Assembly (NCBI RefSeq): GCF_009711405.1
Contig: NZ_SMLW01000677.1
Coordinates: 1-64,000, forward strand
Direction: 5' to 3'
Length of the DNA stretch: 64,000 nucleotides
Origin: Fulvivirga kasyanovii
Lineage (GTDB): Bacteria > Bacteroidota > Bacteroidia > Cytophagales > Cyclobacteriaceae
Numbering within the stretch: the stretch's first letter is position 1; each line of letters begins with the position of its first letter. This document shows, piece by piece, positions 1 to 64,000 of this stretch. A program made the translations under genes and the position numbers. The notes under the pieces are model-generated. The model made no database searches. It was not told where the DNA came from and was given only the letters and a program-made list of their open reading frames with translations.

Positions 1-1
1 A

Positions 2-301
2 ATACTCCAAACCCCCGTTACCTACTTGTTTGCGGCAGGTGAGGAAAACAATGTGGCAGAAGCTCCAACCGTAGTCAAAAATGGCGACCCCGAAGTTTCA
101 AGAGGCGTACGGGTAAAAACAGAGCTTTATCGCAAAATATTTGAAGATAACCCCACTGAAGCTTTTGAAGACCTTTTGCATGAGTATGAAGCATTGGTTC
201 ATGCCAATGAGCGATTGAAAGAAGAAAAACAAAAGCTTGAAGGCAAATTATCGGCTTCGAGTGATTTTCTCACACAGTTAATAAACATGAAGGGAAGTTG
301 A
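2..301 (+). CDS. C-terminal part of a probable XRE-type HTH regulator (cut by window edge)
   Basis: The frame is open from the first bases of the window, so the 5' end lies outside it. The visible start (I-L-Q-T-P-V-T-Y-L-F) resembles the last helix of an HTH_3/XRE DNA-binding domain, which commonly ends like 'alnvsvdyLl'. It is followed by a linker and a charged, heptad-like segment (about the last 45 residues, rich in E/K/L) that could be a dimerising coiled coil. The DNA-binding part itself is not visible, so the family call is inference from a short motif. It converges on the TPR gene at 323 with only 21 bases between stops. Confidence 0.5.
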   Translation: MLQTPVTYLFAAGEENNVAEAPTVVKNGDPEVSRGVRVKTELYRKIFEDNPTEAFEDLLHEYEALVHANERLKEEKQKLEGKLSASSDFLTQLINMKGS

Positions 302-322
302 ACCATCCTTAATCTCCCACTT

Positions 323-1558
323 TTATGAATGTATAACCTTATATATCTTCCTTGCCGTATCCTGAGCAAATTGGATCTTACGGTTTTTACGATATAGAAG
401 CACTAACAATGTAACCAGAATAGCTGCTAAAGCAGCAAGCGTCCATTTAATATATTGTGCAATCTCCAATTGCCTGGCCAGAGCCCTGGCCTTTTCCTCG
501 CTTGCAAATTTGTAGGTCGCGGCCTCTACCTGGTACTGGTTGTACATGTCGTTAAGGTTAATGCGGAGCTCCAGCAAATCAGCGGTGAGGAGGTCTATAT
601 TGTCACTATATTTTAAAGCTTCATGAAGGTTGCCCTTATCACGATTGATTTCCTTAAGTTTTTTGCAAACCTCGAAAAACTCTTCACTCATCGCTATCTG
701 ATGGTGCTGAAAAAATGAAAAGCTTTTTTCAAAGAAAAGGAGAGAAGAATCTGCCTCCTTTCCGGCATAAATGTTCCCGAGGTTTGAATAAATCGTGCCT
801 GTAAAATCACTCTCTTTAATATTGTCATCTTGGAGCAGCTTAAGTCCCTTTTTTAGGTTTGTGGTTGCGGCTGCGGTATCACCGCTGCATAGATATAAAT
901 AACCGATATTATTGTATATACCTACCTTGTCATCCAGGCTGTATGAAAACTCCAGTGCTTTTTGATAAGTCATGTGTGCGTCAGGATACCTTTTTATTAT
1001 TCTGTACAAGCGTCCCAGGTTGTTGTAAATCCAGTATAAGCGTATGGTATCATTAGATTGTTTCGCATCTTCAATGGTGGCTTCATAAAGCTGGATTGCG
1101 TCTTCATGCTTGCCCAATTGTTGATACTGAAAGGCAATGTGTGCGTTGAGCTTATTTACAGCCCTGGTGTCGTTCATTGCTTTCTTTATAGTGAGGGCAT
1201 CAAAATAATAGTTCAGTGCCGTATCGTGAAAACCGGTTTTAGAGTAAATATTGGCAATGTTTTCAATAACATTGGCGATTTGTTCTTTATCATTTAAGGA
1301 ACGGTAGGCTTCCAAGGCATCAAAATAGCTGGCAGTAGCCTGATAAAAGCTTTCGTTCTTCTTTTGTAAATAAGCGATAAGATAGTGAGAGTTTGCGGTA
1401 AGCCTTGTATCCTTAATTTTGCGGGCCGCCTGATTAACTTTTTGCGCTAATTCAATATTGGAAGTAAGTCTTGCCGAATCATAAAGCTCCTGTAAATCAG
1501 GTTGTCCAAAGCTCATGGCACTGATCAGAACCAAAGGGATGAAAACAAGTTTGCTCAT
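323..1558 (-). CDS. Secreted/membrane TPR protein with a single C-terminal membrane segment
   Basis: A 411-residue protein with an N-terminal signal peptide (MSKLVFIPLVLISAMSFG) followed by tetratricopeptide-like helices from about residue 30 to 330, a helical region, a membrane segment near residues 376-395, and a basic tail of about 20 residues. I chose the ATG at 1558 because it starts the signal peptide; a longer open frame to 1771 would read through the neighbouring lipoprotein gene. The layout (exported TPRs, one TM) matches the sensor half of Bacteroidota TPR kinases and TPR-LuxR proteins, but no output domain follows the TM. A protein-protein scaffold or a partner-dependent sensor is possible. 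No function is assigned. Confidence 0.8.
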   Translation of the reverse strand: MSKLVFIPLVLISAMSFGQPDLQELYDSARLTSNIELAQKVNQAARKIKDTRLTANSHYLIAYLQKKNESFYQATASYFDALEAYRSLNDKEQIANVIENIANIYSKTGFHDTALNYYFDALTIKKAMNDTRAVNKLNAHIAFQYQQLGKHEDAIQLYEATIEDAKQSNDTIRLYWIYNNLGRLYRIIKRYPDAHMTYQKALEFSYSLDDKVGIYNNIGYLYLCSGDTAAATTNLKKGLKLLQDDNIKESDFTGTIYSNLGNIYAGKEADSSLLFFEKSFSFFQHHQIAMSEEFFEVCKKLKEINRDKGNLHEALKYSDNIDLLTADLLELRINLNDMYNQYQVEAATYKFASEEKARALARQLEIAQYIKWTLAALAAILVTLLVLLYRKNRKIQFAQDTARKIYKVIHS

Positions 1559-1652
1559 AAATATAATTTTTCCTGCACCAAAATGTAAATTAAACAAAAA
1601 GACCCAACATATATTCGGGTCTTTTCGGGTAAAACTTACATGTATAACTTTC

Positions 1653-1823
1653 TTAAGGAGCTGGAGGCGGATTGTCAACTTCGCTGTGGCTTTTGTCGGT
1701 TCCCGCCATATTTGAAATATTCTCGTTAGATAGTTTATAGATTTCTTCGGCATGTTGATCTGTGCACGCACTGACTGCTACCAATAAACCTAAGGCAAAA
1801 AGATAAGTTAAAGTCTTTTTCAT
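1653..1823 (-). CDS. Small lipoprotein, 56 aa
   Basis: The protein starts MKKTLTYLFALGLLVAVSAC, a clear type II signal with the lipobox cysteine at residue 20. The mature part is only about 36 residues, polar, and ends in a Pro-rich PPPAP. The ATG at 1823 is preferred over one 30 bases upstream because it begins directly with the signal peptide. It lies just upstream of the TPR protein on the same strand, about 94 bases away, so the two may be co-transcribed. It is probably anchored to a membrane as a small accessory subunit. I do not recognise a family. Confidence 0.6.
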   Translation of the reverse strand: MKKTLTYLFALGLLVAVSACTDQHAEEIYKLSNENISNMAGTDKSHSEVDNPPPAP

Positions 1824-2156
1824 ATTTGAACCATTTAAATTGTTAATAATCAATATTATATGGTAAAGCTATGAAACATTCATTTTGCAAAAGATGCGTT
1901 CTTTTCCGTTTTTAAACGCTTGACAGAGATAAGGACAAGTTTAGGTATAAATGGATGTCTAAACTTTTAATAGTGAGGGACAAAGATCATTCAGAAGTAC
2001 TGTAAGTGCGTTTTGAATAATATGTCTTCTTCAGAATCAGTATCACGTACTCTAAATTACATCCTTGAAATGGTGTAATCTTTTAACGATGATGCGTAAC
2101 CAGCGGGGTAAAAAATACCTTTTTTGCTAAAAACCTATCATGGCAAATTTACATGG
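1824..2156. other. Gene-free stretch of about 330 bases
   Basis: No ORF with a signal peptide or a recognisable domain was found on either strand. The stretch is AT-rich and probably holds the promoter for the small lipoprotein at 1823 and the 3' end of the transcript from the 2157-3035 gene. A short GGTA/TACC stem followed by a T run near 2107-2126 is too weak to call a terminator. Confidence 0.5.
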
Positions 2157-3035
2157 CTACTGCTTTTTATAAAAGTATAACACCGCTTCTATGCTGTCGC
2201 GTTCCTCACTTAAAGTGAAAAAACCACTTTCATCCTTTTTCCATGCAATGGACTCCCCCTGAGGTTCGGGGGTATAAGGGATCAATAAAGGTTCCTGCTG
2301 CAGGGCCTCATGAACAGTAATACCTTCCGGTCGTGGCCAGTACAAAATCTGATCATAAGTTTTTAATAAGATGTCTCCTCCATCGGAAGAGATATCCCCG
2401 CCCACGATATTATGATAAGGTATGGTTCCCAGCTTTTCTAAAATATTAACCTCTTCAGTGGATTGTGGGTAACGAGCACGATAAATGCCCACCTGGTCTT
2501 CCCTTTTTGAGATAATGTACAAGTCTTTGCTAAGTGGGTCTACCATCAGGCATTCGGCGTCACGTCTGCCGTCAGGATATTGGAATGCGATGGTTTCGAA
2601 GTTATCAATAATCCGGGATTGTCCTGCAACTGGCTCTATAAACCGATAGATGTACTTGAATTCATGTACAGCATAATTGTCACCCATTTCTGCTATGTAG
2701 AGGTAATTTTTGCCCTCTTCCGGTCCCGGGCCACTTGAGATGTCCTCCCAGTCGCGGTTCACCACACCCTTTAGCTCATAAGTGCCCCTGTCAGCGCCGT
2801 GTTCATCGATCAGGAAAATGAAGGGATCGTTGCCACTGTCATTATGTGTCCACAGCATGTTTGCATTGCTAAGGCTCTCCGCCAGCCCCGATGCCTCATT
2901 GATCAAAGGGTTTTCAACTTCACCACATGACTCCGCTTTGTCAAAATATACTTCCTTTTCAAACTCGTTGCTATCACTGTTGGCGCTACAGGCAGCCACA
3001 GCCAGGAATATCCACAGGTAATTATTTTTTCTCAT
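2157..3035 (-). CDS. Lipoprotein of beta-propeller-like character
   Basis: A 292-residue protein with a lipoprotein signal (MRKNNYLWIFLAVAAC). The mature part contains repeated beta-rich stretches with acidic turns such as ASGLAES, THNDSGNDP, RDWEDIS and DAECLMVDPLSKDLYIISKR. Such patterns occur in six-bladed propeller lipoproteins of Bacteroidota that are usually left as hypothetical. The propeller call is from the look of the repeats, not from a recognised family. Its start overlaps the stop of the pyrophosphatase gene by 14 bases, so the two are almost certainly one operon and translationally coupled. Function unknown; it presumably acts at the cell envelope. Confidence 0.7.
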   Translation of the reverse strand: MRKNNYLWIFLAVAACSANSDSNEFEKEVYFDKAESCGEVENPLINEASGLAESLSNANMLWTHNDSGNDPFIFLIDEHGADRGTYELKGVVNRDWEDISSGPGPEEGKNYLYIAEMGDNYAVHEFKYIYRFIEPVAGQSRIIDNFETIAFQYPDGRRDAECLMVDPLSKDLYIISKREDQVGIYRARYPQSTEEVNILEKLGTIPYHNIVGGDISSDGGDILLKTYDQILYWPRPEGITVHEALQQEPLLIPYTPEPQGESIAWKKDESGFFTLSEERDSIEAVLYFYKKQ

Positions 3036-3645
3036 CAGAAACTGACCATTTTTTTATTTCACTCATTGCCTTATTTTCATCGGCCCACCCCAGAAATTTC
3101 ATCTTTCCGGACCCTTTATAGCTGCTAAACCAACCTTGTATAATAGACAATGCCTCCGGGTAATTATCCTCCATACAACTCAATGTGGTGCAATTGATCG
3201 TCCGTAAATCTGCTTCAGCAGGCACTGCTACTATCTTGTCATCAGTCTCCCCACGGTCTGAAAGGTGCAGTACAGCAACAGGAATGACCTCCACTACCAT
3301 GCCCTGCGGCAATGATTCAGAAATTACCAGAATGTCAAGTGCATCCCCATCGCCACCTCTTGACTTGTCCATTAGTGTGGAAGGAATAAATCCGTAGTTG
3401 CCCGGGTAGGGAAGAAACTGTACCATACGCCTCTTGCCATCAATTATCTCCACTTCAAATTCCTCCGTTTCAGGACTGAACTCATATTTTAGATTAGTTC
3501 CTGCCGGAATTTCGACCACCACATTAATATGTCCGTTTTTGGAGAATGCAGGATACTCATAAGGCGAAGTGCCACACGACAACACTGCTATGCTGAAAAG
3601 AAGCATCGGTAAAAAAACACGAACCCGGGAGAATTTGGGTGACAT
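3022..3645 (-). CDS. Family I inorganic pyrophosphatase exported as a lipoprotein
   Basis: Residues 30-200 match soluble family I inorganic pyrophosphatase, which hydrolyses PPi to two phosphates with Mg2+. Visible motifs are EIPAGTNLKYE (cf. EIPxgsxxKYE), a PYPGNYGFIPST stretch and the metal-binding DGDALDILV. It begins with a hydrophobic signal ending in LSCG, a lipobox, which the cytosolic enzyme lacks. It should therefore sit in the envelope, where it could act on PPi outside the cytoplasm. It is co-directional and overlapping with the lipoprotein gene at 2157-3035. The enzyme family is clear; the location is inferred from the signal. It is not the housekeeping cytosolic PPase, which would have to be elsewhere. 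Confidence 0.88.
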   Translation of the reverse strand: MSPKFSRVRVFLPMLLFSIAVLSCGTSPYEYPAFSKNGHINVVVEIPAGTNLKYEFSPETEEFEVEIIDGKRRMVQFLPYPGNYGFIPSTLMDKSRGGDGDALDILVISESLPQGMVVEVIPVAVLHLSDRGETDDKIVAVPAEADLRTINCTTLSCMEDNYPEALSIIQGWFSSYKGSGKMKFLGWADENKAMSEIKKWSVSDEKK

Positions 3646-3895
3646 TTGGTTTTACAAATTAGAGTTAGGAGTGACCAACCGTTAAATTTTAAATAAGAGT
3701 GCAAATTTAACAAATGATGCAAAAGGATCACTACATTTTTTGTCTAATGTGAATAAAAAATCCCGGAAATATTACAGATGTTTATGTAATAAACTACTCA
3801 TTTTCAGAGTGTTTAGTTAAAATTGTATGAATAAATGAGGGTGCCGCTTTAATTATGTTGATACAAGCAGCACACCCCGTCTTAGATATATCATC

Positions 3896-4288
3896 TCATT
3901 CTGTAACCTCTCCTTTGAGATATAGCACTACCACATTTTCTTGCGCATTTGATGCTATGGTAATACCCTTTTGAAACAGTCCGCTTTTCTGAGCATTGTA
4001 GGTAGCAGTGATTTCACCTGACGCGCCAGGCATTATTGGGTCTTTGGTGAAAGCAGCAACTGTACAACCACAAGAAGCTTTGGCACTTGATATGATCAAA
4101 GGTGTATCTCCGGTATTAGTAAACCTGAAAGAATGGGTTACCGGTACATTTTTGGCGATTTTACCAAAATCATATGTCTGAGATTCTTCCCAGTGGAATT
4201 CAGCGTTAGCGCCAGAAACAGCTATCTCCTGGGCATGTAATCCAAGCGCCAGTAAAACAAATGCAATTGTTGAAAATAACTTCTTCAT
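3896..4288 (-). CDS. DUF1573-domain exported protein
   Basis: A 130-residue protein with signal peptide MKKLFSTIAFVLLALGLHAQ. The rest is a single Ig/MSP-like DUF1573 domain, recognisable from TYDFGKIAKNVPVTHSFRFTNTGDTPLIISSAKASCGCT and the pattern DPIMPGASGEITATYN. This family is abundant and secreted in Bacteroidota, with no firmly known function. The ATG at 4288 is chosen because it starts the signal peptide; upstream in-frame ATGs give no sensible N-terminus. It stands alone, divergent from the histidine kinase gene that starts at 4453. Confidence 0.88.
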   Translation of the reverse strand: MKKLFSTIAFVLLALGLHAQEIAVSGANAEFHWEESQTYDFGKIAKNVPVTHSFRFTNTGDTPLIISSAKASCGCTVAAFTKDPIMPGASGEITATYNAQKSGLFQKGITIASNAQENVVVLYLKGEVTE

Positions 4289-4452
4289 AATGATAATATT
4301 TAGTGTGATGAAAATTTGCATGGCTACATTTTGCAGCATCTATGGCCCAAATTGTGAATAACTTGAGAATCATTTTGTTAAGGGATTTGTAATAATTGTT
4401 AATGAGATGTTAAAGAATAGTAGTCCATCTCACTTTTTAGTATTTTCAGGTA

Positions 4453-5721
4453 ATGAAGCGCAACACCATCAGGTTTATAGTAGTACTTGCCGTACTTTCC
4501 ATCGCCGGAATAGTAGTTACCCAGGTGTATTGGTTTAAGCAGGCCTTTAATACAGAGGCCGATCAGTTTAACCGGGACGTGAGTACCGCACTATATAATG
4601 TAGCCAATCAGTTTTTTCAGATATCCAACACAGCCGAGCCTGCCAATAACCCTATCCGGCAACTCTCCACCAACTATTATGTGGTGATGATCAATAATGA
4701 AATTGACGCCAACCTGCTCGAACACCTATTAAAGACAGAGTTTGAAAAGCGAAATATCACTGCAGACTTCGAGTACGGAATCTATGACTGCACCAATGAG
4801 AAAATGGTTTATGGCAGCTACGTGGCGATGGACGAAAAGATGAAGCCAACAGCCACCACGGGCATCCTTCCCAAATGGGAAAACCAGAATTACTATTTCG
4901 GTGTGCAGTTTCCCAATAAAGCCTCCATCATAACCAATCGCATGGGAGTCTGGATGTTCTCATCCTTTGTTCTGTTGGTGGTGATCATATTTTTTGCCTA
5001 CGCGCTTTTCGTGATCCTCAAACAAAAAAGACTCTCTGAGGTACAAAAGGATTTTGTTAATAATATGACCCATGAGTTTAAAACACCGATCTCAACGATA
5101 GCCCTGTCAGCAGAAGTGCTGAGGAACCCGGAAATCATCAGACAGCCGGAGCGATTGCTTAACTACGCCACCATTATTCAAAACGAGAACCAGCGGCTGA
5201 AAAAGCAGGTAGAGCGGGTGTTGCAAATGGCCAGCCTGGACGAAGAAGAGGTTACACTAAAAAAAGAAAAAATAAACATTCATGAGGTCATCGATGAAGC
5301 TCTGAAAGGTGTAGCACTTAACCTGGAGGAAAGGGCAGGGAAGGTAGATTTGCAAATGAATGCTGCTAACCCGTACATCAATGGAGACCGGCTGCACATT
5401 GTTAATGTGTTTTATAATTTGCTCGACAATGCCATAAAATACACCAATATGCCCCCACTGATTAAAATTACTACCTACAATAAGCAGGGGAAGCTGGTTA
5501 TAGAAGTTGAAGACAATGGAATAGGCATAAGTAATGAAGAGCATAAGAAAATATTCAATAAATTTTATCGTGTGCCTACCGGCAATATTCACGATGTAAA
5601 AGGTTTTGGACTAGGCCTTAACTACGTTAACCTGATCATCACGGCACACAAGGGAACGCTGAAACTGGAAAGCGAACCAGGAAAAGGAAGCACCTTTAAA
5701 CTGTACCTGAATAATGGCTGA
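4453..5721 (+). CDS. Two-component sensor histidine kinase, RprX-like
   Basis: A 422-residue membrane kinase. TM1 is near residues 8-26, a periplasmic sensor region spans about 30-165, and TM2 is near 167-189. A HisKA helix follows with the phospho-accepting His207 in THEFKTPIS, then an ATPase domain with N (LLDNAIKYTN), G1 (VEDNGIGIS), F (FNKFYRV) and G2 (GFGLGLNYV) boxes. It autophosphorylates and passes phosphate to the regulator that starts inside its last codons (8-base overlap). The general architecture matches RprX of Bacteroides. The stimulus cannot be read from the sequence. Confidence 0.93.
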   Translation: MKRNTIRFIVVLAVLSIAGIVVTQVYWFKQAFNTEADQFNRDVSTALYNVANQFFQISNTAEPANNPIRQLSTNYYVVMINNEIDANLLEHLLKTEFEKRNITADFEYGIYDCTNEKMVYGSYVAMDEKMKPTATTGILPKWENQNYYFGVQFPNKASIITNRMGVWMFSSFVLLVVIIFFAYALFVILKQKRLSEVQKDFVNNMTHEFKTPISTIALSAEVLRNPEIIRQPERLLNYATIIQNENQRLKKQVERVLQMASLDEEEVTLKKEKINIHEVIDEALKGVALNLEERAGKVDLQMNAANPYINGDRLHIVNVFYNLLDNAIKYTNMPPLIKITTYNKQGKLVIEVEDNGIGISNEEHKKIFNKFYRVPTGNIHDVKGFGLGLNYVNLIITAHKGTLKLESEPGKGSTFKLYLNNG

Positions 5722-6412
5722 AAAGAAGATACTATTCGTTGAAGATGACAAAAACCTGGGCTTTGTTGTTCAGGATAACCTGTCGCTGAAAGGTTATGAC
5801 GTGGTTAGGTGCTATGATGGCGAGGAGGGCTTGCAGAGCTACAAAAAGGGGCAGTTTGACCTTTGCATACTTGATGTTATGCTACCGAAAAAGGACGGCT
5901 TTACCCTTGCCAGGCAGATACGGTCAACAGATACTGACATTCCTATACTTTTTCTTACCGCCAAGTCTATGCAGGACGATAAGCTTGAAGGCTTCAGGAC
6001 GGGTGCCGATGACTATATCGTTAAACCATTTAGCATGGATGAGCTGGTTTGCCGGATAGAGGTCTTTCTTAAAAGAAGCCGCACAACCAAAGAAGTGACA
6101 CGGGAGCTTCCTCATATTTTTAATGTCGGCCTGTACACTTTTGATTATAACAACCTTACCCTGACCGGCAACAATTCAAGTAAAGTACTTACCCAGAAAG
6201 AAGCCGATGTGCTGCGTTGCTTCTGCAATAATTTAGGTATAGTTATCAGAAGAGAGGAGATACTCAAAGAAGTGTGGGGAGACGACGATTACTTTTTAGG
6301 GCGTAGCATGGACGTCTTCATATCAAAACTCAGGAAGTACCTTTCCGGTGACCCTTCCATTGAAATAGTGAATTATCATGGCATAGGCTTCAAGCTCAAT
6401 TTAAAAGCCTGA
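5714..6412 (+). CDS. OmpR-family response regulator, RprY-like
   Basis: A 232-residue regulator. The receiver domain (about residues 5-118) has the acidic pair ED(D)10-12, the phosphoacceptor Asp54 in LDVMLP, the switch Thr in LTAKS and Lys in VKPF. A winged-helix Trans_reg_C domain (about 140-230) follows, recognisable from LTQKEADVLRCFC and GRSMDVFISKLRKYLSGDPSIEI. It overlaps the kinase gene by 8 bases, so the pair is co-translated. It binds DNA as the output of that kinase. Its targets are not evident; the next gene downstream is the TonB receptor at 6530, in the same direction after 117 bases. Confidence 0.94.
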   Translation: MAEKKILFVEDDKNLGFVVQDNLSLKGYDVVRCYDGEEGLQSYKKGQFDLCILDVMLPKKDGFTLARQIRSTDTDIPILFLTAKSMQDDKLEGFRTGADDYIVKPFSMDELVCRIEVFLKRSRTTKEVTRELPHIFNVGLYTFDYNNLTLTGNNSSKVLTQKEADVLRCFCNNLGIVIRREEILKEVWGDDDYFLGRSMDVFISKLRKYLSGDPSIEIVNYHGIGFKLNLKA

Positions 6413-6529
6413 GGGCGCATATTTGTTAAAATTTTTTTGAATGATCGTTATTACAGACTAACTTCATAAAGTTGGCTAATAACATTTATTTCATTAATCC
6501 TTAACAATTGCAAACCTAACCAAATAACC

Positions 6530-9500
6530 ATGATTAGAAATTTACTTTTATCATTACTGTTATTGTCTACCAGCATGACAGTCTCCTTCGGCCAGGGCGT
6601 CACTACGGCGGCTATTCGGGGGAAAGTGACCGATGATGCCGGCCAGGGATTACCGGGAGCCACGGTTATAGCCTTTCATGAGCCTACTGGTACTCAATAT
6701 GGAACCTCAACCAGGCCAGATGGCAAATACAACCTGCCCAACCTTAAAGTCGGAGGCCCATACACTGTAAAAGTTACTTATATAGGCTACACCGAACAAC
6801 AACAGGAAAACATCAATTTATTATTAGGACAGGTCCTTGAAATTGATTTTAATCTTGATGAGGACATTACTACCCTGGGAGAGGTGGTTATCACCGGCAA
6901 TAATGAAACCTTCAATAGCGACAGGACCGGTGCTGCTGAGGCTTTTGATAATGCCGAGATCAGGAAACTGCCTACCATTACCCGTTCTGCGAGTGATATC
7001 TACAGGTTGACACCATCATCTGATGGTAATTCATTTGCGGGGCGAAATGACCAGTACAACAATTTTTCATTGGATGGTTCCATCTTTAACAATCCTTTCG
7101 GACTGGATGCTGCCACACCAGGAGGCCAGACCGATGCTCAGCCGGTTTCTTTGGATGCCATTGAGCAGATACAGGTTGCCGTTTCTCCATATGATGTTAC
7201 CCAGTCAGGCTTTACCGGAGCCTCTATAAATGCGGTAACAAAAAGTGGTACCAATGAATTTTCGGGTACAGTATTTGGGTTTTACAGAACCGATGAATTT
7301 ACCGGAAGCAAGGTGAAAGGAGATGAAGTAGTGGTCGGTGATTTGAAGCAGCTTCAAACCGGGATTAGTATCGGAGGCCCGATAGTAAAAGACAAACTGT
7401 TCTTTTTTGCCAACTTTGAAATGGAACGAAGGGATGACCTGGGCTCCAACTTTGTAGCAAAAAACGGACCTCAGGATTTAATTAATGAGTCTAGGGTGGA
7501 AGAAGCCAACCTTATAGCTGTCTCAGATGCATTGGCTGCTGTGGGCTACGAAACCGGCGCATACCAAGGGTTTATCCATGAAACCAATAACCAAAAAGGA
7601 ATTATTAAGCTGGATTGGAGTATTAATAGCAAACATACTATTACAGCTACCTACAACTTTTTGGACGCCCTGAAACAAAAACCTGCTCACCCGACTGCCC
7701 TGGGTAGAAGAGGGCCTGATGCCACCACCTTGCAGTTCAGAAATTCAGGGTACCAGATCAACAACAAAATCCATTCAGGCCTTATCGAGTGGAAGGCACT
7801 TTTTGGCAACAAATTCTCAAATAAATTACAAGCTGGCTTTACAAAATTTGATGATAGCAGAGATCCTTTTAGTTCTCCATTCCCTGTTATCAACATCTAC
7901 AAAGATGGTATTCCTTACATAATTGCAGGTCATGAGCCATTTTCTATTCACAACCGGCTGGAGCAGAACGTGCTTCAGTTTACCGACAATTTTGAGATGT
8001 ATTTTGGCGACCACACGATTACTGTAGGTACTTCATTTGAAAAGTTTTCATTTGACAACTCTTTCAACCTCGGTGTCTACGATCCGTTTCCATGGTTGAT
8101 ACAGGGAGGTACATTTGGTGGAGGTGTAGATATCAATGATTTTCTGACCAGAGCTGAGGCCGGGGAATTTGATACCTGGAAGGCTGATACGGAAGCGATT
8201 TTTAACCAAAACAATGCTAATGACTCATGGGCACTGGCAGAAACCAATGTGGGTCAGTGGGCTTTGTATGCTCAGGACCAGTGGCTTGTAACGGATAACC
8301 TTACTGTAACAGCCGGAATACGCATGGATCTTCCTCTATACTTTGATACTGGTGACAACATTACCAAAAATGAAGATGGCGTTACCTACTACGATGAAGA
8401 TAACAACCCGGTAACTTTTGATAACACCAAACTTCCTGATCAAACCCCTTTAATATCACCAAGAGTTGGTTTTAACTGGGATATTAAAGGAGATAAAAGC
8501 ATACAGTTCAGAGGAGGATCAGGTTTGTTTACCGGTCGCCTGCCTTTTGTGTGGATAGGCAATCAGGTAGCGAACCCATCCACTGGCTTTCTTAACATAA
8601 CCCACCCGGATTTTCAGTTTCCGCAGGTTTGGAGAACCAGCCTTGGATTGGACAAAAAGCTCGGAAAAGGCTGGTTGGCCACCATAGACCTGGCTTATAC
8701 AAAGGATATAAATGCCATGTTGGTGAGGGATTACAGTTTGAGAACACCCACGGCCAATTTACAAGGTGTAGACAACAGGGCCATTTATGCGCCTTCTGAC
8801 ATTGTTACGTATGATGGAGGTAGAGCGGCCAATTATGTCTTTACAAATTCAGATGAAGGAAGAAGCTTCAACGCTACTTTTGAAATTGAGAGGAACTGGG
8901 ACAATGGTATTTATACCAGCCTGGCCTATAACTATCTGGATGCTAAAAGTGTAAGCTCCATTGAGTCTGAGATCTCCAGTGATGCATTTGCATTAAATCC
9001 GGTAGTAGGAAATGCCAACGAAGCTGTATTGGCACCTTCTATTTATGGTAATAAGCACAGGTTTGTGGGTAATGCCAACAAAACCTTCAAATATGGAGGA
9101 GGTAAGTGGGCAACCACAGTTTCCTTCTACCTGGAATATGCCAGAGGAGGCCGCTTTAGCTATACTTACTCAGGAGACCTGAATGGTGATGGTTCTGTAC
9201 TCAATGACCTGTTATACATACCTACAGACAGCGAGCTGGACCAGATGAATTTTGTTAATGATGCACAAAGGGAAGCCTACAGGGATTTTATAGAGCAGGA
9301 TGATTACCTAAGTGACAACAGAGGTGATTACGCCGAGCGCTATGCGGTACTAAGCCCTTGGTATTCGAGATGGGATATGCGCCTTCTTCAGGATTATAAC
9401 CTTAGCAATGGACATACCATACAGTTTAGTATAGATATACTCAATGTAGGCAATTTGATCAGTTCAGACTGGGGAGTAAGGGAATTTCCGACTAACGTGC

Positions 9501-9634
9501 AACCAGTGGGCGTAAGCGTTACCAATGGAGTACCCACGTATAGCTTTGATGGTACACTAACGGAGTCATATACACCAGTTACCAACCTGCTTTCAAGGTG
9601 GCAACTACAGTTTGGACTCAGGTACAGCTTTTAA
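6530..9634 (+). CDS. TonB-dependent receptor of the Oar-like family
   Basis: A 1034-residue outer-membrane protein. A signal peptide (ends SFGQ) is followed by a carboxypeptidase-regulatory-like domain (about 25-110; IRGKVTDDAGQGLPGATV), a plug domain with SLDAIEQIQVAVSPYDV and GFTGASINAVTKSGTNEFSG, and a long beta-barrel ending in the aromatic-terminal strand LQFGLRYSF. The NAVTKSGTN motif and barrel size are typical of Oar-like receptors in Bacteroidota and myxobacteria. The substrate is unknown; no SusD partner or enzyme genes are next to it, so uptake of a polysaccharide is not suggested. A hairpin terminator follows. Confidence 0.92.
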   Translation: MIRNLLLSLLLLSTSMTVSFGQGVTTAAIRGKVTDDAGQGLPGATVIAFHEPTGTQYGTSTRPDGKYNLPNLKVGGPYTVKVTYIGYTEQQQENINLLLGQVLEIDFNLDEDITTLGEVVITGNNETFNSDRTGAAEAFDNAEIRKLPTITRSASDIYRLTPSSDGNSFAGRNDQYNNFSLDGSIFNNPFGLDAATPGGQTDAQPVSLDAIEQIQVAVSPYDVTQSGFTGASINAVTKSGTNEFSGTVFGFYRTDEFTGSKVKGDEVVVGDLKQLQTGISIGGPIVKDKLFFFANFEMERRDDLGSNFVAKNGPQDLINESRVEEANLIAVSDALAAVGYETGAYQGFIHETNNQKGIIKLDWSINSKHTITATYNFLDALKQKPAHPTALGRRGPDATTLQFRNSGYQINNKIHSGLIEWKALFGNKFSNKLQAGFTKFDDSRDPFSSPFPVINIYKDGIPYIIAGHEPFSIHNRLEQNVLQFTDNFEMYFGDHTITVGTSFEKFSFDNSFNLGVYDPFPWLIQGGTFGGGVDINDFLTRAEAGEFDTWKADTEAIFNQNNANDSWALAETNVGQWALYAQDQWLVTDNLTVTAGIRMDLPLYFDTGDNITKNEDGVTYYDEDNNPVTFDNTKLPDQTPLISPRVGFNWDIKGDKSIQFRGGSGLFTGRLPFVWIGNQVANPSTGFLNITHPDFQFPQVWRTSLGLDKKLGKGWLATIDLAYTKDINAMLVRDYSLRTPTANLQGVDNRAIYAPSDIVTYDGGRAANYVFTNSDEGRSFNATFEIERNWDNGIYTSLAYNYLDAKSVSSIESEISSDAFALNPVVGNANEAVLAPSIYGNKHRFVGNANKTFKYGGGKWATTVSFYLEYARGGRFSYTYSGDLNGDGSVLNDLLYIPTDSELDQMNFVNDAQREAYRDFIEQDDYLSDNRGDYAERYAVLSPWYSRWDMRLLQDYNLSNGHTIQFSIDILNVGNLISSDWGVREFPTNVQPVGVSVTNGVPTYSFDGTLTESYTPVTNLLSRWQLQFGLRYSF

Positions 9635-9657
9635 TTAAGAACAGCCATTAAATAAGT

Positions 9658-9700
9658 AGAGATCTACGCCAGCCTGGCTGTGCATAGATCTCTTTTTTTA
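9658..9700 (+). terminator. Rho-independent terminator after the Oar-like receptor
   Basis: The stem AGAGATCTA (9658-9666) pairs perfectly with TAGATCTCT (9685-9693); the loop itself can form a small GCCA/TGGC stem. The right arm runs straight into seven T residues. It lies 24 bases after the receptor stop. Confidence 0.85.
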
Positions 9701-9773
9701 TTATAGCATTTAATGGAGAAACAAATTTACTAAAATATTTAGTAATAACTAATGATTTTGGCAAATTTGATAT

Positions 9774-10829
9774 ATGGAAGCGGAATATCATAAAGGCAGG
9801 GGAGCTCAGATAAAAACATCCAATCCTTTTCTGAAACAGGAGTATGTTACTGAGCACATTGAGGGGATAGATGAAGAGATGATCGGGGAGAAAATTCCGA
9901 CGCAAATTTTTTATGAAAACCCCAAAAAGATAGTTAACAAAGTTGATAGCCCGGATGTGAGGATGTATTATTCTCTCAATCCTTATCAGGGATGTGAACA
10001 TGGATGTATTTATTGTTACGCCCGTAAGACCCATGAATATTGGGGTTATAATGCAGGCCTGGATTTTGAGACTAAAATTATTGTTAAAAAAAATGCGCCT
10101 GAGCTGCTTGAGAAACACCTTCTGCAGAGATCATGGAAGCCCCAGCCCATCATGCTTTCCGGCAACACCGACTGTTATCAGCCTATTGAAAGAAAGCTTG
10201 GTATTACCCGCCGGCTTCTTGAGGTATTCCTCAAATACCGGCATCCGGTGGGCATTATTACCAAAAATGTAACCGTACTTCGCGACCTGGATATACTGGA
10301 GCCGTTGGCGAAGGAAAGGCTGGTTCATGTGGTGCTCTCCATTACATCACTCGATGAAAAGCTGAGGTCAGTACTAGAGCCGCGTACTGCAAGTGCCCAT
10401 AAAAAGCTTAAAGCCATCGAAGAGCTGTCTAAAGCAGGTATACCCGTTACCATCATGAATGCCCCCATTATCCCTGGTCTCAACCACCATGAAATACCTA
10501 AAGTCATCAAGGCAGCAGCAGAACACGGCGCCCTGGGGGCAGGCTATACTATAGTGAGGCTTAACGGATATATCGGAGAGGTTTTTGAAGACTGGCTGCG
10601 TAAAAATTTCCCTGACAGGTTTGACAAAGTATGGAACCAGATATCTGAAGTTCACGGAGGCCATGTGAACGACAGCCAGTTTGGAAGAAGAATGAGAGGA
10701 GAAGGCAACATTGCTGATATCATAGCCCAACTCTTTAACTCCTCCAGGTCTAGATACATGGCAGGACGGGAAATCCCACCGTTTGATCTTACTAAGTTTA
10801 GAAAAGGAGGCAATTATAGCTTATTTTAA
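9774..10829 (+). CDS. Radical SAM protein, PA0069 / SPL-like family
   Basis: A 351-residue protein with the CxxxCxxC cluster motif CEHGCIYCYAR, which binds a [4Fe-4S] cluster and S-adenosylmethionine, near residues 75-84. Further conserved blocks are SLNPYQGCEHGC, VGIITKN, SITSLDEKLRSVLEPRTAS and a C-terminal GGHVNDSQFGRRMRGEG. These match the PA0069-type radical SAM family, related to spore photoproduct lyase; the reaction of this branch is not established. It is monocistronic, with a gap of 139 bases from the upstream receptor and 108 to msrA. Confidence 0.88.
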   Translation: MEAEYHKGRGAQIKTSNPFLKQEYVTEHIEGIDEEMIGEKIPTQIFYENPKKIVNKVDSPDVRMYYSLNPYQGCEHGCIYCYARKTHEYWGYNAGLDFETKIIVKKNAPELLEKHLLQRSWKPQPIMLSGNTDCYQPIERKLGITRRLLEVFLKYRHPVGIITKNVTVLRDLDILEPLAKERLVHVVLSITSLDEKLRSVLEPRTASAHKKLKAIEELSKAGIPVTIMNAPIIPGLNHHEIPKVIKAAAEHGALGAGYTIVRLNGYIGEVFEDWLRKNFPDRFDKVWNQISEVHGGHVNDSQFGRRMRGEGNIADIIAQLFNSSRSRYMAGREIPPFDLTKFRKGGNYSLF

Positions 10830-10937
10830 AGAACCCCATAAATGTGTTCTATTCGTGCCTTTTGTCTTCCCGGCGATATTCCTAATGAAACAAAAGAAGT
10901 TTAACGCCAGTTAGAGAGTAATAAAAGACATTCAAAA

Positions 10938-11600
10938 ATGAACTACCTGATAAAAACCCCGCTAATACTATTTGTCCTTGCAGCCTTTGTGAGTTGTGCT
11001 TCGGGAGGTGATGTAAAGCATGAAAAAAAGGCAATTGATCCTGCCCTGGCAGCAAAACTCGATACAGCCATTTTTGCCAGCGGCTGCTTTTGGTGTACCG
11101 AAGCAGTTTTTGAAAGGGTAAAAGGCGTGGAAGATGTGGTATCTGGCTACAGTGGAGGCACAACACCCAATCCTACTTACGAAGAAGTTGGAGCTGGCCG
11201 TACTGACTATGCCGAGTCCGTCAGAGTATTGTTCGATCCCGAAGTAGTTACTTATGAGGAGTTGGTGGAAATGTTTTTTGCCTCTCATGACCCTACTCAA
11301 CTGAACAGGCAAGGGCCTGACATTGGTAAGCAATATCGTTCTGCCATATTCTACAAAACCGCCGCGCAGCAGGAAACAGCCAAAAAAGTAATGAGCAAAC
11401 TGGAAGGTTCGGGTAAATACGATGAGCCCATAGTTACTGAGATCACCAGGTTCACCTCATTTTATGAGGCAGAGGACTACCATCAAAATTATTACGAGCT
11501 GCACCCCAACCAGCCTTATGTAGCCTCAGTTTCCCGTCCGAAAGTGGAGAAGTTCATGAAGGAATATAAGCACAAGCTAAAAGACAAGTACAAGGAATAG
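10938..11600 (+). CDS. msrA: Peptide-methionine (S)-S-oxide reductase MsrA, lipoprotein form
   Basis: A 220-residue enzyme that reduces methionine-S-sulfoxide in proteins. The catalytic GCFWC is followed by TEAVFERVKGVEDVVSGYSGG and later QYRSAIFY and EDYHQNYY, all diagnostic. It carries an N-terminal lipoprotein signal (ILFVLAAFVSCASGG), so it should repair envelope proteins rather than cytosolic ones. A fused MsrB domain is absent. A strong hairpin between it and the convergent lysA gene ends both transcripts. Confidence 0.95.
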   Translation: MNYLIKTPLILFVLAAFVSCASGGDVKHEKKAIDPALAAKLDTAIFASGCFWCTEAVFERVKGVEDVVSGYSGGTTPNPTYEEVGAGRTDYAESVRVLFDPEVVTYEELVEMFFASHDPTQLNRQGPDIGKQYRSAIFYKTAAQQETAKKVMSKLEGSGKYDEPIVTEITRFTSFYEAEDYHQNYYELHPNQPYVASVSRPKVEKFMKEYKHKLKDKYKE

Positions 11601-11619
11601 TTAAAGCTCATGCTAACTA

Positions 11620-11651
11620 TGAGGTTGGGTAAAGAACCTCACCCAACCTCA
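11620..11651. terminator. Bidirectional hairpin between msrA and lysA
   Basis: TGAGGTTGGGT at 11620-11630 pairs perfectly with ACCCAACCTCA at 11641-11651 around a 10-base loop. The position between two convergent genes fits a shared terminator, although the T tract is weak. Confidence 0.6.
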
Positions 11652-11690
11652 CAGTCTTCAGTCTCAATACTAAAATCTCAAGACTAACTA

Positions 11691-12923
11691 CTAAATATCT
11701 ATTTCCACCTGATTTCTCAATATATCGTCCATCGTCTCCCTTTCCCTGATCAGGTGTGCTTTACCCTCATAAATCAGTACCTCAGCCGGACGATACCTGG
11801 AATTGTAGTTAGATGACATACTAAAACCATAAGCTCCGGCATTTTTGATAGCCAGAATATCACCCTCACGAACCTCGTTGAGTTTTCTGTCCCAGCCGAA
11901 AGTGTCTGTTTCGCAGATGTATCCGACAATTGTATACACCCTCTGTGTCCCTTTAGCGTTAGAAATGTTTACGATCTCATGGTAAGCATCGTACATCATA
12001 GGGCGTAGCAGGTGGTTCATGCCTGAGTCCACACCTACAAAAACCGTTGCAGGGGTTGTTTTGATCACATTGGCCTTTACCAGGAAATAGCCAGACTCGC
12101 TAACCAGGTATTTGCCTGGCTCAAACCACATTTCCAGTTTTCTGCCATAGCTTTCGCAAAACTTGTCAAACGACTTGCCAAGCTTTACACCCAGATCATA
12201 AACATTGGTAGTAATATCATTTTCTTTGTAGCCGACTTTAAAGCCGCTGCCAAAATCAATAAATTCCAGATTAGGAAAGTCACGGGCCACACCGTAAAGT
12301 ATATCGGCAATCTTTAAAAACACTTCTGCATCCAGTATATCTGACCCCGTGTGCATATGAAGACCGATCACATCAATATTGTTCGTCTTGATTACCCTCA
12401 GCAAATGAGGTAACTGATATATAGAGATACCAAACTTGGAGTCCACATGCCCTGTAGATATTTTAGAGTTACCACCCGCCATAATGTGTGGGTTCAGCCT
12501 TATGCAGCATGGGACACTGTTGTGGTACTTATGACCGAACTGCTCCAGTATTGAGATGTTGTCAATATTGATGGTCAGGCCCATTTCCACACCCTGCTGA
12601 ATCTCTTCAAATGAAACACAGTTTGGTGTGAAAAGAATATCGCCAGGCTCAAAACCCGCCTTAAGCGCCAGCTTGGCTTCCTGTACCGATACCACGTCTA
12701 CCCCGGCGCCATGCTTTTTCATTAATTTAAGTATAGAAATATTGGTCAACGCTTTAGCGGCATACTTTATCTTTATCTTTTGATTGCTAAAAGCATTCTT
12801 TAGCGTAGTTAGCTGATCGATGATCTTGTTGGCATCATAAACGTATACAGGTGAGCCAAACTCCTTAACCACTTTGTTAAGATCGACACCTTGTATCTGA
12901 TAAGCGTTGTTTTTTATTTCCAT
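11691..12923 (-). CDS. lysA: Diaminopimelate decarboxylase
   Basis: A 410-residue PLP enzyme that makes L-lysine from meso-diaminopimelate, the last step of lysine synthesis. The PLP lysine lies in KYAAKAL, the barrel glycine-rich loop in EFIDFGSGF, and the substrate-binding region in GYICETDTFGWDRKL followed by GAYGFSMSSNYNSR. The CETDTFGWDR variant in place of the more usual CESGD is common in Bacteroidota. Length fits the family. It stands alone; no other lysine genes are beside it. Confidence 0.95.
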   Translation of the reverse strand: MEIKNNAYQIQGVDLNKVVKEFGSPVYVYDANKIIDQLTTLKNAFSNQKIKIKYAAKALTNISILKLMKKHGAGVDVVSVQEAKLALKAGFEPGDILFTPNCVSFEEIQQGVEMGLTINIDNISILEQFGHKYHNSVPCCIRLNPHIMAGGNSKISTGHVDSKFGISIYQLPHLLRVIKTNNIDVIGLHMHTGSDILDAEVFLKIADILYGVARDFPNLEFIDFGSGFKVGYKENDITTNVYDLGVKLGKSFDKFCESYGRKLEMWFEPGKYLVSESGYFLVKANVIKTTPATVFVGVDSGMNHLLRPMMYDAYHEIVNISNAKGTQRVYTIVGYICETDTFGWDRKLNEVREGDILAIKNAGAYGFSMSSNYNSRYRPAEVLIYEGKAHLIRERETMDDILRNQVEIDI

Positions 12924-13119
12924 AAGTCAAAAATATTCGCCAAAGATATAAAAACCAATCAACCAGCCTATATCATTTGTTTTTAATAAAAGAAGATTAA
13001 GCTAATCAGCGGGTTAAAGTGCTCGTAAACGACCCATAGAGCATGAGTATGCCAGAAAATAATGCGCCGCTGTAACAACATCTTCTTTAGGCTGTTAGAA
13101 AGATTAAAATAATTATCGA

Positions 13120-13890
13120 ATGAGAAAGATTGTTCTTATGGTTGTCCTGTTGGCTGGTCAATTATTGATTTCTTGCTCTGGTGATGACGATGACCCGGGA
13201 TCTGACAGCCGCATCGATATCCTTCCGGCGTCTACTATGCTCATGGAGTTTGAAACCTTTGCTGTTAACAATGGTCGTCAGGAATCTTTTGGAAATGCCA
13301 TAAGGGCAGGCGGGCATATTTCATCATGGAAGAAGTTTATGGATAATGATTTGAATATGCCAATTACAGCATACCTTATATCTACAAATAAAGATGCTGC
13401 CTACTCAGACGAGGGCTGGGCGTGGGATACAGAATTTAAGCTCGAAGGCGAGCAATATACCTCCAAACTATTAGCCACCGAAAGTGAGAATGGGGTGGTT
13501 TGGGAGATGCTCATTTCCAAACCTGGCAGCTTTGAGGATTTTACAGCTATTCAGGGATTATCAGCCCCTGACAGAAAATCAGGAACCTGGAGCCTGTTCA
13601 AACACCCCGTGGACAGTATTGAGGCTGTTAAAATACATTGGGAAGAAAATGCGGAGGGCATTATCAACCACATGAAATACACCGCCCATAGAGATGGCTC
13701 CTACATTGAGTATACCATAACCGATGAAAGCATATATGACGGACTCTACAATTTGCTTAACAACGGTAACACCGCATCGGTGGGATGGAACAGAAACAAA
13801 AAATATGGCTGGATAACCGAACAGGAATATTATCAGGATGACCAGCGCCACTGCTGGAATATTAGTTTTGAAGATGATGAATGTGAGTAA
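13120..13890 (+). CDS. Lipoprotein of unknown function, 256 aa
   Basis: The N-terminus MRKIVLMVVLLAGQLLISCSGDDDD is a textbook Bacteroidota lipoprotein signal with an acidic +2 to +6 stretch, which often marks surface-exposed lipoproteins. The mature part (about 235 residues) is rich in Trp, Gly and Glu with no domain I recognise. It precedes the first T9SS module in the same direction, 117 bases before its start, so a link with that module is possible but not shown. Confidence 0.7.
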   Translation: MRKIVLMVVLLAGQLLISCSGDDDDPGSDSRIDILPASTMLMEFETFAVNNGRQESFGNAIRAGGHISSWKKFMDNDLNMPITAYLISTNKDAAYSDEGWAWDTEFKLEGEQYTSKLLATESENGVVWEMLISKPGSFEDFTAIQGLSAPDRKSGTWSLFKHPVDSIEAVKIHWEENAEGIINHMKYTAHRDGSYIEYTITDESIYDGLYNLLNNGNTASVGWNRNKKYGWITEQEYYQDDQRHCWNISFEDDECE

Positions 13891-14007
13891 ACATGCGAAT
13901 ATTATAACTAAACCAAATTGAAATATAACTAATTCTGATACATGAAGTTTCAATTCTAATTTATTATGGTTTAATTTGCTGCCTTAAAATTGTTTATAGT
14001 GGCTAAA

Positions 14008-17000
14008 ATGGTTTTAAGGCAAGCTCTCCTTGCTTTTTGTCTCTTCCTGTCTTGTACTGAATTGCTGGCAACGCACATCATCGGGGGTGACCTCACTTAC
14101 AAGTGCGTAGGGTCCAAGAGATATAAGATAATCCTAACGGTATACACAGAGTGTGGCTCTGAGGCTATACTGGAACAAAAATATCCCATCCAATATTACG
14201 CAACTGATCTCGGCATTGAGGCTAGCAACCCTTTGGTATTTGAAGTTTTCAAAGTATCAACGCAAGAGGTTCAGCTCTTTTGCGAAGGATATATTACCAA
14301 CTGTGCCGGTGGTTCGCATAGAGGAGTGGAGAAAGTAGTGTATGAGGGAACGGTGAACCTTAGCAGCCATAGCCTGAGCGAAGATTGGAGGTTTTTTTGG
14401 AAACGAGCTGCCAGAAGTGAAGAAATTAAAACATTAGTACTACCTGAAGCCGAAGACTTTTTTATTGAGGCCTCTATTAATAATAAGCTGGCCTCTTGTA
14501 ACCAATCCGTGGTTTTTGAAGGTTCTGCAGTTGCAACAGTTTGTATAAACCAGAGCCAGACATTTAACAACTTGGCTACTGACCCCGATGGCGACCAACT
14601 AAAATTCACTCTTGAAACACCTAAGAGTAACTATGATACTGATGTAGTGTTTAGCGATGGCTACAATGCCACAAATTTTATGGCTTTTTCAGGTACTCCT
14701 GTGCTTAATGCTAGCAGTGGTGACCTGACCATTAACCCTACACTGTTGATAACAGGCATCACGGATTTCAAAGTTGAGGAATTCAGAAATGGGCAATCTA
14801 TAGGCTGGGTAAAAAGAGGAATACAGCTTACAAGTATAGATTGCAGTAATGCTATACCGGTGATCTCTGACTTTAAAACTATTAACAGTGAAACAGTTAA
14901 TATATGTGCAGGGGAGACCATAAATCTTGAATTTGATGTTGAAGATGCCGACAATGAGAACATTTTGGTTACTCTGGTAGATGGCCCTGCCGGTATCTTT
15001 TCAGTATTAAACAATAACTCACGGTCCCCAACCGGCCGCATTTTATGGCATACCGGTTATGCTGATGCAGGAGTTTATAATGTTGTAGTCCAGGCGAGTG
15101 ATAAAAAATGTCCGCAGCCCGGGGTAGCCGTAAAAACATTTGTTCTAAATGTAAGATCAAGCCCTCAGTTTAGTTTGGGTGGTTATCAGGTTATTGCCTG
15201 TGATGAGATCCTCGAACTGAAGCCAACGGTAACAGGAGGAGATGGTAACTATACCTATTTATGGAGCGACGGCTCTACCGGCTCTACTAATATTGTAGGG
15301 GTAGGCTCGCACTCCCTGAAGGTTACTGATGGCACCGGCTGCTCGTACACCAGCTCGACGTATATAAACGATGAGCTTTTTGCAAATTTTGATGTTTCAC
15401 CCCGATGTATAGGTATGCCTGCAGAATTCACCGATCAGTCCTACCATCAGAACTCCTCAAAGGACATCGTAAGCTGGTCATGGGATTTCGGAGATGGCAA
15501 CACCTCTACCGAGCAAAATCCTGAACACACCTATGCCGTGGCAGGAAATTATGAAGTGACACTTGAAATCACCGATAATGGTGCTGTGCCTTGTTCCGAA
15601 TCCATCACCAAAGATATTACCATATGTGACCCGCCACCATTCAACTTTACACTCGATGGACACTGTACATATTCTCCGGTTACATTGCAGGCAATATTTG
15701 CAGGTATTAATGAATGTACCTTTATGCAGACTCTGGTTTATGATTTTGGAGATGGTACAGTTCAAACCTGCGACCTTGCATCACTTCCTCCATGTATTAA
15801 TGTGCAGCATGTTTATAATGTGGCCGGCACTTACAATGTATCTGTAACTGCCTTAAGCCTAAGCGGATGTGAAAATACAATCACCAAATCCATTAAGATA
15901 GACCCCAGTCCGGAGGTAAATATTATTCAGGATAATTTCTACCTGATTTGCAGCAAGCCCGACTCCCTGCTGGAAACTGAAATTCTTGCAGGAGGGACCG
16001 GAGCTATCGCATACCAATGGAACACGAATGAAACTACCGAAGATATTAACATCAATAGTTCAGGGTATTATACTGTAACAGCTACTGATATCGTAGGCTG
16101 TTCTTTGTCTGATGACGTAATGGTAACCTACCCGTTATCAGCGCATTTCAGGTACGATCCATATTGTAAGCCTGGTGATATTGTTAATTTTTATGCCAAT
16201 GCAGTCTCACTGACCAATACAGTCACCAGCTATACCTGGAACTTCGATGATCCCGGTTCCGGAACAGCTAACACTTCTGCTGATATAAATCCTCAACATG
16301 AGTTTTCGCAGGAAGGAGACTATAATGTGAGGCTGGAGGTAGAAGACTCTGACGGTTGTTATCGCAATTTTGTATGGCCTGTTTATAATACCTCTATAGA
16401 TAACCACTTTGAGATCAACCCGTCCGAAGAGGTCTGCCAGGGCGGACAAGTTACTGGCACGGGGCCTTCGGGAAGTCATGTTGACAGCTACGTGTGGAAC
16501 TTTGGCGATGGTTATGGGTACGGCAAAATATCTCCACATTTTTACAATTCAGCCGGTGACTTTGATATTAACCTCAGAGTGGATTACAATAACAATAGCC
16601 TGGCCAATGGATACTGTACAAGCGAATTTAATGAAGATATTTCGGTTAATGCGCGTCCTGCGGTTCAGATAAAAGCCTCGCAAGATCGGTTTTGTATGTA
16701 TCAGCCCATCACCTTTGAGGTAGAAACAGAATCGGACATACAAGCTGTCGAATGGGAAGTGACCAATCTTCGGAAAGGTACAACAATCACATCCAATGAA
16801 ATCTTTTTTACACATCAGTTTACGGAAAGAGCAGAATACAAGGTTGAGTTATCCGCCACCGATATTAATGGTTGTACCTCCTATAGCTCAATGAGCGGAT
16901 TTGCTGCCAGGGTTGTAATTCCTGATTTTAATTTCGAAACCTTATGCGCAAAGGAAATCTTAACATTTGAGGAGGCATTTCGTGATACACTCGAAAATAT

Positions 17001-17937
17001 AACAGATTACAGATGGGACTTTGGTGACGGCACTACTCAGGAAGGCCCAGTGCCTATACCGGTCACCACCCATGCTTTTGAAAAGGGAGGTGTATACCCC
17101 GTTACTTTAACGGTTATCAACAGCTTCTCCGGTTGCGGGAACAGCAAAACGAAAATGGTGACTGTGATTAAAGCCCCGGTTATAGATTTTAGCTACGATA
17201 CCATTTGCGCCAGGTCAGCGATGTCATTCACCAATCTTACCACCGAGGGGGAAGGGTCAATAGAAAGCTACACATGGCAGTTTCCGGATGGGTCAACGGC
17301 CAACACCAAAGATGTCAGCTTTTACTTCGAAGAACCAGGAAACTTCCCGGTAAGCCTGATCGCTACTTCATCCTTAGGGTGTGCCGATACCCTTACCCAA
17401 TCGGTTTATGTAAAGCCGTCACCTGTTGCGGGTGTTGAAATACCAGTTCCGTTTGTTGAAGCTTATATTCCCGTGCAATTCTACGATGATTCCGAGGGGG
17501 ATATTATTTCTTACTATTGGGATTTTGGAGATGGTACCACCACCACGGAGCGGGATCCGATCCATACTTATAATGCTATAGAAAAGTACCCGCTGACCCA
17601 TGTGGTAACCAATGGCTACAATTGTTCTGATACGTTGAATTTGCCTCTTGACCTTAATGTATACCTTGACCTGCCAACTGCTTTTTCTCCTAATGACGAT
17701 GGTCAGAATGACCAGTTACGCCTGGTGCAGCAGGGCATAAAAACTTTATACACCTATAAAATATTCAACAGGCACGGCCAAGAGGTCTTCAATGCTTTGG
17801 GCGATGTGCAGGCGCTCTGGGATGGTACCTATAATGGTCGTCCTCAGCCTTCCGGGGTATATGTCGCTCATGTTAAAGCTACGGGAGCCTATGGCAAAGA
17901 GTTTAATTTCAAAAGAAACGTAACACTACTACGATGA
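14008..17937 (+). CDS. Giant secreted PKD-repeat protein with T9SS type B (CHU_C) sorting domain
   Basis: A 1309-residue protein with a signal peptide (ends ELLATHIIGGDLTYKC). At least six PKD-like modules are visible through their W/YxFGDG or WNF-type motifs (for example WDFGDGNTSTEQNPEHTY and WDFGDGTTTTERDPIHTY). The last ~90 residues carry FSPNDDGQNDQL, FNRHGQEVF, WDGTYNGRPQPSGVYV and KRNVTLLR, the gliding motility-associated C-terminal domain used by the type IX secretion system. It is expected to be secreted across the outer membrane and to act as an adhesin. I start at ATG 14008; GTG 13999 is an alternative. Its stop overlaps the PorP/SprF gene by 4 bases (ATGA). Confidence 0.92.
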   Translation: MVLRQALLAFCLFLSCTELLATHIIGGDLTYKCVGSKRYKIILTVYTECGSEAILEQKYPIQYYATDLGIEASNPLVFEVFKVSTQEVQLFCEGYITNCAGGSHRGVEKVVYEGTVNLSSHSLSEDWRFFWKRAARSEEIKTLVLPEAEDFFIEASINNKLASCNQSVVFEGSAVATVCINQSQTFNNLATDPDGDQLKFTLETPKSNYDTDVVFSDGYNATNFMAFSGTPVLNASSGDLTINPTLLITGITDFKVEEFRNGQSIGWVKRGIQLTSIDCSNAIPVISDFKTINSETVNICAGETINLEFDVEDADNENILVTLVDGPAGIFSVLNNNSRSPTGRILWHTGYADAGVYNVVVQASDKKCPQPGVAVKTFVLNVRSSPQFSLGGYQVIACDEILELKPTVTGGDGNYTYLWSDGSTGSTNIVGVGSHSLKVTDGTGCSYTSSTYINDELFANFDVSPRCIGMPAEFTDQSYHQNSSKDIVSWSWDFGDGNTSTEQNPEHTYAVAGNYEVTLEITDNGAVPCSESITKDITICDPPPFNFTLDGHCTYSPVTLQAIFAGINECTFMQTLVYDFGDGTVQTCDLASLPPCINVQHVYNVAGTYNVSVTALSLSGCENTITKSIKIDPSPEVNIIQDNFYLICSKPDSLLETEILAGGTGAIAYQWNTNETTEDININSSGYYTVTATDIVGCSLSDDVMVTYPLSAHFRYDPYCKPGDIVNFYANAVSLTNTVTSYTWNFDDPGSGTANTSADINPQHEFSQEGDYNVRLEVEDSDGCYRNFVWPVYNTSIDNHFEINPSEEVCQGGQVTGTGPSGSHVDSYVWNFGDGYGYGKISPHFYNSAGDFDINLRVDYNNNSLANGYCTSEFNEDISVNARPAVQIKASQDRFCMYQPITFEVETESDIQAVEWEVTNLRKGTTITSNEIFFTHQFTERAEYKVELSATDINGCTSYSSMSGFAARVVIPDFNFETLCAKEILTFEEAFRDTLENITDYRWDFGDGTTQEGPVPIPVTTHAFEKGGVYPVTLTVINSFSGCGNSKTKMVTVIKAPVIDFSYDTICARSAMSFTNLTTEGEGSIESYTWQFPDGSTANTKDVSFYFEEPGNFPVSLIATSSLGCADTLTQSVYVKPSPVAGVEIPVPFVEAYIPVQFYDDSEGDIISYYWDFGDGTTTTERDPIHTYNAIEKYPLTHVVTNGYNCSDTLNLPLDLNVYLDLPTAFSPNDDGQNDQLRLVQQGIKTLYTYKIFNRHGQEVFNALGDVQALWDGTYNGRPQPSGVYVAHVKATGAYGKEFNFKRNVTLLR

Positions 17938-18968
17938 GAAGACTGATTTTCATAATCCTCGTGTTACTTTCTCTGGGAGCAAAGGCACAAATCCAGGATG
18001 TTAAATTTTCGCAGTTCTTTAACTTTCCTCTCAATATAAACCCTGCGGCAACAGGAAATATCACCGAGACATACAGGGTTGCAGGTATTTACAGGCAACA
18101 ATGGAGCAGCATAAATGCTGAATTTGTGACTTTCGGGATTTCAGGTGATGTTCGTTTTAATAAAGGATTTAGGCCAGGAGACTCCTTTGGAGTTGGTTTG
18201 TACGCCATAGATGATCATCTGGGCGACAATATTATGCAAAATCAGGAGATTGGCCTGAACCTCGCTTATCATTTTCCACTGGATTTTCAGGCCCGTCATA
18301 TTATTTCTGCCGGTGCAGGGTTTAGCTATGCCATCAGCTCGGTTAATATTGATAAGTTGATATTTGAAAGCCAGTATCAGGGTTTTGTTTATGATGTAAA
18401 TGTTCCTCACGGCGAGCCATTTACCAGTGACCAACAGGCCAACTATGATGTAAATGCAGGTATCTCATATACATTTTTGATCAATCCGAAATGGCAGACC
18501 TCCATAGGAGCAGGTTTGCAAAATATTATCGACCCTCAGGAAGGCTTTTTTAGTGATTCCCTGGCCCGCGTCGGAATGAAGCGAAAAGTGCTTTCTGGCA
18601 GCGTAAAATACAAAGTTAATAACCGTCTTGCCCTGGTTCCGCGCTGGCTGGCCACCATGGAGCAGCAAGCCACCGAAATAAGTACAGGAGTGGTTGCGGA
18701 ATATGATATTTTCCCTGATAAAGATTTGCAGCTCGATTTGGGGCTATTTGGTCAATGGTCAGAATATGCCACTATTTATGCAGGTGCCGCTATCAAAGGT
18801 GTGGAGGTACACGCTAGCTATGACTTTGCTATTTCCGGACTTAAAAATCTGGCATCAGCAGATGAAGCGGGGCAGGGCTCCCCGGGTGTTTTTGAGCTGT
18901 CACTCATTTACCGGGGAAGGACAAAAAAGAATACAGGCAGTTACATTATTCCTTGCAGAACATTTTAG
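17934..18968 (+). CDS. PorP/SprF-family outer-membrane protein, partner of the upstream type B substrate
   Basis: A 344-residue beta-barrel protein with signal peptide MRRLIFIILVLLSLGAKAQ. The opening QDVKFSQFFNFPLNINPAATG is the signature of PorP/SprF (Bac_PorP_SprF), and the rest shows alternating amphipathic strands with GVGLYAIDDHLGDN. SprF-like proteins are needed in Flavobacterium for secretion or attachment of particular type B T9SS substrates. The 4-base overlap with the substrate gene supports that partnership. An OmpA-family gene follows after 5 bases. Confidence 0.93.
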   Translation: MRRLIFIILVLLSLGAKAQIQDVKFSQFFNFPLNINPAATGNITETYRVAGIYRQQWSSINAEFVTFGISGDVRFNKGFRPGDSFGVGLYAIDDHLGDNIMQNQEIGLNLAYHFPLDFQARHIISAGAGFSYAISSVNIDKLIFESQYQGFVYDVNVPHGEPFTSDQQANYDVNAGISYTFLINPKWQTSIGAGLQNIIDPQEGFFSDSLARVGMKRKVLSGSVKYKVNNRLALVPRWLATMEQQATEISTGVVAEYDIFPDKDLQLDLGLFGQWSEYATIYAGAAIKGVEVHASYDFAISGLKNLASADEAGQGSPGVFELSLIYRGRTKKNTGSYIIPCRTF

Positions 18969-18973
18969 AGATC

Positions 18974-21046
18974 ATGGGAAAGAGATTATCGGTACTTGCC
19001 GTAGCACTTATATTAATTTCGATTAATACATATCAAGCCAATGCCCAGCAGGATGTGCGGGAGAAAATAGCAGATGGCAGCTACAATAAAGGAGATTTTT
19101 ATAAGGCCATACCTTTATATAAAGACATTGTAAAGCACAACCCAAAAAATATAAAGGTCTGGTATAAGTTAAGTGAAGCTTTATACAATGTGCGTAATCA
19201 CACAGAGGCAGTGGAAGCTTTCGCGGTTTTGCACAAGCTCACCGAAACGGATAAGCATTTAAAAAATGAATATTATACAGCATTCCTACATTATGGCAAT
19301 AGCTTAATGGCTGTACAGGAGTATGAGAAGGCAAAACGCATTTATCTCCAGTTTTTAAGGCTAAAGCCGGGGCATGCAGACTACCGTAGCATGAAGCGTC
19401 AGGCAAACGCAAAAATAAGAGCTTGCAAGGAGGCGGAAAGCTTACTTAGCCTGGCGTATTTGGGTGAATATGAAATAGAGCGTTTACCCAATACAGTTAA
19501 CGGCAAATATTCTGACTTTGGTCCGGTTTGGCTGGATAATCAGTCATTGCTTTTTACCTCATTGAGGTCAGATTCTGCTTTGGAAATCTCAGATAATGAA
19601 GACTTTTCACCCATAAACCAGCTTCATATTGCCAAAAAGTCAAATGGAGAATGGCAGGAAGCCGAGCTTGCAGAAAGTTTTAATCACGACTTTTTTCACA
19701 GCGCCAATGGCTCATTGTCAGCAGACGGGAAATTGTTTGCTTTTAGCATCTGTAAAGAAAATAAGGCCCATGAGATTCGCTGCGCTATATACCAGTCAAG
19801 AAAAGTCAACGGGCAATGGCAGGATCCGGTTAAGCTTGGAAAGCATATCAACAAAGCCACCTCTACTTCCACTCAACCGGCGTATGGACAGGTAAAACGC
19901 AGAGGGAATGTAACAGAGGTATTGTATTTTGTGTCCGACCGGGAAAAGGGGAGAGGCGGTATGGATATCTGGTACTCAGCAAAGGATAGAAAAGGGGACT
20001 GGAGCAAGCCGGTAAACTGCGGCAGTGCCATCAATACATCCGGAAATGAGATCACACCGTTTTATGACGATGCCTCAGGCACGCTTTATTTCAGCTCCGA
20101 TTTTCATCAGGGGTTGGGCGGCTATGACATCTTTAGTGCTTATGGAGGCTTGAAAAGCTGGCGGTCGCCAATCAATATGGGTGCATCGATCAATACCGGA
20201 TTTGACGACACTTATTTTTCATGGAGAGTGGCCGATGCCAATGGCACATTGGTTTCCAATCGTGATGGAAGCCTCTCAGTTTTTGGGAAAAACTGCTGTG
20301 ATGATATTTTTTATGTCGAAAAACACCCTGTGTTTCAACTACCAGGTATTGTTATTTCCACAGATTCCCTTCCCCTGCCTGATGCCACTGTTGGCGTAAA
20401 GCTCAAGAGTGCTGGAGAAAACCCGGACAGCCTTTTCTGGGTGACTGCCAGTAATGAAAAAGGTAGTTTTGAACTGCCTTACAGAAAAGATTTAAAGCTA
20501 GCACTAGTGGTTGCAAAAACTGGTTTTGAAACTACGGAGATGGATTTGCAGGATCAATATGGCAACTATCCTGATACTGTGGTAGTGGTTATGAAGTCGC
20601 TGACTGAGGAAAAGGAGGCATTGGACAAAATGGTGGCTCAGAAGCTGGAGGTGCTGTCAGAGCAGCGACTGGAAGGAAAAATAACAGCAGGAACAGTACT
20701 GGTTATGGAGCATATTTATTTTGAATTTGATAAAGCAGCCATTCAGCCGGAAGCCCATCAGGACCTGGACTTGTTGTTTGATTACCTGAGGCATAATCCC
20801 AAGGTGAAGATCGAAATTGCAGGCCATACAGACGGCAAAGGAGATGCCGTTCACAATCAGGAGCTTTCACAAAGGAGGGCTGATGCTATCCGGAATTATC
20901 TGATTGACAAGGGTATACATAAGCGAAGACTGACGGCCATAGGATACGGGGAAGAAAGACCCATTGCGCCTAACGAAAATCCGGATGGAAGTGATAACCC
21001 CGAAGGGCGCCGGAAGAACAGGAGAACAGAGGTAATTATACTGTAA
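18974..21046 (+). CDS. OmpA-family protein with TPR, PD40 repeats and peptidoglycan-binding domain (T9SS-associated)
   Basis: A 690-residue protein. A signal peptide (ends YQANAQ) is followed by TPR-like helices (about 40-150), WD40-like PD40 beta-propeller repeats (about 180-440; SADGKLFAFS, LYFVSDREKGRGGMDIWYS, LYFSSDFHQGLGGYDIF), a carboxypeptidase-regulatory-like Ig domain (about 465-535), and an OmpA C-terminal domain with YFEFDKAAI, AGHTDGKGD and LSQRRADAIRNYL. This layout matches the PorE-type protein thought to tie T9SS to peptidoglycan, although PorE is usually a lipoprotein and this is not. ATG 18974 is chosen because it begins the signal peptide. Third gene of the T9SS operon. Confidence 0.92.
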   Translation: MGKRLSVLAVALILISINTYQANAQQDVREKIADGSYNKGDFYKAIPLYKDIVKHNPKNIKVWYKLSEALYNVRNHTEAVEAFAVLHKLTETDKHLKNEYYTAFLHYGNSLMAVQEYEKAKRIYLQFLRLKPGHADYRSMKRQANAKIRACKEAESLLSLAYLGEYEIERLPNTVNGKYSDFGPVWLDNQSLLFTSLRSDSALEISDNEDFSPINQLHIAKKSNGEWQEAELAESFNHDFFHSANGSLSADGKLFAFSICKENKAHEIRCAIYQSRKVNGQWQDPVKLGKHINKATSTSTQPAYGQVKRRGNVTEVLYFVSDREKGRGGMDIWYSAKDRKGDWSKPVNCGSAINTSGNEITPFYDDASGTLYFSSDFHQGLGGYDIFSAYGGLKSWRSPINMGASINTGFDDTYFSWRVADANGTLVSNRDGSLSVFGKNCCDDIFYVEKHPVFQLPGIVISTDSLPLPDATVGVKLKSAGENPDSLFWVTASNEKGSFELPYRKDLKLALVVAKTGFETTEMDLQDQYGNYPDTVVVVMKSLTEEKEALDKMVAQKLEVLSEQRLEGKITAGTVLVMEHIYFEFDKAAIQPEAHQDLDLLFDYLRHNPKVKIEIAGHTDGKGDAVHNQELSQRRADAIRNYLIDKGIHKRRLTAIGYGEERPIAPNENPDGSDNPEGRRKNRRTEVIIL

Positions 21047-21198
21047 AAGTCCCTCTGAAACAGGTTTTGAGGAGGCTTTTCTCTTGTAATTCTCGTTAAG
21101 TTTTACTACTTTACCAGTTCCCCCAAGAATCAATCACCATAGTGCTATCGGGAAGAAAAATCAGTAGGGGAAAATTTTACAATTTGTTGTTAATTCAT

Positions 21199-21231
21199 TT
21201 GCACTTCCACATCATGGAATGTGTATTTTTG
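21199..21231 (+). promoter_or_regulatory. Bacteroidota-type promoter for the HisA-like gene
   Basis: A TTG at 21199-21201 and a TATTTTTG at 21224-21231 fit the -33/-7 pattern TTG and TAnnTTTG of the Bacteroidota primary sigma factor. The spacer is 22 bases, slightly long. The predicted start lies about 30 bases before the ATG. Confidence 0.5.
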
Positions 21232-21267
21232 TGCGCTTAACCTTTTTTAACTATAAACCAACTGCAT

Positions 21268-21996
21268 ATGATCCAGATAATACCTTCCATAGCGATTAAT
21301 GAAGGCAAAGTAATCAGATTACAACAGGGAGATTTTACAAAGGAGAAGGTATATGACCAAAGTCCAATTGATTTGGCCAAGACCTTTGAGGATCATGGTA
21401 TAGAAGTGGTTCACCTTGTAGACCTAGACGGAGCACGGAGAGGCCAGCCGGTCAACTATCATATACTTGAAGCTATAGCGGGATATACCGGGTTGAAAAT
21501 AGACTTTACCGGAGGTATCCATACGGACGGAGATATAAGCAAGGCCTATGAATACGGGGCCAGCTATATTACCGCTGCCAGTGTGGCGGTAAGCAGAAAA
21601 GAGCTATTCTCCTCATGGATCATCTCATACGGAAGGGAAAAGATCACATTGGGAGCAGATGCCATCAACGGCAAGATAGCTATCAGAGGGTGGCAAAAAA
21701 GCACTGATCTGGATATCATGGACCATATTGAATACTTCTATTCCAGAGGTCTGAAATATGTAAAAACCACTGATATCAGTAAGGACGGTGTGATGCAGGG
21801 CCCCGCATTTGAGCTGTACCAAAATATTATTGACAGGTTCCCCGATATTTGTGTACTGGCCAGTGGTGGCGTAAGGAATATAGACGATATCAAGCGACTT
21901 AATGACATGGGTGTTTTCGCCGTTATTTTTGGTAAAGCATTCTATGAAGGTCGTATTCAACTCAAGGAGCTGGAGCAGTTTTTGGTAAAGGCGTAA
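21268..21996 (+). CDS. HisA-family isomerase-like protein with substituted catalytic Asp
   Basis: A 242-residue TIM-barrel protein that aligns along its length with HisA, the ProFAR isomerase of histidine synthesis: GKVIRLQQGDF, HLVDLDGA, LGADAINGKIAIRGW, TDISKDGVMQGP, LASGGVRNIDDI and VIFGKAFYEGRI. In HisA the first strand reads IPAID, with Asp as general base; here it reads IPSIA, so Ala9 replaces it. The usual DFGGG and TGGS(I) are also changed to DFTGG and TAAS(V). The second acid residue (Asp in LGAD) is kept. No other his genes are nearby. It may be a paralogue with another substrate, or an inactive one. The family is certain; the activity is doubtful. Confidence 0.85.
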   Translation: MIQIIPSIAINEGKVIRLQQGDFTKEKVYDQSPIDLAKTFEDHGIEVVHLVDLDGARRGQPVNYHILEAIAGYTGLKIDFTGGIHTDGDISKAYEYGASYITAASVAVSRKELFSSWIISYGREKITLGADAINGKIAIRGWQKSTDLDIMDHIEYFYSRGLKYVKTTDISKDGVMQGPAFELYQNIIDRFPDICVLASGGVRNIDDIKRLNDMGVFAVIFGKAFYEGRIQLKELEQFLVKA

Positions 21997-22171
21997 CAGG
22001 GAATCAAGCTGCAGATCAGTAAAGCGCTTCTATTGTTTTCTGTGAGCTTGCCAACAAGTCTGTCAAACAGAGAGGTGAAAAGTTGGTGTTTCCATAGATT
22101 ATGCTTAACCATAGCAGGCCCTTCATAAAGAGCAGCACTTGCCCGGATTTTAAAAAAATGCTATAAAAAAT

Positions 22172-22203
22172 GAGGCCGCTTAACGTTTTAAGCGGCCTCT
22201 TTA
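22172..22203. terminator. Bidirectional terminator between the HisA-like gene and the convergent lipoprotein gene
   Basis: A perfect 12-bp stem, GAGGCCGCTTAA (22172-22183) with TTAAGCGGCCTC (22188-22199), closes a 4-base loop and is followed by four T residues. An A-rich run on the other side supplies a T tract for the minus strand. Confidence 0.9.
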
Positions 22204-22261
22204 ATAACTGATTGGAATCAACCTAAACCAAAAGGAGAGCACAATCAGTGTTATTGTATTA

Positions 22262-22867
22262 TTATTGTATCTTGATATTCCATTCAAGGTCAACATCTGA
22301 TTCTCCATCCTCTGATGAAGATGTTGCCGTTTTAATATCAGGTTGGTGCTTCAACAGTATTTGGAAGGTACCAGAAGTCGGCTCATCAGTTTCCCAAACA
22401 GTCTCTAAACCGATAGGTAAGCCCTCTAAATCAGTATCCTGGTAATTAACAGGATTGTCCTGATTTCCTGCACCAATATTTCCTAAACCTGTTGGGCTTG
22501 AAAACAATGCTCCTGTCCAGCCAAAGAAGATCTGGTGCTCATGTCCTTCTTCTTCCACTTCTTCGGTAATATCTTCATTACTATCTCCTACAGTATTCTT
22601 GAAGGTTATAGACATAGAATATATAGTATTGGCTGCCAGTACAATGTCGTCTTGCTCTGCAGGTGCTGTTCCTTCGCCGTCAGGATCATTGTAAGTAAAT
22701 GATAGAGGAGTGCCTCCCGCTGCGGGGGTAAAGGTTAGCGTCACTTCATTAATTACCTCTTCTTCATTTTCAGCTTCTGGAGCGTCATCATCATCACTAC
22801 AGCTTGCCATAAAGCCCATAGTTGCAAGTAATAACAGCGCGAGAAAGTTTGATTTTAGAATTGTCAT
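22262..22867 (-). CDS. Acidic lipoprotein paired with the neighbouring TonB receptor
   Basis: A 201-residue lipoprotein with signal LLLLATMGFMASCSDDDDAPEAE. The mature part is strongly acidic and beta-rich, with a short EEEGHEHQIFFGW stretch that could bind metal. Proteins of this look often sit beside TonB receptors in Bacteroidota and are named only loosely. It follows the receptor gene in the same direction after a gap of 102 bases that holds its own promoter and a 21-bp element also found in front of the receptor. A role in presenting or sensing the receptor's substrate, perhaps a metal, is inference. Confidence 0.75.
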   Translation of the reverse strand: MTILKSNFLALLLLATMGFMASCSDDDDAPEAENEEEVINEVTLTFTPAAGGTPLSFTYNDPDGEGTAPAEQDDIVLAANTIYSMSITFKNTVGDSNEDITEEVEEEGHEHQIFFGWTGALFSSPTGLGNIGAGNQDNPVNYQDTDLEGLPIGLETVWETDEPTSGTFQILLKHQPDIKTATSSSEDGESDVDLEWNIKIQ

Positions 22868-22914
22868 ATCAGTGTTTTAAATGAAATTAAACATTTACAT
22901 ATCGTTAACTGATA

Positions 22915-22945
22915 CAAATATATTTAAATGCAACAATGATGCAAA
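22915..22945 (-). promoter_or_regulatory. Bacteroidota-type promoter for the acidic lipoprotein
   Basis: On the minus strand TTTG (22945-22942) and TATATTTG (22922-22915) are separated by exactly 19 bases, the standard -33/-7 layout. Transcription would begin near 22909, about 40 bases before the ATG at 22867. The -33 box lies inside the shared 21-bp element, so a protein bound there would block RNA polymerase. Confidence 0.7.
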
Positions 22946-22947
22946 TA
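22927..22947. promoter_or_regulatory. Operator-like element, copy 1 (TGCAAC-N3-GATGCA)
   Basis: An imperfect inverted repeat, TGCAAC AAT GATGCA, at 22929-22943, with flanks that also match copy 2 at 25409-25429: 19 of 21 bases are identical. It covers the -33 box and part of the spacer of the lipoprotein promoter. The shape and position fit a Fur/Zur-type repressor site; the regulator is not in the window. Confidence 0.6.
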
Positions 22948-22969
22948 GAAAGTGCTTTATTTTATGTTT

Positions 22970-25408
22970 TTAAAATTTATAGCGAGCGGAAATGACCATA
23001 TTAAAGCCGGTTTCATCAGCAAAATATCTTAACCGGTTGGTGTAGTCCCTGTAGGAGGCATTGAGGAGATTCTTGAACTGGACACCAAATACAAATTGAT
23101 TGAGGGTTCCTTGCAGGTTGAGGTTCATAAGCAGGTATCCGTCCGGTGCAGGCAGGAAGTCGAAGTTGGAGTTATCTTCCGCAAAGAGGTTTTCACCGTT
23201 AAGATTAGCTTCATCAATGTCGGCTACCGTTATTACGCGTGGAGCCTGATATTGCCTGAAAGTGTAGTTTGCCTCTAGAGCAGCACTAAACTCATCCAAT
23301 CCAAAGGCCTGTTTCATAAAAGAAAGTTTATAACCAAGTTTATTGGCCGGAATGCCAACAAATACGTCGTCATGGCTAACATCACGCGCCTGGAGGTAAG
23401 TACCTTGTATACGAGACTCCCAGAAGGAAGTGTGTTGAAGGATATAGCTGGCATCTAACCCGAAGAAGATGGCATCTGTTTGGTCATACACATAAAAGGG
23501 AAATGGACCCCTTACCGTTGCAGCTATACCAGCCGGTTTGGAGTAAATATAACCTTTGAGGTAGTTGACATGCGCCGTTACCTCGAGGCTGCGGCCTTTT
23601 ACCGTATGGTTAAAGGTATTTACCCATTTAAAACCCAGTTCATTATCCACCGGTCTCTGGTCCTGATCCAATACACCCTGTATACTCTCCGGAGTTCCAA
23701 ATTCGTTGGTTATATGGCGCCAAAGCCCAAAGTCAATGGTAAATTCATGCTTGCCGTAGCTGTATAGCTCGGCAATGTTCGGAGGCCTCCAGGCAGTGCC
23801 AAAATTGCTTCTGAAACTACTGTTTTTACCTAATGAAGTATTGATTCCGACCAGTCCGGTTACACTTTGATAGTTAAGGTCTTGCCTGTAAACATCGTTG
23901 TCAGCATCACGGCCTGCTACGGAGTTTGACTGATAGTCGTAACGTACACCTACTTCCAGTTCCATGTTACCTACGGGCCGCGATTCTGTAATATAGAAGC
24001 CAAACCTGCTGTTATTGTAGTTAGGAACAAAAGGGATAGTATTTGTGCCGGGGATATTATTATTGTCCTGATACAGCCATTGTGCTCCTATGGTGCCACT
24101 CCAGTCTGAGATGGGTGCATGCTTCCAGTCCAGGTCCAGTGTATGTGTGAAAAGCTCCAGGTCTATGGCAGGCCGATCATTATTGTTTCCCCGCCTTACA
24201 TCATACTCCTGCCGTGTATTGGCCTGGAAACCATATTGAAAGTCTAATTGATGGTCCTTAAAATTGTAATGTCCTTTTAGTCTGATCAGGTCATGACTTA
24301 CTTCCTGCCGCGGGTTATTGATGTTGTAGCTGAAATCTCTCGTAAAGTATGGCTCATCAGCTTTTAAGGCAAGATCGAGATCTTCCAGGTTACCCACTAC
24401 CGACCCTCGGAGTATACCCAGGTTTTGCTGTACATGGCTGTATAGCAAAGTAAGGTCGAGCTGTTTATAATGGTACCGGGTGCCGAGCATATAGCTAAAT
24501 TCACGGGCACCGGTATTGGTTAACATGTAATCGGGAGCTCTCAGGTCGCCCTGGTACAGGCCGGAAACCTGACCCATCCATGCAAAGTTTTTATATCCCT
24601 GCTGTAGCAGGAGATCTGCATTGACAGACCTGCCATTGCTTGCGGCCGTTACGCCCGCTGTTCCGTGTAAGTGGCCTGTTGACAATTCCATTTTGGGCGG
24701 ATTAATGATGATCACCCCCCCCATGGCATCCGGCCCGTATTTTACCGCAGCGGCTCCTTTAACCAGGGCAATATTGTCAGCCATGGCAGCATCTATTTCA
24801 GGTGCGTGTTCCTGGCCCCAACCTTGCCCTTCGTGCCTTACACCGTTGTTAATGATCAGCACTCTGTTGCCATGCAAGCCATGGATCATGGGTTTTACTA
24901 CATTCTGCCCTGTTTTAAGTGTAGAAACACCGGTAATATTGCTCAATACGTCACCCAGCGATTCTGTTTTAATGCTCTCCAGCTCTTTACCCGATAGCTT
25001 TGACTCTGTCATTGATTCAAGTCCTGTTTCTATTGTGCTACCCTCGATCACTATACTCTCAAGGATCATATCATTGGTAGCAAGTTTAACGATCAGGTCA
25101 GGATGGTAGATGTCATGGTGGTGAACAAAACTCTTGTACCCCAAGTGAGAAATGGAGATATCATATTCTTTTTCGCAAAGCCCTTTGATCTGAAATTCTC
25201 CGGCTTCATTGGTCATAATGCCTTTTTCAGAGTTTTTGATTTGTACGGTAGCATAAGGGATAGGCTCTTGCGTGGAGGCATCTACAACCAATCCGGAGAT
25301 GGCGCAACTGCAATCAGCGCTGCAATCCTTTTTTCCCTGAGTGAAAGCGGGGCTTGTAGAGAGCAAAAGGGCTGCAAAAATCAAAAAAGTAAATACACGA
25401 GTAAACAT
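22970..25408 (-). CDS. TonB-dependent receptor, possibly for a metal
   Basis: An 812-residue outer-membrane receptor with a signal peptide (ends SPAFTQG), a carboxypeptidase-regulatory-like domain beginning CAISGLVVDASTQEPIPYATV, then a plug (ESLGDVLSNITGVSTLKTG; ALVKGAAAVKYGPDAMGGVIIINPP) and a barrel ending MVISARYKF. Just after the signal comes a Cys-rich KDCSADCSCAI, and the first domain contains a VHHHDIYHPD cluster; both could bind metal. The plug stretch EGQGWGQEHAPEIDAA resembles receptors of the ZnuD type. ATG 25408 is preferred because a palindromic element ends right before it. Metal uptake is inference. Confidence 0.85.
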   Translation of the reverse strand: MFTRVFTFLIFAALLLSTSPAFTQGKKDCSADCSCAISGLVVDASTQEPIPYATVQIKNSEKGIMTNEAGEFQIKGLCEKEYDISISHLGYKSFVHHHDIYHPDLIVKLATNDMILESIVIEGSTIETGLESMTESKLSGKELESIKTESLGDVLSNITGVSTLKTGQNVVKPMIHGLHGNRVLIINNGVRHEGQGWGQEHAPEIDAAMADNIALVKGAAAVKYGPDAMGGVIIINPPKMELSTGHLHGTAGVTAASNGRSVNADLLLQQGYKNFAWMGQVSGLYQGDLRAPDYMLTNTGAREFSYMLGTRYHYKQLDLTLLYSHVQQNLGILRGSVVGNLEDLDLALKADEPYFTRDFSYNINNPRQEVSHDLIRLKGHYNFKDHQLDFQYGFQANTRQEYDVRRGNNNDRPAIDLELFTHTLDLDWKHAPISDWSGTIGAQWLYQDNNNIPGTNTIPFVPNYNNSRFGFYITESRPVGNMELEVGVRYDYQSNSVAGRDADNDVYRQDLNYQSVTGLVGINTSLGKNSSFRSNFGTAWRPPNIAELYSYGKHEFTIDFGLWRHITNEFGTPESIQGVLDQDQRPVDNELGFKWVNTFNHTVKGRSLEVTAHVNYLKGYIYSKPAGIAATVRGPFPFYVYDQTDAIFFGLDASYILQHTSFWESRIQGTYLQARDVSHDDVFVGIPANKLGYKLSFMKQAFGLDEFSAALEANYTFRQYQAPRVITVADIDEANLNGENLFAEDNSNFDFLPAPDGYLLMNLNLQGTLNQFVFGVQFKNLLNASYRDYTNRLRYFADETGFNMVISARYKF

Positions 25409-25429
25409 AATGCAACAAAGTTGCAAATA
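25409..25429. promoter_or_regulatory. Operator-like element, copy 2 (TGCAAC-N3-GTTGCA)
   Basis: A perfect inverted repeat with 6-bp arms, TGCAAC AAA GTTGCA, at 25411-25425, directly in front of the receptor ATG. It matches the element at 22927-22947 in 19 of 21 positions and in the same orientation relative to its gene. Binding here would cover the translation start region of the transcript's DNA, as a repressor site placed low in the promoter. Confidence 0.62.
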
Positions 25430-25461
25430 CGATCTTAATTATTTCAGTGTTTCGGGAGATT

Positions 25462-25887
25462 TTATTCGTCTATGACCTCAGAAAACTTGAATCTTTGGAT
25501 AATATAGTGAAGAAAATTGAAGGAGAGGACTGAATCGGGATCTTCATCTTCGCTGTTGGCTCCGCTGGTGGAAGGGGAAGTTGTTTGTTGCTTATTTTGT
25601 GTCTGAGAATGGTTGTTTGAAGAGGTGTTGGTAGATTTTTGCTTGTTGCTTTCTTCTACCTTTTCTTCTGGTTTTTGCTTGTCTTTAGGGTATGAGCTTT
25701 TCATACCAGGCTGGGTATAAGTATTTTCTGTGCCTGGTGAACTAGGAGCTTCAGGCTTTTCCTGATAGCTGTCCCCACCACCTTCAAGAAACATAAAGCC
25801 GTCTTCCTGTGCTGCCAATGGATTTACGTAGCACACACTAACTAATAAGAAGATGGATGCGATGTATTTAATTGACCTATCTCTCAT
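25462..25887 (-). CDS. Exported low-complexity protein of unknown function
   Basis: A 141-residue protein with a signal peptide (ends NPLAAQEDG). The middle 80 residues are rich in Ser, Thr, Pro, Lys, Gln and Glu and probably unstructured. The last 25 residues (SVLSFNFLHYIIQRFKFSEVIDE) look like a short amphipathic helix. No family is recognised. It lies upstream of the TonB receptor on the same strand, with 53 bases between, and divergent from csaA; its first bases lie close to the csaA promoter. Confidence 0.6.
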   Translation of the reverse strand: MRDRSIKYIASIFLLVSVCYVNPLAAQEDGFMFLEGGGDSYQEKPEAPSSPGTENTYTQPGMKSSYPKDKQKPEEKVEESNKQKSTNTSSNNHSQTQNKQQTTSPSTSGANSEDEDPDSVLSFNFLHYIIQRFKFSEVIDE

Positions 25888-25942
25888 GATTTTTCAAGGT
25901 GTACTAATATACGAATTAATTTTCAAAAGGTTACAACCGTTC

Positions 25943-25972
25943 TTGACACGACTCGTTGATATATTATATTTG
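25943..25972 (+). promoter_or_regulatory. Strong Bacteroidota-type promoter for csaA, apparently giving a leaderless transcript
   Basis: TTG at 25943-25945 and TATATTTG at 25965-25972 are separated by exactly 19 bases. The -7 box ends only 6 bases before the ATG at 25979, so transcription should begin at or next to the start codon. Confidence 0.7.
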
Positions 25973-25978
25973 TACGCT

Positions 25979-26317
25979 ATGGATCAGATTAACTGGAACG
26001 ATTTTGAAAAGGTTCAGCTTCGTGTTGGAACAATTGTTAAAGTAGAAGATTTTCCCGAAGCCAGAAAACCCGCCTACAAGGTGTGGGTAGATCTGGGGGA
26101 AGATATTGGTATAAAAAAATCCAGTGCTCAAATTACCCATCACTATACCAAAGAAATGCTGCACAACAAGCAGGTAGTTTGTGTCGTTAATTTTCCTGAA
26201 AAGCAGATAGGACCATTTCTGTCACAAATCCTGATTACAGGTTTTGCAGATGAAAACGGTCACATTCTTTTAGCTGTTCCGGACCGTGATGTTCCGAATG
26301 GTGCCAAACTTCATTGA
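25979..26317 (+). CDS. csaA: CsaA-type tRNA-binding-domain protein
   Basis: A 112-residue single OB-fold tRNA-binding domain. It matches CsaA in length and in motifs: FEKVQLRVGTIVKVEDFPEARKPAYKVWVDLG, GIKKSSAQITHHY, KQVVCVVNFPEKQIG and VPNGAKLH. CsaA is described as an export chaperone that can also bind tRNA; its precise role is unsettled. ATG 25979 gives the family's usual N-terminus, whereas the open frame further upstream crosses the divergent gene. A GNAT gene starts 1 base after the stop, so the two form an operon. Confidence 0.9.
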   Translation: MDQINWNDFEKVQLRVGTIVKVEDFPEARKPAYKVWVDLGEDIGIKKSSAQITHHYTKEMLHNKQVVCVVNFPEKQIGPFLSQILITGFADENGHILLAVPDRDVPNGAKLH

Positions 26318-26318
26318 G

Positions 26319-27188
26319 ATGAGCAAACTGCAGATCAGAAGCCTGAGGCCAGTCGACCTGACTGACATGTATATTACTTTTCTGGATTCTTTTTCAGATT
26401 ATAAGGTTCCGTTCAGGTTGACCAAAGAGCAGTTTGTCAGAAAATTCGTAGAGAAACTCAAAATAGATTTTTCCCTGTCGGCAGGGGCCTACGAAGATAA
26501 TTCACTGGTAGGCTTTGTATTTACTGCAGTAAACTACTACGAAGGAAAACTGACTGCTTACAATGGAGGAACGGGTGTACGCCCTTCCAGCAGAGGTAAG
26601 AAGCTTACTATTAAAATGTATGATTTTTTGATTCCGATGTTTCAGGAAAGAAAGATCAAACAGTGCGTTTTAGAGGTTCTGACAGAGAATGACCGCGCCA
26701 TAAAAGCTTACAGAAGTATCGGCTTCCGGGAAACCAAATATTTTCGATGCTTTAAGTTTGACTCAAAACACTTAAAAGTAAAACCTCCAAAAGTAAATCT
26801 GGAAATATTCGGCGTGAAGCACCCTAGTTGGGATGTTTACGAACGCTTCGCCAATCAAGCCCCCTCTTTTCTGGATTCATCACTCATGATCAATGATAAC
26901 TTAGCCAGTGAGACCATAGTGGAGGCTTACTCCGAGGGTAAATGCGTAGGCTATGCTATTTATCAGTCTGCTTTTGGCAGAATAAGTCAAATTGGCGTTG
27001 CACCGGAAGTAAGAGGTAAGGGTGTTGGCTCCAGCCTGGTCAAGTACATTCAGGAAACCAGCAATCAGAAAATCCTGACCGTGATCAATATCCAGAGAGA
27101 AGCCACAAATACCATTAACTTCTTTCAGAGCCTTGGGTTTAAAAACCAGTTGAACCAATATGAAATGATCATGCCTCTCGAGAGCTGA
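26319..27188 (+). CDS. Tandem GNAT acetyltransferase
   Basis: A 289-residue protein with two GNAT folds. The first (about 1-150) has a weak acetyl-CoA loop, GVRPSSRGKKLTIKMYDFL; the second (about 165-285) has a canonical one, IGVAPEVRGKGVGSSLVKYI, followed by VINIQREATNTINFFQSLGF. Such two-domain GNATs acetylate small molecules or peptides; the substrate cannot be read from the sequence. It starts one base after csaA ends, so it is probably co-translated. A hairpin with a short T run lies 78 bases downstream. Confidence 0.85.
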   Translation: MSKLQIRSLRPVDLTDMYITFLDSFSDYKVPFRLTKEQFVRKFVEKLKIDFSLSAGAYEDNSLVGFVFTAVNYYEGKLTAYNGGTGVRPSSRGKKLTIKMYDFLIPMFQERKIKQCVLEVLTENDRAIKAYRSIGFRETKYFRCFKFDSKHLKVKPPKVNLEIFGVKHPSWDVYERFANQAPSFLDSSLMINDNLASETIVEAYSEGKCVGYAIYQSAFGRISQIGVAPEVRGKGVGSSLVKYIQETSNQKILTVINIQREATNTINFFQSLGFKNQLNQYEMIMPLES

Positions 27189-27266
27189 GCCTGATCACTC
27201 ATTACTTTGTTGCAAGCTTTGATATAGTGGCAACCATTCAATATCCAATAAACATGTATCTTAGGC

Positions 27267-27293
27267 ACATCCGTTGACGTGTCGGATGTTTTC
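27267..27293 (+). terminator. Probable terminator after the csaA-GNAT operon
   Basis: ACATCCG (27267-27273) pairs with CGGATGT (27283-27289) around a 9-base loop, followed by TTTC. The stem is short (7 bp) and the site is only 24 bases before the next ATG, so an attenuator in the leader of the MurF-Alr gene is an alternative. Confidence 0.5.
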
Positions 27294-27316
27294 ATTAAAA
27301 AGCCCCTTTTCTAGCC

Positions 27317-29749
27317 ATGATCGACTTTAACAGCCTTGCAGGGATTACTGCCGGAGAAATTGTTTTATCAGAATATTCCGGGGAAATCAAGTACCTTATC
27401 ACGGATAGCCGTAAATCTTTTTTTGCCGGTGGCGGGATATTTTTTGCCATTAGCGGCGAAAGGCATGATGGGCATGTTTACATTAAATCGCTTTATGATA
27501 AAGGTGTTCGCCAGTTTGTAGTGGAGAAAGACGTGGAAGCGTCTCATCTTCCGGGAAGTAACTTGCTGAAGGTTAGCAGTAGCCTGATGGCTTTGCAGGC
27601 GGTGGCGAAAGCTCATCGTGAGCAATTCAATGTAGAGGTAGTGGGCATAACCGGGAGCAATGGAAAGACTATAGTAAAGGAATGGCTCTTTCAGCTCATC
27701 GTGCCTTACAAAAGAGCGGTGAAAAATCCTCATAGTTACAATTCTCAAATTGGAGTACCACTCTCGGTCTGGCAGCTTAATGAACAACATGAGGTAGGTA
27801 TTTTTGAGGCAGGCATTTCCGTGCCTGGCGAAATGGAGAAACTGGAAGCCATCATTCAGCCTACAGTTGGCATATTTACCAACATCGGGCCGGCCCACGA
27901 TGCCGGTTTTAATTCCAGAAAGCAGAAAATACAGGAGAAAGCCCGCTTATTTCAACATACGGAGCATGTGATTTATTGTAAGGACCATGAAGAGATAGAT
28001 CAGTACCTTGCCGGTAAAGGTTTTAGCTGGGGGCATCATGTTGACAGTGATGTGCGGATAATGGATGTTGTCCACAATGAACGAGAGACTGTTGTGAATA
28101 TTAGATTTGGCTCTGATCATGTTTTCAAAATCCCGTTTATTGATAAGGCTTCAATAGAAAACTGCCTGCATTGTATTACATACATGCTGTTCAAAGGCTA
28201 CGATTCCTTATCCATCCAGGAAGGTATCAGCAAGCTTCATAAAGTGCACATGAGGCTTGAGTTAAAAAAAGCCATTCACAACAGCTATGTAATAGATGAT
28301 GTTTACAACAATGATCTTGCGGGTTTGCAGATAGCGCTTGATTTCTTATCGCATCAAAAGCAGCATGAAAGCAAATCGGTGATCATTTCCGATATACTTC
28401 AATCTGTAGCAGATCAGCAAAAATTGTATACTCAGGTTAACGAATTGCTAAAAACGGCCAACGTAACCAAAATAATAGGTATAGGGCCTGCATTGTCACG
28501 CTTTAAAAAGCTGTTTGACATGGAGGCTTACTTTTATGAAACAACGGCGGACTTTCTTAAGCAGCACGACTTTACTTCTTTCCGGGATGAGATCATCCTC
28601 GTTAAAGGTGCGCGAACTTTTGCCTTTGAAAGAATTGTAAGGACACTCGAGGAAAAGATCCATGGTACGCAATTAGAAATCAACCTTGATGCGCTAACCA
28701 ATAATCTCAATTTCTACCGGTCCCGCATGAAACCGGAGACCAGACTGATGGTGATGGTGAAGGCATTTGCTTATGGCAGTGGTAGCCTTGAGGTGGCCAA
28801 TCTTTTACAGTTTCACCGGGTTGATTATCTGGGTGTGGCCTATGCGGATGAAGGGGTTATATTGAGAAAAAATGGAATTTATCTTCCCATCATGGTAATG
28901 AACCCCAGCGAAGACAGCTTCGAAAAGCTTTATCAGTATCAACTGGAGCCTGAGGTGTACAATTTCAATATATTCAGACAGCTTATCTCTTTCCTGGGAA
29001 ACAGACCCATGAAAGTACATCTTAAGCTGGACACCGGCATGCACCGGCTTGGCTTTGAGGAAGGTGATATAGATCAATTGATTGGTTTATTACAAAAGCA
29101 CTCGAACCTTGAAGTAAAGAGCATATTCAGTCATTTGGCAGGCTCAGATGAAGCTACACATAATACTTTCTCACGAGAGCAGGCAGAAAAATTTGAAAGA
29201 CTCTCCGGCAGGATAATGCAGAATCTGCACCATAGGCCGTTAAGACATTTGGTAAACTCCCCCGGCATTGTTCGTTTTCCCGAATTCCATTATGATATGG
29301 TAAGGCTTGGCATAGGCTTATATGGCCTTGAGGCAAATAAGCTGGAACAACATCGATTGCAGCCGATCAGCAGGTTGAAAACGATTATCTCTCAAATCAA
29401 ACACATTAAAGAGGGAGAAACAGTAGGCTACAGCCGAAAAGGCCTGGCTAAGGAGGACATGCAAATTGCCACTATTGCTATTGGTTATGCCGATGGCTTC
29501 AGCCGGGCATTTAGCAACGGCGTCGGTGAAGTCTGGCTGCATGGTAAAAAAGCGCCCGTCATAGGAAACGTCTGCATGGACATGACCATGATCGACATCA
29601 CAGGCATAGATGCGTCAGAAGGAGATGAGGTTGAAGTTTTCGGAGAACATCTGACAATCATGGAAGCAGCTTCAAAGATCAATACCATTCCGTACGAAAT
29701 ACTCACCAACGTAAGCCAGCGAGTGAAGCGCGTTTATTACGTGGAGTGA
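27317..29749 (+). CDS. Bifunctional MurF (UDP-MurNAc-tripeptide:D-Ala-D-Ala ligase) / alanine racemase
   Basis: An 810-residue fusion. Residues 1-450 are a Mur ligase: N-terminal domain with ITDSRK, ATP loop GSNGKT at 113-118, NIGPAHD and GKGF. Residues 452-810 are a PLP alanine racemase: the PLP lysine is Lys482 in VKAFAYGSG, with HLKLDTGMHRLGF, FSHLAGSDE, VRLGIGLYGLE and VGYSRKG. The racemase makes D-Ala and the ligase adds D-Ala-D-Ala to the peptidoglycan precursor. This fusion is known throughout Bacteroidota, so it is a lineage marker rather than an oddity. Acts in the cytoplasm. Full length, no truncation seen. Confidence 0.95.
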   Translation: MIDFNSLAGITAGEIVLSEYSGEIKYLITDSRKSFFAGGGIFFAISGERHDGHVYIKSLYDKGVRQFVVEKDVEASHLPGSNLLKVSSSLMALQAVAKAHREQFNVEVVGITGSNGKTIVKEWLFQLIVPYKRAVKNPHSYNSQIGVPLSVWQLNEQHEVGIFEAGISVPGEMEKLEAIIQPTVGIFTNIGPAHDAGFNSRKQKIQEKARLFQHTEHVIYCKDHEEIDQYLAGKGFSWGHHVDSDVRIMDVVHNERETVVNIRFGSDHVFKIPFIDKASIENCLHCITYMLFKGYDSLSIQEGISKLHKVHMRLELKKAIHNSYVIDDVYNNDLAGLQIALDFLSHQKQHESKSVIISDILQSVADQQKLYTQVNELLKTANVTKIIGIGPALSRFKKLFDMEAYFYETTADFLKQHDFTSFRDEIILVKGARTFAFERIVRTLEEKIHGTQLEINLDALTNNLNFYRSRMKPETRLMVMVKAFAYGSGSLEVANLLQFHRVDYLGVAYADEGVILRKNGIYLPIMVMNPSEDSFEKLYQYQLEPEVYNFNIFRQLISFLGNRPMKVHLKLDTGMHRLGFEEGDIDQLIGLLQKHSNLEVKSIFSHLAGSDEATHNTFSREQAEKFERLSGRIMQNLHHRPLRHLVNSPGIVRFPEFHYDMVRLGIGLYGLEANKLEQHRLQPISRLKTIISQIKHIKEGETVGYSRKGLAKEDMQIATIAIGYADGFSRAFSNGVGEVWLHGKKAPVIGNVCMDMTMIDITGIDASEGDEVEVFGEHLTIMEAASKINTIPYEILTNVSQRVKRVYYVE

Positions 29750-29759
29750 AACTCCATGA

Positions 29760-29787
29760 CCTCCAAGGTTTTTGAAAACCTTGGAGG
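29760..29787. repeat. Palindromic dispersed repeat, copy 1
   Basis: A perfect inverted repeat: CCTCCAAGGTTTT (29760-29772) and AAAACCTTGGAGG (29775-29787) with a 2-base centre. The core is the same as at 30764-30795. It starts 10 bases after the MurF-Alr stop and has no T run, so it resembles a REP-like element used as an mRNA 3' end rather than a standard terminator. Confidence 0.8.
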
Positions 29788-29902
29788 CCTGCTTCGATCA
29801 GTTTTAGAAAAATTCAATAGGAAAAGTGCGTAAATTTTTTCTTAATGAGATGCTGTGCGGTCGAGAGGAGGAATGAATGTATTAACTAAACCCTTTAAAA
29901 AA

Positions 29903-30115
29903 ATGAAGAAAAGCATCCTTATCATCTTCCTGTTCGGGCTTATAGTTGCTTGTTCGGGAGAAAAAAAAGAAAGTGACGAGGCACCTCAGATCACGGAGGA
30001 GCAAGTGGAAGTTATAGAAGAATCCACTCAAAAGATTGATGTTATGATCGATTCGTCTTCTCAAAGAATCGATACACTACAGAATGAAATTGATGAATTG
30101 TTAAAAGACATATAA
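29903..30115 (+). CDS. Small lipoprotein with coiled-coil mature part, 70 aa
   Basis: A type II signal MKKSILIIFLFGLIVACSG, then about 52 residues that are acidic and heptad-like (QVEVIEESTQKIDVMIDSS and RIDTLQNEIDELLKDI), suggesting a short helical coiled coil at the membrane surface. ATG 29903 is chosen as the start of the signal peptide; upstream in-frame ATGs add nothing sensible. It is 11 bases upstream of the coiled-coil gene at 30127, likely one operon. Lpp-like structural roles are possible, but no family is recognised. Confidence 0.65.
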   Translation: MKKSILIIFLFGLIVACSGEKKESDEAPQITEEQVEVIEESTQKIDVMIDSSSQRIDTLQNEIDELLKDI

Positions 30116-30126
30116 ACCCTGGTATT

Positions 30127-30756
30127 ATGAAGAAGTTATTGATGTTAAGCCTAATGGCTATTGTATTGAGCTTTGCCTACACGGCTAATGGTCAGGGAAA
30201 AGGCCAGGCCAAAAAACAGGAAGCAGACACAACAGTGGAGCGCTCACAGGGTAAACCTGATAAATCAAAAGCGGATAAAGGAAAGCCGGAGGAGGATCGG
30301 GAGAGAGGGAACGGTAACGCTGACCCTAAAAAGGATAAGGACAATAAAGCAGAAGGTAGGGACAGCGACAAAGGGAAAAAGGATGATAAGTCAGGTGATT
30401 CGAATGTGGAGGATAAAGGTAATGCTTACGGAAAGGATAAGGGAGATATGAGTGGAAAGGAGTTTGGCCAGCAACGTTCAGAAGAAGCCAAGGCTGCTGC
30501 CCAGGCCAGAATGGCCGAAGCTAAAGAGGAAATAACCCGTCATGAATCGCAGATTAAAGAAAACGAGGAAAAAATAAAGGAAGCTAAGGAAAAGGTTCAG
30601 GAGCAAGAGAAAGCCGGAGAAATTTCGGCGGAGGAAGTTTTGCGTAAAAATGAAAAAATAGCCGAAGCGGAAAAGAAGGTAAAAGAGCTGAAAGAAATTG
30701 TAGAAAAGGAGAAAAAACGACTCGAAGAGTTGGGCAAGGTGATTAAAGGAAATTGA
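30127..30756 (+). CDS. Exported, highly charged low-complexity/coiled-coil protein
   Basis: A 209-residue protein with signal peptide (ends YTANGQG). Residues 25-110 are a Gly/Lys/Asp/Asn-rich low-complexity stretch, and residues 115-205 form a long Lys/Glu/Ala heptad region that should be a single helix or coiled coil. Positive and negative residues nearly balance. It follows the small coiled-coil lipoprotein by 11 bases. Structural or spacer roles in the periplasm are plausible. No family is recognised. A palindromic repeat begins 7 bases after its stop. Confidence 0.6.
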   Translation: MKKLLMLSLMAIVLSFAYTANGQGKGQAKKQEADTTVERSQGKPDKSKADKGKPEEDRERGNGNADPKKDKDNKAEGRDSDKGKKDDKSGDSNVEDKGNAYGKDKGDMSGKEFGQQRSEEAKAAAQARMAEAKEEITRHESQIKENEEKIKEAKEKVQEQEKAGEISAEEVLRKNEKIAEAEKKVKELKEIVEKEKKRLEELGKVIKGN

Positions 30757-30763
30757 GGGGTAA

Positions 30764-30795
30764 AGACCTCCAAGGTTTCAAAACCTTGGAGGTCT
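30764..30795. repeat. Palindromic dispersed repeat, copy 2
   Basis: AGACCTCCAAGGTTT (30764-30778) pairs perfectly with AAACCTTGGAGGTCT (30781-30795), a 15-bp stem with a 2-base centre. It is the same family as copy 1. It lies between the convergent coiled-coil gene and lemA, so it may serve as their shared 3' stop. Confidence 0.8.
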
Positions 30796-30807
30796 GTATC
30801 TGCTAAA

Positions 30808-31383
30808 TTAAAATTTTACTTCTGGAGCTTCGTCTGCGCCTTGTTTAGATTGGAAACCCTCTTTTTTAGGGAACTCGCCCTCATCGGCTAACATATTCAG
30901 CCAAAAACTTCTAAAAAAGCCCCTGATATGGCTGTTGTAGGCACTCACGGCCTCATTGTACCTTTGACGAGCAACATTTATCCTGTTTTCCGTACCTTCA
31001 AGTTGGGCTTGCAAATCAGAAAAATTAGAAACCGATCTTATCTGAGGGTAAGCTTCAAAAGCCAGGTTGATGGCAGTATTGATTTCGCGACCTGCCAGCT
31101 CAAGGTCTTCCGGTGTCTTGGCATTGGCTATGCCCGCACGAGCCTGTGTTACTTTGGTTAATATGCGCTCCTCCACTTCTGCTGCACCTTTTACAGTATT
31201 TACAAGGTTAGGGATTAAATCAGCCCTTCGCTGGTAAGTAGCCTGTACATCAGCCCACTCTTTATCGACCGCTTCTTGTAGTACTACGGCCTTATCATAA
31301 ACCCCACTTCCTGCAAATACTCCAATAAATGCGACTAATAGAATTACGCCTATAACAATTAGTACAATATGCAATGTTTTCAT
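30808..31383 (-). CDS. LemA family protein
   Basis: A 191-residue protein with one N-terminal membrane helix (HIVLIVIGVILLVAFIGVFAGSGVY) followed by the LemA core: VDKEWADVQATYQRRADLIPNLVNTVKGAAEVEE, LEGTENRINVARQRYNEAVSAYN. LemA proteins are membrane-anchored four-helix proteins of uncertain function found in most bacteria. In many genomes the gene is next to TPM-domain (YgcG) genes; here that partner is absent. Length is normal. Confidence 0.93.
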   Translation of the reverse strand: MKTLHIVLIVIGVILLVAFIGVFAGSGVYDKAVVLQEAVDKEWADVQATYQRRADLIPNLVNTVKGAAEVEERILTKVTQARAGIANAKTPEDLELAGREINTAINLAFEAYPQIRSVSNFSDLQAQLEGTENRINVARQRYNEAVSAYNSHIRGFFRSFWLNMLADEGEFPKKEGFQSKQGADEAPEVKF

Positions 31384-31439
31384 AATGTCGAATGTTAAGT
31401 TTACCCTTTAAATATAAGCAATCTATGTCTCCCCAAATA

Positions 31440-31985
31440 ATGAAAAATATGCTTTTTGTGGCAGTTGCTGTCCTGCTTTATTCATGTAAAATCGACCACG
31501 ACAAAAAAGTAGATCGGGCTAAATTCAGCTTTAAGACGGGAGATGATACTGAGCTGTTTTTCAAAAATATGAGGCAGTCGTACTATGACCTTGAGGAGAA
31601 TAGCGCAGCAAAATTCAATATTTTCAGGTACGAAGACAGGGTTCAGGAGGCGGATCATCCGCTGCTGAACCTGGCCATTGTCATTAATTATTTGCAGGAT
31701 GAAGCTTACTTGCTGCTCGAGCCGGACGAATCGCTTCGGGATCAGGATCGTCTGGAAATAGTATGGAGTGGAGAAGCCGAAACCGGCGGAACCATAGTTT
31801 TAGAAAATTACAATCGTGAGGGTATGCTTGAGTTTGCCTCTCAGGTTTATGAGGCTCTGCAAAAGAAAGCCAGCTTTATCCTGAAATTTGAAGGAGAAGA
31901 GCTGCCTTTACTTGAAGACCCGAAAGAACGTGAGGCCTTTCGAATTACTGTTTCCGACTATTACAGGCTCACCAGGGTTTACTGA
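31440..31985 (+). CDS. Lipoprotein of unknown function, 181 aa
   Basis: The signal MKNMLFVAVAVLLYSCK has a lipobox cysteine at residue 16. I chose the ATG at 31440 since it opens the signal; ATG 31425 or 31392 are alternatives. The mature part is acidic, mixed alpha/beta, with no recognised domain. Its stop overlaps the convergent cryptochrome gene by 7 bases. Confidence 0.65.
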   Translation: MKNMLFVAVAVLLYSCKIDHDKKVDRAKFSFKTGDDTELFFKNMRQSYYDLEENSAAKFNIFRYEDRVQEADHPLLNLAIVINYLQDEAYLLLEPDESLRDQDRLEIVWSGEAETGGTIVLENYNREGMLEFASQVYEALQKKASFILKFEGEELPLLEDPKEREAFRITVSDYYRLTRVY

Positions 31986-33277
31986 TCATTGAGCCATAAG
32001 TCTACATACTTACCATCGGGGTCATAAGTGAGACTTTGGTTTTCTATGATGAATTTTCGGCCCTGCCTTGGATCATTGCCTACTCCGGCAATATAGGCCC
32101 AGTTGAGCCAATTGCTGCAAGCATCATAATCGATGAGCCTGTTTTCAAACCACATGGCGCCCCATGTCCAGTTTACATTGAGGTCGTACATCAAATAGCT
32201 TGCTGCATTTTGGCGTCCGCGGTTAGACATATAGCCTGTCAGTAAAAGCTCCTTCATATTGGCGTCTACAAACGGTTCCCCTGTGTTGCCTGTTCGCCAT
32301 TTTTCAAAATTGAATAAATTATCCTCCATTTTAAGTTTTATATCCTGAAAGCCGTTGATATGAAAGATCTTTGATCCGTTCTTTTTGGCCATGAACTTGA
32401 AGAAATCACGCCAAAGAAGCTCAAAGAAAAACCAGTAGGTGGAGTCGTTCTTTACCCGTTCATCTTCATATTTTTTAATTTCCCAATAAATGGATTTGGC
32501 TGAAATGGCTCCCGTAGCCAGCCATGGAGACAGTTTGCTGGAGTAGTCGGAGCCTATCATTTCATTTCTGGTTTCTTTATAATACCGTAGCAGATCTTGT
32601 TTCCAGAAATATTTATGGAGCCTTTTCCACGCTTCAGTTTCACCTCCTTTAAAGTTTAGTACCCTTCTGCGGTCAGCTTTTTCAGGTGACATTCCTAATT
32701 CTTGCATGGTCGGAATTGGCCCGGGTTTGATGTTTTCAATTGGAGACAGGCTTTTGGGTGCCGGAAATAAAGGGCGGACCTCTACGTTGTTGGCTTCTGC
32801 CTCCTTCCGAAATGTGGTGAAAACATCGGGAACCTGTTTGATTGGCCAGGGCACATCCTCTTCGTGAAAGAGCGTTTGTTGCCAGTAAAGCTCCAAAGGG
32901 ATCAGTTTCTTAAGCAGGACCTGCTCCACTTCATCAAGCCTTTGTAGCTCTTCATGAGTAACATCTTTTGATGCATACACTGCATTGATATTAGATTTTT
33001 CTACCAGTTCAGAAATAATATCAGCCGCATGGCCTGTACGTACAATAAGGTCACTGCCAATTTTTTGGAGGTTGTTTCTCAGGTTCTCAACACATTCGAT
33101 CAGGAACTTGGCCCTGAAAGCTCCGGTCTTTGCAAATCCCAGATGAGTTTCTTTGAATTGTGCCGGATCAAAAATGTACAGAGGGTATATCTTGTCACCA
33201 TTTTGGATAGCCTTACTTAAAGCTTCATTATCATAAAGGCGCAGGTCATTGGTAAACCAGACTATGACGTTTTTCAT
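31979..33277 (-). CDS. DASH-family cryptochrome (photolyase-like)
   Basis: A 432-residue flavoprotein. The N-terminal photolyase Rossmann domain starts VIVWFTNDLRLYDNEAL, and the C-terminal FAD domain shows TGYMSNRGRQNAASYLMYDLNVNWTWGAMWFENRLIDYDACSNWLNWAYIAGVGNDPRQGR (interrupted here only by wording). These match cryptochrome DASH, which binds FAD and an antenna pigment and repairs cyclobutane dimers in single-stranded DNA or senses blue light. Length fits DASH without a long tail. It is the last gene of a minus-strand series (prfA, beta-helix lipoprotein, yjbQ, cryptochrome), 41 bases from yjbQ. Confidence 0.93.
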   Translation of the reverse strand: MKNVIVWFTNDLRLYDNEALSKAIQNGDKIYPLYIFDPAQFKETHLGFAKTGAFRAKFLIECVENLRNNLQKIGSDLIVRTGHAADIISELVEKSNINAVYASKDVTHEELQRLDEVEQVLLKKLIPLELYWQQTLFHEEDVPWPIKQVPDVFTTFRKEAEANNVEVRPLFPAPKSLSPIENIKPGPIPTMQELGMSPEKADRRRVLNFKGGETEAWKRLHKYFWKQDLLRYYKETRNEMIGSDYSSKLSPWLATGAISAKSIYWEIKKYEDERVKNDSTYWFFFELLWRDFFKFMAKKNGSKIFHINGFQDIKLKMEDNLFNFEKWRTGNTGEPFVDANMKELLLTGYMSNRGRQNAASYLMYDLNVNWTWGAMWFENRLIDYDACSNWLNWAYIAGVGNDPRQGRKFIIENQSLTYDPDGKYVDLWLNDQ

Positions 33278-33318
33278 AGCCGCACAACAATTTTGTGCGT
33301 TAATTGTTTAAACAAATT

Positions 33319-33741
33319 CTAGTTGCCAAAGGCAGTGATCACCAACCTGCGGCTTCTGCCATGGTTGCGGTGCTCACAAAGATATATGCCTTGCCACGTG
33401 CCCAGGTTAAGGCGTCCGTTGGTTATAGGAATGGATACTGAGCTGCCCAGTAGCGAAGATTTGATGTGCGCCGGCATATCATCGGAGCCCTCAAGGGTAT
33501 GCTTGTAGTAGGGAGCATTTTCAGGAACCATTTTGTTGAAGTGACTTTCAAAATCCTGCCGCACGGTTGGATCAGCATTTTCATTGATAGTCAAACCGGC
33601 AGAAGTATGCTTGATAAAAACCTGTAGCAGGCCGGCTTGTATTTCCCGAAGCTCAGGAAGCGCATTCTCCACAATCGATGTGATGAGGTGGAAGCCTCGT
33701 GGCTGAGAAGGAACGGATATCTCTTTTTGAAAAACTTTCAT
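33319..33741 (-). CDS. YjbQ family (UPF0047) protein
   Basis: A 140-residue protein, the usual size of the YjbQ/UPF0047 family. Conserved blocks are GLLQVFIKHTSAGLTINENADPTVRQDFE, HTLEGSDDMPAHIKSSLLGSSVSIPI and LNLGTWQGIYLCEHR. Some members are reported to have weak thiamine-phosphate synthase activity; the real role is uncertain. Conserved His residues could bind metal. It begins 4 bases after the stop of the beta-helix lipoprotein gene, so it is in the same operon. Confidence 0.92.
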   Translation of the reverse strand: MKVFQKEISVPSQPRGFHLITSIVENALPELREIQAGLLQVFIKHTSAGLTINENADPTVRQDFESHFNKMVPENAPYYKHTLEGSDDMPAHIKSSLLGSSVSIPITNGRLNLGTWQGIYLCEHRNHGRSRRLVITAFGN

Positions 33742-33745
33742 AAAG

Positions 33746-35164
33746 CTAGTTTTCTATTCTTTCAAAAGCCCCAAGATCAGGGTTGTCGTCGCGGAGTTTA
33801 CCATCATGGTCTGTACCCAGGCCAAGTACTATGCCTTTGTCCTTGGCTGGAGAAAGTGTATCCAGTTTGTAATCATGGCCCCTCGGATACACAAAATTGG
33901 GGTCTTCATTAAGGATGTTGCCGTTAACATTAAAGTCTTCATTTGATGTTTTGAGCAGGTTATTGGACATACTTAGACTGAAACTGGCTTGTCCGCTGTT
34001 GCTGATGATAATTTCATCTTTGAGAGAGCCCCAGATAATTGAGTTAGCCAGTTCAACTTCGAGATCATCAACTAACAGCGCATCTTCACCGATCACCAGG
34101 TTGTCTGAAAAAACCACGGAAGGGTCTTCTCTGAAAAAATCGAAAGAGTAATTGGCAAAGGTGCAATGCTCATACCGGTAGCTGCCACCCGCATAGTTTC
34201 CCAGGGTGTTTATAGCGCAGTTGTTTATCACGGTATTGTAGACGTACATATCCGAAGTAATAGCCAGAATGCCATATCCGGGTAAAACAAGCCCACCATT
34301 GATGGGTAGTTTGGTGTTACCACCGATATTTTCAATAGTACTGTTGCCAATGATCAGGTCCGGCTCAGTGTCATCATCGGGTGTGCCGAGGTATATACCA
34401 ACTTCTGCATTGCGAATGTCAGTATGGCTTATGTTATTGTTTTTGCTGCCGGGCAGGAAAATTATACCTCCCCACTGGCCGGGTACCTCCTTAAAATCAA
34501 GCCGGTCATTTCTGAATAATACCCTCTTTTCTGCCTCACCCTGTACGTCGATGGTGCCCTTTACAAAAATGTATGATCCGTTATGTGAATATATTTGTGT
34601 GCCGGGCTCAATAGTCAATGAGCACAAAGAATCAATAAGTACTGAATTGTAAATAACATAAGGCCTTTCATTGGTCCAGGTAACATTACAAGCCAGTACA
34701 GAATCCCTCAAAAAATTGGCATCCTGACCCCAGGCTACCAGTTGAACATTCTGTTTGTTGCTATTGGTCAGGAAGCTGATCTCGTCGGATACAATAAACG
34801 GCAGGTTTTCATCTGCCGGATCAATAGTGACCTCTACCAATACCAGCAGGCTGTCATTGCCCAGCAGCCTTGTATTTTCAAAGCTTGAAGATGGCCGGCC
34901 GTTTACATAAATGGTGTATGGAGAAGTGGGCTTTTTTAGGGATATCCTGGCTATCTCGACTGCATTGTCGCTATCGTTATATACTTTCAGCCGCTTTGTG
35001 ATGTTCCTGATCTCACTACTGACTTTGGTAAATACAGTATCAAAAAAGATGGTATCGGTAGAAAACCTGAGACTGGCGCTGCTATCAAAGGTCAGTTTTT
35101 CTTCTTCGGGTTTGCAGGCCATAAATGCCAGCAGTAAAAATATTACAGGTAAGGTACTCTTCAC
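33746..35164 (-). CDS. Lipoprotein with right-handed beta-helix fold
   Basis: A 472-residue lipoprotein with signal LPVIFLLLAFMACKPEEE. The C-terminal 300 residues show repeating rungs such as IEPGTQIYSHNGSYIFVKGTIDVQG, KNNNISHTDIRNAEVGIYLG and LANSIIWGSLKDEIIIS, typical of parallel beta-helix (NosD/pectate-lyase-like) repeats, ending in LGAFERIEN. This is common in Bacteroidota surface lipoproteins; no catalytic residues are obvious. It lies 35 bases downstream of prfA and 4 bases upstream of yjbQ. Confidence 0.82.
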   Translation of the reverse strand: MKSTLPVIFLLLAFMACKPEEEKLTFDSSASLRFSTDTIFFDTVFTKVSSEIRNITKRLKVYNDSDNAVEIARISLKKPTSPYTIYVNGRPSSSFENTRLLGNDSLLVLVEVTIDPADENLPFIVSDEISFLTNSNKQNVQLVAWGQDANFLRDSVLACNVTWTNERPYVIYNSVLIDSLCSLTIEPGTQIYSHNGSYIFVKGTIDVQGEAEKRVLFRNDRLDFKEVPGQWGGIIFLPGSKNNNISHTDIRNAEVGIYLGTPDDDTEPDLIIGNSTIENIGGNTKLPINGGLVLPGYGILAITSDMYVYNTVINNCAINTLGNYAGGSYRYEHCTFANYSFDFFREDPSVVFSDNLVIGEDALLVDDLEVELANSIIWGSLKDEIIISNSGQASFSLSMSNNLLKTSNEDFNVNGNILNEDPNFVYPRGHDYKLDTLSPAKDKGIVLGLGTDHDGKLRDDNPDLGAFERIEN

Positions 35165-35185
35165 GATAACTTCTTTAACGCTGTA

Positions 35186-35210
35186 AAGGAGAATAAATTT
35201 TATTCTCCTT
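35186..35210 (-). terminator. Palindrome spanning the prfA stop codon
   Basis: AAGGAGAATAAA (35186-35197) and TTTATTCTCCTT (35199-35210) form a perfect inverted repeat with a single central base. It includes the prfA stop codon, so the RNA hairpin would form at the 3' end of prfA, before the beta-helix lipoprotein gene. It may be a processing or partial termination site. Confidence 0.45.
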
Positions 35211-36267
35211 CTTTCATCTTCATTGCACTTTCCGCCATGTGCAGTTGTTCGATAAACTCATCTATTTCCCCATCCATTACGGCTGGCAGGTTATGCTGGC
35301 TGTAGTTGATCCTATGGTCGGTAACACGGCTTTGCGGGTAGTTGTAAGTCCTGATCTTATCTGAGCGGTCGCCACTGCCTACCATGGATTTCCTTTGGGC
35401 ACCAACGGCTTCATTGTGCTTGGCCAGCTCTATTTCATAAAGGCGCGAGCGCAATACTTTTAATGCTTTATCAAAGTTCTTTAGCTGCGACTTCTGATCC
35501 TGGCAGGACACAACGATACCACTAGGTATGTGGGTAAGCCTGACGGCAGAATATGTGGTGTTAACAGACTGACCACCCGGCCCTGATGAACAGAAGGTGT
35601 CCTTACGCACATCGTTCATGTCTATGTCCACCTCAACGTCGTCCATTTCAGGTAATACGGCTACCGTGGCAGCAGAGGTATGCACCCGGCCCTGGGTTTC
35701 CGTTTGTGGTACCCTTTGTACCCGGTGAACACCGGATTCAAACTTTAAAGTACCATAGGCATTGTCACCGGAAACGGTGCTTACAATTTCTTTATAGCCA
35801 CCGCTCGTTCCCTCAGTCAGGTCAAGTACGGTTAGCTTCAGGCCTATACGCTCGCAGAACCTCTGATACATTCTGAAAAGATCACCGGCAAAAATTGCGG
35901 CTTCGTCTCCACCTGTACCTGCACGGATCTCCAGGATTGCATCTTTATCATCGTTGGGGTCTTTAGGGATGAGCATCTGTTTCAGCTCGTCTTCAAGCTC
36001 TTCCTTTTTAGGGTCAAGCTCGTCGAGTTCTATCTTCGCCATTTCGCGGAACTCTTCATCTTTTTCCGTTTTTATTACCTGTTTGGCATTATCTATATTG
36101 GATAGGACGTCTTTATACTCGTTGTATTTTTCAACTATCTTCTGGAGGTCTTTATATTCTTTGCTCAGTTGTGAGTACTTTTTCATATCAGCCATTGCGT
36201 CGGGTTGCACGATTAGCTGTCCTACTTCTTCAAACCTATGCTTTATTTCCTCAAGTTTTTGAATCAT
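35200..36267 (-). CDS. prfA: Peptide chain release factor 1
   Basis: A 355-residue release factor that recognises UAA/UAG and releases the finished peptide on the ribosome. The catalytic GGQ motif is in FCSSGPGGQSVNTTYSAVRLTH (residues ~225-245), and the codon-recognition tripeptide PAT-type region is replaced by the usual RF1 context RVHTSAATVAVLPE. The N-terminal coiled-coil domain and the C-terminal DHRINYSQHNLPAVMDGEIDEFIE are all present. Full length. It is the first gene of the minus-strand series and probably carries its promoter in the 84-base region divergent from the lipoprotein at 36352. Confidence 0.96.
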   Translation of the reverse strand: MIQKLEEIKHRFEEVGQLIVQPDAMADMKKYSQLSKEYKDLQKIVEKYNEYKDVLSNIDNAKQVIKTEKDEEFREMAKIELDELDPKKEELEDELKQMLIPKDPNDDKDAILEIRAGTGGDEAAIFAGDLFRMYQRFCERIGLKLTVLDLTEGTSGGYKEIVSTVSGDNAYGTLKFESGVHRVQRVPQTETQGRVHTSAATVAVLPEMDDVEVDIDMNDVRKDTFCSSGPGGQSVNTTYSAVRLTHIPSGIVVSCQDQKSQLKNFDKALKVLRSRLYEIELAKHNEAVGAQRKSMVGSGDRSDKIRTYNYPQSRVTDHRINYSQHNLPAVMDGEIDEFIEQLHMAESAMKMKEGE

Positions 36268-36351
36268 ATGAATTTCCTATTATTTCAACAAAATTAACAA
36301 ATAGGGAGGATTTAATTGTAGCTTTGTGGAATATTAATCAAATCCGCAAAA

Positions 36352-36789
36352 ATGAGAGGAATCTTACTTTTTGGCCTGTTTTTAACGCTTATAAGCTGTG
36401 GCGGCTCACTGTCGGATGAACAGCGCCGAGCCCTGAAAAAGGAAATGGAAACCAGAGCGATCAAACGTGTTTCGGATGATCAGATCTTCGAAAAAGCGCT
36501 GGCAATGGGAAGAGATTATGTCAGGGCACTGGATAAGAATAACCAGGATTCTCTGGCGAAAGCCAATGGCGTTACCATACTTTTTGCCGATACCCTGTCA
36601 TCTACGCTTTCTGTAGAGCAAAAAGAGCTTTTCGAGGCATACAACTATACGCCGGAAGAGGATGTGCAGGATAATGTGCAAAAATTGAAAGACACAATAC
36701 TATATTCTTATCCGGTAAAAGATACCGCAAGTTTAAAGGGAGTTTGGTTTATCAATATCCCGACCAAGAAGATAGTACTGGCCCTTTGA
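36352..36789 (+). CDS. Lipoprotein of unknown function, 145 aa
   Basis: The signal is MRGILLFGLFLTLISCGG with a lipobox. The mature part is helical (DEQRRALKKEMETRAIKRVSDDQIFEKALAMGRDYVRALDKN) and then mixed. No family is recognised. It starts 84 bases from prfA in the opposite direction and has a TAGCTTTG (-7-like) box about 30 bases before the ATG. It ends 12 bases from the convergent Kazal gene. Confidence 0.7.
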   Translation: MRGILLFGLFLTLISCGGSLSDEQRRALKKEMETRAIKRVSDDQIFEKALAMGRDYVRALDKNNQDSLAKANGVTILFADTLSSTLSVEQKELFEAYNYTPEEDVQDNVQKLKDTILYSYPVKDTASLKGVWFINIPTKKIVLAL

Positions 36790-36801
36790 CCTGATCAGCT
36801 A

Positions 36802-37035
36802 TCAGGACTGGTCACTGGCATCGCATTCACCTTCTGTCCAGGAGGTGACGCCGGCTTTTTCTGCCTCGCACGTGTTGCCATAGGTCTTTCCGTCACAACC
36901 ACATACAGGGTCGTATTGCATGGTGCAGACTCCATCCGGGTCAATCTGGGACTCGTCAATACAATCGCCGGCCTGCTCATTTTGATTGCAGGCAAAGGCC
37001 AATCCAAATAGCAATAGTAACATCAGATTTTTCAT
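36802..37035 (-). CDS. Kazal-type protease-inhibitor-domain lipoprotein
   Basis: A 77-residue lipoprotein with signal [18 protein letters not shown]. The mature part is one Kazal domain with six cysteines in the pattern [30 protein letters not shown]. Kazal domains lock the active site of serine proteases; here the lipid anchor would place the inhibitor at the envelope, possibly guarding it from proteases. ATG 37035 starts the signal; an ATG 6 bases upstream is also possible. Upstream on the same strand is tag, 39 bases away. Confidence 0.88.
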
Positions 37036-37074
37036 GAGCAATAACTTTAGTTGAACAATGATGAGGGCGTGGAT

Positions 37075-37641
37075 TTACATTACCTCTTTATGCCTGAAAC
37101 AGTCAATGGCATGATCGTTAACCAACCCGCAAGCCTGCATGTGAGCATAAATAACGGTACTGCCTACAAACTTGAACCCTCTTTTCTTTAAGTCCTTACT
37201 AAGCGCATCAGATTCTGCGGTAGTTGCCGGCACTTCTGACATGTTCTTCCGGTGGCCGTTGATGGGTGAGCCGCCTACAAACTTCCATATGTAATTATCA
37301 AAACTGCCGAATTCCTTTTGAACCTCTAAAAAGCGCTTTGCATTATTAACAGCTCCACGGATCTTTAGTTTATTTCTTACTATACCAGGATACTCTATCA
37401 GCTCAAGTATTTTTTGCTCATCATAGGCTGCTACTTTTACCGGGTCAAAATCTGAAAAGGCAGTTCTGTAGCCGTCACGTTTTTTAAGTATAGTGGCCCA
37501 GCTTAAGCCCGCCTGGGCACCTTCCAGTATGAGAAATTCAAAATGTGTTTTGTCATCATGAACGGGGACACCCCATTCTTCATCGTGATATTTTACGTAT
37601 TCATCAAACTGGCCTTCGGCCCATCCGCAGCGTGTTTTCAT
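37075..37641 (-). CDS. tag: DNA-3-methyladenine glycosylase I
   Basis: A 188-residue base-excision enzyme that removes 3-methyladenine. Visible features are the N-terminal Zn ligand Cys in RCGWA, YHDEEWGVPVHDD, the helix-hairpin-helix region around YPGIVRNKLKIRGAVNNAK, and the C-terminal HAIDCFRH carrying the remaining Zn ligands. Length is standard. It sits upstream of the Kazal gene on the same strand; no functional link is evident. Confidence 0.95.
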   Translation of the reverse strand: MKTRCGWAEGQFDEYVKYHDEEWGVPVHDDKTHFEFLILEGAQAGLSWATILKKRDGYRTAFSDFDPVKVAAYDEQKILELIEYPGIVRNKLKIRGAVNNAKRFLEVQKEFGSFDNYIWKFVGGSPINGHRKNMSEVPATTAESDALSKDLKKRGFKFVGSTVIYAHMQACGLVNDHAIDCFRHKEVM

Positions 37642-37755
37642 CAGGTTTTATGGTTTGGTGTTCCCAACTTTACGTTATTAATAAGAAATGGGTTTGGCAA
37701 GATTAATAATTAAATGACTGCCTCTTCACAACAATATGCTATTGTATTTAATTAA

Positions 37756-37869
37756 TTATTTGAGGTAATTGAAATCCATAAATAGCTCGTATCTATAAAA
37801 TGACCAGAAAAGCCATACCAACCCCAATAGGGACCGGCCGAGGATGAAGATAGAGAACATTTTGGACAT
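37756..37869 (-). CDS. Candidate 37-aa membrane microprotein
   Basis: In the 288-base region between tag and ridA, the minus strand encodes MSKMFSIFILGRSLLGLVWL followed by a second hydrophobic stretch and a polar end: one membrane helix with a few charged residues. It lies upstream of tag on the same strand. Nothing but its composition supports it; a chance ORF in AT-rich DNA is equally likely. Confidence 0.2.
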   Translation of the reverse strand: MSKMFSIFILGRSLLGLVWLFWSFYRYELFMDFNYLK

Positions 37870-37929
37870 AGGGTGGAAATTAAGCGCTTTGGTTATTTTC
37901 AGTCGACAACTAGAAAAATTACATACAAC

Positions 37930-38457
37930 ATGAATAGAATAAAGATACTGTTGGCAGGCATGGTTTTGGTAACTGCCGCCAATGCCACCCTCAAGGCCCA
38001 GACCCCTGAGCAAATGCTTGAAAAGTTAGGTATAGAGCTTTTCAAACCGGCCAAGCCGGCAGCCAACTACACCAGAGCCGTCCAAACTGGCAACCTCGTG
38101 TTTCTTGCAGGGCACGGCCCCTTGCGTGCCAATGGTACCAGCATAAAAGGCAGGTTAGGGGATGACCTTACCCTGGAAGAAGGGCAGGAAGCAGCAAGAA
38201 TAGCAGCCATTTCACTTTTGTCCACACTTAAAGAAGAAATTGGCGATCTGAGTAGGGTAAAGCGTATTGTGAAGGTAACAGGTATGGTCAATTGCACGGC
38301 AGATTTTTATGATCAGTCCAAAGTGATCAATGGCTGCTCCGATTTGTTGGTGGAGGTTTTTGGAGAGAAAGGTAAGCATGCCCGTGCCGCTGTGGGCATG
38401 GTATCTCTGCCATTTAATATTGCTGTTGAAATTGAGATGATCGTTGAAATAAAGTAG
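37930..38457 (+). CDS. RidA-family protein with signal peptide
   Basis: A 175-residue protein. An N-terminal signal (ILLAGMVLVTAANATLKAQ) precedes a RidA/YjgF/UK114 domain with LVFLAGHGPL, GDDLTLEEGQEAARIAAISLLSTLKEEIGDLSRVKRIVKVTGMVNC and HARAAVGMVSLPFNIAVEIEMIVEI. RidA proteins hydrolyse reactive enamine/imine intermediates; the arginine in ARAAVG matches the conserved catalytic Arg. A signal peptide is unusual in this cytosolic family, so an extracytoplasmic role is likely. ATG 37930 begins the signal. It converges on the MBL gene with a 10-base gap. Confidence 0.9.
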   Translation: MNRIKILLAGMVLVTAANATLKAQTPEQMLEKLGIELFKPAKPAANYTRAVQTGNLVFLAGHGPLRANGTSIKGRLGDDLTLEEGQEAARIAAISLLSTLKEEIGDLSRVKRIVKVTGMVNCTADFYDQSKVINGCSDLLVEVFGEKGKHARAAVGMVSLPFNIAVEIEMIVEIK

Positions 38458-38467
38458 ACGTTCAGGT

Positions 38468-39193
38468 TTATGGCTCCTTCCTGATCCTTACTTCTATTTC
38501 TTTTTCATTTTTTAGCAAATCCTGTATTATGGAAGTATCTGTCTTACCATAATGATAGGGGTACAGGATTTTCGGGCGAAAAGCTTTAACAGCGTCGGCC
38601 ACCATTTCGGGAGTCATGGTATACGGCAGGTTCATAGGCAAAAAGGCTATGTCAATATTTTCCAGGGCCTTCATTTCCGGGGTGTTTTCCGTGTCGCCGC
38701 CTACGAATATTCTTTTATCCCCTATATTCAAAATATAGCTGTTGCAGCAACCTTTAGGGTGGAAGAATTCCCCGTTATCCCTTTTGTGTACAAGGTTATA
38801 GGCAGGGATCGTCTCTATTTTGATTGATTTATAATCGAAGTTTTCGTGGTTATTGACCACTTCGCCAAAACCCAGTTTTTCTTTTGCCAAAGCAGTGAGA
38901 GCCGTGGTCGTACCCTCTTTTTTAATGTGTTCTACAGCGGCAGGGTCGCAGTGGTCACCATGATGATGCGTGATTAATATTAAGTCAGCATCCGGCAATT
39001 GGCTATAATCTGCCTCCCGGGATGAGGGGTCTATATGGATTAGACTTCCTTCAAACTCCATCATCAGGGAACCGTGCCCAATGAATGTGATTGTAAGCTG
39101 ACCATCAGAAGCATTGAATGTATCCTTTTCAAACTGCTGGGCCACTGAAGCGAGGAACGAAAATGTGAATAACAGGCTTAAGGGGAATCGCAT
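38468..39193 (-). CDS. Exported MBL-fold metallo-hydrolase (UlaG-like)
   Basis: A 241-residue protein with signal peptide MRFPLSLLFTFSFLASVAQQ. The metallo-beta-lactamase motif HHHGDHCD is present, with the upstream GHGSLMMEF and downstream VGGDTENTPEM and YPYHYGKTD. These place it in the UlaG/YtnP-like branch that hydrolyses phosphoester or lactone substrates; its own substrate is unknown. The signal puts it in the periplasm. It lies 19 bases downstream of a GNAT gene. Confidence 0.88.
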   Translation of the reverse strand: MRFPLSLLFTFSFLASVAQQFEKDTFNASDGQLTITFIGHGSLMMEFEGSLIHIDPSSREADYSQLPDADLILITHHHGDHCDPAAVEHIKKEGTTTALTALAKEKLGFGEVVNNHENFDYKSIKIETIPAYNLVHKRDNGEFFHPKGCCNSYILNIGDKRIFVGGDTENTPEMKALENIDIAFLPMNLPYTMTPEMVADAVKAFRPKILYPYHYGKTDTSIIQDLLKNEKEIEVRIRKEP

Positions 39194-39212
39194 AGCTGTA
39201 AAGTTATTTGGA

Positions 39213-39668
39213 TCAGAAGTTTTTCATCCATTCAAAGAAGTGATAGTGATCGCCGTTCATGCCAATGGCCTGATATACCTTTTGAGCACTCAGGTTAGTT
39301 TTTTCAACATACAGGCGGATACCTTTTAAGTCATCTTCCCTTTCCACCATGTTCTTAATGAAATTATACATGGTTTTGAAAACCCCTTTGCCCCGGTAAT
39401 CTTCACGAACATAAACCGATTGGATCCACACCACTGTACCGTTTCTCCATTCACTCCATTCAGGAGTGGTCAGCAGGCACGCGATGACCTTCTCATTGTC
39501 TTCCGCCACATAATAAATTCCCCTGTTAAAATCCTCAAAAACGGCTTCAACCCCTTTTTTTAATTGCTTTTCATCAAGTTCCAGGTCTTCAGTTTCCCTG
39601 GCCATTTTTTTTTGAAAATCAATGATGATCTTGCGTTCCTTGTATTTTGCAGGTCTTACGGTTATCAT
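39213..39668 (-). CDS. GNAT-family N-acetyltransferase
   Basis: A 151-residue single GNAT fold: the acetyl-CoA-binding loop is VYVREDYRGKGVFKTMYNFI, followed by LYVEKTNLSAQKVYQAIGM and the C-terminal HYHFFEWMKNF. Substrate unknown. It precedes the MBL gene on the same strand. An intrinsic terminator hairpin stands about 30 bases in front of its start codon, in the leader region. Confidence 0.88.
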   Translation of the reverse strand: MITVRPAKYKERKIIIDFQKKMARETEDLELDEKQLKKGVEAVFEDFNRGIYYVAEDNEKVIACLLTTPEWSEWRNGTVVWIQSVYVREDYRGKGVFKTMYNFIKNMVEREDDLKGIRLYVEKTNLSAQKVYQAIGMNGDHYHFFEWMKNF

Positions 39669-39684
39669 ATATTAAATATAACAT

Positions 39685-39718
39685 CTAAAAAATAAAAAAG
39701 CGACCCAAAAGTCGCTTT
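39685..39718 (-). terminator. Intrinsic terminator in the leader of the GNAT gene
   Basis: On the minus strand a stem of 8 bp, AAAGCGAC/GTCGCTTT (39718-39711 with 39704-39697), is followed by a T-rich run (TTTTTTATTTTTT). It ends about 20 bases before the GNAT start. A terminator placed ahead of a gene with no other upstream gene in that direction suggests attenuation. Confidence 0.6.
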
Positions 39719-39812
39719 CAAACTTAACCGTTTCTATTTACCCTGAATTTCTGAACCTTTTAACCTATAATTGCCAAAGAGAATACTTCATCAAAAGTAA
39801 ATGGTTACCGCT

Positions 39813-40775
39813 ATGTATGATGTTTTAATTATAGGTGCAGGCCCTATCGGACTGGCTTGTGGCATTGAGGCAAAGAAAAAAGGACTGAAGTACGTCATAA
39901 TAGACAAAGGCTGTCTGGTCAATAGCATTTACAACTATCCGCTCAATATGACATTCTTCTCAACCTCGGAGCGCCTGGAGATTGGCGGTGTACCATTCAT
40001 TTCCCATGGCAATAAACCTAACCGTTTTGAAGCACTGGAGTATTACCGGCGCGTTGCCATGAGTTGGGAGCTACAGATAAAGCTTTATGAGCCTGTAAAG
40101 GAGGTAAAAAAGAACGGTGATACTTTCAATGTAACTACCTCAAGGGGAAATTATCAATCGAAAGCAGTAGTGCTGGCTACAGGATTTTATGATCTTCCGT
40201 TTATGATGGGTGTACCTGGTGAAAACCTCCCCAAGGTAAAACATTACTATGATGAACCGCATCCCTATTTCAATCAGAAGCTGGTAGTAGTGGGCGCGGC
40301 AAACTCCGCAGTGGATGTAGCCCTGGAGACTTACAGGAAAGGTGCTGATGTAACTATGGTGATCAGGGAACCGGCACTGCTTGATTCTGTCAAATATTGG
40401 GTGAAGCCTGATATAGAGAACAGGATCAAAGAGGAGTCTATCAAGTCTTATTTTAACTCGCAGATAACCGCTATCCGGGAACATGAAGTAGATATCACAA
40501 CTCCTGAGGGTAACCTTACCCTGGAAAATGACTTTGTACTGGCGATGACCGGCTACAAACCCAATTTTGAATTTATGGAGTCATTAGGCATTGCTTTTGA
40601 AGATGATGACATGCATACCCCTCAGTATAATGAGGACACCAACGAAACCAATGTGGGAGGAATATTTCTGGCCGGTGTGGTATGTGGCGGCCTTAAGACC
40701 AATAAGTGGTTTATAGAAAATTCAAGGGTTCATGCAGAAATGATAATGGAGACCCTGCAAAAGCGTTTCAGGTAG
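39813..40775 (+). CDS. ypdA: YpdA-family flavoprotein (putative bacillithiol disulfide reductase)
   Basis: A 320-residue NAD(P)H-dependent flavoprotein. The FAD Rossmann motif GAGPIGLACGIEA lies at the N-terminus; the NADPH Rossmann is VVVGAANSAVDVALE; and VFLAMTG-type and GGIFLAGVVCGG segments close the FAD site. It lacks the redox CxxC of thioredoxin reductase, as expected for YpdA. In Firmicutes YpdA reduces bacillithiol disulfide. ATG 39813 gives the family's usual N-terminus; 39801 adds four residues. Confidence 0.88.
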   Translation: MYDVLIIGAGPIGLACGIEAKKKGLKYVIIDKGCLVNSIYNYPLNMTFFSTSERLEIGGVPFISHGNKPNRFEALEYYRRVAMSWELQIKLYEPVKEVKKNGDTFNVTTSRGNYQSKAVVLATGFYDLPFMMGVPGENLPKVKHYYDEPHPYFNQKLVVVGAANSAVDVALETYRKGADVTMVIREPALLDSVKYWVKPDIENRIKEESIKSYFNSQITAIREHEVDITTPEGNLTLENDFVLAMTGYKPNFEFMESLGIAFEDDDMHTPQYNEDTNETNVGGIFLAGVVCGGLKTNKWFIENSRVHAEMIMETLQKRFR

Positions 40776-40989
40776 TAAGATACACCCTGGCGGTTACTTT
40801 TCTTTTTTCATCATGACTAATTGCGCGATTTCGTACGCCGGCTGTACGGTTTACGCTCATTGAATATTGCCATTCACCTCCAAAAACGCCCGTAGTTCAT
40901 CAATTTGCAACATCTGTAAGAGTGGCACGTCTATAGCATGTAGATGAATAACAACAAATTTTTTCAAAAACTCAAAAAACTCAAATGTC

Positions 40990-41397
40990 ATGAAAAACTT
41001 AATGAAAATCTCGCTGGTCTGTATGTTAGGCCTTGTTTTAACCATGTCAAACGTGATGGCTGGCTCTGGTGATAAGGTCACTGAAAAAGCCAGAGAAGCC
41101 GTAAGCAATGCCGCACCCGATGATTGGGAAACCCTGGCCAAAGCCGCTGAGATGTGCATCAAAAAGAAAGTGAACCTTACTGAAGCCAAAGAATGGTTAG
41201 ATAATTCACTATCCATTAAAGAAAGTGCTTTAGGCCTTGAGGTTGCCGGCGATTACTATATGCTCAACAAGCTATATGACCAGGCCATCAACAATTACGT
41301 AAAAAGCATGCTGCTGACTAAAGAAAAAGACTTTTATGCAGACACCGAAGACTTACAATCTAAAATTGACAAAGCGAAGAAACTGAATGAAGCTTAA
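40990..41397 (+). CDS. Exported helical repeat protein of unknown function
   Basis: A 135-residue protein with signal peptide (ends SNVMAGSG). The mature part consists of paired helices resembling TPR/Sel1 units (DDWETLAKAAEMCIKKKVNLTEAKEWLDNSL; ALGLEVAGDYYMLNKLYDQAINNYVKSM). It probably makes protein contacts in the periplasm. A strong terminator follows. The 214 bases upstream contain no other gene. Confidence 0.72.
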   Translation: MKNLMKISLVCMLGLVLTMSNVMAGSGDKVTEKAREAVSNAAPDDWETLAKAAEMCIKKKVNLTEAKEWLDNSLSIKESALGLEVAGDYYMLNKLYDQAINNYVKSMLLTKEKDFYADTEDLQSKIDKAKKLNEA

Positions 41398-41417
41398 TGT
41401 TCATTGTATTGATGGAC

Positions 41418-41453
41418 AAAAAGGGACTGGTAGTTAATATCAGTCCCTTTTTT
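41418..41453 (+). terminator. Rho-independent terminator after the helical repeat gene
   Basis: AAAAAGGGACTG (41418-41429) pairs with CAGTCCCTTTTT (41441-41452) around an 11-base loop, and the right arm merges with a T run. It lies 20 bases after the stop. Confidence 0.9.
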
Positions 41454-41486
41454 GTTGTAATCCGCACAGGTAGAATTCGGAACTAT

Positions 41487-41582
41487 CTAAAAATACCCCA
41501 CTGACCACCCAAACAGCCACGCCAGAAAAAGTACGAGCAGTACTACTGCCAATATCCTAGTTATTAACCTTCTCCTGTCCAT
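41487..41582 (-). CDS. Candidate 31-aa single-TM microprotein overlapping the antiporter 3' end
   Basis: An ORF from ATG 41582 to a stop at 41487 encodes a peptide beginning MDRRRLITR, then about 20 hydrophobic residues (ILAVVLLVLFLAWLFGW) and SVGYF. It overlaps the last 26 bases of the antiporter gene in another frame, the common layout for a coupled downstream gene. Positive N-terminus and one helix predict an N-in membrane peptide. No homologue is recalled with certainty. Confidence 0.4.
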   Translation of the reverse strand: MDRRRLITRILAVVLLVLFLAWLFGWSVGYF

Positions 41583-42909
41583 TTTCTTTAGCTTGTTTTT
41601 CCTTTTCTTCTATTTCCTTTTCTTCCTTCGATTTGTTTTTTTCCGACTCGGGTATCGATTCTATTTCTTTGTCTATCTCACTCCAGTAGGCCATCTGTAC
41701 GGCTTCAACAGGCTCAATATGTTTGCCACTGGCCATGAGCGCCATAGCCATGATCATACTTGAGATTAGCACGGTGTATAGAAGAATACCGGCATTGAAA
41801 GACTCAACCTGCAGCTCTGCGGGTATGGCAAAGAAGAGGAGGATGGTTACGAGACCGCGCGGGGCGATCAGGACTTCGGGTGTAATCTTTTTTCCCTGGA
41901 AAAGGCGGAGGAAAATAGCGCGAATGCCAAATAACAGAATAATTACGAGTAAACTGATAAACAGCACATTCCAGTCGAGCAGTGTGGTTAGATCGAGGGT
42001 AATGCCGAAAATAACAAAGAAGAATGTGCGCACCACAAAAGCTGACTCTATGGTCACAAGGTGGAAGTTGTTCAGTATGCTATTGACTGAAGGAACATGG
42101 ATCAGTTTTTTCAATTTGCCCTGGAAGAACACCTTGTGGTTGTTAAGCACCAAGCCAAAGATAAGGATGATGAGCAGGGAAGAGAGGTGGAACATTTTAC
42201 CTATCGAATAAAGAAGCAGTAGCACGGCAATAAGCAAAAAGAGCTTAACATGTGTTTTTACTTTCTGGAAAATGAACACCAGTGCATAACTGATGACTAC
42301 GGATAATACTATGGTCACGAAAATGTTGGAAAATACATCCCAAACTACCAGGTGTACCTTATCATTGTCCATATTTCCAATGAGGAAATAGAAGTACATG
42401 ATACCTAAGATATCAGAAAATGTACTTTCATAAACCATGAACTCCTTTTTCTCATCCATTAACTCACCCACCGAAGGAATGATAATGGCACTGCTCATTA
42501 CGGATAATGGTACGGCATATATTAAGGCAATGATATAGCTTTCGATCATGAGTACGTTAAGCAGGAATGCTATGGCAAACGAGCATACCACCAGCCCAAG
42601 TAAGGCAACCATGAACGATTTCCATATCAACGGCCACTTCTCTCTGGAAAGCTCCAAATCCAGGGACGCTTCCAGTACAATCATGATCAAACCGACAATA
42701 CCCAGGATTTCAAGAGCACTGAACAGTGCCCCACCGGTGGCAATACCAAAATAGTTAAGGGCCAGCTTAATAAGTATACCCGATACGATGAGAAGCAAAA
42801 CACTTGGAATGTTTGTCTTCTCGGATATTATGTTGAAAAAATAGGAGATGATCACAATTAATGAGAAGATGATCACTGCCGTATATGAGTTAAATATTTC
42901 CATACTCAA
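41557..42909 (-). CDS. Cation:proton antiporter (CPA family)
   Basis: A 450-residue membrane protein with about 12 hydrophobic segments, matching the Na+/H+ exchanger fold of CPA antiporters: SVLLLIVSGILIKLAL, DLELSREKWPLIWKSF, SVMSSAIIIPSV and the later FGIRAIFLRLF and APRGLVTILLFFAIP. The last 45 residues are a soluble, strongly charged tail (Lys/Glu). It would exchange a monovalent cation for protons at the inner membrane. A possible 31-aa peptide gene begins inside its 3' end. Divergent from the winged-helix operon. Confidence 0.88.
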   Translation of the reverse strand: MSMEIFNSYTAVIIFSLIVIISYFFNIISEKTNIPSVLLLIVSGILIKLALNYFGIATGGALFSALEILGIVGLIMIVLEASLDLELSREKWPLIWKSFMVALLGLVVCSFAIAFLLNVLMIESYIIALIYAVPLSVMSSAIIIPSVGELMDEKKEFMVYESTFSDILGIMYFYFLIGNMDNDKVHLVVWDVFSNIFVTIVLSVVISYALVFIFQKVKTHVKLFLLIAVLLLLYSIGKMFHLSSLLIILIFGLVLNNHKVFFQGKLKKLIHVPSVNSILNNFHLVTIESAFVVRTFFFVIFGITLDLTTLLDWNVLFISLLVIILLFGIRAIFLRLFQGKKITPEVLIAPRGLVTILLFFAIPAELQVESFNAGILLYTVLISSMIMAMALMASGKHIEPVEAVQMAYWSEIDKEIESIPESEKNKSKEEKEIEEKEKQAKENGQEKVNN

Positions 42910-42948
42910 ATAAAGTCAATCTGTTAATAACAAGCGTAAATGCAACCG

Positions 42949-42978
42949 TTGAAAAATATAAATTGTTTTGTAACTTTG
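42949..42978 (+). promoter_or_regulatory. Promoter for the membrane protein/winged-helix operon
   Basis: TTG (42949-42951), a 19-base spacer and TAACTTTG (42971-42978) match the Bacteroidota -33/-7 pattern exactly. The -7 box overlaps the left half of the operator at 42973-42995, so a bound regulator would block it. Confidence 0.72.
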
Positions 42979-42995
42979 TAATTCAAAGTACTTTT
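42973..42995. promoter_or_regulatory. Operator copy 1 (ACTTTG-N5-CAAAGTACTTTT)
   Basis: ACTTTG and CAAAGT form a perfect inverted repeat (42973-42989), and AAAGTACTTT (42985-42994) is itself a perfect palindrome. All 18 non-spacer bases are identical to the site at 44014-44036. It overlaps the -7 box of the operon promoter. Autoregulation by the winged-helix protein at 43688 is the simplest reading. Confidence 0.75.
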
Positions 42996-43067
42996 GGTAT
43001 TGTTGCATTCTATTGTAAAGAAAGCAATTATTATGGGTTTTCAATTTACCATTAATATAAGATTGTA

Positions 43068-43691
43068 ATGAATAAAGAACCTGACTATATCAAGGATATT
43101 TCTGAAATCAGAAATATCATGGAGCGTTCTTCACGGTTTATGTCCCTCAGCGGGCTCTCCGGGGTCATGGCCGGGATTTACGCACTTATTGGTGCTTTTC
43201 TGGCATACAGGCTATTTTATTTTTCGGATGAAATACTTTACAGAACCATTTCCCGGGGCGCGCTGTCAGGTAAAGTTCTCAACCTCATGCTGTTGGCTCT
43301 TAGCGTGCTGGTTTTGGCTATCGGGACAGGAATATGGCTTTCGCACCTGAAAGCGAAGAAGCACAATTATAAAATGTGGGACGCAACAGCCAAAAGAATG
43401 ATCGTTAATCTGGCCATTCCTTTGGTAACAGGTGGTATATTCGTGCTGATAATGTTTAGCAAAGGGCTGATAGGCCTGATAGCGCCATGCACATTGATTT
43501 TTTATGGATTGTCACTGATCAATGCCAGTAAGTACACCTATACGGATATTCGGTACCTGGGATTTTGTGAAATTGTGTTAGGCTTGCTGAGTAGCTATTA
43601 TATCGGGTTTGGCCTTTTATTCTGGGCTATAGGTTTTGGCCTGCTTCACATTGTCTATGGTACAGTTATGTATTTTAAATACGAAAAGTGA
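43068..43691 (+). CDS. Membrane protein of the winged-helix operon
   Basis: A 207-residue protein with a short cytosolic N-terminus (MNKEPDYIKDISEIRNIMERSSRF) and about five or six hydrophobic helices (SGLSGVMAGIYALIGAFLAYRLF, MLLALSVLVLAIGTGIWLS, VNLAIPLVTGGIFVLIMF, GLIAPCTLIFYGLSLI and two more). No catalytic motif. Its GTGA stop/start overlap with the winged-helix gene indicates coupling, so it may be the sensor or target of that regulator. Such gene pairs are frequent in Bacteroidota but unnamed. Confidence 0.82.
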   Translation: MNKEPDYIKDISEIRNIMERSSRFMSLSGLSGVMAGIYALIGAFLAYRLFYFSDEILYRTISRGALSGKVLNLMLLALSVLVLAIGTGIWLSHLKAKKHNYKMWDATAKRMIVNLAIPLVTGGIFVLIMFSKGLIGLIAPCTLIFYGLSLINASKYTYTDIRYLGFCEIVLGLLSSYYIGFGLLFWAIGFGLLHIVYGTVMYFKYEK

Positions 43692-43996
43692 AGCAGTATC
43701 TCAATCATCTTAACAAAGCATTTGAAAACCGTGTAAGGCTCGGCATTATGTCGGCCTTAACGGCTAATGATTATATGGATTTTAATGCCTTGAAGGAGCT
43801 TTTAAATGTAACTGACGGTAACCTTGCCAGTCATTTAAAAGCCCTTGAAAAGGAAGAATATGTGGGCATGGAAAAAACATTTGTAGGGCGAAAGCCCAAT
43901 ACCAGGTACCACATCACCAAAGCGGGTCGCAGTGCTTTTGAGACACACATCAATGCATTGGAACAGCTAATCAGAGAACAACACCAGTCAAAATAA
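43688..43996 (+). CDS. Winged-helix transcriptional regulator (MarR/ArsR-like, single domain)
   Basis: A 102-residue DNA-binding protein. The winged-helix core is ENRVRLGIMSALTANDYMDFNALKELLNVTDGNLASHLKALEKEEYVGMEKTFVGRKPNTRYHITKAGRSAFETHI (recognition helix DGNLASHLKAL; wing GRKPNTRYHIT). It starts with GTG inside the stop of the upstream gene. Proteins of this type bind palindromes as dimers; the two matching ACTTTG-N5-CAAAGT elements flanking this operon are good candidates. Confidence 0.9.
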   Translation: MKQYLNHLNKAFENRVRLGIMSALTANDYMDFNALKELLNVTDGNLASHLKALEKEEYVGMEKTFVGRKPNTRYHITKAGRSAFETHINALEQLIREQHQSK

Positions 43997-44013
43997 AAAA
44001 TTTTTACCTTATT

Positions 44014-44036
44014 ACTTTGAAATACAAAGTACTTTT
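44014..44036. promoter_or_regulatory. Operator copy 2 (ACTTTG-N5-CAAAGTACTTTT) before creD
   Basis: Same sequence as the element at 42973-42995 outside the 5-base spacer (AAATA here, TAATT there). It lies between the winged-helix gene and creD, 16 bases before the creD ATG, and overlaps a TTACTTTG that resembles a -7 box with one mismatch. Confidence 0.75.
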
Positions 44037-44051
44037 AAATTAATATCAATT

Positions 44052-45398
44052 ATGGAAGAACCAGAAAAAAACACCATTAGCAAGATCAGTGACGGAATAA
44101 AGAATTCCATTATGGTCAAATTGATAGCCGTAGCGGTAATAGGCCTGCTTTTGCTCATACCCGCCTCCAGTATAGAATCATTAATATATGAGCGACAACT
44201 GAACCGTGACATGGCTATCCAGGAAGTAAGTGATAAATGGGGGAGAGAGCAGGTATTGGCAGGGCCTATACTAAACATTCCCTACCGGGAATACCATGAA
44301 AACAAGGATGGAGAGCTCAGGTATACAGTGCATTATGCTCACTTCCTCCCTAAAACCTTGACTATTGACGGTAAAGTGGATGCAGACAGGCGGAAGCGTG
44401 GCATCTATGAAATAGTACTTTATAATACCAAGCTCCAATTTTCAGGTACGTTTGATAAACCCGATTTTAACATTTGGAGCATCGACCCGCAAAATGTTCA
44501 TTGGGATGAGGCCTATGTTTCTATAGGTATTCCCGATATGTCGGGCATCCAGAAGGACCTGACCTTAAAATGGAACGGTAAAAACCATGTGGTGGAATCC
44601 GGTTTACCGGAAAAGGAGGTTATTAATTCCGGGCTGATCAGCAGGGTAGCTATAGGAGAACAGGAGGTCAGCAATTTTGAGTTTACCGTAGACCTCAACG
44701 GCAGCAGGCAACTGAGCTTTGTGCCCACGGGCAAGCGTACACTTGTAAAACTGGTATCTCCATGGCCAGACCCGAGCTTTAACGGTGAATTCCTTCCGGA
44801 TGATCGCGAGGTGGGGGAAGGTGGATTCTCCGCCGAATGGGAGGTGCTGGACCTGAACCGGAATTATCCTCAACAATGGCTTGGCGATACTCAACATATA
44901 CATGAGGCCGCTTTTGGTGTAGGTTTGCTCCTGCCGGTGGATGAGTATCAGAAAAACATGCGATCTGCCAAATATGCTATTCTGGTGATTGCACTTTCCT
45001 TTATTATCTTCTTTTTGATCGAAATTCTTAATAAGAAAAGATTCCACCCCTTCCAATATGTAATGGTTGGGTTGGCTATTGTGTTATTCTATAGTTTGCT
45101 GATATCCTTTACGGAGCACATGGGCTTTAACCTGGCGTACCTGATTTCCAGTATTCTGGTAATCGGCCTGATTACAGTGTATGTTGCAGCAGTATTTAAA
45201 ACACGAATGCTTACCATTCTGGTCACGCTGCTTCTAACAATTATTTACTTCTTCATCTTTGTGATTCTTCAGTTGCAGGATTTTGCATTACTGGTAGGAA
45301 GCCTGGGGCTTTTCGGTGCGCTGGCTTCATTGATGTATCTATCAAGACATATCAACTGGTATGAGTTAAACACCCGTACTACGCCGGAAGCAAATTAA
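44052..45398 (+). CDS. creD: CreD-family inner membrane protein
   Basis: A 448-residue protein with an N-terminal TM (VKLIAVAVIGLLLLIPASSIESLIYERQ), a periplasmic domain of about 250 residues (YTVHYAHFLPKTLTIDGKV, YVSIGIPDMSGIQKDLTLKW, and a VLDLNRNYPQQW block), and five or six C-terminal TMs starting at AKYAILVIALSFIIFFLIEI. This matches CreD (cell envelope integrity), whose biochemical role is unknown; in Enterobacteria it is under CreBC control. Here there is no creBC; the upstream operator ties it to the winged-helix protein instead. Confidence 0.92.
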   Translation: MEEPEKNTISKISDGIKNSIMVKLIAVAVIGLLLLIPASSIESLIYERQLNRDMAIQEVSDKWGREQVLAGPILNIPYREYHENKDGELRYTVHYAHFLPKTLTIDGKVDADRRKRGIYEIVLYNTKLQFSGTFDKPDFNIWSIDPQNVHWDEAYVSIGIPDMSGIQKDLTLKWNGKNHVVESGLPEKEVINSGLISRVAIGEQEVSNFEFTVDLNGSRQLSFVPTGKRTLVKLVSPWPDPSFNGEFLPDDREVGEGGFSAEWEVLDLNRNYPQQWLGDTQHIHEAAFGVGLLLPVDEYQKNMRSAKYAILVIALSFIIFFLIEILNKKRFHPFQYVMVGLAIVLFYSLLISFTEHMGFNLAYLISSILVIGLITVYVAAVFKTRMLTILVTLLLTIIYFFIFVILQLQDFALLVGSLGLFGALASLMYLSRHINWYELNTRTTPEAN

Positions 45399-45419
45399 AA
45401 AACGATACACTCTGCTGCG

Positions 45420-45458
45420 GGCCTTATAACTTTCTGCTTATAAGGCCTGCTTTATTTT
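45420..45458 (+). terminator. Terminator after creD
   Basis: GGCCTTATAA (45420-45429) pairs perfectly with TTATAAGGCC (45438-45447) around an 8-base loop and is followed by TGCTTTATTTTT. Confidence 0.82.
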
Positions 45459-45555
45459 TAAAACAAACCCCGGGAAGCTGTTTTCCAGTACTTTATTAAG
45501 ACCAAAATTTTTCAAAAATGTTTAAATCTTGCCTTGAGCTTTAAAAAATGTGCTA

Positions 45556-45577
45556 TTTTAGAAATTCAATTCTAAAA
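45556..45577. promoter_or_regulatory. Inverted repeat before the CaCA exchanger gene
   Basis: TTTTAGAA (45556-45563) and TTCTAAAA (45570-45577) form a perfect 8-bp inverted repeat with a 6-base centre, ending 7 bases before the ATG at 45585. It may be an operator or an RNA hairpin over the ribosome binding region. Confidence 0.45.
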
Positions 45578-45584
45578 GGTCCAT

Positions 45585-46544
45585 ATGTTGGTTTATATCT
45601 TATTTGTTGTTGGTTTTATTTTCTTGATCAAAGGAGCAGATCTTCTTGTTGAGGGAGCATCCTCAATAGGTAAGAAATTCAATGTTTCCAGTATTGTAAT
45701 AGGGCTGACCATTGTGTCTTTTGGTACTTCATTGCCGGAGTTGCTTGTTAACCTGATTGCAAGCTACAAAGATACTCCCGACATAGGTGTAGGAAACGTA
45801 CTGGGTAGTAACATTGCTAATATTCTGCTTATCCTGGGCATCTCAGCATTGATCAACCCGCTTCCCATCACTAAAAACACTTATTTTATTGAAGTCCCCT
45901 TTTCATTGACAGCTACGCTGTTGGTAGGCTTTCTAGCCAATGCCTCATTGTTTGGCAAGTCAAACGACTACGTGATTAGCCAATATGATGGTGTTATACT
46001 GCTTTTTTTCTTTGTGCTGTTTATGGGCTATGTGTATATCGTATCGAAGCAGAAAAAATCGGAGTTTTCCACCGAAGAGTTTAAGGAAATGGCCCTGGGC
46101 AAATCCATAGGGCTAATTGCATTAGGTATGGTCGGTCTGTTCTTTGGTGGCCAGTGGGTTGTGGATGGTGCAATTGAACTCGCCAGAGGTTTTGGAATGA
46201 GCGAGGCGTTTATCGGACTGACGATCATAGCGATAGGAACATCCCTTCCTGAATTGGTAACTTCTGCTGTAGCAGCGTTCAAAAAGGATACGGATATTGC
46301 TGTCGGCAATGTTGTTGGTTCCAACATCTTTAACCTGCTTTGGATATTAGGCTTAAGCGCAGCAATTAAACCCATCCCCTACGATGTTATCAGCAATTCA
46401 GATGTATTTATGATCATAGCTTCCAGTACAGCGCTTATTTTGGCCGTTGTGGTTGGAAAAAGACCCGTCATTAGCCGCTGGGAGGGCTTTTTCTTCCTGA
46501 TTGCCTACTTCTGGTATATAACATTCCTGATAGAGAGAGGGTAG
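45585..46544 (+). CDS. Calcium/sodium antiporter, CaCA family (YrbG-like)
   Basis: A 319-residue membrane protein with the two inverted alpha-repeats of the CaCA family: GTSLPELLVNLIASYKDTPDIGVGNVLGSNIANILLILG in the first half and GTSLPELVTSAVAAFKKDTDIAVGNVVGSNIFNLLWILG in the second, each read here as key motif GTSLPEL plus GNV(L/V)GSNI. The acidic residues in these repeats bind Ca2+ and Na+. About ten TMs. It exchanges Ca2+ for Na+ or H+ at the inner membrane. Single gene. Confidence 0.94.
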   Translation: MLVYILFVVGFIFLIKGADLLVEGASSIGKKFNVSSIVIGLTIVSFGTSLPELLVNLIASYKDTPDIGVGNVLGSNIANILLILGISALINPLPITKNTYFIEVPFSLTATLLVGFLANASLFGKSNDYVISQYDGVILLFFFVLFMGYVYIVSKQKKSEFSTEEFKEMALGKSIGLIALGMVGLFFGGQWVVDGAIELARGFGMSEAFIGLTIIAIGTSLPELVTSAVAAFKKDTDIAVGNVVGSNIFNLLWILGLSAAIKPIPYDVISNSDVFMIIASSTALILAVVVGKRPVISRWEGFFFLIAYFWYITFLIERG

Positions 46545-47117
46545 AGGTTAATTTGTTGTAGCTGATGGAATCTCCGGGTTCACCTCTATACATGACGAAC
46601 AATTGTTAAATAGCAATCGGCAAAAGCAGTTGGCAAATCAGGGTGAAATAGCAAAGGGAACGGTTTTATCTTGATTCACTGGTAAGCTTTACGTCGAGAA
46701 GTTGCTTTTCCGATTCACCCACTCTACAGGTTTTAGGCTTGCCTCCAAAGCTGGTATAAATAATAACAGGCGGTTACTGCACATTACACATTTTATTTCC
46801 GATCCATTTGCTCCATAAACTTTCAACTTGATCCCGAAAAAGACTTAAAGGCCTGAAAGGCCAAAATCTGTCAGCAAAAGGTGTAGCCTTTTGTCAGTTA
46901 AGGGTAATATGGAACAAGCCCTGAAAGGGCGGAATTGACTGCAGTTTGAACTTACCAGATCTTACCACCATAGTCAAACTGCCAGCTTCATCAAATGCTT
47001 TTTAATTCTATTGGCTATTATAGGAATATGTTCAAACTTCAACGGGTACGAAATCAGGAGTTCAATATAGAGAAAATCACTCCCTAATTGGCAGAGTAGT
47101 ATGTTCCTAAAAGACCT
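46545..47117. other. Gene-free 573-bp stretch with three small hairpins
   Basis: No credible ORF. Three hairpins lie close together: GGCC-TGAAA-GGCC (46850-46862), CAAAAGG-TGTAG-CCTTTTG (46875-46893) and GCCC-TGAAA-GGGC (46918-46930). The first and third share a TGAAA loop and look like copies of one REP-like unit. The rest is unstructured by eye. Confidence 0.55.
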
Positions 47118-48290
47118 TTACCTATTACCTCGGCGCCTCTTGTAGCGATGCTTGTTCTTCTTACGCTTATTCATGGTCTTTTTCACCTTTTTGGTATGCA
47201 GCTTCTTGCTGCTGTTCATGCGGTAATTGGGTGCTTTGAGGTAATTTTTTCTAAGCCTCTTTTTCAGCTTCTTAGAGGAGTTCTTAGCCTTGTTCCTGGC
47301 CATTGACGATGATCTGGTCAATGTTTTTCTTCTAAATGCCAGGGAGCTGTTCATGATTTCCCTGGAATTCTTCTGGTTTTTATGATAGTTCTGGTCCCTG
47401 AAATCAATTCGCAGCGTTATCTCACTGCTATTTCCCAGATTAGATTTGTATTGGTTGGTAAACGTCTCATAGGTATATCCGATAACGATCCGTTTTTTAA
47501 TTCGCAGAGCGGCCGTAGCATTGAGCTGTGGAGTTTCATTAGAGACCAGGCTTGAGCGGTAACCACCACCTAAGGTGATCATATTATTGAAAGTATAATA
47601 GAGTCCTATATCATACTGGTTTGATTCTGTTGAAAGCTGCCGGAATGTGGCAATAGGCTCCAGTAAATCACGATCTCCTGCAAGAGGAAGTTTGAAATTG
47701 ATATAGCTGCTATAAAATGGCGATAGCTGATTGGATTCGTCAGATAAGCCCAGTCCGGTGCTTATCCGGTTGGCAGCACCACCCAACACAAAATATTTTG
47801 TCTTTAAGTTTAGCCCGAAAGAGAAATCTACACTGCTTTCATTAAAGTCATTACCGAAAAGCAATTGATCGGAATTATCAATCACGTCCAATCGGGCAGT
47901 GCTCACCTTGAGGTTATTGTATTCGGCAGAAACCCCCATTGAGAGTGTCGTTTCATCCGTAAAATTGAGGTGGTAAGCAAAAGCTCCTGTTGCCGTGAGG
48001 CGGTCATAGATACCAATTTTTTCACTAAATACCGTTGCGCCAACACCAAACCTGTGATAGGCAAAAGGGGTATGGAAGCTCAGCATGTTGGTGGTTGGAG
48101 AGTCATCAATGCCCGACCAGAATTTTCTATGCGATAAGGTGAGTGAGCCAAAATCGCTCCCCGCCGCTGCCGGGTTGTATAGCAGCGAATTGGTCAGCTT
48201 TTGGCTATACAACGGCAAGTCCTGGGCACTTGCCATGAAGCAAAAGCCTGATTGAATAAATAAAAAGAGATAAAGTAGACGTCTCAACAA
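47118..48290 (-). CDS. PorP/SprF-family outer-membrane protein with very basic C-terminal tail
   Basis: A 390-residue protein with a signal peptide (ends FMASAQ), then the PorP/SprF opening DLPLYSQKLTNSLLYNPAAAG and barrel strands up to SSEITLRIDFRDQN (about residue 300). The last ~87 residues are not part of the barrel: about 36 are Lys or Arg and only one is acidic, ending KRRRGNR. The tail would face the periplasm. It starts one base after the stop of the giant secreted protein gene, so it should be that protein's secretion or anchoring partner. Confidence 0.9.
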   Translation of the reverse strand: MLRRLLYLFLFIQSGFCFMASAQDLPLYSQKLTNSLLYNPAAAGSDFGSLTLSHRKFWSGIDDSPTTNMLSFHTPFAYHRFGVGATVFSEKIGIYDRLTATGAFAYHLNFTDETTLSMGVSAEYNNLKVSTARLDVIDNSDQLLFGNDFNESSVDFSFGLNLKTKYFVLGGAANRISTGLGLSDESNQLSPFYSSYINFKLPLAGDRDLLEPIATFRQLSTESNQYDIGLYYTFNNMITLGGGYRSSLVSNETPQLNATAALRIKKRIVIGYTYETFTNQYKSNLGNSSEITLRIDFRDQNYHKNQKNSREIMNSSLAFRRKTLTRSSSMARNKAKNSSKKLKKRLRKNYLKAPNYRMNSSKKLHTKKVKKTMNKRKKNKHRYKRRRGNR

Positions 48291-48291
48291 A

Positions 48292-51200
48292 TTATTCAGT
48301 TTTTCCTTTTACTACAGTTACTGTTCTGGTCACCACTTTGCTTTCTGCATTATCTCCATCCTGTACCTGAACTATGCAGAGATAATTACCTGCCGGGATT
48401 GTACTTCCCTGAATTACCAGGTCCCAGTCGTTTTTATAACTTTCAAGTTTGATCACTTCTACTCCCCACCTGTCGAGCAAAGTCACGACGTTGTTGGGGA
48501 AGTTTTCAATATTTTCGATATATAAAACATCGTTGGCACCATCACCATTGGGCGTAATCGCATTTTTGATATTATGTACACCAATAGGTTCGAGTCCGGT
48601 AACCGTTATATTTTTTTCGATAATGCCTTTACAACCATTGCTGTTTGTTATTTCCAGAGCTACCGTAAGAGAGCCAGATGTCGTGTAAATGTGGCTTGGG
48701 CTACGTTCCGTTGATGTGGCACCATCACCAAAATTCCAGAGAAGGCTGGCAATATCTGATGTGCTTTCCATACTAAACTGGGTAGTGCGGTTACTTACAA
48801 TACTTGTCTCAGTAATGATATTGGCCTCAGGTACAGGAAGTATAGTTACATTCAGGGCATTTGAAACAGGGCTGCTTCCGCAAATATTTTTGCCGATCAC
48901 TTCTACTGCACCACTTTGTGCATCAGCTAAATTTACAACTATGGACGGCTCCGTGGTTTCTGCTGACCCGGATACCGGTTCAAAACCCTCGGGCAGGCTC
49001 CATATATATGAGGAGGCCCCAACTATGCGGGAGACTGTAAAGGTTACCCCCTGATCATTTTGGCAGAAGCTGTTGCGGCCGGAAGATGATTCCACGATTC
49101 CAACTCCTGTAGGTACGTCCGTTCGGGTGATGGTAATGGTCGCACTTGACGCAGGGCAGCTTCCGTTGGAAATCGTCCATTGGAAAACATTTTCACCAAA
49201 CTGCAAACCGGTAACACCGGACTGCGGATTGCCCGGGCTTGTGATGGTACCTGAGCCACTCACCAGTGTCCATTGCCCTGTACCAACTGCAGGCGTATTT
49301 CCGCCGAGGTTAGCAAACTGACTGTCACATGTCTCAGCGTTAGCTCCCGCCTGAGCCTGGGTTGGTGCCTGATCAACCTGTATAGTGACCGGTGTGTTAT
49401 CGATGCTCTGAGCGCTGCAATTATTGGCATCCACCACGGAGTTGATCACATAGGTAGTTGTATTTGCCGGTGTTACTGAAATAGGATTGCCACTAAAACT
49501 AATAACCCCGATATTCTGAATATCTACGATGTAGGGCGAAGTGCCACCTGAAATATTTAAAGTAAGCTGCGCGCTGCTGCCTGCGCAAATGGTGGATCCG
49601 CCGCTTAAAGCTGCCGAAGAAGGTGGTGTATTTACACTTACCACTGCAGAGCCATTCATGGTTTGAGAGCAATTGGTTACAGGATGAACAGCTTCTACGG
49701 TATATGTACCGGCAACAGACTGTGGCGTAAAGCTTAGTACGGTTCCCGTGCCAGGCAAAGTTTGAACGGTTGTAGAAGCATTGCGACGTAAAATATAATT
49801 AAAGCCACTTTGAGAGCCGCTTAAGCCCATACCTATTGTCCCTCCCGAACAAGTGCTTCCTCCCCCTGAAACGGTGAAAATCTGAGGTAGCGGGTTGACG
49901 GTTACGGTAATCGTTGTGACAGGTCCCTCGCAGTTTAAGCCAGAACCAATCGCTGCAATGTCATATTCAACCGTCAAAGGAGTTGCGGCAGTATTATTGT
50001 AACTGTCGCCGGAAATAGCGGTATTATTATAACCCGGGGCGACCGTAGCATTTCCTGCATTGGCCGTTAAGCCGGACGGTACCCTGATGGCTTTAATGCT
50101 GTAAGAGCTAACAGGCCCGGGGGTGGCATTGAGAATGATGCCCGTTGAAGCATTGCTACAGATGCTGGCGGATGCAGAAGCAACCGCTGGTGGAGCGACT
50201 ATGCTGATATCCACAGTGCTTGTAACTAAAGTACAGGCTCCTGCACCGTCAGGGTCTTCCGCTACCAACTCAAGAGTAACCGTGGACCCGGCATCTCCGG
50301 AGCCGGGTTGGTAAGTGTCGGTGATAGACGGACCCGCGGAAGATGATCCGGTAGTACCATTACTGCTGGTGAATGATCCGGCGCCACTTGCCACCCTCCA
50401 GTGGCCGGAAGTAGCAGCACCTCCTACTGTTCCTGTAACATCAAAGTTGCTGTTGGCGCAAGCCGAAAAATTCGTTCCTGCATCTGATGTAGCAGCTTCT
50501 CCAAAGGTAACGAGTACAGTGCTTGTATTTGATGAGCAGATACCGGAAGAAATTTCCCACTGAAGCTCATAAGTCCCATATACTTCGGGGCTGTTGATTG
50601 TTGCACTTGATGCATGTGAATTAATATCACTAAAAGATATACCTGCAGAACCTGACGGCATACTTACTACCGACCATGTACCAGTGCCAATGGCCGGAGC
50701 ATTGGCGTTGAGCGTGTAGCTTGTACCGCAAACGGAGCCCGGGCTACCTGCATTGGATGTGGAGGGTAAAGGATCGACCGTTAAAGTCACCACGCTGGAA
50801 GTGACGGAGCAATTTCCGCTTTCGGTGACGACACACTGAAAGCGATGGCCATCCAGACCGGTTGGGTTGTCAACACTTAACTGATTGGTGGTGGTGCCGG
50901 AAAACTGCGACCCGTTGCTAATATTGTTAAAAGGTCCGCCTGCGCCATCATCTTTTTGCCACTGGTAAGTGACAGTGGTACCTGTAGCAGTAACCGCAAA
51001 GTTGACAGGTACATTTGAGCAAGTGGTCTTACTTACGGGCTGTACGCTAATAGCAGGCGGAGAGCACATGTCTATGGAAAAAATATTCGCCTGACTGGCT
51101 GGTGCCATGACGTTACCAGCCTGATCTTCGCCTAAAGATACTGTAACGTCTATATTGGCCAAATCCTGATTGACATCCAGTACATCATAGGTGGCAGCGT

Positions 51201-52995
51201 ATGTTGTATTGTCAACCCAGTTACCACTGTTGAAAGTTAATGTTGATGAAGGGTCTTCCGTAGGGAAATTAATTTGCGGGTTAACTGTTGTATTCATCGC
51301 TTCACCAAAACGTACTGTCAGCGTAAAACCTGAAGTTCCTGTTTCAGTATCCGTAACAATGGCTACCGAAGGATTGATGCTTGTGACGAGTGGCAGGAGA
51401 CCATCAACGGCAATATTTTTATTGGTAGCCAGAGAGCCGGTAGAGCCTGGAGCAGGTAAGGTTAAAGTAGCTGTAGCATTATCTGCTGTGGCATTGATGG
51501 TTCCGCCGTTAAGTTCTAAAGCTGTAGCACTGGTATATTCCAGGTCATCGCTAATGTCACCCGCCTGTACCATATATTGGAAGGTTAACGTGTTTGATCC
51601 GGAACCACTGCCATAGGTAGCGTATCTGTCTGTGGTGCCTGTTTCGAGCAATATTCGTGGAGTGCCGGTTACGGTTACGTTCTGGTCAAAAGTTACTTCT
51701 ACCGTTATTGTAGTGCCTATGGGGTAACTGCCGTTGGTTAATGCAGAGCTTACATTCTGTACAGACGGAGCTGCCAGCGTGGTGGTGGATGCTGTAACAC
51801 CGGGTGTTCGGTAACAAGCTCCAAAGTTATTAAGACTGTAGATGGCAAAATGATAAGTTGTGGATGGGGCAAGATTGGTTACGGTTACAGAATTGCCGGT
51901 GCCTCGGTAAACCACAAAATTACCCAGCCCTAATGGATCACCAGAGCCGAAAGTAGCACTTGCAGGGTGCAAAATACCATCCTTGGGGCCACTATTGACC
52001 GCACTGCCTTGTTTGGCAACAACCAATACTTCATTGCCATTTCCATTAGTCCATGAGAGATCAATGGAAGTGGAGCTATTGCTTACAGCTACGGGTGACG
52101 ATGCCTGGATGGTTGGATCCGAACAACCACTTAATGAAATGTCTGTGGCCCCGGTTAACCCTGTTATAATGGAGAACAGGTTTGAGCCATCACTATTAGC
52201 GGTTTTTAAGGTCGTACCATCCAGTATAATGAGCCGGCCATCCGGGTGTACAGCAATGGCCTTAATGTCAGTTAACCCGGAGCTTATTTTAGTATAGGTG
52301 CCGCTACCACTGTCCATATCCGCAGCCATGATCCTGTCAGTTGACGGATTCTCGTAGATGATTTCCCGTGCACCAAAATCAAAGTCAAAAGACTCACCGG
52401 CTCCGGAAGGAATGATGGTTGTTAATGACCCACCGAAAGTTCCTGTCCGGTAAATGACCCCGTCAAATTCATTGGATACGTAGACGTATTCGCCATCAGT
52501 ATCCACGTTGATATCATGAAAGATGTCACCACTATATGATCCTATATTAAGAGTGGACGGACTTTGGCAACAATCCTGGTCTGTATAGTTGCTATACTCA
52601 ATAGATCCGGGATCGCTGTCTACAAAAGCATTAGTAAAGATTAACGCATCTCCCGGGTGATGATCCATATTGTAACCGGCAGTCATGGCGGGCCAGCTAT
52701 AAATGAGGGTAGGAGTGGTAAAGCTTGAAAGTGAGATTCTGTACAAATCGCCCTGGCCAGGTACAGTGAGGAAAAATGCTATGTTATTGGAGTGGTCAAT
52801 GGAGATCTTATGAGGTTGATCAGGGTGCGTAAAATGGGTTTGTTGCAAAGAGCCGTCAAGGTTTGCACTTTTTATATCAGTTCCCTGCGTCCAGTAAACC
52901 CTTTGCCCAAATGACTCTGTAGTGAATAAAGCCATACCGAACAACAAACCTGTAAGGAGTCGTTTTAAAGCCAACAGTATTAAATTTTTCATCAC
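48292..52995 (-). CDS. Giant secreted multidomain protein with T9SS type B (CHU_C) sorting domain
   Basis: A 1567-residue protein. Signal peptide (ends TTESFGQ), then a YWTD/NHL-like beta-propeller (VYWTQGTDIKSANLDGSLQQT; about 30-285), a fibronectin III domain (about 295-405), cadherin/Ig-like repeats (about 410-670), several immunoglobulin/PKD-like repeats with Ser/Thr/Gly-rich strands (about 670-1380), and one PKD (LLWNFGDGATSTERSPSHIY). The last ~90 residues hold NAITPNGDGANDVLYI, DRWGVEVI and GNYLCIVQV, the gliding-associated T9SS sorting domain. Probable surface adhesin. An ATG 3 bases downstream (52992) is an equal start. Confidence 0.92.
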   Translation of the reverse strand: MMKNLILLALKRLLTGLLFGMALFTTESFGQRVYWTQGTDIKSANLDGSLQQTHFTHPDQPHKISIDHSNNIAFFLTVPGQGDLYRISLSSFTTPTLIYSWPAMTAGYNMDHHPGDALIFTNAFVDSDPGSIEYSNYTDQDCCQSPSTLNIGSYSGDIFHDINVDTDGEYVYVSNEFDGVIYRTGTFGGSLTTIIPSGAGESFDFDFGAREIIYENPSTDRIMAADMDSGSGTYTKISSGLTDIKAIAVHPDGRLIILDGTTLKTANSDGSNLFSIITGLTGATDISLSGCSDPTIQASSPVAVSNSSTSIDLSWTNGNGNEVLVVAKQGSAVNSGPKDGILHPASATFGSGDPLGLGNFVVYRGTGNSVTVTNLAPSTTYHFAIYSLNNFGACYRTPGVTASTTTLAAPSVQNVSSALTNGSYPIGTTITVEVTFDQNVTVTGTPRILLETGTTDRYATYGSGSGSNTLTFQYMVQAGDISDDLEYTSATALELNGGTINATADNATATLTLPAPGSTGSLATNKNIAVDGLLPLVTSINPSVAIVTDTETGTSGFTLTVRFGEAMNTTVNPQINFPTEDPSSTLTFNSGNWVDNTTYAATYDVLDVNQDLANIDVTVSLGEDQAGNVMAPASQANIFSIDMCSPPAISVQPVSKTTCSNVPVNFAVTATGTTVTYQWQKDDGAGGPFNNISNGSQFSGTTTNQLSVDNPTGLDGHRFQCVVTESGNCSVTSSVVTLTVDPLPSTSNAGSPGSVCGTSYTLNANAPAIGTGTWSVVSMPSGSAGISFSDINSHASSATINSPEVYGTYELQWEISSGICSSNTSTVLVTFGEAATSDAGTNFSACANSNFDVTGTVGGAATSGHWRVASGAGSFTSSNGTTGSSSAGPSITDTYQPGSGDAGSTVTLELVAEDPDGAGACTLVTSTVDISIVAPPAVASASASICSNASTGIILNATPGPVSSYSIKAIRVPSGLTANAGNATVAPGYNNTAISGDSYNNTAATPLTVEYDIAAIGSGLNCEGPVTTITVTVNPLPQIFTVSGGGSTCSGGTIGMGLSGSQSGFNYILRRNASTTVQTLPGTGTVLSFTPQSVAGTYTVEAVHPVTNCSQTMNGSAVVSVNTPPSSAALSGGSTICAGSSAQLTLNISGGTSPYIVDIQNIGVISFSGNPISVTPANTTTYVINSVVDANNCSAQSIDNTPVTIQVDQAPTQAQAGANAETCDSQFANLGGNTPAVGTGQWTLVSGSGTITSPGNPQSGVTGLQFGENVFQWTISNGSCPASSATITITRTDVPTGVGIVESSSGRNSFCQNDQGVTFTVSRIVGASSYIWSLPEGFEPVSGSAETTEPSIVVNLADAQSGAVEVIGKNICGSSPVSNALNVTILPVPEANIITETSIVSNRTTQFSMESTSDIASLLWNFGDGATSTERSPSHIYTTSGSLTVALEITNSNGCKGIIEKNITVTGLEPIGVHNIKNAITPNGDGANDVLYIENIENFPNNVVTLLDRWGVEVIKLESYKNDWDLVIQGSTIPAGNYLCIVQVQDGDNAESKVVTRTVTVVKGKTE

Positions 52996-53172
52996 AATTC
53001 GGCTTGAATATAATAAAAGAGAATATCATTTTATATGAAAATCAGTTGTTTAGTAACCTACAGGTGCAGAAGGGGTGTTTTTCCCCTTTCTTTTTAATAT
53101 CACTAATTGTGTTGATAAATGTGTGATTGCTGAACCAAAGAGGATTTTTGTAAATAGAGTGTGCTGAACCAA

Positions 53173-53215
53173 AGCATCCCGACCTGAAAGGCTGATCAGG
53201 TGTTTGCGGGATGCT
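53173..53215 (-). terminator. Two-level hairpin downstream of the DUF1761 operon
   Basis: AGCATCCCG (53173-53181) pairs with CGGGATGCT (53207-53215), and inside it ACCTGA pairs with TCAGGT. There is no clear T run, so termination efficiency is uncertain. Confidence 0.5.
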
Positions 53216-53234
53216 TAGATAAAGTTGGGGTTAT

Positions 53235-53633
53235 TTATTTCCATGCTGTAAGTATCACACCCATGAGTGTGAAGCTTACTACAAAATAAAAGCTATCAAT
53301 GAACCAAAGCCTGAGTGTGGCTCTTGAAAACAGGTAATTTACGCCCATGGCCATAGCGACCCACCCGAAACCAGTCAAAAAGCCATAAAATGCTCCTTCA
53401 CTTATACTTGAGCCGCCTAAAAAGAAAGCAAGGTTAATCGCCATAATAAGCTCCAGGACAAAAGCCGTCCCGTAGATCTTCCCCATATTGGCATTTTTCA
53501 GATCTTCTTCCGTAAAACCATTTTCTTTCATCCAGCTTTTGCCAAATATGGGGCCGTACCATACAGCTCCGATAACGAATGTTGATAATGTGGCCACTAC
53601 TACAGCCAGCCAGTTAACTGATACTTCTTCCAT
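53235..53633 (-). CDS. DUF1761-family membrane protein (first copy)
   Basis: A 132-residue protein with four hydrophobic helices: VNWLAVVVATLSTFVIGAVWYGPIFGKSWMKENGF, then YGTAFVLELIMAINLAFFL, FYGFLTGFGWVAMAMGVNYLF and FYFVVSFTLMGVILTAW. The first helix with WYGPIFGKSWM is typical of DUF1761. Function unknown. ATG 53633 gives the normal family N-terminus; an upstream ATG lies within the neighbouring gene's end. It is 22 bases downstream of a second DUF1761-like gene. Confidence 0.85.
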   Translation of the reverse strand: MEEVSVNWLAVVVATLSTFVIGAVWYGPIFGKSWMKENGFTEEDLKNANMGKIYGTAFVLELIMAINLAFFLGGSSISEGAFYGFLTGFGWVAMAMGVNYLFSRATLRLWFIDSFYFVVSFTLMGVILTAWK

Positions 53634-53655
53634 TGTTTTTATTGTTATTGGTGAT

Positions 53656-54084
53656 TTATTGTTCAGAATATTTTTTCCAGCCACCCAGCAGAATGCCGGC
53701 TATTTCATACTTAATGAGCACCACGCTTTCGTCTATAAGCGTGAGCTCGAATGATCTGACGGAAAAATAATTTTGCGTAGTAATCTCCAGAAAGATAAAA
53801 GCAAGCCATATAAGCAGAGCTATTTTTAAGCCTTCAACCGCCGATGTTACATGCATTCGTTTAAACAGCCAGGCCAGCATGTATGCTGCTGCCAGTGATG
53901 AGATGAAGGATAAGCTCAGGCCAATTCCCATATCTACCTTTGAAAAATCTGCTTCTGTGAGCTCATTGAGCTCTACCCAGCGGATACCAAAGAATACTTC
54001 GGAGTAAATTAACGGTGCTACTGCCTGTGCCAACAATGCGGCCACCCAAACTGCTGCGTGATTGATCCTTAGTGCTGTGCCCAT
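53656..54084 (-). CDS. DUF1761-like membrane protein (second, more divergent copy)
   Basis: A 142-residue protein with about four TMs: VWVAALLAQAVAPLIYSEVFFGIRWVELN, LSLSFISSLAAAYMLAWLF, EGLKIALLIWLAFIFLEI and ESVVLIKYEIAGILLGGWKKY. The pattern of helices and an acidic loop after the first (ELNELTEADFSKVDMG) follow the DUF1761 copy next door. I start at ATG 54084, two bases before the VOC stop region; 54096 is an alternative. Function unknown; it forms an operon with the VOC gene. Confidence 0.72.
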   Translation of the reverse strand: MGTALRINHAAVWVAALLAQAVAPLIYSEVFFGIRWVELNELTEADFSKVDMGIGLSLSFISSLAAAYMLAWLFKRMHVTSAVEGLKIALLIWLAFIFLEITTQNYFSVRSFELTLIDESVVLIKYEIAGILLGGWKKYSEQ

Positions 54085-54085
54085 A

Positions 54086-54451
54086 TTATTTCGCATCGGC
54101 ATCAGGTTGCATAACTCCGCTGATGTAGCCATTGGGGTCTTTGAAATAAGCCAGCCAGCCCACTGTAGGTACAGCCATCCTGGGTACTACTATTTGCCCT
54201 TTATTTTTCTCAATGGCCTCAATAGCTTTCTCCAGGTTGGCCACTTCTATGGTGTTTACCACCGGTTGTTCCGGATCACGTTGCCTCATTATAGCTCCGT
54301 TGATACCGGGTTCATCATCTTCACCTGTTTTCACAAGCCAGTATTCTTCATCGCCCCATCTGCTCACTTCCCAGTTAAACACGTTTTTGTAAAAACTGAT
54401 TGAAACCTCCGGATCTGCCGAGGGTATTTCAAAATGTATTATTCGCCCCAT
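54086..54451 (-). CDS. VOC (glyoxalase/bleomycin-resistance-like) family protein
   Basis: A 121-residue VOC-superfamily protein: GRIIHFEIPSADPEVSISFYKNVFNWEVS at the start, and later VVNTIEVANLEKAIEAIEKNKGQIVVPRMAVPTVGWLAYFKDPNGYISGVMQ. The His and Glu metal-site residues of glyoxalase are only partly visible. Substrate unknown. It heads a short minus-strand operon with two DUF1761-type membrane proteins. Confidence 0.9.
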   Translation of the reverse strand: MGRIIHFEIPSADPEVSISFYKNVFNWEVSRWGDEEYWLVKTGEDDEPGINGAIMRQRDPEQPVVNTIEVANLEKAIEAIEKNKGQIVVPRMAVPTVGWLAYFKDPNGYISGVMQPDADAK

Positions 54452-54608
54452 TTTAGTATTTTGTTAAATGATCAGAAATTGACTTCAATTAGACCTGTCA
54501 GTGCGAACTGATTATTGAAAGTAGTATTTTTAAGCATGGCAAACCGGCCATTAAAACCGAAGCGGAAAAACCGGGGAGTGGAAAGGAAAACTTTTGAGTT
54601 AAAACCCT

Positions 54609-55643
54609 GTGGAAAATAAAATTGACATCAACGATAAACTTGTTAGGATTATTGGTGTCCAGTTTTTTGGCATTATAATTCCCAATGCTACAGGATTGGT
54701 CAGCAGCAATGACAGGTCAGTTACTTACCTTATGCTGACCTACGGATATTTTATCCTGATCTCGTTTTTGATCTGGCAAGGTAACCGGTGGCTACTTTTC
54801 AGGCTGGAAGAGCGGTATAACTGGTTCATTAACCCGGCCCAGAAAGTGATTATGATCTTAGGGGCAAACATATTTTATACAAGTATGCTTGTGGTGGTAA
54901 TGCTGCTGATCTGGTACCAGGCGGTAGGGCAAGAGGCAGACTGGGAAGTTATAAAAATCACGGCGGGAGTATGTGTGATCTGTGTAATATTTATAACACA
55001 TACCTATGAAACGGTATTCCTGATCAAGGAGCGGGAATCGGACAAAGTAAAGACCGAGAAGCTGGAAAAAGCCCGGGTACAGGCCGAACTGGAGGCACTG
55101 AAAAATCAGATTGACCCGCACTTTATGTTTAACTCCTTGAACAGCCTTTCTTACCTGATAGAGTATGATCCGGCTAAGGCGAAGGAGTTTACGGAAAGCC
55201 TTGCAGAGGTTTACAGGTACATACTTTCCAATAAAAACCGGCGCCTGGTTATTTTGCAGGATGAGCTGCTGTTTTTACAGAAATACCTGTCTTTGCTGTA
55301 TTTGCGCTTTGACGATGCTTTGCAGGTAAATTTCGAGATTGAAGAGAAAAGTAAAAACGAATACCTTGTACCTCCCATTTCTATTTTTATTGTGATTGAG
55401 AATGTAGTGAAGCACAATGAAATATCGAAGCGAAATCCTATGCAGGTTAATGTATCCATGAAAGAAGACAGCTTGCACGTTGAGAATAAAATAGTAGCAA
55501 AGAAAGTCCTTCATCATTCATCAAAAATAGGTCTGGCCAATCTTGAGGAGCGCTTTAGGATAATTGTAGGGAAAGGGGTGAGTACCGATGTAAGTGATGG
55601 CCGGTTTAAGATACAACTACCCATGTTAAAAATATCTAATTGA
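54609..55643 (+). CDS. LytS-like sensor histidine kinase (His_kinase family)
   Basis: A 344-residue membrane kinase. Four hydrophobic helices (about 12-30, 38-55, 79-102, 115-132) are followed by a coiled coil and the His_kinase motif KNQIDPHFMFNSLNSLSYL with His171, then an ATPase lid region with VIENVVKHNEI and KIGLANLEERF. GTG start at 54609; no better ATG is in frame. It lies 3 bases upstream of a LytTR regulator, so the two form a standard LytS/LytT-type pair. The signal is unknown. Confidence 0.9.
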   Translation: MENKIDINDKLVRIIGVQFFGIIIPNATGLVSSNDRSVTYLMLTYGYFILISFLIWQGNRWLLFRLEERYNWFINPAQKVIMILGANIFYTSMLVVVMLLIWYQAVGQEADWEVIKITAGVCVICVIFITHTYETVFLIKERESDKVKTEKLEKARVQAELEALKNQIDPHFMFNSLNSLSYLIEYDPAKAKEFTESLAEVYRYILSNKNRRLVILQDELLFLQKYLSLLYLRFDDALQVNFEIEEKSKNEYLVPPISIFIVIENVVKHNEISKRNPMQVNVSMKEDSLHVENKIVAKKVLHHSSKIGLANLEERFRIIVGKGVSTDVSDGRFKIQLPMLKISN

Positions 55644-55646
55644 GCT

Positions 55647-56399
55647 ATGAGAGTATTAATTATTGAAGACGAACCTACAGCAGCACAGAAGCTAATAAAC
55701 ATGCTAATGAAGTTAGATGCGCAGCTTGAGGTGGTAAATGTGATCCAAAGTGTTGAGGAGGCCATTAACTGGCTCCGTGAAAATCCGGCTCCGGATCTGG
55801 CATTCGTGGATGTACAGTTGGCCGATGACATTTCATTTGAAATATTCAAGAAAGTAGAGGTGAAGTTCCCTGTCATATTTGCTACAGCCTATGATGAATA
55901 TATTTTGGAGGCGCTGGAGCATCACTCTATTGATTATTTACTAAAACCCCTTCAGGAGGAGCGCTTGGCAAAAGCTCTGGATAAGGTAAAAAGACTCGAA
56001 TCACACTTCTTGCAGCACAGGTTCAATAAACTCTTTGAGGAGGGATTCGGCGGCAATAAGGCTAAGAAGAGGTTTTTAGTAAAGAGGGGAGTGGACTTTG
56101 TGTCTGTTGCCGCAAAAAACATAGCCTACTTTTTCACCGAGCATAAGCTGGTATTTCTCGTTAGCCGGGATGGTGACAAGTATATTGTAGATAAGACTTT
56201 AACGGAGCTTAATGACGAGTTGGATACTGATTATTTTTTCAGGGTAAACAGAAAATATCTTGTACACATCGATGCGATTGAAAAATTTAAATCTGAAAAT
56301 GGCAAAATAGCGCTTTACCTGCTGCCGCCTACCCGTGAAGAAGTACATGTAAGTAAAGAGAATGCTCCTAATTTCAGAGGATGGATAGAGGCATCATAA
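55647..56399 (+). CDS. LytTR-family response regulator
   Basis: A 250-residue regulator. The receiver domain has IIEDEP, the phosphoacceptor Asp55 (FVDVQL), switch residue Thr in FATAYDEY and Lys in LLKPL. A LytTR DNA-binding domain (about 145-248) follows: KRFLVKRGVDFVSVAAKNIAYFFTEHKLVFLV, DYFFRVNRKYLVHIDAIEKF. It is the output of the LytS-like kinase 3 bases upstream. Targets are not evident; the nearest downstream gene is convergent. Confidence 0.93.
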   Translation: MRVLIIEDEPTAAQKLINMLMKLDAQLEVVNVIQSVEEAINWLRENPAPDLAFVDVQLADDISFEIFKKVEVKFPVIFATAYDEYILEALEHHSIDYLLKPLQEERLAKALDKVKRLESHFLQHRFNKLFEEGFGGNKAKKRFLVKRGVDFVSVAAKNIAYFFTEHKLVFLVSRDGDKYIVDKTLTELNDELDTDYFFRVNRKYLVHIDAIEKFKSENGKIALYLLPPTREEVHVSKENAPNFRGWIEAS

Positions 56400-56424
56400 C
56401 TGAAGATAAAGCCACGATGCCTCT
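56387..56424. terminator. Possible bidirectional hairpin between lytT-like gene and MATE gene
   Basis: AGAGGCATC (56387-56395), within the last codons of the regulator gene, pairs perfectly with GATGCCTCT (56416-56424) around a 20-base loop. It lies between convergent genes. The T run is weak, so the call is tentative. Confidence 0.4.
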
Positions 56425-56430
56425 GCCAGA

Positions 56431-57837
56431 TTAGATTTCTACCAGTTTCCAGCGCCCTTTCTTAAAAATGACGATGCTGGCTGCAGCCAATGCAGTAGAA
56501 GCAATGGCAATCGCTAAAAATATACCAATAGGACCAAGTCCGAAATAAACGGCCATGGCATATGCCATAGGCACCTCAAAAAGCCAGAAGCAAAACAGGT
56601 TTATAATAGTTGGCGTTTTAGTGTCACCGGCACCATTAAAGGCCTGCCCTATTACCATACCATAGGCAAAGAAAATATACCCGCAGGAGATCACCCTTAA
56701 AGCCAGGGCACCATATTTTACAACCTCGGCCTCGGAGGAGAATATCCTTACGAACTCTTCTGCCCAGGAGATAAACACTATGGAGATCAGGCCCAGGAAG
56801 ATCATGTTGTAAAATGCACATTTCCATACTGATCTTTCGGCCCGGTCGGGCTGGCCTGCACCCAGGTTTTGACCTACCAGTGTAGCGGCTGCATTGCTCA
56901 GGCCCCATGAAGGCAGGATGGTAAACATGATTATCCTGAATGCGACTGCATAACCTGCCAATACCTCTGCACCAAAAACAGCGCTTATCCTTACCAGGAA
57001 TAACCAGCTTAAAGTACCAATCATATACTGCCCTATGCCTCCCACAGAAACTTTTACGATTTTCCAGACTGTGTCCCAATGGATTTTCAGGTGTTTTAAT
57101 TTTACCTGTACGATACCCTTTGCCCCGGTTAATACCACCAGTTGATAGGCCACACCTATACCACGGCCAATAGTGGTGGCTATAGCAGCACCTTCTATGC
57201 CGAATGCGGGTATAGGGCCAAGACCAAATATCAAGATAGGGTCAAGCACAATGTTGAGGCAGTTGGAAACTATCAGTACGCGCATGGCAATGGATGCATC
57301 GCCGGCTCCCCTGAAAATGGCGTTGATCAGGAATAAAAGCATGATGGTTACGTTTCCGGCCAGCATGATCATGGTGTAGCCATATCCTTCTTCCACCAGG
57401 TCTTTTTCACCGCCCATCAGGGTTAGTATATCTTTGGCGAAAAACATTCCGGCAGCACTGAATATCAGCGATGTCAAAATAGTAATAAAAATAGCCTGCA
57501 CGGCTACATTATTGGCCTCTTCCGGCTTGTTTTCGCCAACACGGCGCGCTACCATGGCGGTTGCAGCCATGCTAAAGCCTATGGAGAGAGCATACACGAT
57601 CATGATCACTGATTCGGTCAATGCCACTGTGGCAATGGCATTTACGCTTACCTTGCCTACAAAGTAAATATCAATTACTGCAAACAGAGATTCCATGATC
57701 ATTTCAATAATCATAGGCACTGAAAGCATAAATATGGCACGATTAATACTGCCGCTGGTGAAATTTTTTTCAGAACCGCTTACGGCGGAGCCAATAGTAG
57801 AAAAGATCTTATATATAGATTGTAATATTGAACGCAT
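56431..57837 (-). CDS. MATE-family efflux transporter
   Basis: A 468-residue membrane protein with about 12 TMs in two halves. Typical segments are MLSVPMIIEMIMESLFAVIDIYFVGKV in the first half and YAVAFRIIMFTILPSWGLSNAAATLVGQNLGAGQPDRAERSVW in the second. MATE proteins export drugs or metabolites in exchange for Na+ or H+. It is single; a 19-bp palindrome about 50 bases upstream looks like a repressor site, but no regulator gene is adjacent. Confidence 0.92.
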   Translation of the reverse strand: MRSILQSIYKIFSTIGSAVSGSEKNFTSGSINRAIFMLSVPMIIEMIMESLFAVIDIYFVGKVSVNAIATVALTESVIMIVYALSIGFSMAATAMVARRVGENKPEEANNVAVQAIFITILTSLIFSAAGMFFAKDILTLMGGEKDLVEEGYGYTMIMLAGNVTIMLLFLINAIFRGAGDASIAMRVLIVSNCLNIVLDPILIFGLGPIPAFGIEGAAIATTIGRGIGVAYQLVVLTGAKGIVQVKLKHLKIHWDTVWKIVKVSVGGIGQYMIGTLSWLFLVRISAVFGAEVLAGYAVAFRIIMFTILPSWGLSNAAATLVGQNLGAGQPDRAERSVWKCAFYNMIFLGLISIVFISWAEEFVRIFSSEAEVVKYGALALRVISCGYIFFAYGMVIGQAFNGAGDTKTPTIINLFCFWLFEVPMAYAMAVYFGLGPIGIFLAIAIASTALAAASIVIFKKGRWKLVEI

Positions 57838-57885
57838 GAATATCGGTTTTAAAGGAAATAAAAAATTAAAGACGTGCTTAGAAGT

Positions 57886-57904
57886 ATGAACTTCCGAAGT
57901 TCAT
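57886..57904. promoter_or_regulatory. 19-bp palindromic operator upstream of the MATE transporter
   Basis: ATGAACTTC-C-GAAGTTCAT is a perfect palindrome with 9-bp arms. It lies 49 bases from the MATE start and 120 bases from the divergent TPR-SpoIIE start, a position suited to a TetR/MarR-type dimer. Confidence 0.6.
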
Positions 57905-58023
57905 TTTCTTAGCGATCGAGAACCGATATTAACTTCATAGGCTTGAAAATTTGATCCGCTTTTGCGGTAAATGCTTTATATTAGTTCAATAGAGATAAAA
58001 ACAACGTTTTAACAAACATTATT

Positions 58024-59994
58024 TTGCAATACATACCTCTTACGGTTGTTTTGGTTTTAAGTTGCCTGACCAGTCAGGTTTTTGCTCAAACCAGTATGAT
58101 TGATAGCCTGAAAAATGTAGCAGCTCAGGCTGAATCTGATTCTGTGAAGATAGAATCCCTCAGACAATTGGGGGTACTTATGAGCGATCATGATGTTGCC
58201 ATGGCCATAGACTACGTTAACCAGTCCATCGAACTTGCGAAGGCTCATGATTATGAAGTGCTTGAAGCGGATGCCATCAACTCTCTCGGGATTATTTATT
58301 ATGGCATTGGCGACTATGAGCAAACCCTGGAATGTTTTTTAAAAGTTCAGGCTTTTCAGGAATCACGAGGCGATCTGAAAGGAATGTCGAGGATTTATAA
58401 TAACCTCGGTCTGCTGTTTAAAGAGCTCGGGCGGTATGAAAAGAGCATCGATTACCTGGAAAAATCTGTTGAGCTAAAACTCAGGACTTCGGATACGTTA
58501 ACCCTTTCATCTTCCTACAATAATTTAGGTGTGGTGTACCAGGAAGGGCTGAAAGATTATAAGCGTGCTGCCGAATGCCATAACAAAGCACTGATCATTG
58601 ACAGGAGGAATGAAGATGACTATGGCATTTTTGTTTCCCTCGCCAATATTGGGCTGAACCATTTTAAGCTGGGAAACCTGGATTCGGCGCAGATGTACTA
58701 TAATAATGCCGTAATGCTTTTTGATAAAACCGATGACAGGTATGTTAAGGCTGAGTTTTTGTATGAGTTTGGTTTGCTTAATGCTGCACTGGGCCAATAC
58801 GACAGGGCCATAGAGAAGCATAACCTGAGTATAGAAATGGCCAAAAAAGCGGACATTAAGCTGTTGCTGAAAAACAATTATGAAGGGCTGTCAGACATTT
58901 ACTCAAAACTGGGTGACTATAAGAAAGCACTGCAGTTCCACAAGATGTATAGCCAGGTTAACCGCGAGATTTTCAATGCTGACCAATCATCCAAAATAGC
59001 TGATGTTGAAACCAACTATCACATACAAACCAAGCAAAACGAGATAGAGCTATTGCGGAAGGAAGCCGAGATCAAGGACCTTAAAATCTATAATGACCAG
59101 ATGGCTTTTTACTGGCTGATAGGTATGCTTGTGCTGGTAGTATTTATTGTGGTGCTGCAATACCGCAAAAATGTTTACAGGACCAGAACAAACAAGATAT
59201 TAAAGCAAAAGAACCAGGAGATCATTGCCAAGAACCAGAACATCATGGACAGTATCCTGTACGCCAAAAATATTCAGGAGGCCATACTGGCGGAGAATGA
59301 CCGGCTTAAATCCGTTTTTGAAGATGCATTTGTGCTTACCAAGCCCCGGGATATAGTAAATGGTGATTTCTATTGGTTTGCAGAAGAAGGCAGCCATGTA
59401 GTAATAGCCGCTGTTGACTGCACGGGGCATGGTATCCCTGCAGCATTTTTAAATGTTATGGGCAATTCTTTATTGAACCAGATCGTCAATGAAGAGAAAA
59501 TTATTGAACCGGCTGAAATACTGAGAGAGTTGAACATCAGGGTGTTTAAAAACCTGAAATACGACAATGTTCAAAGTAAGTCCAATGATGGCATGGATAT
59601 CGGTATCTGTCTTTTCAACCGGAGAAACAAAAAACTGGCTTTTGCCGGAGCCAAGCGTCCGCTTTATTATTTTCACAATCATGAATTAAAAGTGCTGAAA
59701 GGTGACCATTACCCTGTCGGGGGCATATTATATGATGAACATCGGGTCTATCATCAACATGAACTGGTTTTGGAAGCATCAGACAGCATTTATTTGTTTA
59801 CAGATGGCATTGTGGACCAGTTTGGGGGTAAAGAAAATAAGAAGTACATGTACCCCCGGTTCAGGGAACTGCTGAAGAAAATAGCTACTGATCCTATGGC
59901 AAAGCAAGTGGAGGCTATTGAAGAGGAGATCAGCCGATGGCAGGGCAATAATGAACAAACCGATGATATACTAATGATCGGGGTGAGGATTTAG
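58024..59994 (+). CDS. TPR-SpoIIE (PP2C-type) serine phosphatase, membrane-anchored
   Basis: A 656-residue protein. Signal peptide (ends TSQVFAQ), TPR repeats (about 35-330; e.g. GIYYGIGDYEQTLECFLKVQ and YNNLGVVYQEGLKDYKRAAECHNKAL), a membrane helix near 360-380, a coiled coil, and a cytosolic SpoIIE phosphatase domain (about 420-655) with DFYWF, VDCTGHGIPAAFLN, ELNIRVF, GMDIGICLF and a final DDILMIGVRI. It likely dephosphorylates a regulatory protein after sensing an envelope signal. The start is TTG at 58024, the only codon that opens the signal peptide. It overlaps the convergent PAP2 gene by 24 bases. Confidence 0.9.
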   Translation: MQYIPLTVVLVLSCLTSQVFAQTSMIDSLKNVAAQAESDSVKIESLRQLGVLMSDHDVAMAIDYVNQSIELAKAHDYEVLEADAINSLGIIYYGIGDYEQTLECFLKVQAFQESRGDLKGMSRIYNNLGLLFKELGRYEKSIDYLEKSVELKLRTSDTLTLSSSYNNLGVVYQEGLKDYKRAAECHNKALIIDRRNEDDYGIFVSLANIGLNHFKLGNLDSAQMYYNNAVMLFDKTDDRYVKAEFLYEFGLLNAALGQYDRAIEKHNLSIEMAKKADIKLLLKNNYEGLSDIYSKLGDYKKALQFHKMYSQVNREIFNADQSSKIADVETNYHIQTKQNEIELLRKEAEIKDLKIYNDQMAFYWLIGMLVLVVFIVVLQYRKNVYRTRTNKILKQKNQEIIAKNQNIMDSILYAKNIQEAILAENDRLKSVFEDAFVLTKPRDIVNGDFYWFAEEGSHVVIAAVDCTGHGIPAAFLNVMGNSLLNQIVNEEKIIEPAEILRELNIRVFKNLKYDNVQSKSNDGMDIGICLFNRRNKKLAFAGAKRPLYYFHNHELKVLKGDHYPVGGILYDEHRVYHQHELVLEASDSIYLFTDGIVDQFGGKENKKYMYPRFRELLKKIATDPMAKQVEAIEEEISRWQGNNEQTDDILMIGVRI

Positions 59995-60714
59995 GCCTTT
60001 CTTGCGAACCTGGCGCTTTCTGTAAAGGTTGATAAAATTGAAAACTACGATACAGATAATGAGCCAAACCAAACCTGCAATAAAGCCGGCCAAAACATCG
60101 GTAGGGAAGTGAACCCCCAGATAGACACGGCTTAACCCAATGCTCAGGATCAGCAATACCTGAACCAGGATCAACAAAATTTTAAGCAATGTATTGGTCA
60201 CGTGCTTATAGGTAAGGTAAATGAGAAAGCCATAGAAGGCTATGGCACTCATGCTATGACCGCTTGGAAAACTGTAGGAGTGCGCTACAACCAATCTTAA
60301 TTCTTCCAGAGGCCTGGGCCTGCTGATCAGGTGCTTTATACCTACGTTCAGTAAAAAAGCAGAAAGAAGTACTATTGTGGCCTGCAAAGAAAGTTTCCAC
60401 CGGTGGTGCCCGTGGTAATATAGCAGTGCGGCAATTAATGGAATTATAATGGCATAGGCTGTAACATCACCCAGGTCGGTGATAAAAGTTACTACCTTCG
60501 TGAACGTGTCACTTCGAAAGCTGTGAACAAATTCCGTGATCATGTCATCGAATTTTATAAGTTCATCAGCCTGCAATCTTTCAGTGATCTCTAAAAACGC
60601 ATTGAGGGCAAACAGACAAACAATTCCGGGAATGATCAGTGAGAATACAAAAAGTAAGTATTCATTGGAGTGTTTTTCAAGTTCTGTTTTTAACCTTCTA
60701 TACGCAGTGAGCAT
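59971..60714 (-). CDS. PAP2-family membrane phosphatase
   Basis: A 247-residue membrane protein with about six TMs and the three PAP2 catalytic motifs: KHLISRPRP, SYSFPSGHSMSA and SRVYLGVHFPTDVLAG. Relatives dephosphorylate undecaprenyl pyrophosphate or phosphatidate at the outer face of the membrane; which is the case here cannot be told. Its 3' end overlaps the SpoIIE gene on the other strand by 24 bases. ispH lies 93 bases upstream on the same strand. Confidence 0.92.
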   Translation of the reverse strand: MLTAYRRLKTELEKHSNEYLLFVFSLIIPGIVCLFALNAFLEITERLQADELIKFDDMITEFVHSFRSDTFTKVVTFITDLGDVTAYAIIIPLIAALLYYHGHHRWKLSLQATIVLLSAFLLNVGIKHLISRPRPLEELRLVVAHSYSFPSGHSMSAIAFYGFLIYLTYKHVTNTLLKILLILVQVLLILSIGLSRVYLGVHFPTDVLAGFIAGLVWLIICIVVFNFINLYRKRQVRKKGLNPHPDH

Positions 60715-60807
60715 GTGTAAAAATAAACATTTCTTACTGAACCAAGCCCTGTCGCAATAACGGCGGGCGTAAAATACTAACAGGTTATCCCGATAGTTGT
60801 TTTATGG

Positions 60808-62037
60808 CTATGGTATTGAAACTATCTTCTTCACAAGGTCTTCCACGCTGGTAGCTTTCGGGAAGAAGCTCAGGATTTCAAGCATAACCCGATCAACCAA
60901 AGTATCAGGACATGAAGCACCACTGGTGAGAATTATGCGTATTTCCCGGCCTTTTGGCAGCCAGCCGTTAGTAACTTCCATCTTCTTTTCAGGGTAGTTG
61001 AAGTGATGGATCTCTTCTGCTGACTTGATCTCCTTTTCCGAGTTGATAAAATAGGTTGGAAATTTGCGTTCGCAAAGCTCAACAATGTGCGAGGTGTTTG
61101 AACTGTTGTAGCCTCCAACTACCATAGCCAGATCTGCAGTTTGCTCAAGGAGACCATATGTAGCATCCTGGTTATCATTGGTAGCATAGCAGAGAGTGTC
61201 CCTGGTATCGGCAAAGTGCTCACGGTAATTTTCCTGACCATGGACTTCTATCATTACCTGTTTGATGTAATCCGCTATCTCCTGAGTTTCGGTAGCCAGC
61301 ATGGTGGTTTGGTTTACCACACCTACTTTATCAAAGTGCACATCCGGGTCAAAGCCTTCGGTGTACATTCCCTTGAACAGTTTATAAAATTCTTCTCTGG
61401 AAATGTTGCCTTTGATCACCTCACCAAGCGTCCTGGTCTGGGCGATATCCTTTACAATAACCGAAGGGGCTGTTTTTGAGCTATGGGAAAATGTAGCCCG
61501 TGTCTCTTCGTGGTTGTGCTTACCATGGATAATGATGGTGTGATTGTCCTCACCAAGTTTTTCAGATCGTTTCCAGACTTTTTCGACAAAGGGACAGGTG
61601 GTATTGTATTTCTGTACTTCGATACCGATTTCGTCAAGTTTTTTTTCTATTTCGAGTGTGGTGCCGAAGGCAGGAATGATCACGATGTCTTCCTTTTTAA
61701 GCTCGTCCCAACCGATGAACTGGGTGCCGTTCGTATCCATGATGAATTTAATGCCCTTACTCTGAAGGTCATTGTTAACCTCCTGGTTGTGGATCATCTG
61801 GCTTAACAGGAAGACCCTTTTATCAGGATTTTCCTCAAGCGCCTTATAGCTGATCTCGATGGCATTTTCAACGCCATAGCAGAACCCGAAATGCCTGGCA
61901 ATGTAAAATTTCACCGGGCCGAAATCCAGCTCCGTCGGTGTAAAGTCTCTTTTACGTGGGTCTGTAATCCTCCTCGCCTCTTTGATCCTGCCGGTAATGG
62001 AAGATCTGTAATATTCAGGAATGTCGAATTTTTTGAT
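60808..62037 (-). CDS. ispH: 4-hydroxy-3-methylbut-2-enyl diphosphate reductase, long form; start codon unclear
   Basis: The last enzyme of the MEP isoprenoid pathway, making IPP and DMAPP. The three [4Fe-4S] cysteines are in HFGFCYGVE, NTTCPFVEKVW and SGASCPD, and the block HGKHNHEET and FNSSNTSHI mark the long cyanobacterial/plant-like form. The first usual start in frame is GTG 61914, but this is the Val of the conserved GPVKFYIARHFGF block. The frame stays open upstream with family-like sequence (KKFDIPEYYRSS, DPRKRDFTPTELDF) up to an ATC codon at 62037, just after a TGA. No ATG, GTG or TTG occurs in that part. I list the extended form; GTG 61914 is the conservative start. Confidence 0.88.
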   Translation of the reverse strand: MKKFDIPEYYRSSITGRIKEARRITDPRKRDFTPTELDFGPVKFYIARHFGFCYGVENAIEISYKALEENPDKRVFLLSQMIHNQEVNNDLQSKGIKFIMDTNGTQFIGWDELKKEDIVIIPAFGTTLEIEKKLDEIGIEVQKYNTTCPFVEKVWKRSEKLGEDNHTIIIHGKHNHEETRATFSHSSKTAPSVIVKDIAQTRTLGEVIKGNISREEFYKLFKGMYTEGFDPDVHFDKVGVVNQTTMLATETQEIADYIKQVMIEVHGQENYREHFADTRDTLCYATNDNQDATYGLLEQTADLAMVVGGYNSSNTSHIVELCERKFPTYFINSEKEIKSAEEIHHFNYPEKKMEVTNGWLPKGREIRIILTSGASCPDTLVDRVMLEILSFFPKATSVEDLVKKIVSIP

Positions 62038-62350
62038 AGCCGATCAGTTTTTGATATGGTGCAAAATTAGTGATTTGACAGGTAACATTTAAAATTGACA
62101 AACAGTTTTTAAGTAAAGGGAAATCTGCTGTCTGTCAGGGAGGTTTTCTTTAAGATTACCAGTTTAATAGGTGCAAGTCAGATGGTGCTGAGACTGTTGT
62201 TAATTGAAATGGTTAACTAGCCAGAGAACACCCTCAGACAACCTGCCTCAATGCTATTAAGCAGTTAAGGCGCTAGACTACATGTGCACATCTATTTTTT
62301 TGATAAGGAAATTTATTCTTAGAATGGCAAGCTTGCAGTACTAAATCGTG

Positions 62351-62382
62351 GCTTTACTAAACTTCCAAAAGTTTGGTAAAGC
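62351..62382. repeat. Inverted repeat with 14-bp stem
   Basis: GCTTTACTAAACTT (62351-62364) and AAGTTTGGTAAAGC (62369-62382) pair in 13 of 14 positions plus one G-T wobble, with a CCAA loop. It would form a stable hairpin in RNA. Confidence 0.7.
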
Positions 62383-62520
62383 TTTACTGTTCAGAAGTAT
62401 TAACAGCAGTAATACCGCCAAACTGAAGAAATTTGGAGCAATGGATCGGAAAATAAAACATGTAATGTGAATAACCCGCTTTTGCCGATTGCCATTAAAC
62501 ATCCAAAGGCACAAAAACAA

Positions 62521-62555
62521 AAATGGGGACTTTTCTTGAAGAAAAACCCCCATTT
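62521..62555. repeat. 35-bp near-perfect inverted repeat
   Basis: AAATGGGG at the left end pairs with CCCCATTT at the right, and inside them TTTTCTT pairs with AAGAAAA, leaving almost no loop. A terminal repeat of a lost element or a structured RNA are the main possibilities. Confidence 0.6.
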
Positions 62556-63112
62556 CATAGCATTGCAACCTTAATTGCAACGTATGCCAAGTTACAGTTA
62601 TCCAGCTTCACCGGCGCTTTGCCTAAGCAAAGTTCAGGATCTGGCTTTCATGATAGTACTCAAACGATACGATTTTATCATACTCAAAAAAGTTACCTTC
62701 TGCAGCTTTGCCATTTCAGATCGCCAACCAGTCGTTGTGACCCCTTCAGTATACTTTTTCAAATCCGGTATCAGGTTCTCAAAACTAGTTTGAGGGTGCC
62801 GACCAGACCGTTCTATGAAACCGCTTTGCTGTGACTTTAGTCATTTCAAATTATCAGCCGAATGGCCTTAAACTCCTGAATAGCGTATTTCTCATATCAC
62901 CACTACTTACCTGACACTCTTTTGTGTCTGCCGTGATCATCTCTCACTTGGTTTATCTAAGGTCGTAACAATATCTTTGCGGGCAAAAAAATCGGAAGGT
63001 TTGTTTCCCACAACTTTCCCACCGGTTTTGACCCCTAAAAGCAGGTGGTTATGCACATATTTTCAGTGATAATCACACGATTATCCACATTTCGCAACAC
63101 AAGTCTTGAAAA

Positions 63113-64000
63113 TCAGAATTCAAGATGGAATACAGTGCCTTTTTTTAGCTCTGACTGCACCGTGACACTGCCATTGTGGAGCTTCATGATCTGCCGTGCA
63201 AAGCTTAACCCTATACCTGTGCCTTTCTTTTTTGTGGTATAAAACGGTGTAAATATCCGGTCTATGGTTTCTTTCGACATGCCCGGGCCGTTGTCTTCAA
63301 TCGTCATGGCTATTTTTCTTGCCCCGGCTCTCCTTACGGCTATGGAAATTTCTCCGTTTTCTGCTCCATCCAGAGCTTCAATAGCATTTTTTATCAGGTT
63401 GATCAAAACCTGCTCCAACAGCTCATGATCGGCCTTTACTTTTAACTCGCGGGCTTTTATATCCATTACCAGCCTGATGTTCGATTTTTCAAGATCGGGT
63501 TTCAATAGTGAAGTTAACCGCTCTATCATGCTCACAATATTGACATCAGTGATCTTTAGCTCAGGGGTTTTGGAAAAATCCTTATAGGCATTGACAAATT
63601 TTAACAAACCTTTGCTTCTGTTTTCTATTGTTTGAAGGCTTGTTATGATATCCTCCTGGTCATCGGCAGGGAGCTTCGAAAGGTCTTCATTATGCAGCAT
63701 CTGGTTGATGGCACTGCTTAATGATACAATCGGGGTGACCGAATTCATAATTTCATGGGTCAATACACTGATCAGCTTTTGCCATGCTTCCACCTCTTTT
63801 TGCTCCAGTTCGATGTGGATGTTTTGCAGGAGCACGAGTCTGAAACTCTTGTTTTGAAGGATAAAATCTTTGACATGGAGTGAAAGCTGTATGATTTCAT
63901 CTTTTATATACGCTTTGATCACCTGTCGCTCACCGGAGTGTAAGGTGACAATGGCTTTGTGTAATGCAGGGTCTATAGCTTCAATATCCTTGATGTTTTT
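63113..64000 (-). CDS. Sensor histidine kinase, C-terminal part (cut by window edge)
   Basis: At least 295 residues, open to the window end. A segment resembling a PAS domain end (QVIKAYIKDEIIQLSLHVKDFILQNKSFRLVLLQNI) leads into HisKA with the phospho-accepting His in LTHEIMNSVTPIVSLSSAI, then an HATPase domain with LINLIKNAIEAL, IEDNGPGM, IFTPFYTTKKKGTGIGLSFARQIM and a C-terminal GTVFHLEF. The N, G1, F and G2 boxes are intact. The NtrB-like dimerisation motif suggests a sigma-54-regulator partner, which would lie outside the window. Confidence 0.9.
   Translation of the reverse strand, partial: KNIKDIEAIDPALHKAIVTLHSGERQVIKAYIKDEIIQLSLHVKDFILQNKSFRLVLLQNIHIELEQKEVEAWQKLISVLTHEIMNSVTPIVSLSSAINQMLHNEDLSKLPADDQEDIITSLQTIENRSKGLLKFVNAYKDFSKTPELKITDVNIVSMIERLTSLLKPDLEKSNIRLVMDIKARELKVKADHELLEQVLINLIKNAIEALDGAENGEISIAVRRAGARKIAMTIEDNGPGMSKETIDRIFTPFYTTKKKGTGIGLSFARQIMKLHNGSVTVQSELKKGTVFHLEF

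Follow-up and report, generated by a model that had tools for sequence, protein, structure and literature searches.

A HisA-fold paralog of Cytophagales lacks the β-1 catalytic aspartate and carries an invariant β-6 lysine

The gene at positions 21,268–21,996 of the window (the 64,000-nucleotide stretch of Fulvivirga kasyanovii DNA analyzed here) encodes a HisA-fold protein that is, on balance, probably a neofunctionalized HisA: an enzyme that uses Lys166 and Asp131, works outside histidine and tryptophan synthesis, and acts on a phosphorylated, carboxylate-bearing substrate. The evidence comes from its altered active site, from the clade to which it belongs, and from its retention in relatives that have lost histidine synthesis.

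A HisA fold with an altered active site

The gene and the codons considered here are:

21268–21996, + strand: HisA-fold paralog gene (P0001), 242 amino acids (translation, Pfam, AlphaFold2 model, fold match)
21292–21294, + strand: codon 9, gcg, Ala, at the site of the HisA β-1 catalytic Asp (Asp in 0/136 clade members versus 59/59 canonical sequences)
21508–21516, + strand: codons 81–83, TGG, with the first Gly of GGG replaced and GG 82–83 intact (136-member alignment)
21577–21579, + strand: codon 104, gcc, Ala, aligned with S. enterica Gly102 at the phosphate-2 site (alignment)
21658–21660, + strand: codon 131, gat, Asp, the retained β-5 acid, aligned with S. enterica Asp129 (135/136 members)
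21763–21765, + strand: codon 166, aaa, Lys, on β-6, aligned with S. enterica Leu169 (136/136 clade members, 0/59 canonical)

The 242-residue translation product starts MIQIIPSIAINEG and matches Pfam PF00977 (His_biosynth) with 216.2 bits (cut-off 23.6). Against the NCBIfam HisA equivalog TIGR00007 it scored 216.2, below the cut-off of 228.95, a threshold exceeded by five of five canonical Bacteroidota HisA controls (235.0–268.6) and by none of five further paralogs (184.0–221.4). HisF and the AglZ/WbuZ HisF2 proteins belong to the same superfamily; equivalog scores of the paralog for HisF and AglZ/WbuZ (64.6, 73.2, and 65.8) were below the respective cut-offs (294.55, 310, and 299.7), and HisF-LUCA was 22% identical in the fold match. 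The AlphaFold2 model has a mean pLDDT of 94.4, and its closest solved folds are S. enterica HisA 5a5w and 5abt (Z 35.7, 239 residues aligned, 30% identity), with an rmsd of 1.8 to 5a5w. HisA 4gj1 was the top PDB match by sequence, and the closest named relatives of the gene are from Fulvivirga species, at no more than 92% identity.

The original prediction, made from the DNA letters alone, had placed Ala at residue 9, and the translation bears this out (codon gcg). Its altered motifs were likewise found as described (DFTGG at 79–83 and ITAASV at 101–106), as were the blocks it listed as retained (LGAD at 128–131, RGW at 140–142, and TTDISKDG at 167–174). Residue 9, the counterpart of S. enterica Asp7, is Ala in 68 of the 136 clade members, Ser in 39, Trp in 7, Thr in 7, Ile, Val, Leu, or Tyr in three each, and Pro, Phe, or Gly in one each. 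Residue 81 is mostly Thr (86) or Ser (35), with Gly in eight members and Ala in seven, while the Gly-Gly pairs at 82–83 and 200–201 are each present in 136/136. At residue 104, Ala (86) and Ser (39) predominate over Gly (9), Asp (1), and Asn (1), as compared to Gly in 59/59 canonical sequences. Residue 85 aligns with Arg83, the phosphate gripper of S. enterica HisA, a position represented in canonical HisA by Lys (30), Gln (19), Arg (9), and Ala (1), and in the clade mostly by Ser (48), His (33), and Thr (14). Trp142 is kept in 132/136 members, and the loop-6 Asp, S. enterica Asp176, corresponds to Asp173 in the window protein and is Asp in 112/136. Asp176 is given as the catalytic Asp of HisA in a portion of PMC9088769, and Asp9 and Asp169 are marked as catalytic in PriA-type enzymes in a portion of PMC5404923. 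The paralog thus resembles HisA (S. enterica 5a5w) in its fold, phosphate-site Gly-Gly pairs, Trp142, Asp131, and Asp169. In contrast to HisA, it has no Asp9, has Lys166, and carries altered GGG and xxGS motifs; it also lies outside the his operon, scores below the TIGR00007 cut-off, and is retained in some HisD-less genomes.

An Asp-less clade beside a canonical hisA

A search of the window's genome (G000; 680 contigs, completeness 100) yielded three relatives at E ≤ 1, the window gene included. The second is a HisA, 43% identical, at positions 13487–14197 of contig C605, and the third, HisF-like and 23% identical, lies beside it. The C605 HisA has the canonical motifs IPAID, DFGGG, and CGT and stands among HisB-, HisH-, HisF-, and HisIE-like ORFs (HisH and HisIE assigned by eye); the HisB, HisD, and HisF Pfam matches of the genome are also on this contig. 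A second, canonical hisA in a his operon, which the original prediction had proposed to look for, is thus present. No his gene was recognized by eye among the ORFs of the 12–32 kb region around the paralog, in agreement with the predicted isolation of the gene, and the HisA, HisF, HisB, and HisD matches fall on C605.

Loci were drawn from 58 near genomes, from GTDB contigs (80 loci), from 292 genomes of the order, and from 392 genomes of the phylum, and proteins were read for the fetched loci only. Two profiles, A1 and A2, sorted these proteins into 136 distinct paralog and 59 distinct canonical sequences, counts of distinct sequences from fetched loci that are weighted to the window's family. 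The gene was called in 79 of 81 near-set loci and, in the second set, in all but L175; it was missed in these three loci because the greedy ORF caller took overlapping frames. The seed rows of A1 and A2 were picked after residue 9 was known, and a tree with columns 9 and 166 masked served as a check on circularity; in it, 47 paralog and 45 canonical rows (a reduced set) split with support of 100/99. A tree that included outgroups (two non-Bacteroidota HisA and one HisF) recovered a single paralog clade among Bacteroidota HisA (100/100). The absence of Asp9 from all 136 members and the support in both trees establish the Asp-less form as a conserved clade, the second of the checks proposed in the original prediction to come out in its favor. 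The simplest reading is that the paralog arose by duplication within the phylum, with an exact placement that the trees support weakly.

Among the matches listed for the order genomes, family f1 has two matches per genome in 63/64 genomes, while other family codes, such as f11 and f13, have one match per genome or none; the clade is therefore not universal in the order. Outside the order, all 21 loci read were canonical with Asp9 present, and seven further regions, without that of G303, which came from a wrong place, also sorted as canonical; this reading covers the fetched, higher-scoring hits among the matches listed for the 392 phylum genomes. Among the papers listed from one open-access library, none dealt, by its title and abstract opening, with an Asp-less HisA paralog of Cytophagales, and passages of a survey of Bacteroidota his genes (PMC8305728) name extra hisH and hisF copies and no extra hisA.

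These results bear on the reading of the gene as a second, ordinary ProFAR isomerase. That reading is hardly credible: it would account for the HisA fold, Trp142, and the many retained substrate-site residues, but Asp9 is missing throughout the clade, the TIGR00007 score falls short of a cut-off that canonical relatives exceed, and the paralog is retained in some genomes from which HisD has been lost. The proposal that the gene is a paralog with a changed role rather than the ProFAR isomerase of histidine synthesis is supported by the canonical hisA elsewhere in the genome and by the Asp9-less clade.

Lys166 and laboratory variants of HisA

A scan for diagnostic residues (at least 93% in paralogs and at most 10% in canonical HisA) yielded two positions, Lys166 and Ser7 (127/136; Ala in 59/59 canonical sequences). 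Position 166 in canonical HisA is Ile in 44 sequences, Leu in nine, Phe in four, and Ala and Thr in one each. Lys166 lies within strand 164–167 of the AlphaFold2 model, which is β-6, and probably faces the pocket, judging from its alignment with S. enterica residue 169. In structure 5g2h, titled as the L169R variant of S. enterica HisA, Arg169 aligns with Lys166. The original prediction did not include this lysine, nor the retention of the clade in some HisD-less genomes.

This position has a history in the laboratory. According to parts of PMC7591586, L169R is among 16 changes that give TrpF activity, and alone it abolishes HisA activity while conferring TrpF activity; frequent extra changes occur at four positions in contact with phosphate 2 of ProFAR (80, 81, 83, and 102) and, nearby, at 79, 106, and 107. 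Across positions 79, 80, 81, 83, and 102, the clade alters the counterparts of 79, 83, and 102 (residues 81, 85, and 104), and the counterparts of 80 and 81 (GG 82–83) are unaltered. In simulations described in part of PMC9088769, Arg169 touches Asp129 and, on PRA, the carboxylate of the anthranilate, and the engineered Arg is described there as working via charge shielding and carboxylate contact. The paralog thus resembles laboratory-evolved HisA (L169R or G102A; 5g2h, 5g2w) in having a basic residue at 169 and Ala at 102, and differs in having Lys for Arg, in the additional loss of Asp9, and in a gene content that speaks against a TrpF role.

Class I aldolases have an imine-forming lysine, which offers a parallel for Lys166. 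The β-6 strand carries the defining lysine position of class I (Schiff-base) barrel enzymes, and Lys166 occupies it in 136/136 members. By this analogy, Lys166 might form an imine with a carbonyl substrate, a reading to which we assign a low probability. An invariant β-6 Lys in a phosphate-binding barrel whose β-5 acid is kept in 135/136 members is what such an enzyme would have; pairing with Asp131, however, would favor a protonated lysine, and the precedent of Arg169 in engineered HisA (charge shielding and carboxylate contact, as given in part of PMC9088769) points away from imine formation.

Retention without histidine and tryptophan synthesis

Among the matches listed, HisD (PF00815) was found in 269 of the 292 order genomes, all of at least 95% completeness, and was missing from 23, with G159, G165, and G206 assigned as HisD-less by elimination. 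Most HisD-less genomes are without both HisA forms, including 10/11 of the small-genome family f21, among the matches listed. Fourteen of the 23 have no match to the A1 profile (E ≤ 1e-30) and nine do (G040, G044, G061, G062, G088, G122, G127, G131, and G159), again among the matches listed; in all nine the match is without Asp9. A PF00977 search found no other HisA in these nine genomes among the matches listed; G040 and G127 each have a second PF00977 protein, which in both cases is HisF-like and scores under 100 bits with A1 and with A2. These two HisF-like proteins (L222 in G040 and L223 in G127) are 37–38% identical to the window genome's own HisF, and their first strands (IIPILTF and VIPTLLL) are without the Asp of the HisF motif IPCLD. 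A tenth genome, G042, whose completeness is below the sample threshold, shows the same pattern as the nine; the ten His-minus holders span six family codes (f6, f8, f9, f10, f19, and f21). G040 is only partly His-minus, as it has no HisD yet has a HisB-like domain, TrpF, and TrpC.

TrpC is missing in 9/10 His-minus holders; as for TrpF, seven have none, G159 gives a marginal match, and G040 and G062 have it. In 14 control genomes, the histidine and tryptophan marker searches were positive in 13 or 14. The occurrence of the paralog in genomes without HisD, and mostly without TrpC, sets gene content against histidine and tryptophan roles, and its retention in some His- and Trp-minus relatives suggests that it probably has a different job. 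Because the β-1 catalytic Asp is absent, the curated score falls short, and histidine-pathway genes do not consistently accompany the gene (9/23 HisD-less genomes, among the matches listed, plus G042, hold it), the paralog should not be named HisA.

We also considered whether the paralog is a TrpF (PRA isomerase) of natural origin that parallels laboratory-evolved L169R HisA, and rejected this as very unlikely. The basic residue at 169 and Ala at 102 are as in the laboratory variants, and in two f16 genomes (G150 and G135; loci L172 and L173) the paralog lies directly downstream of trpB-trpA (by eye). However, the window's genome and both f16 genomes encode their own PF00697 TrpF, which in L172 and L173 lies within 3 kb of the paralog; the paralog itself has no PF00697 match (Pfam, up to E 1) and no Asp9, and the loss of TrpC from 9/10 His-minus holders is hard to reconcile with this role.

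Genomic neighborhood

Three further features of the window concern the surroundings of the gene:

11691–12923, − strand: lysA (diaminopimelate decarboxylase; TIGR01048, 402.3 bits, cut-off 297.9)
21198–21231, + strand: candidate Bacteroidota-type promoter, TTTG-N22-TATTTTTG (motif match)
22172–22199, no strand assigned: hairpin between convergent genes, 12-bp stem and 4-nt loop (z −5.2; terminator scan)

The original prediction gave the gene its own promoter and terminator. This is borne out only in part: a promoter-like motif and a stem are present, but the motif is at chance level (2/21 upstream windows versus a mean of 1.8 in shuffles, with the L040 and L112 windows not ending at the start codon), and the hairpin scored as a terminator on the minus strand only, i.e., for the convergent gene.

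In the window, lysA is about 8.3 kb from the paralog. It lies upstream in 19/59 loci, in family codes f1, f5, f9, and f15, and is adjacent in nine of the 19; in the larger near set it is within the fetched flank in 27/81 loci. The interval in the window (13990–21046) holds a 1315-residue surface-protein-like ORF, a PorP/SprF-family protein (TIGR03519), and an OmpA/PorE-like protein, whereas lysA directly adjoins the paralog in several relatives. This recurrent linkage would fit a protein that takes part in the metabolism of lysine or diaminopimelate. Against such a role, the open steps in Echinicola are those of a transaminase and a desuccinylase, and neither chemistry is known for the HisA fold. 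Echinicola vietnamensis is presumably of the same order as the window organism. Part of PMC7311316, which presents large-scale mutant fitness data for this species, leaves its DapCE/DapL step open and names Echvi_0124 as a possible diverged DapL. Despite the linkage, the lysine role was rejected and is rated as highly improbable: the paralog is kept although lysA above cut-off is missing in 4/10 His-minus holders (lysA above cut-off was found in only 11 of the 14 controls).

No partner gene was common to all families in the neighborhoods of the fetched loci. Of the 58 loci that have the gene, 18 (17 of f1 and one of f8) carry immediately upstream of it a pair of ORFs that by eye encode a histidine kinase and a response regulator; the pair was seen in only two of eleven family codes. 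In L119, from the small genome G042, which has no His or Trp marker genes, purK and purE (by eye) follow the paralog on the same strand at about 4423–6855, the spacings being 72 and 2 bp. A purine role was rejected, since among the loci collected purK matched in only two others, at distances of about 6.6 kb (L072) and 3.8 kb (L161), and the link stays an anecdote. Downstream in the window, positions 22262–25426 hold a small lipoprotein-like ORF (no NCBIfam match) and a TonB-dependent receptor for which heme-type models scored under cut-off, and this pair recurs downstream of the paralog in relatives. An 810-residue ORF at 27317–29749, which by eye looks like MurF fused to an alanine racemase, also recurs downstream in relatives.

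Selection and conservation

Three close pairs gave a dN/dS of about 0.02 (window versus L004, dN 0.010 and dS 0.485; window versus L033, dN 0.041 and dS 2.05; L033 versus L004, dN 0.036 and dS 1.62), while most other pairs were saturated in dS and gave no ratio. At strand-end positions, a set defined by a rule of thumb from DSSP, mean entropy in the paralog was 0.94 as compared to 1.39 for the rest (permutation p 0.0002). Low dN/dS and low strand-end entropy speak for a functional site rather than a gene in decay. The corresponding values in canonical HisA were 0.61 and 1.62, such that strand ends are more variable in the paralog, and residue 9 is fairly variable among paralogs (entropy rank 53 of 234).

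Conservation of the paralog and of hisA was compared in 15 genomes with both genes, each against the window's genome. Within the genus and family, the paralog was the more conserved in 9/10 genomes (e.g., 81 versus 56% identity in G010 and 73 versus 44% in G020), with a tie in G017. Beyond the window's family, it was the less conserved in 5/5 (G038, G043, G049, G053, and G057), which at the sequence level argues for a looser constraint across families in the paralog than in HisA.

The main rival to a neofunctionalized enzyme is a non-catalytic pseudoenzyme or binding protein with the HisA fold that would sense a phosphorylated metabolite or regulate a partner, for example with the upstream two-component system. 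The catalytic Asp is gone and its position widely variable, the loop-6 Asp is relaxed (112/136), strand ends are more variable than in canonical HisA, and the kinase and regulator pair stands directly upstream in 18/58 loci. On the other hand, that pair occurs in only two of eleven family codes, and Lys166, fixed in 136/136, together with the conserved catalytic face suggests more than a plain binding pocket. We consider this rival a minority possibility, to be taken seriously but unlikely. The low dN/dS ratios, together with the conservation of the catalytic face, suggest a neofunctionalized enzyme.

Discussion

For the neofunctionalized enzyme, the following course of events may be envisaged. 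A HisA duplicate would have kept the (βα)8 barrel along with the two Gly-Gly pairs that bind phosphate and most likely gave up ProFAR isomerization. The β-1 Asp at residue 9 would have been lost and Lys166 gained on β-6, near the retained β-5 Asp131. A phosphorylated substrate would bind at the phosphate site of the C-terminal half, and Lys166, charge-paired with Asp131, may hold a carboxylate of the substrate, move a proton, or both. In this scheme the paralog is presumably catalytic, and its substrate would carry a carboxylate.

The paralog has parallels among offshoots of PriA in Actinomycetota (SubTrpF, SubHisA2, and AdeK), for which parts of PMC5404923 and PMC13055916 describe shifts in function after pathway loss or duplication. 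In those accounts the offshoots retain ProFAR or PRA isomerase activity, whereas the paralog clade belongs to Bacteroidota and has lost the β-1 Asp. The conversion of HisA to TrpF is a well-known laboratory model for new function in a duplicated enzyme. The clade is a natural, old, many-family HisA duplicate with a basic residue at 169, where the laboratory enzyme flips, and with loss of the catalytic Asp in addition.

For annotation, homology searches label the paralog HisA, so that pathway reconstructions may list one redundant enzyme too many and may score as present a histidine step that His-minus genomes do not have. More broadly, and tentatively, an ancestor shared by many Cytophagales may have turned HisA into a new enzyme class, one that uses Lys166 and Asp131 to act on a phosphorylated compound with a carboxylate or carbonyl group and that is kept in some reduced genomes without histidine, tryptophan, and sometimes lysine synthesis. 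The paralog may be the sign of a step of metabolism that has so far gone undescribed in a large group of environmental bacteria.
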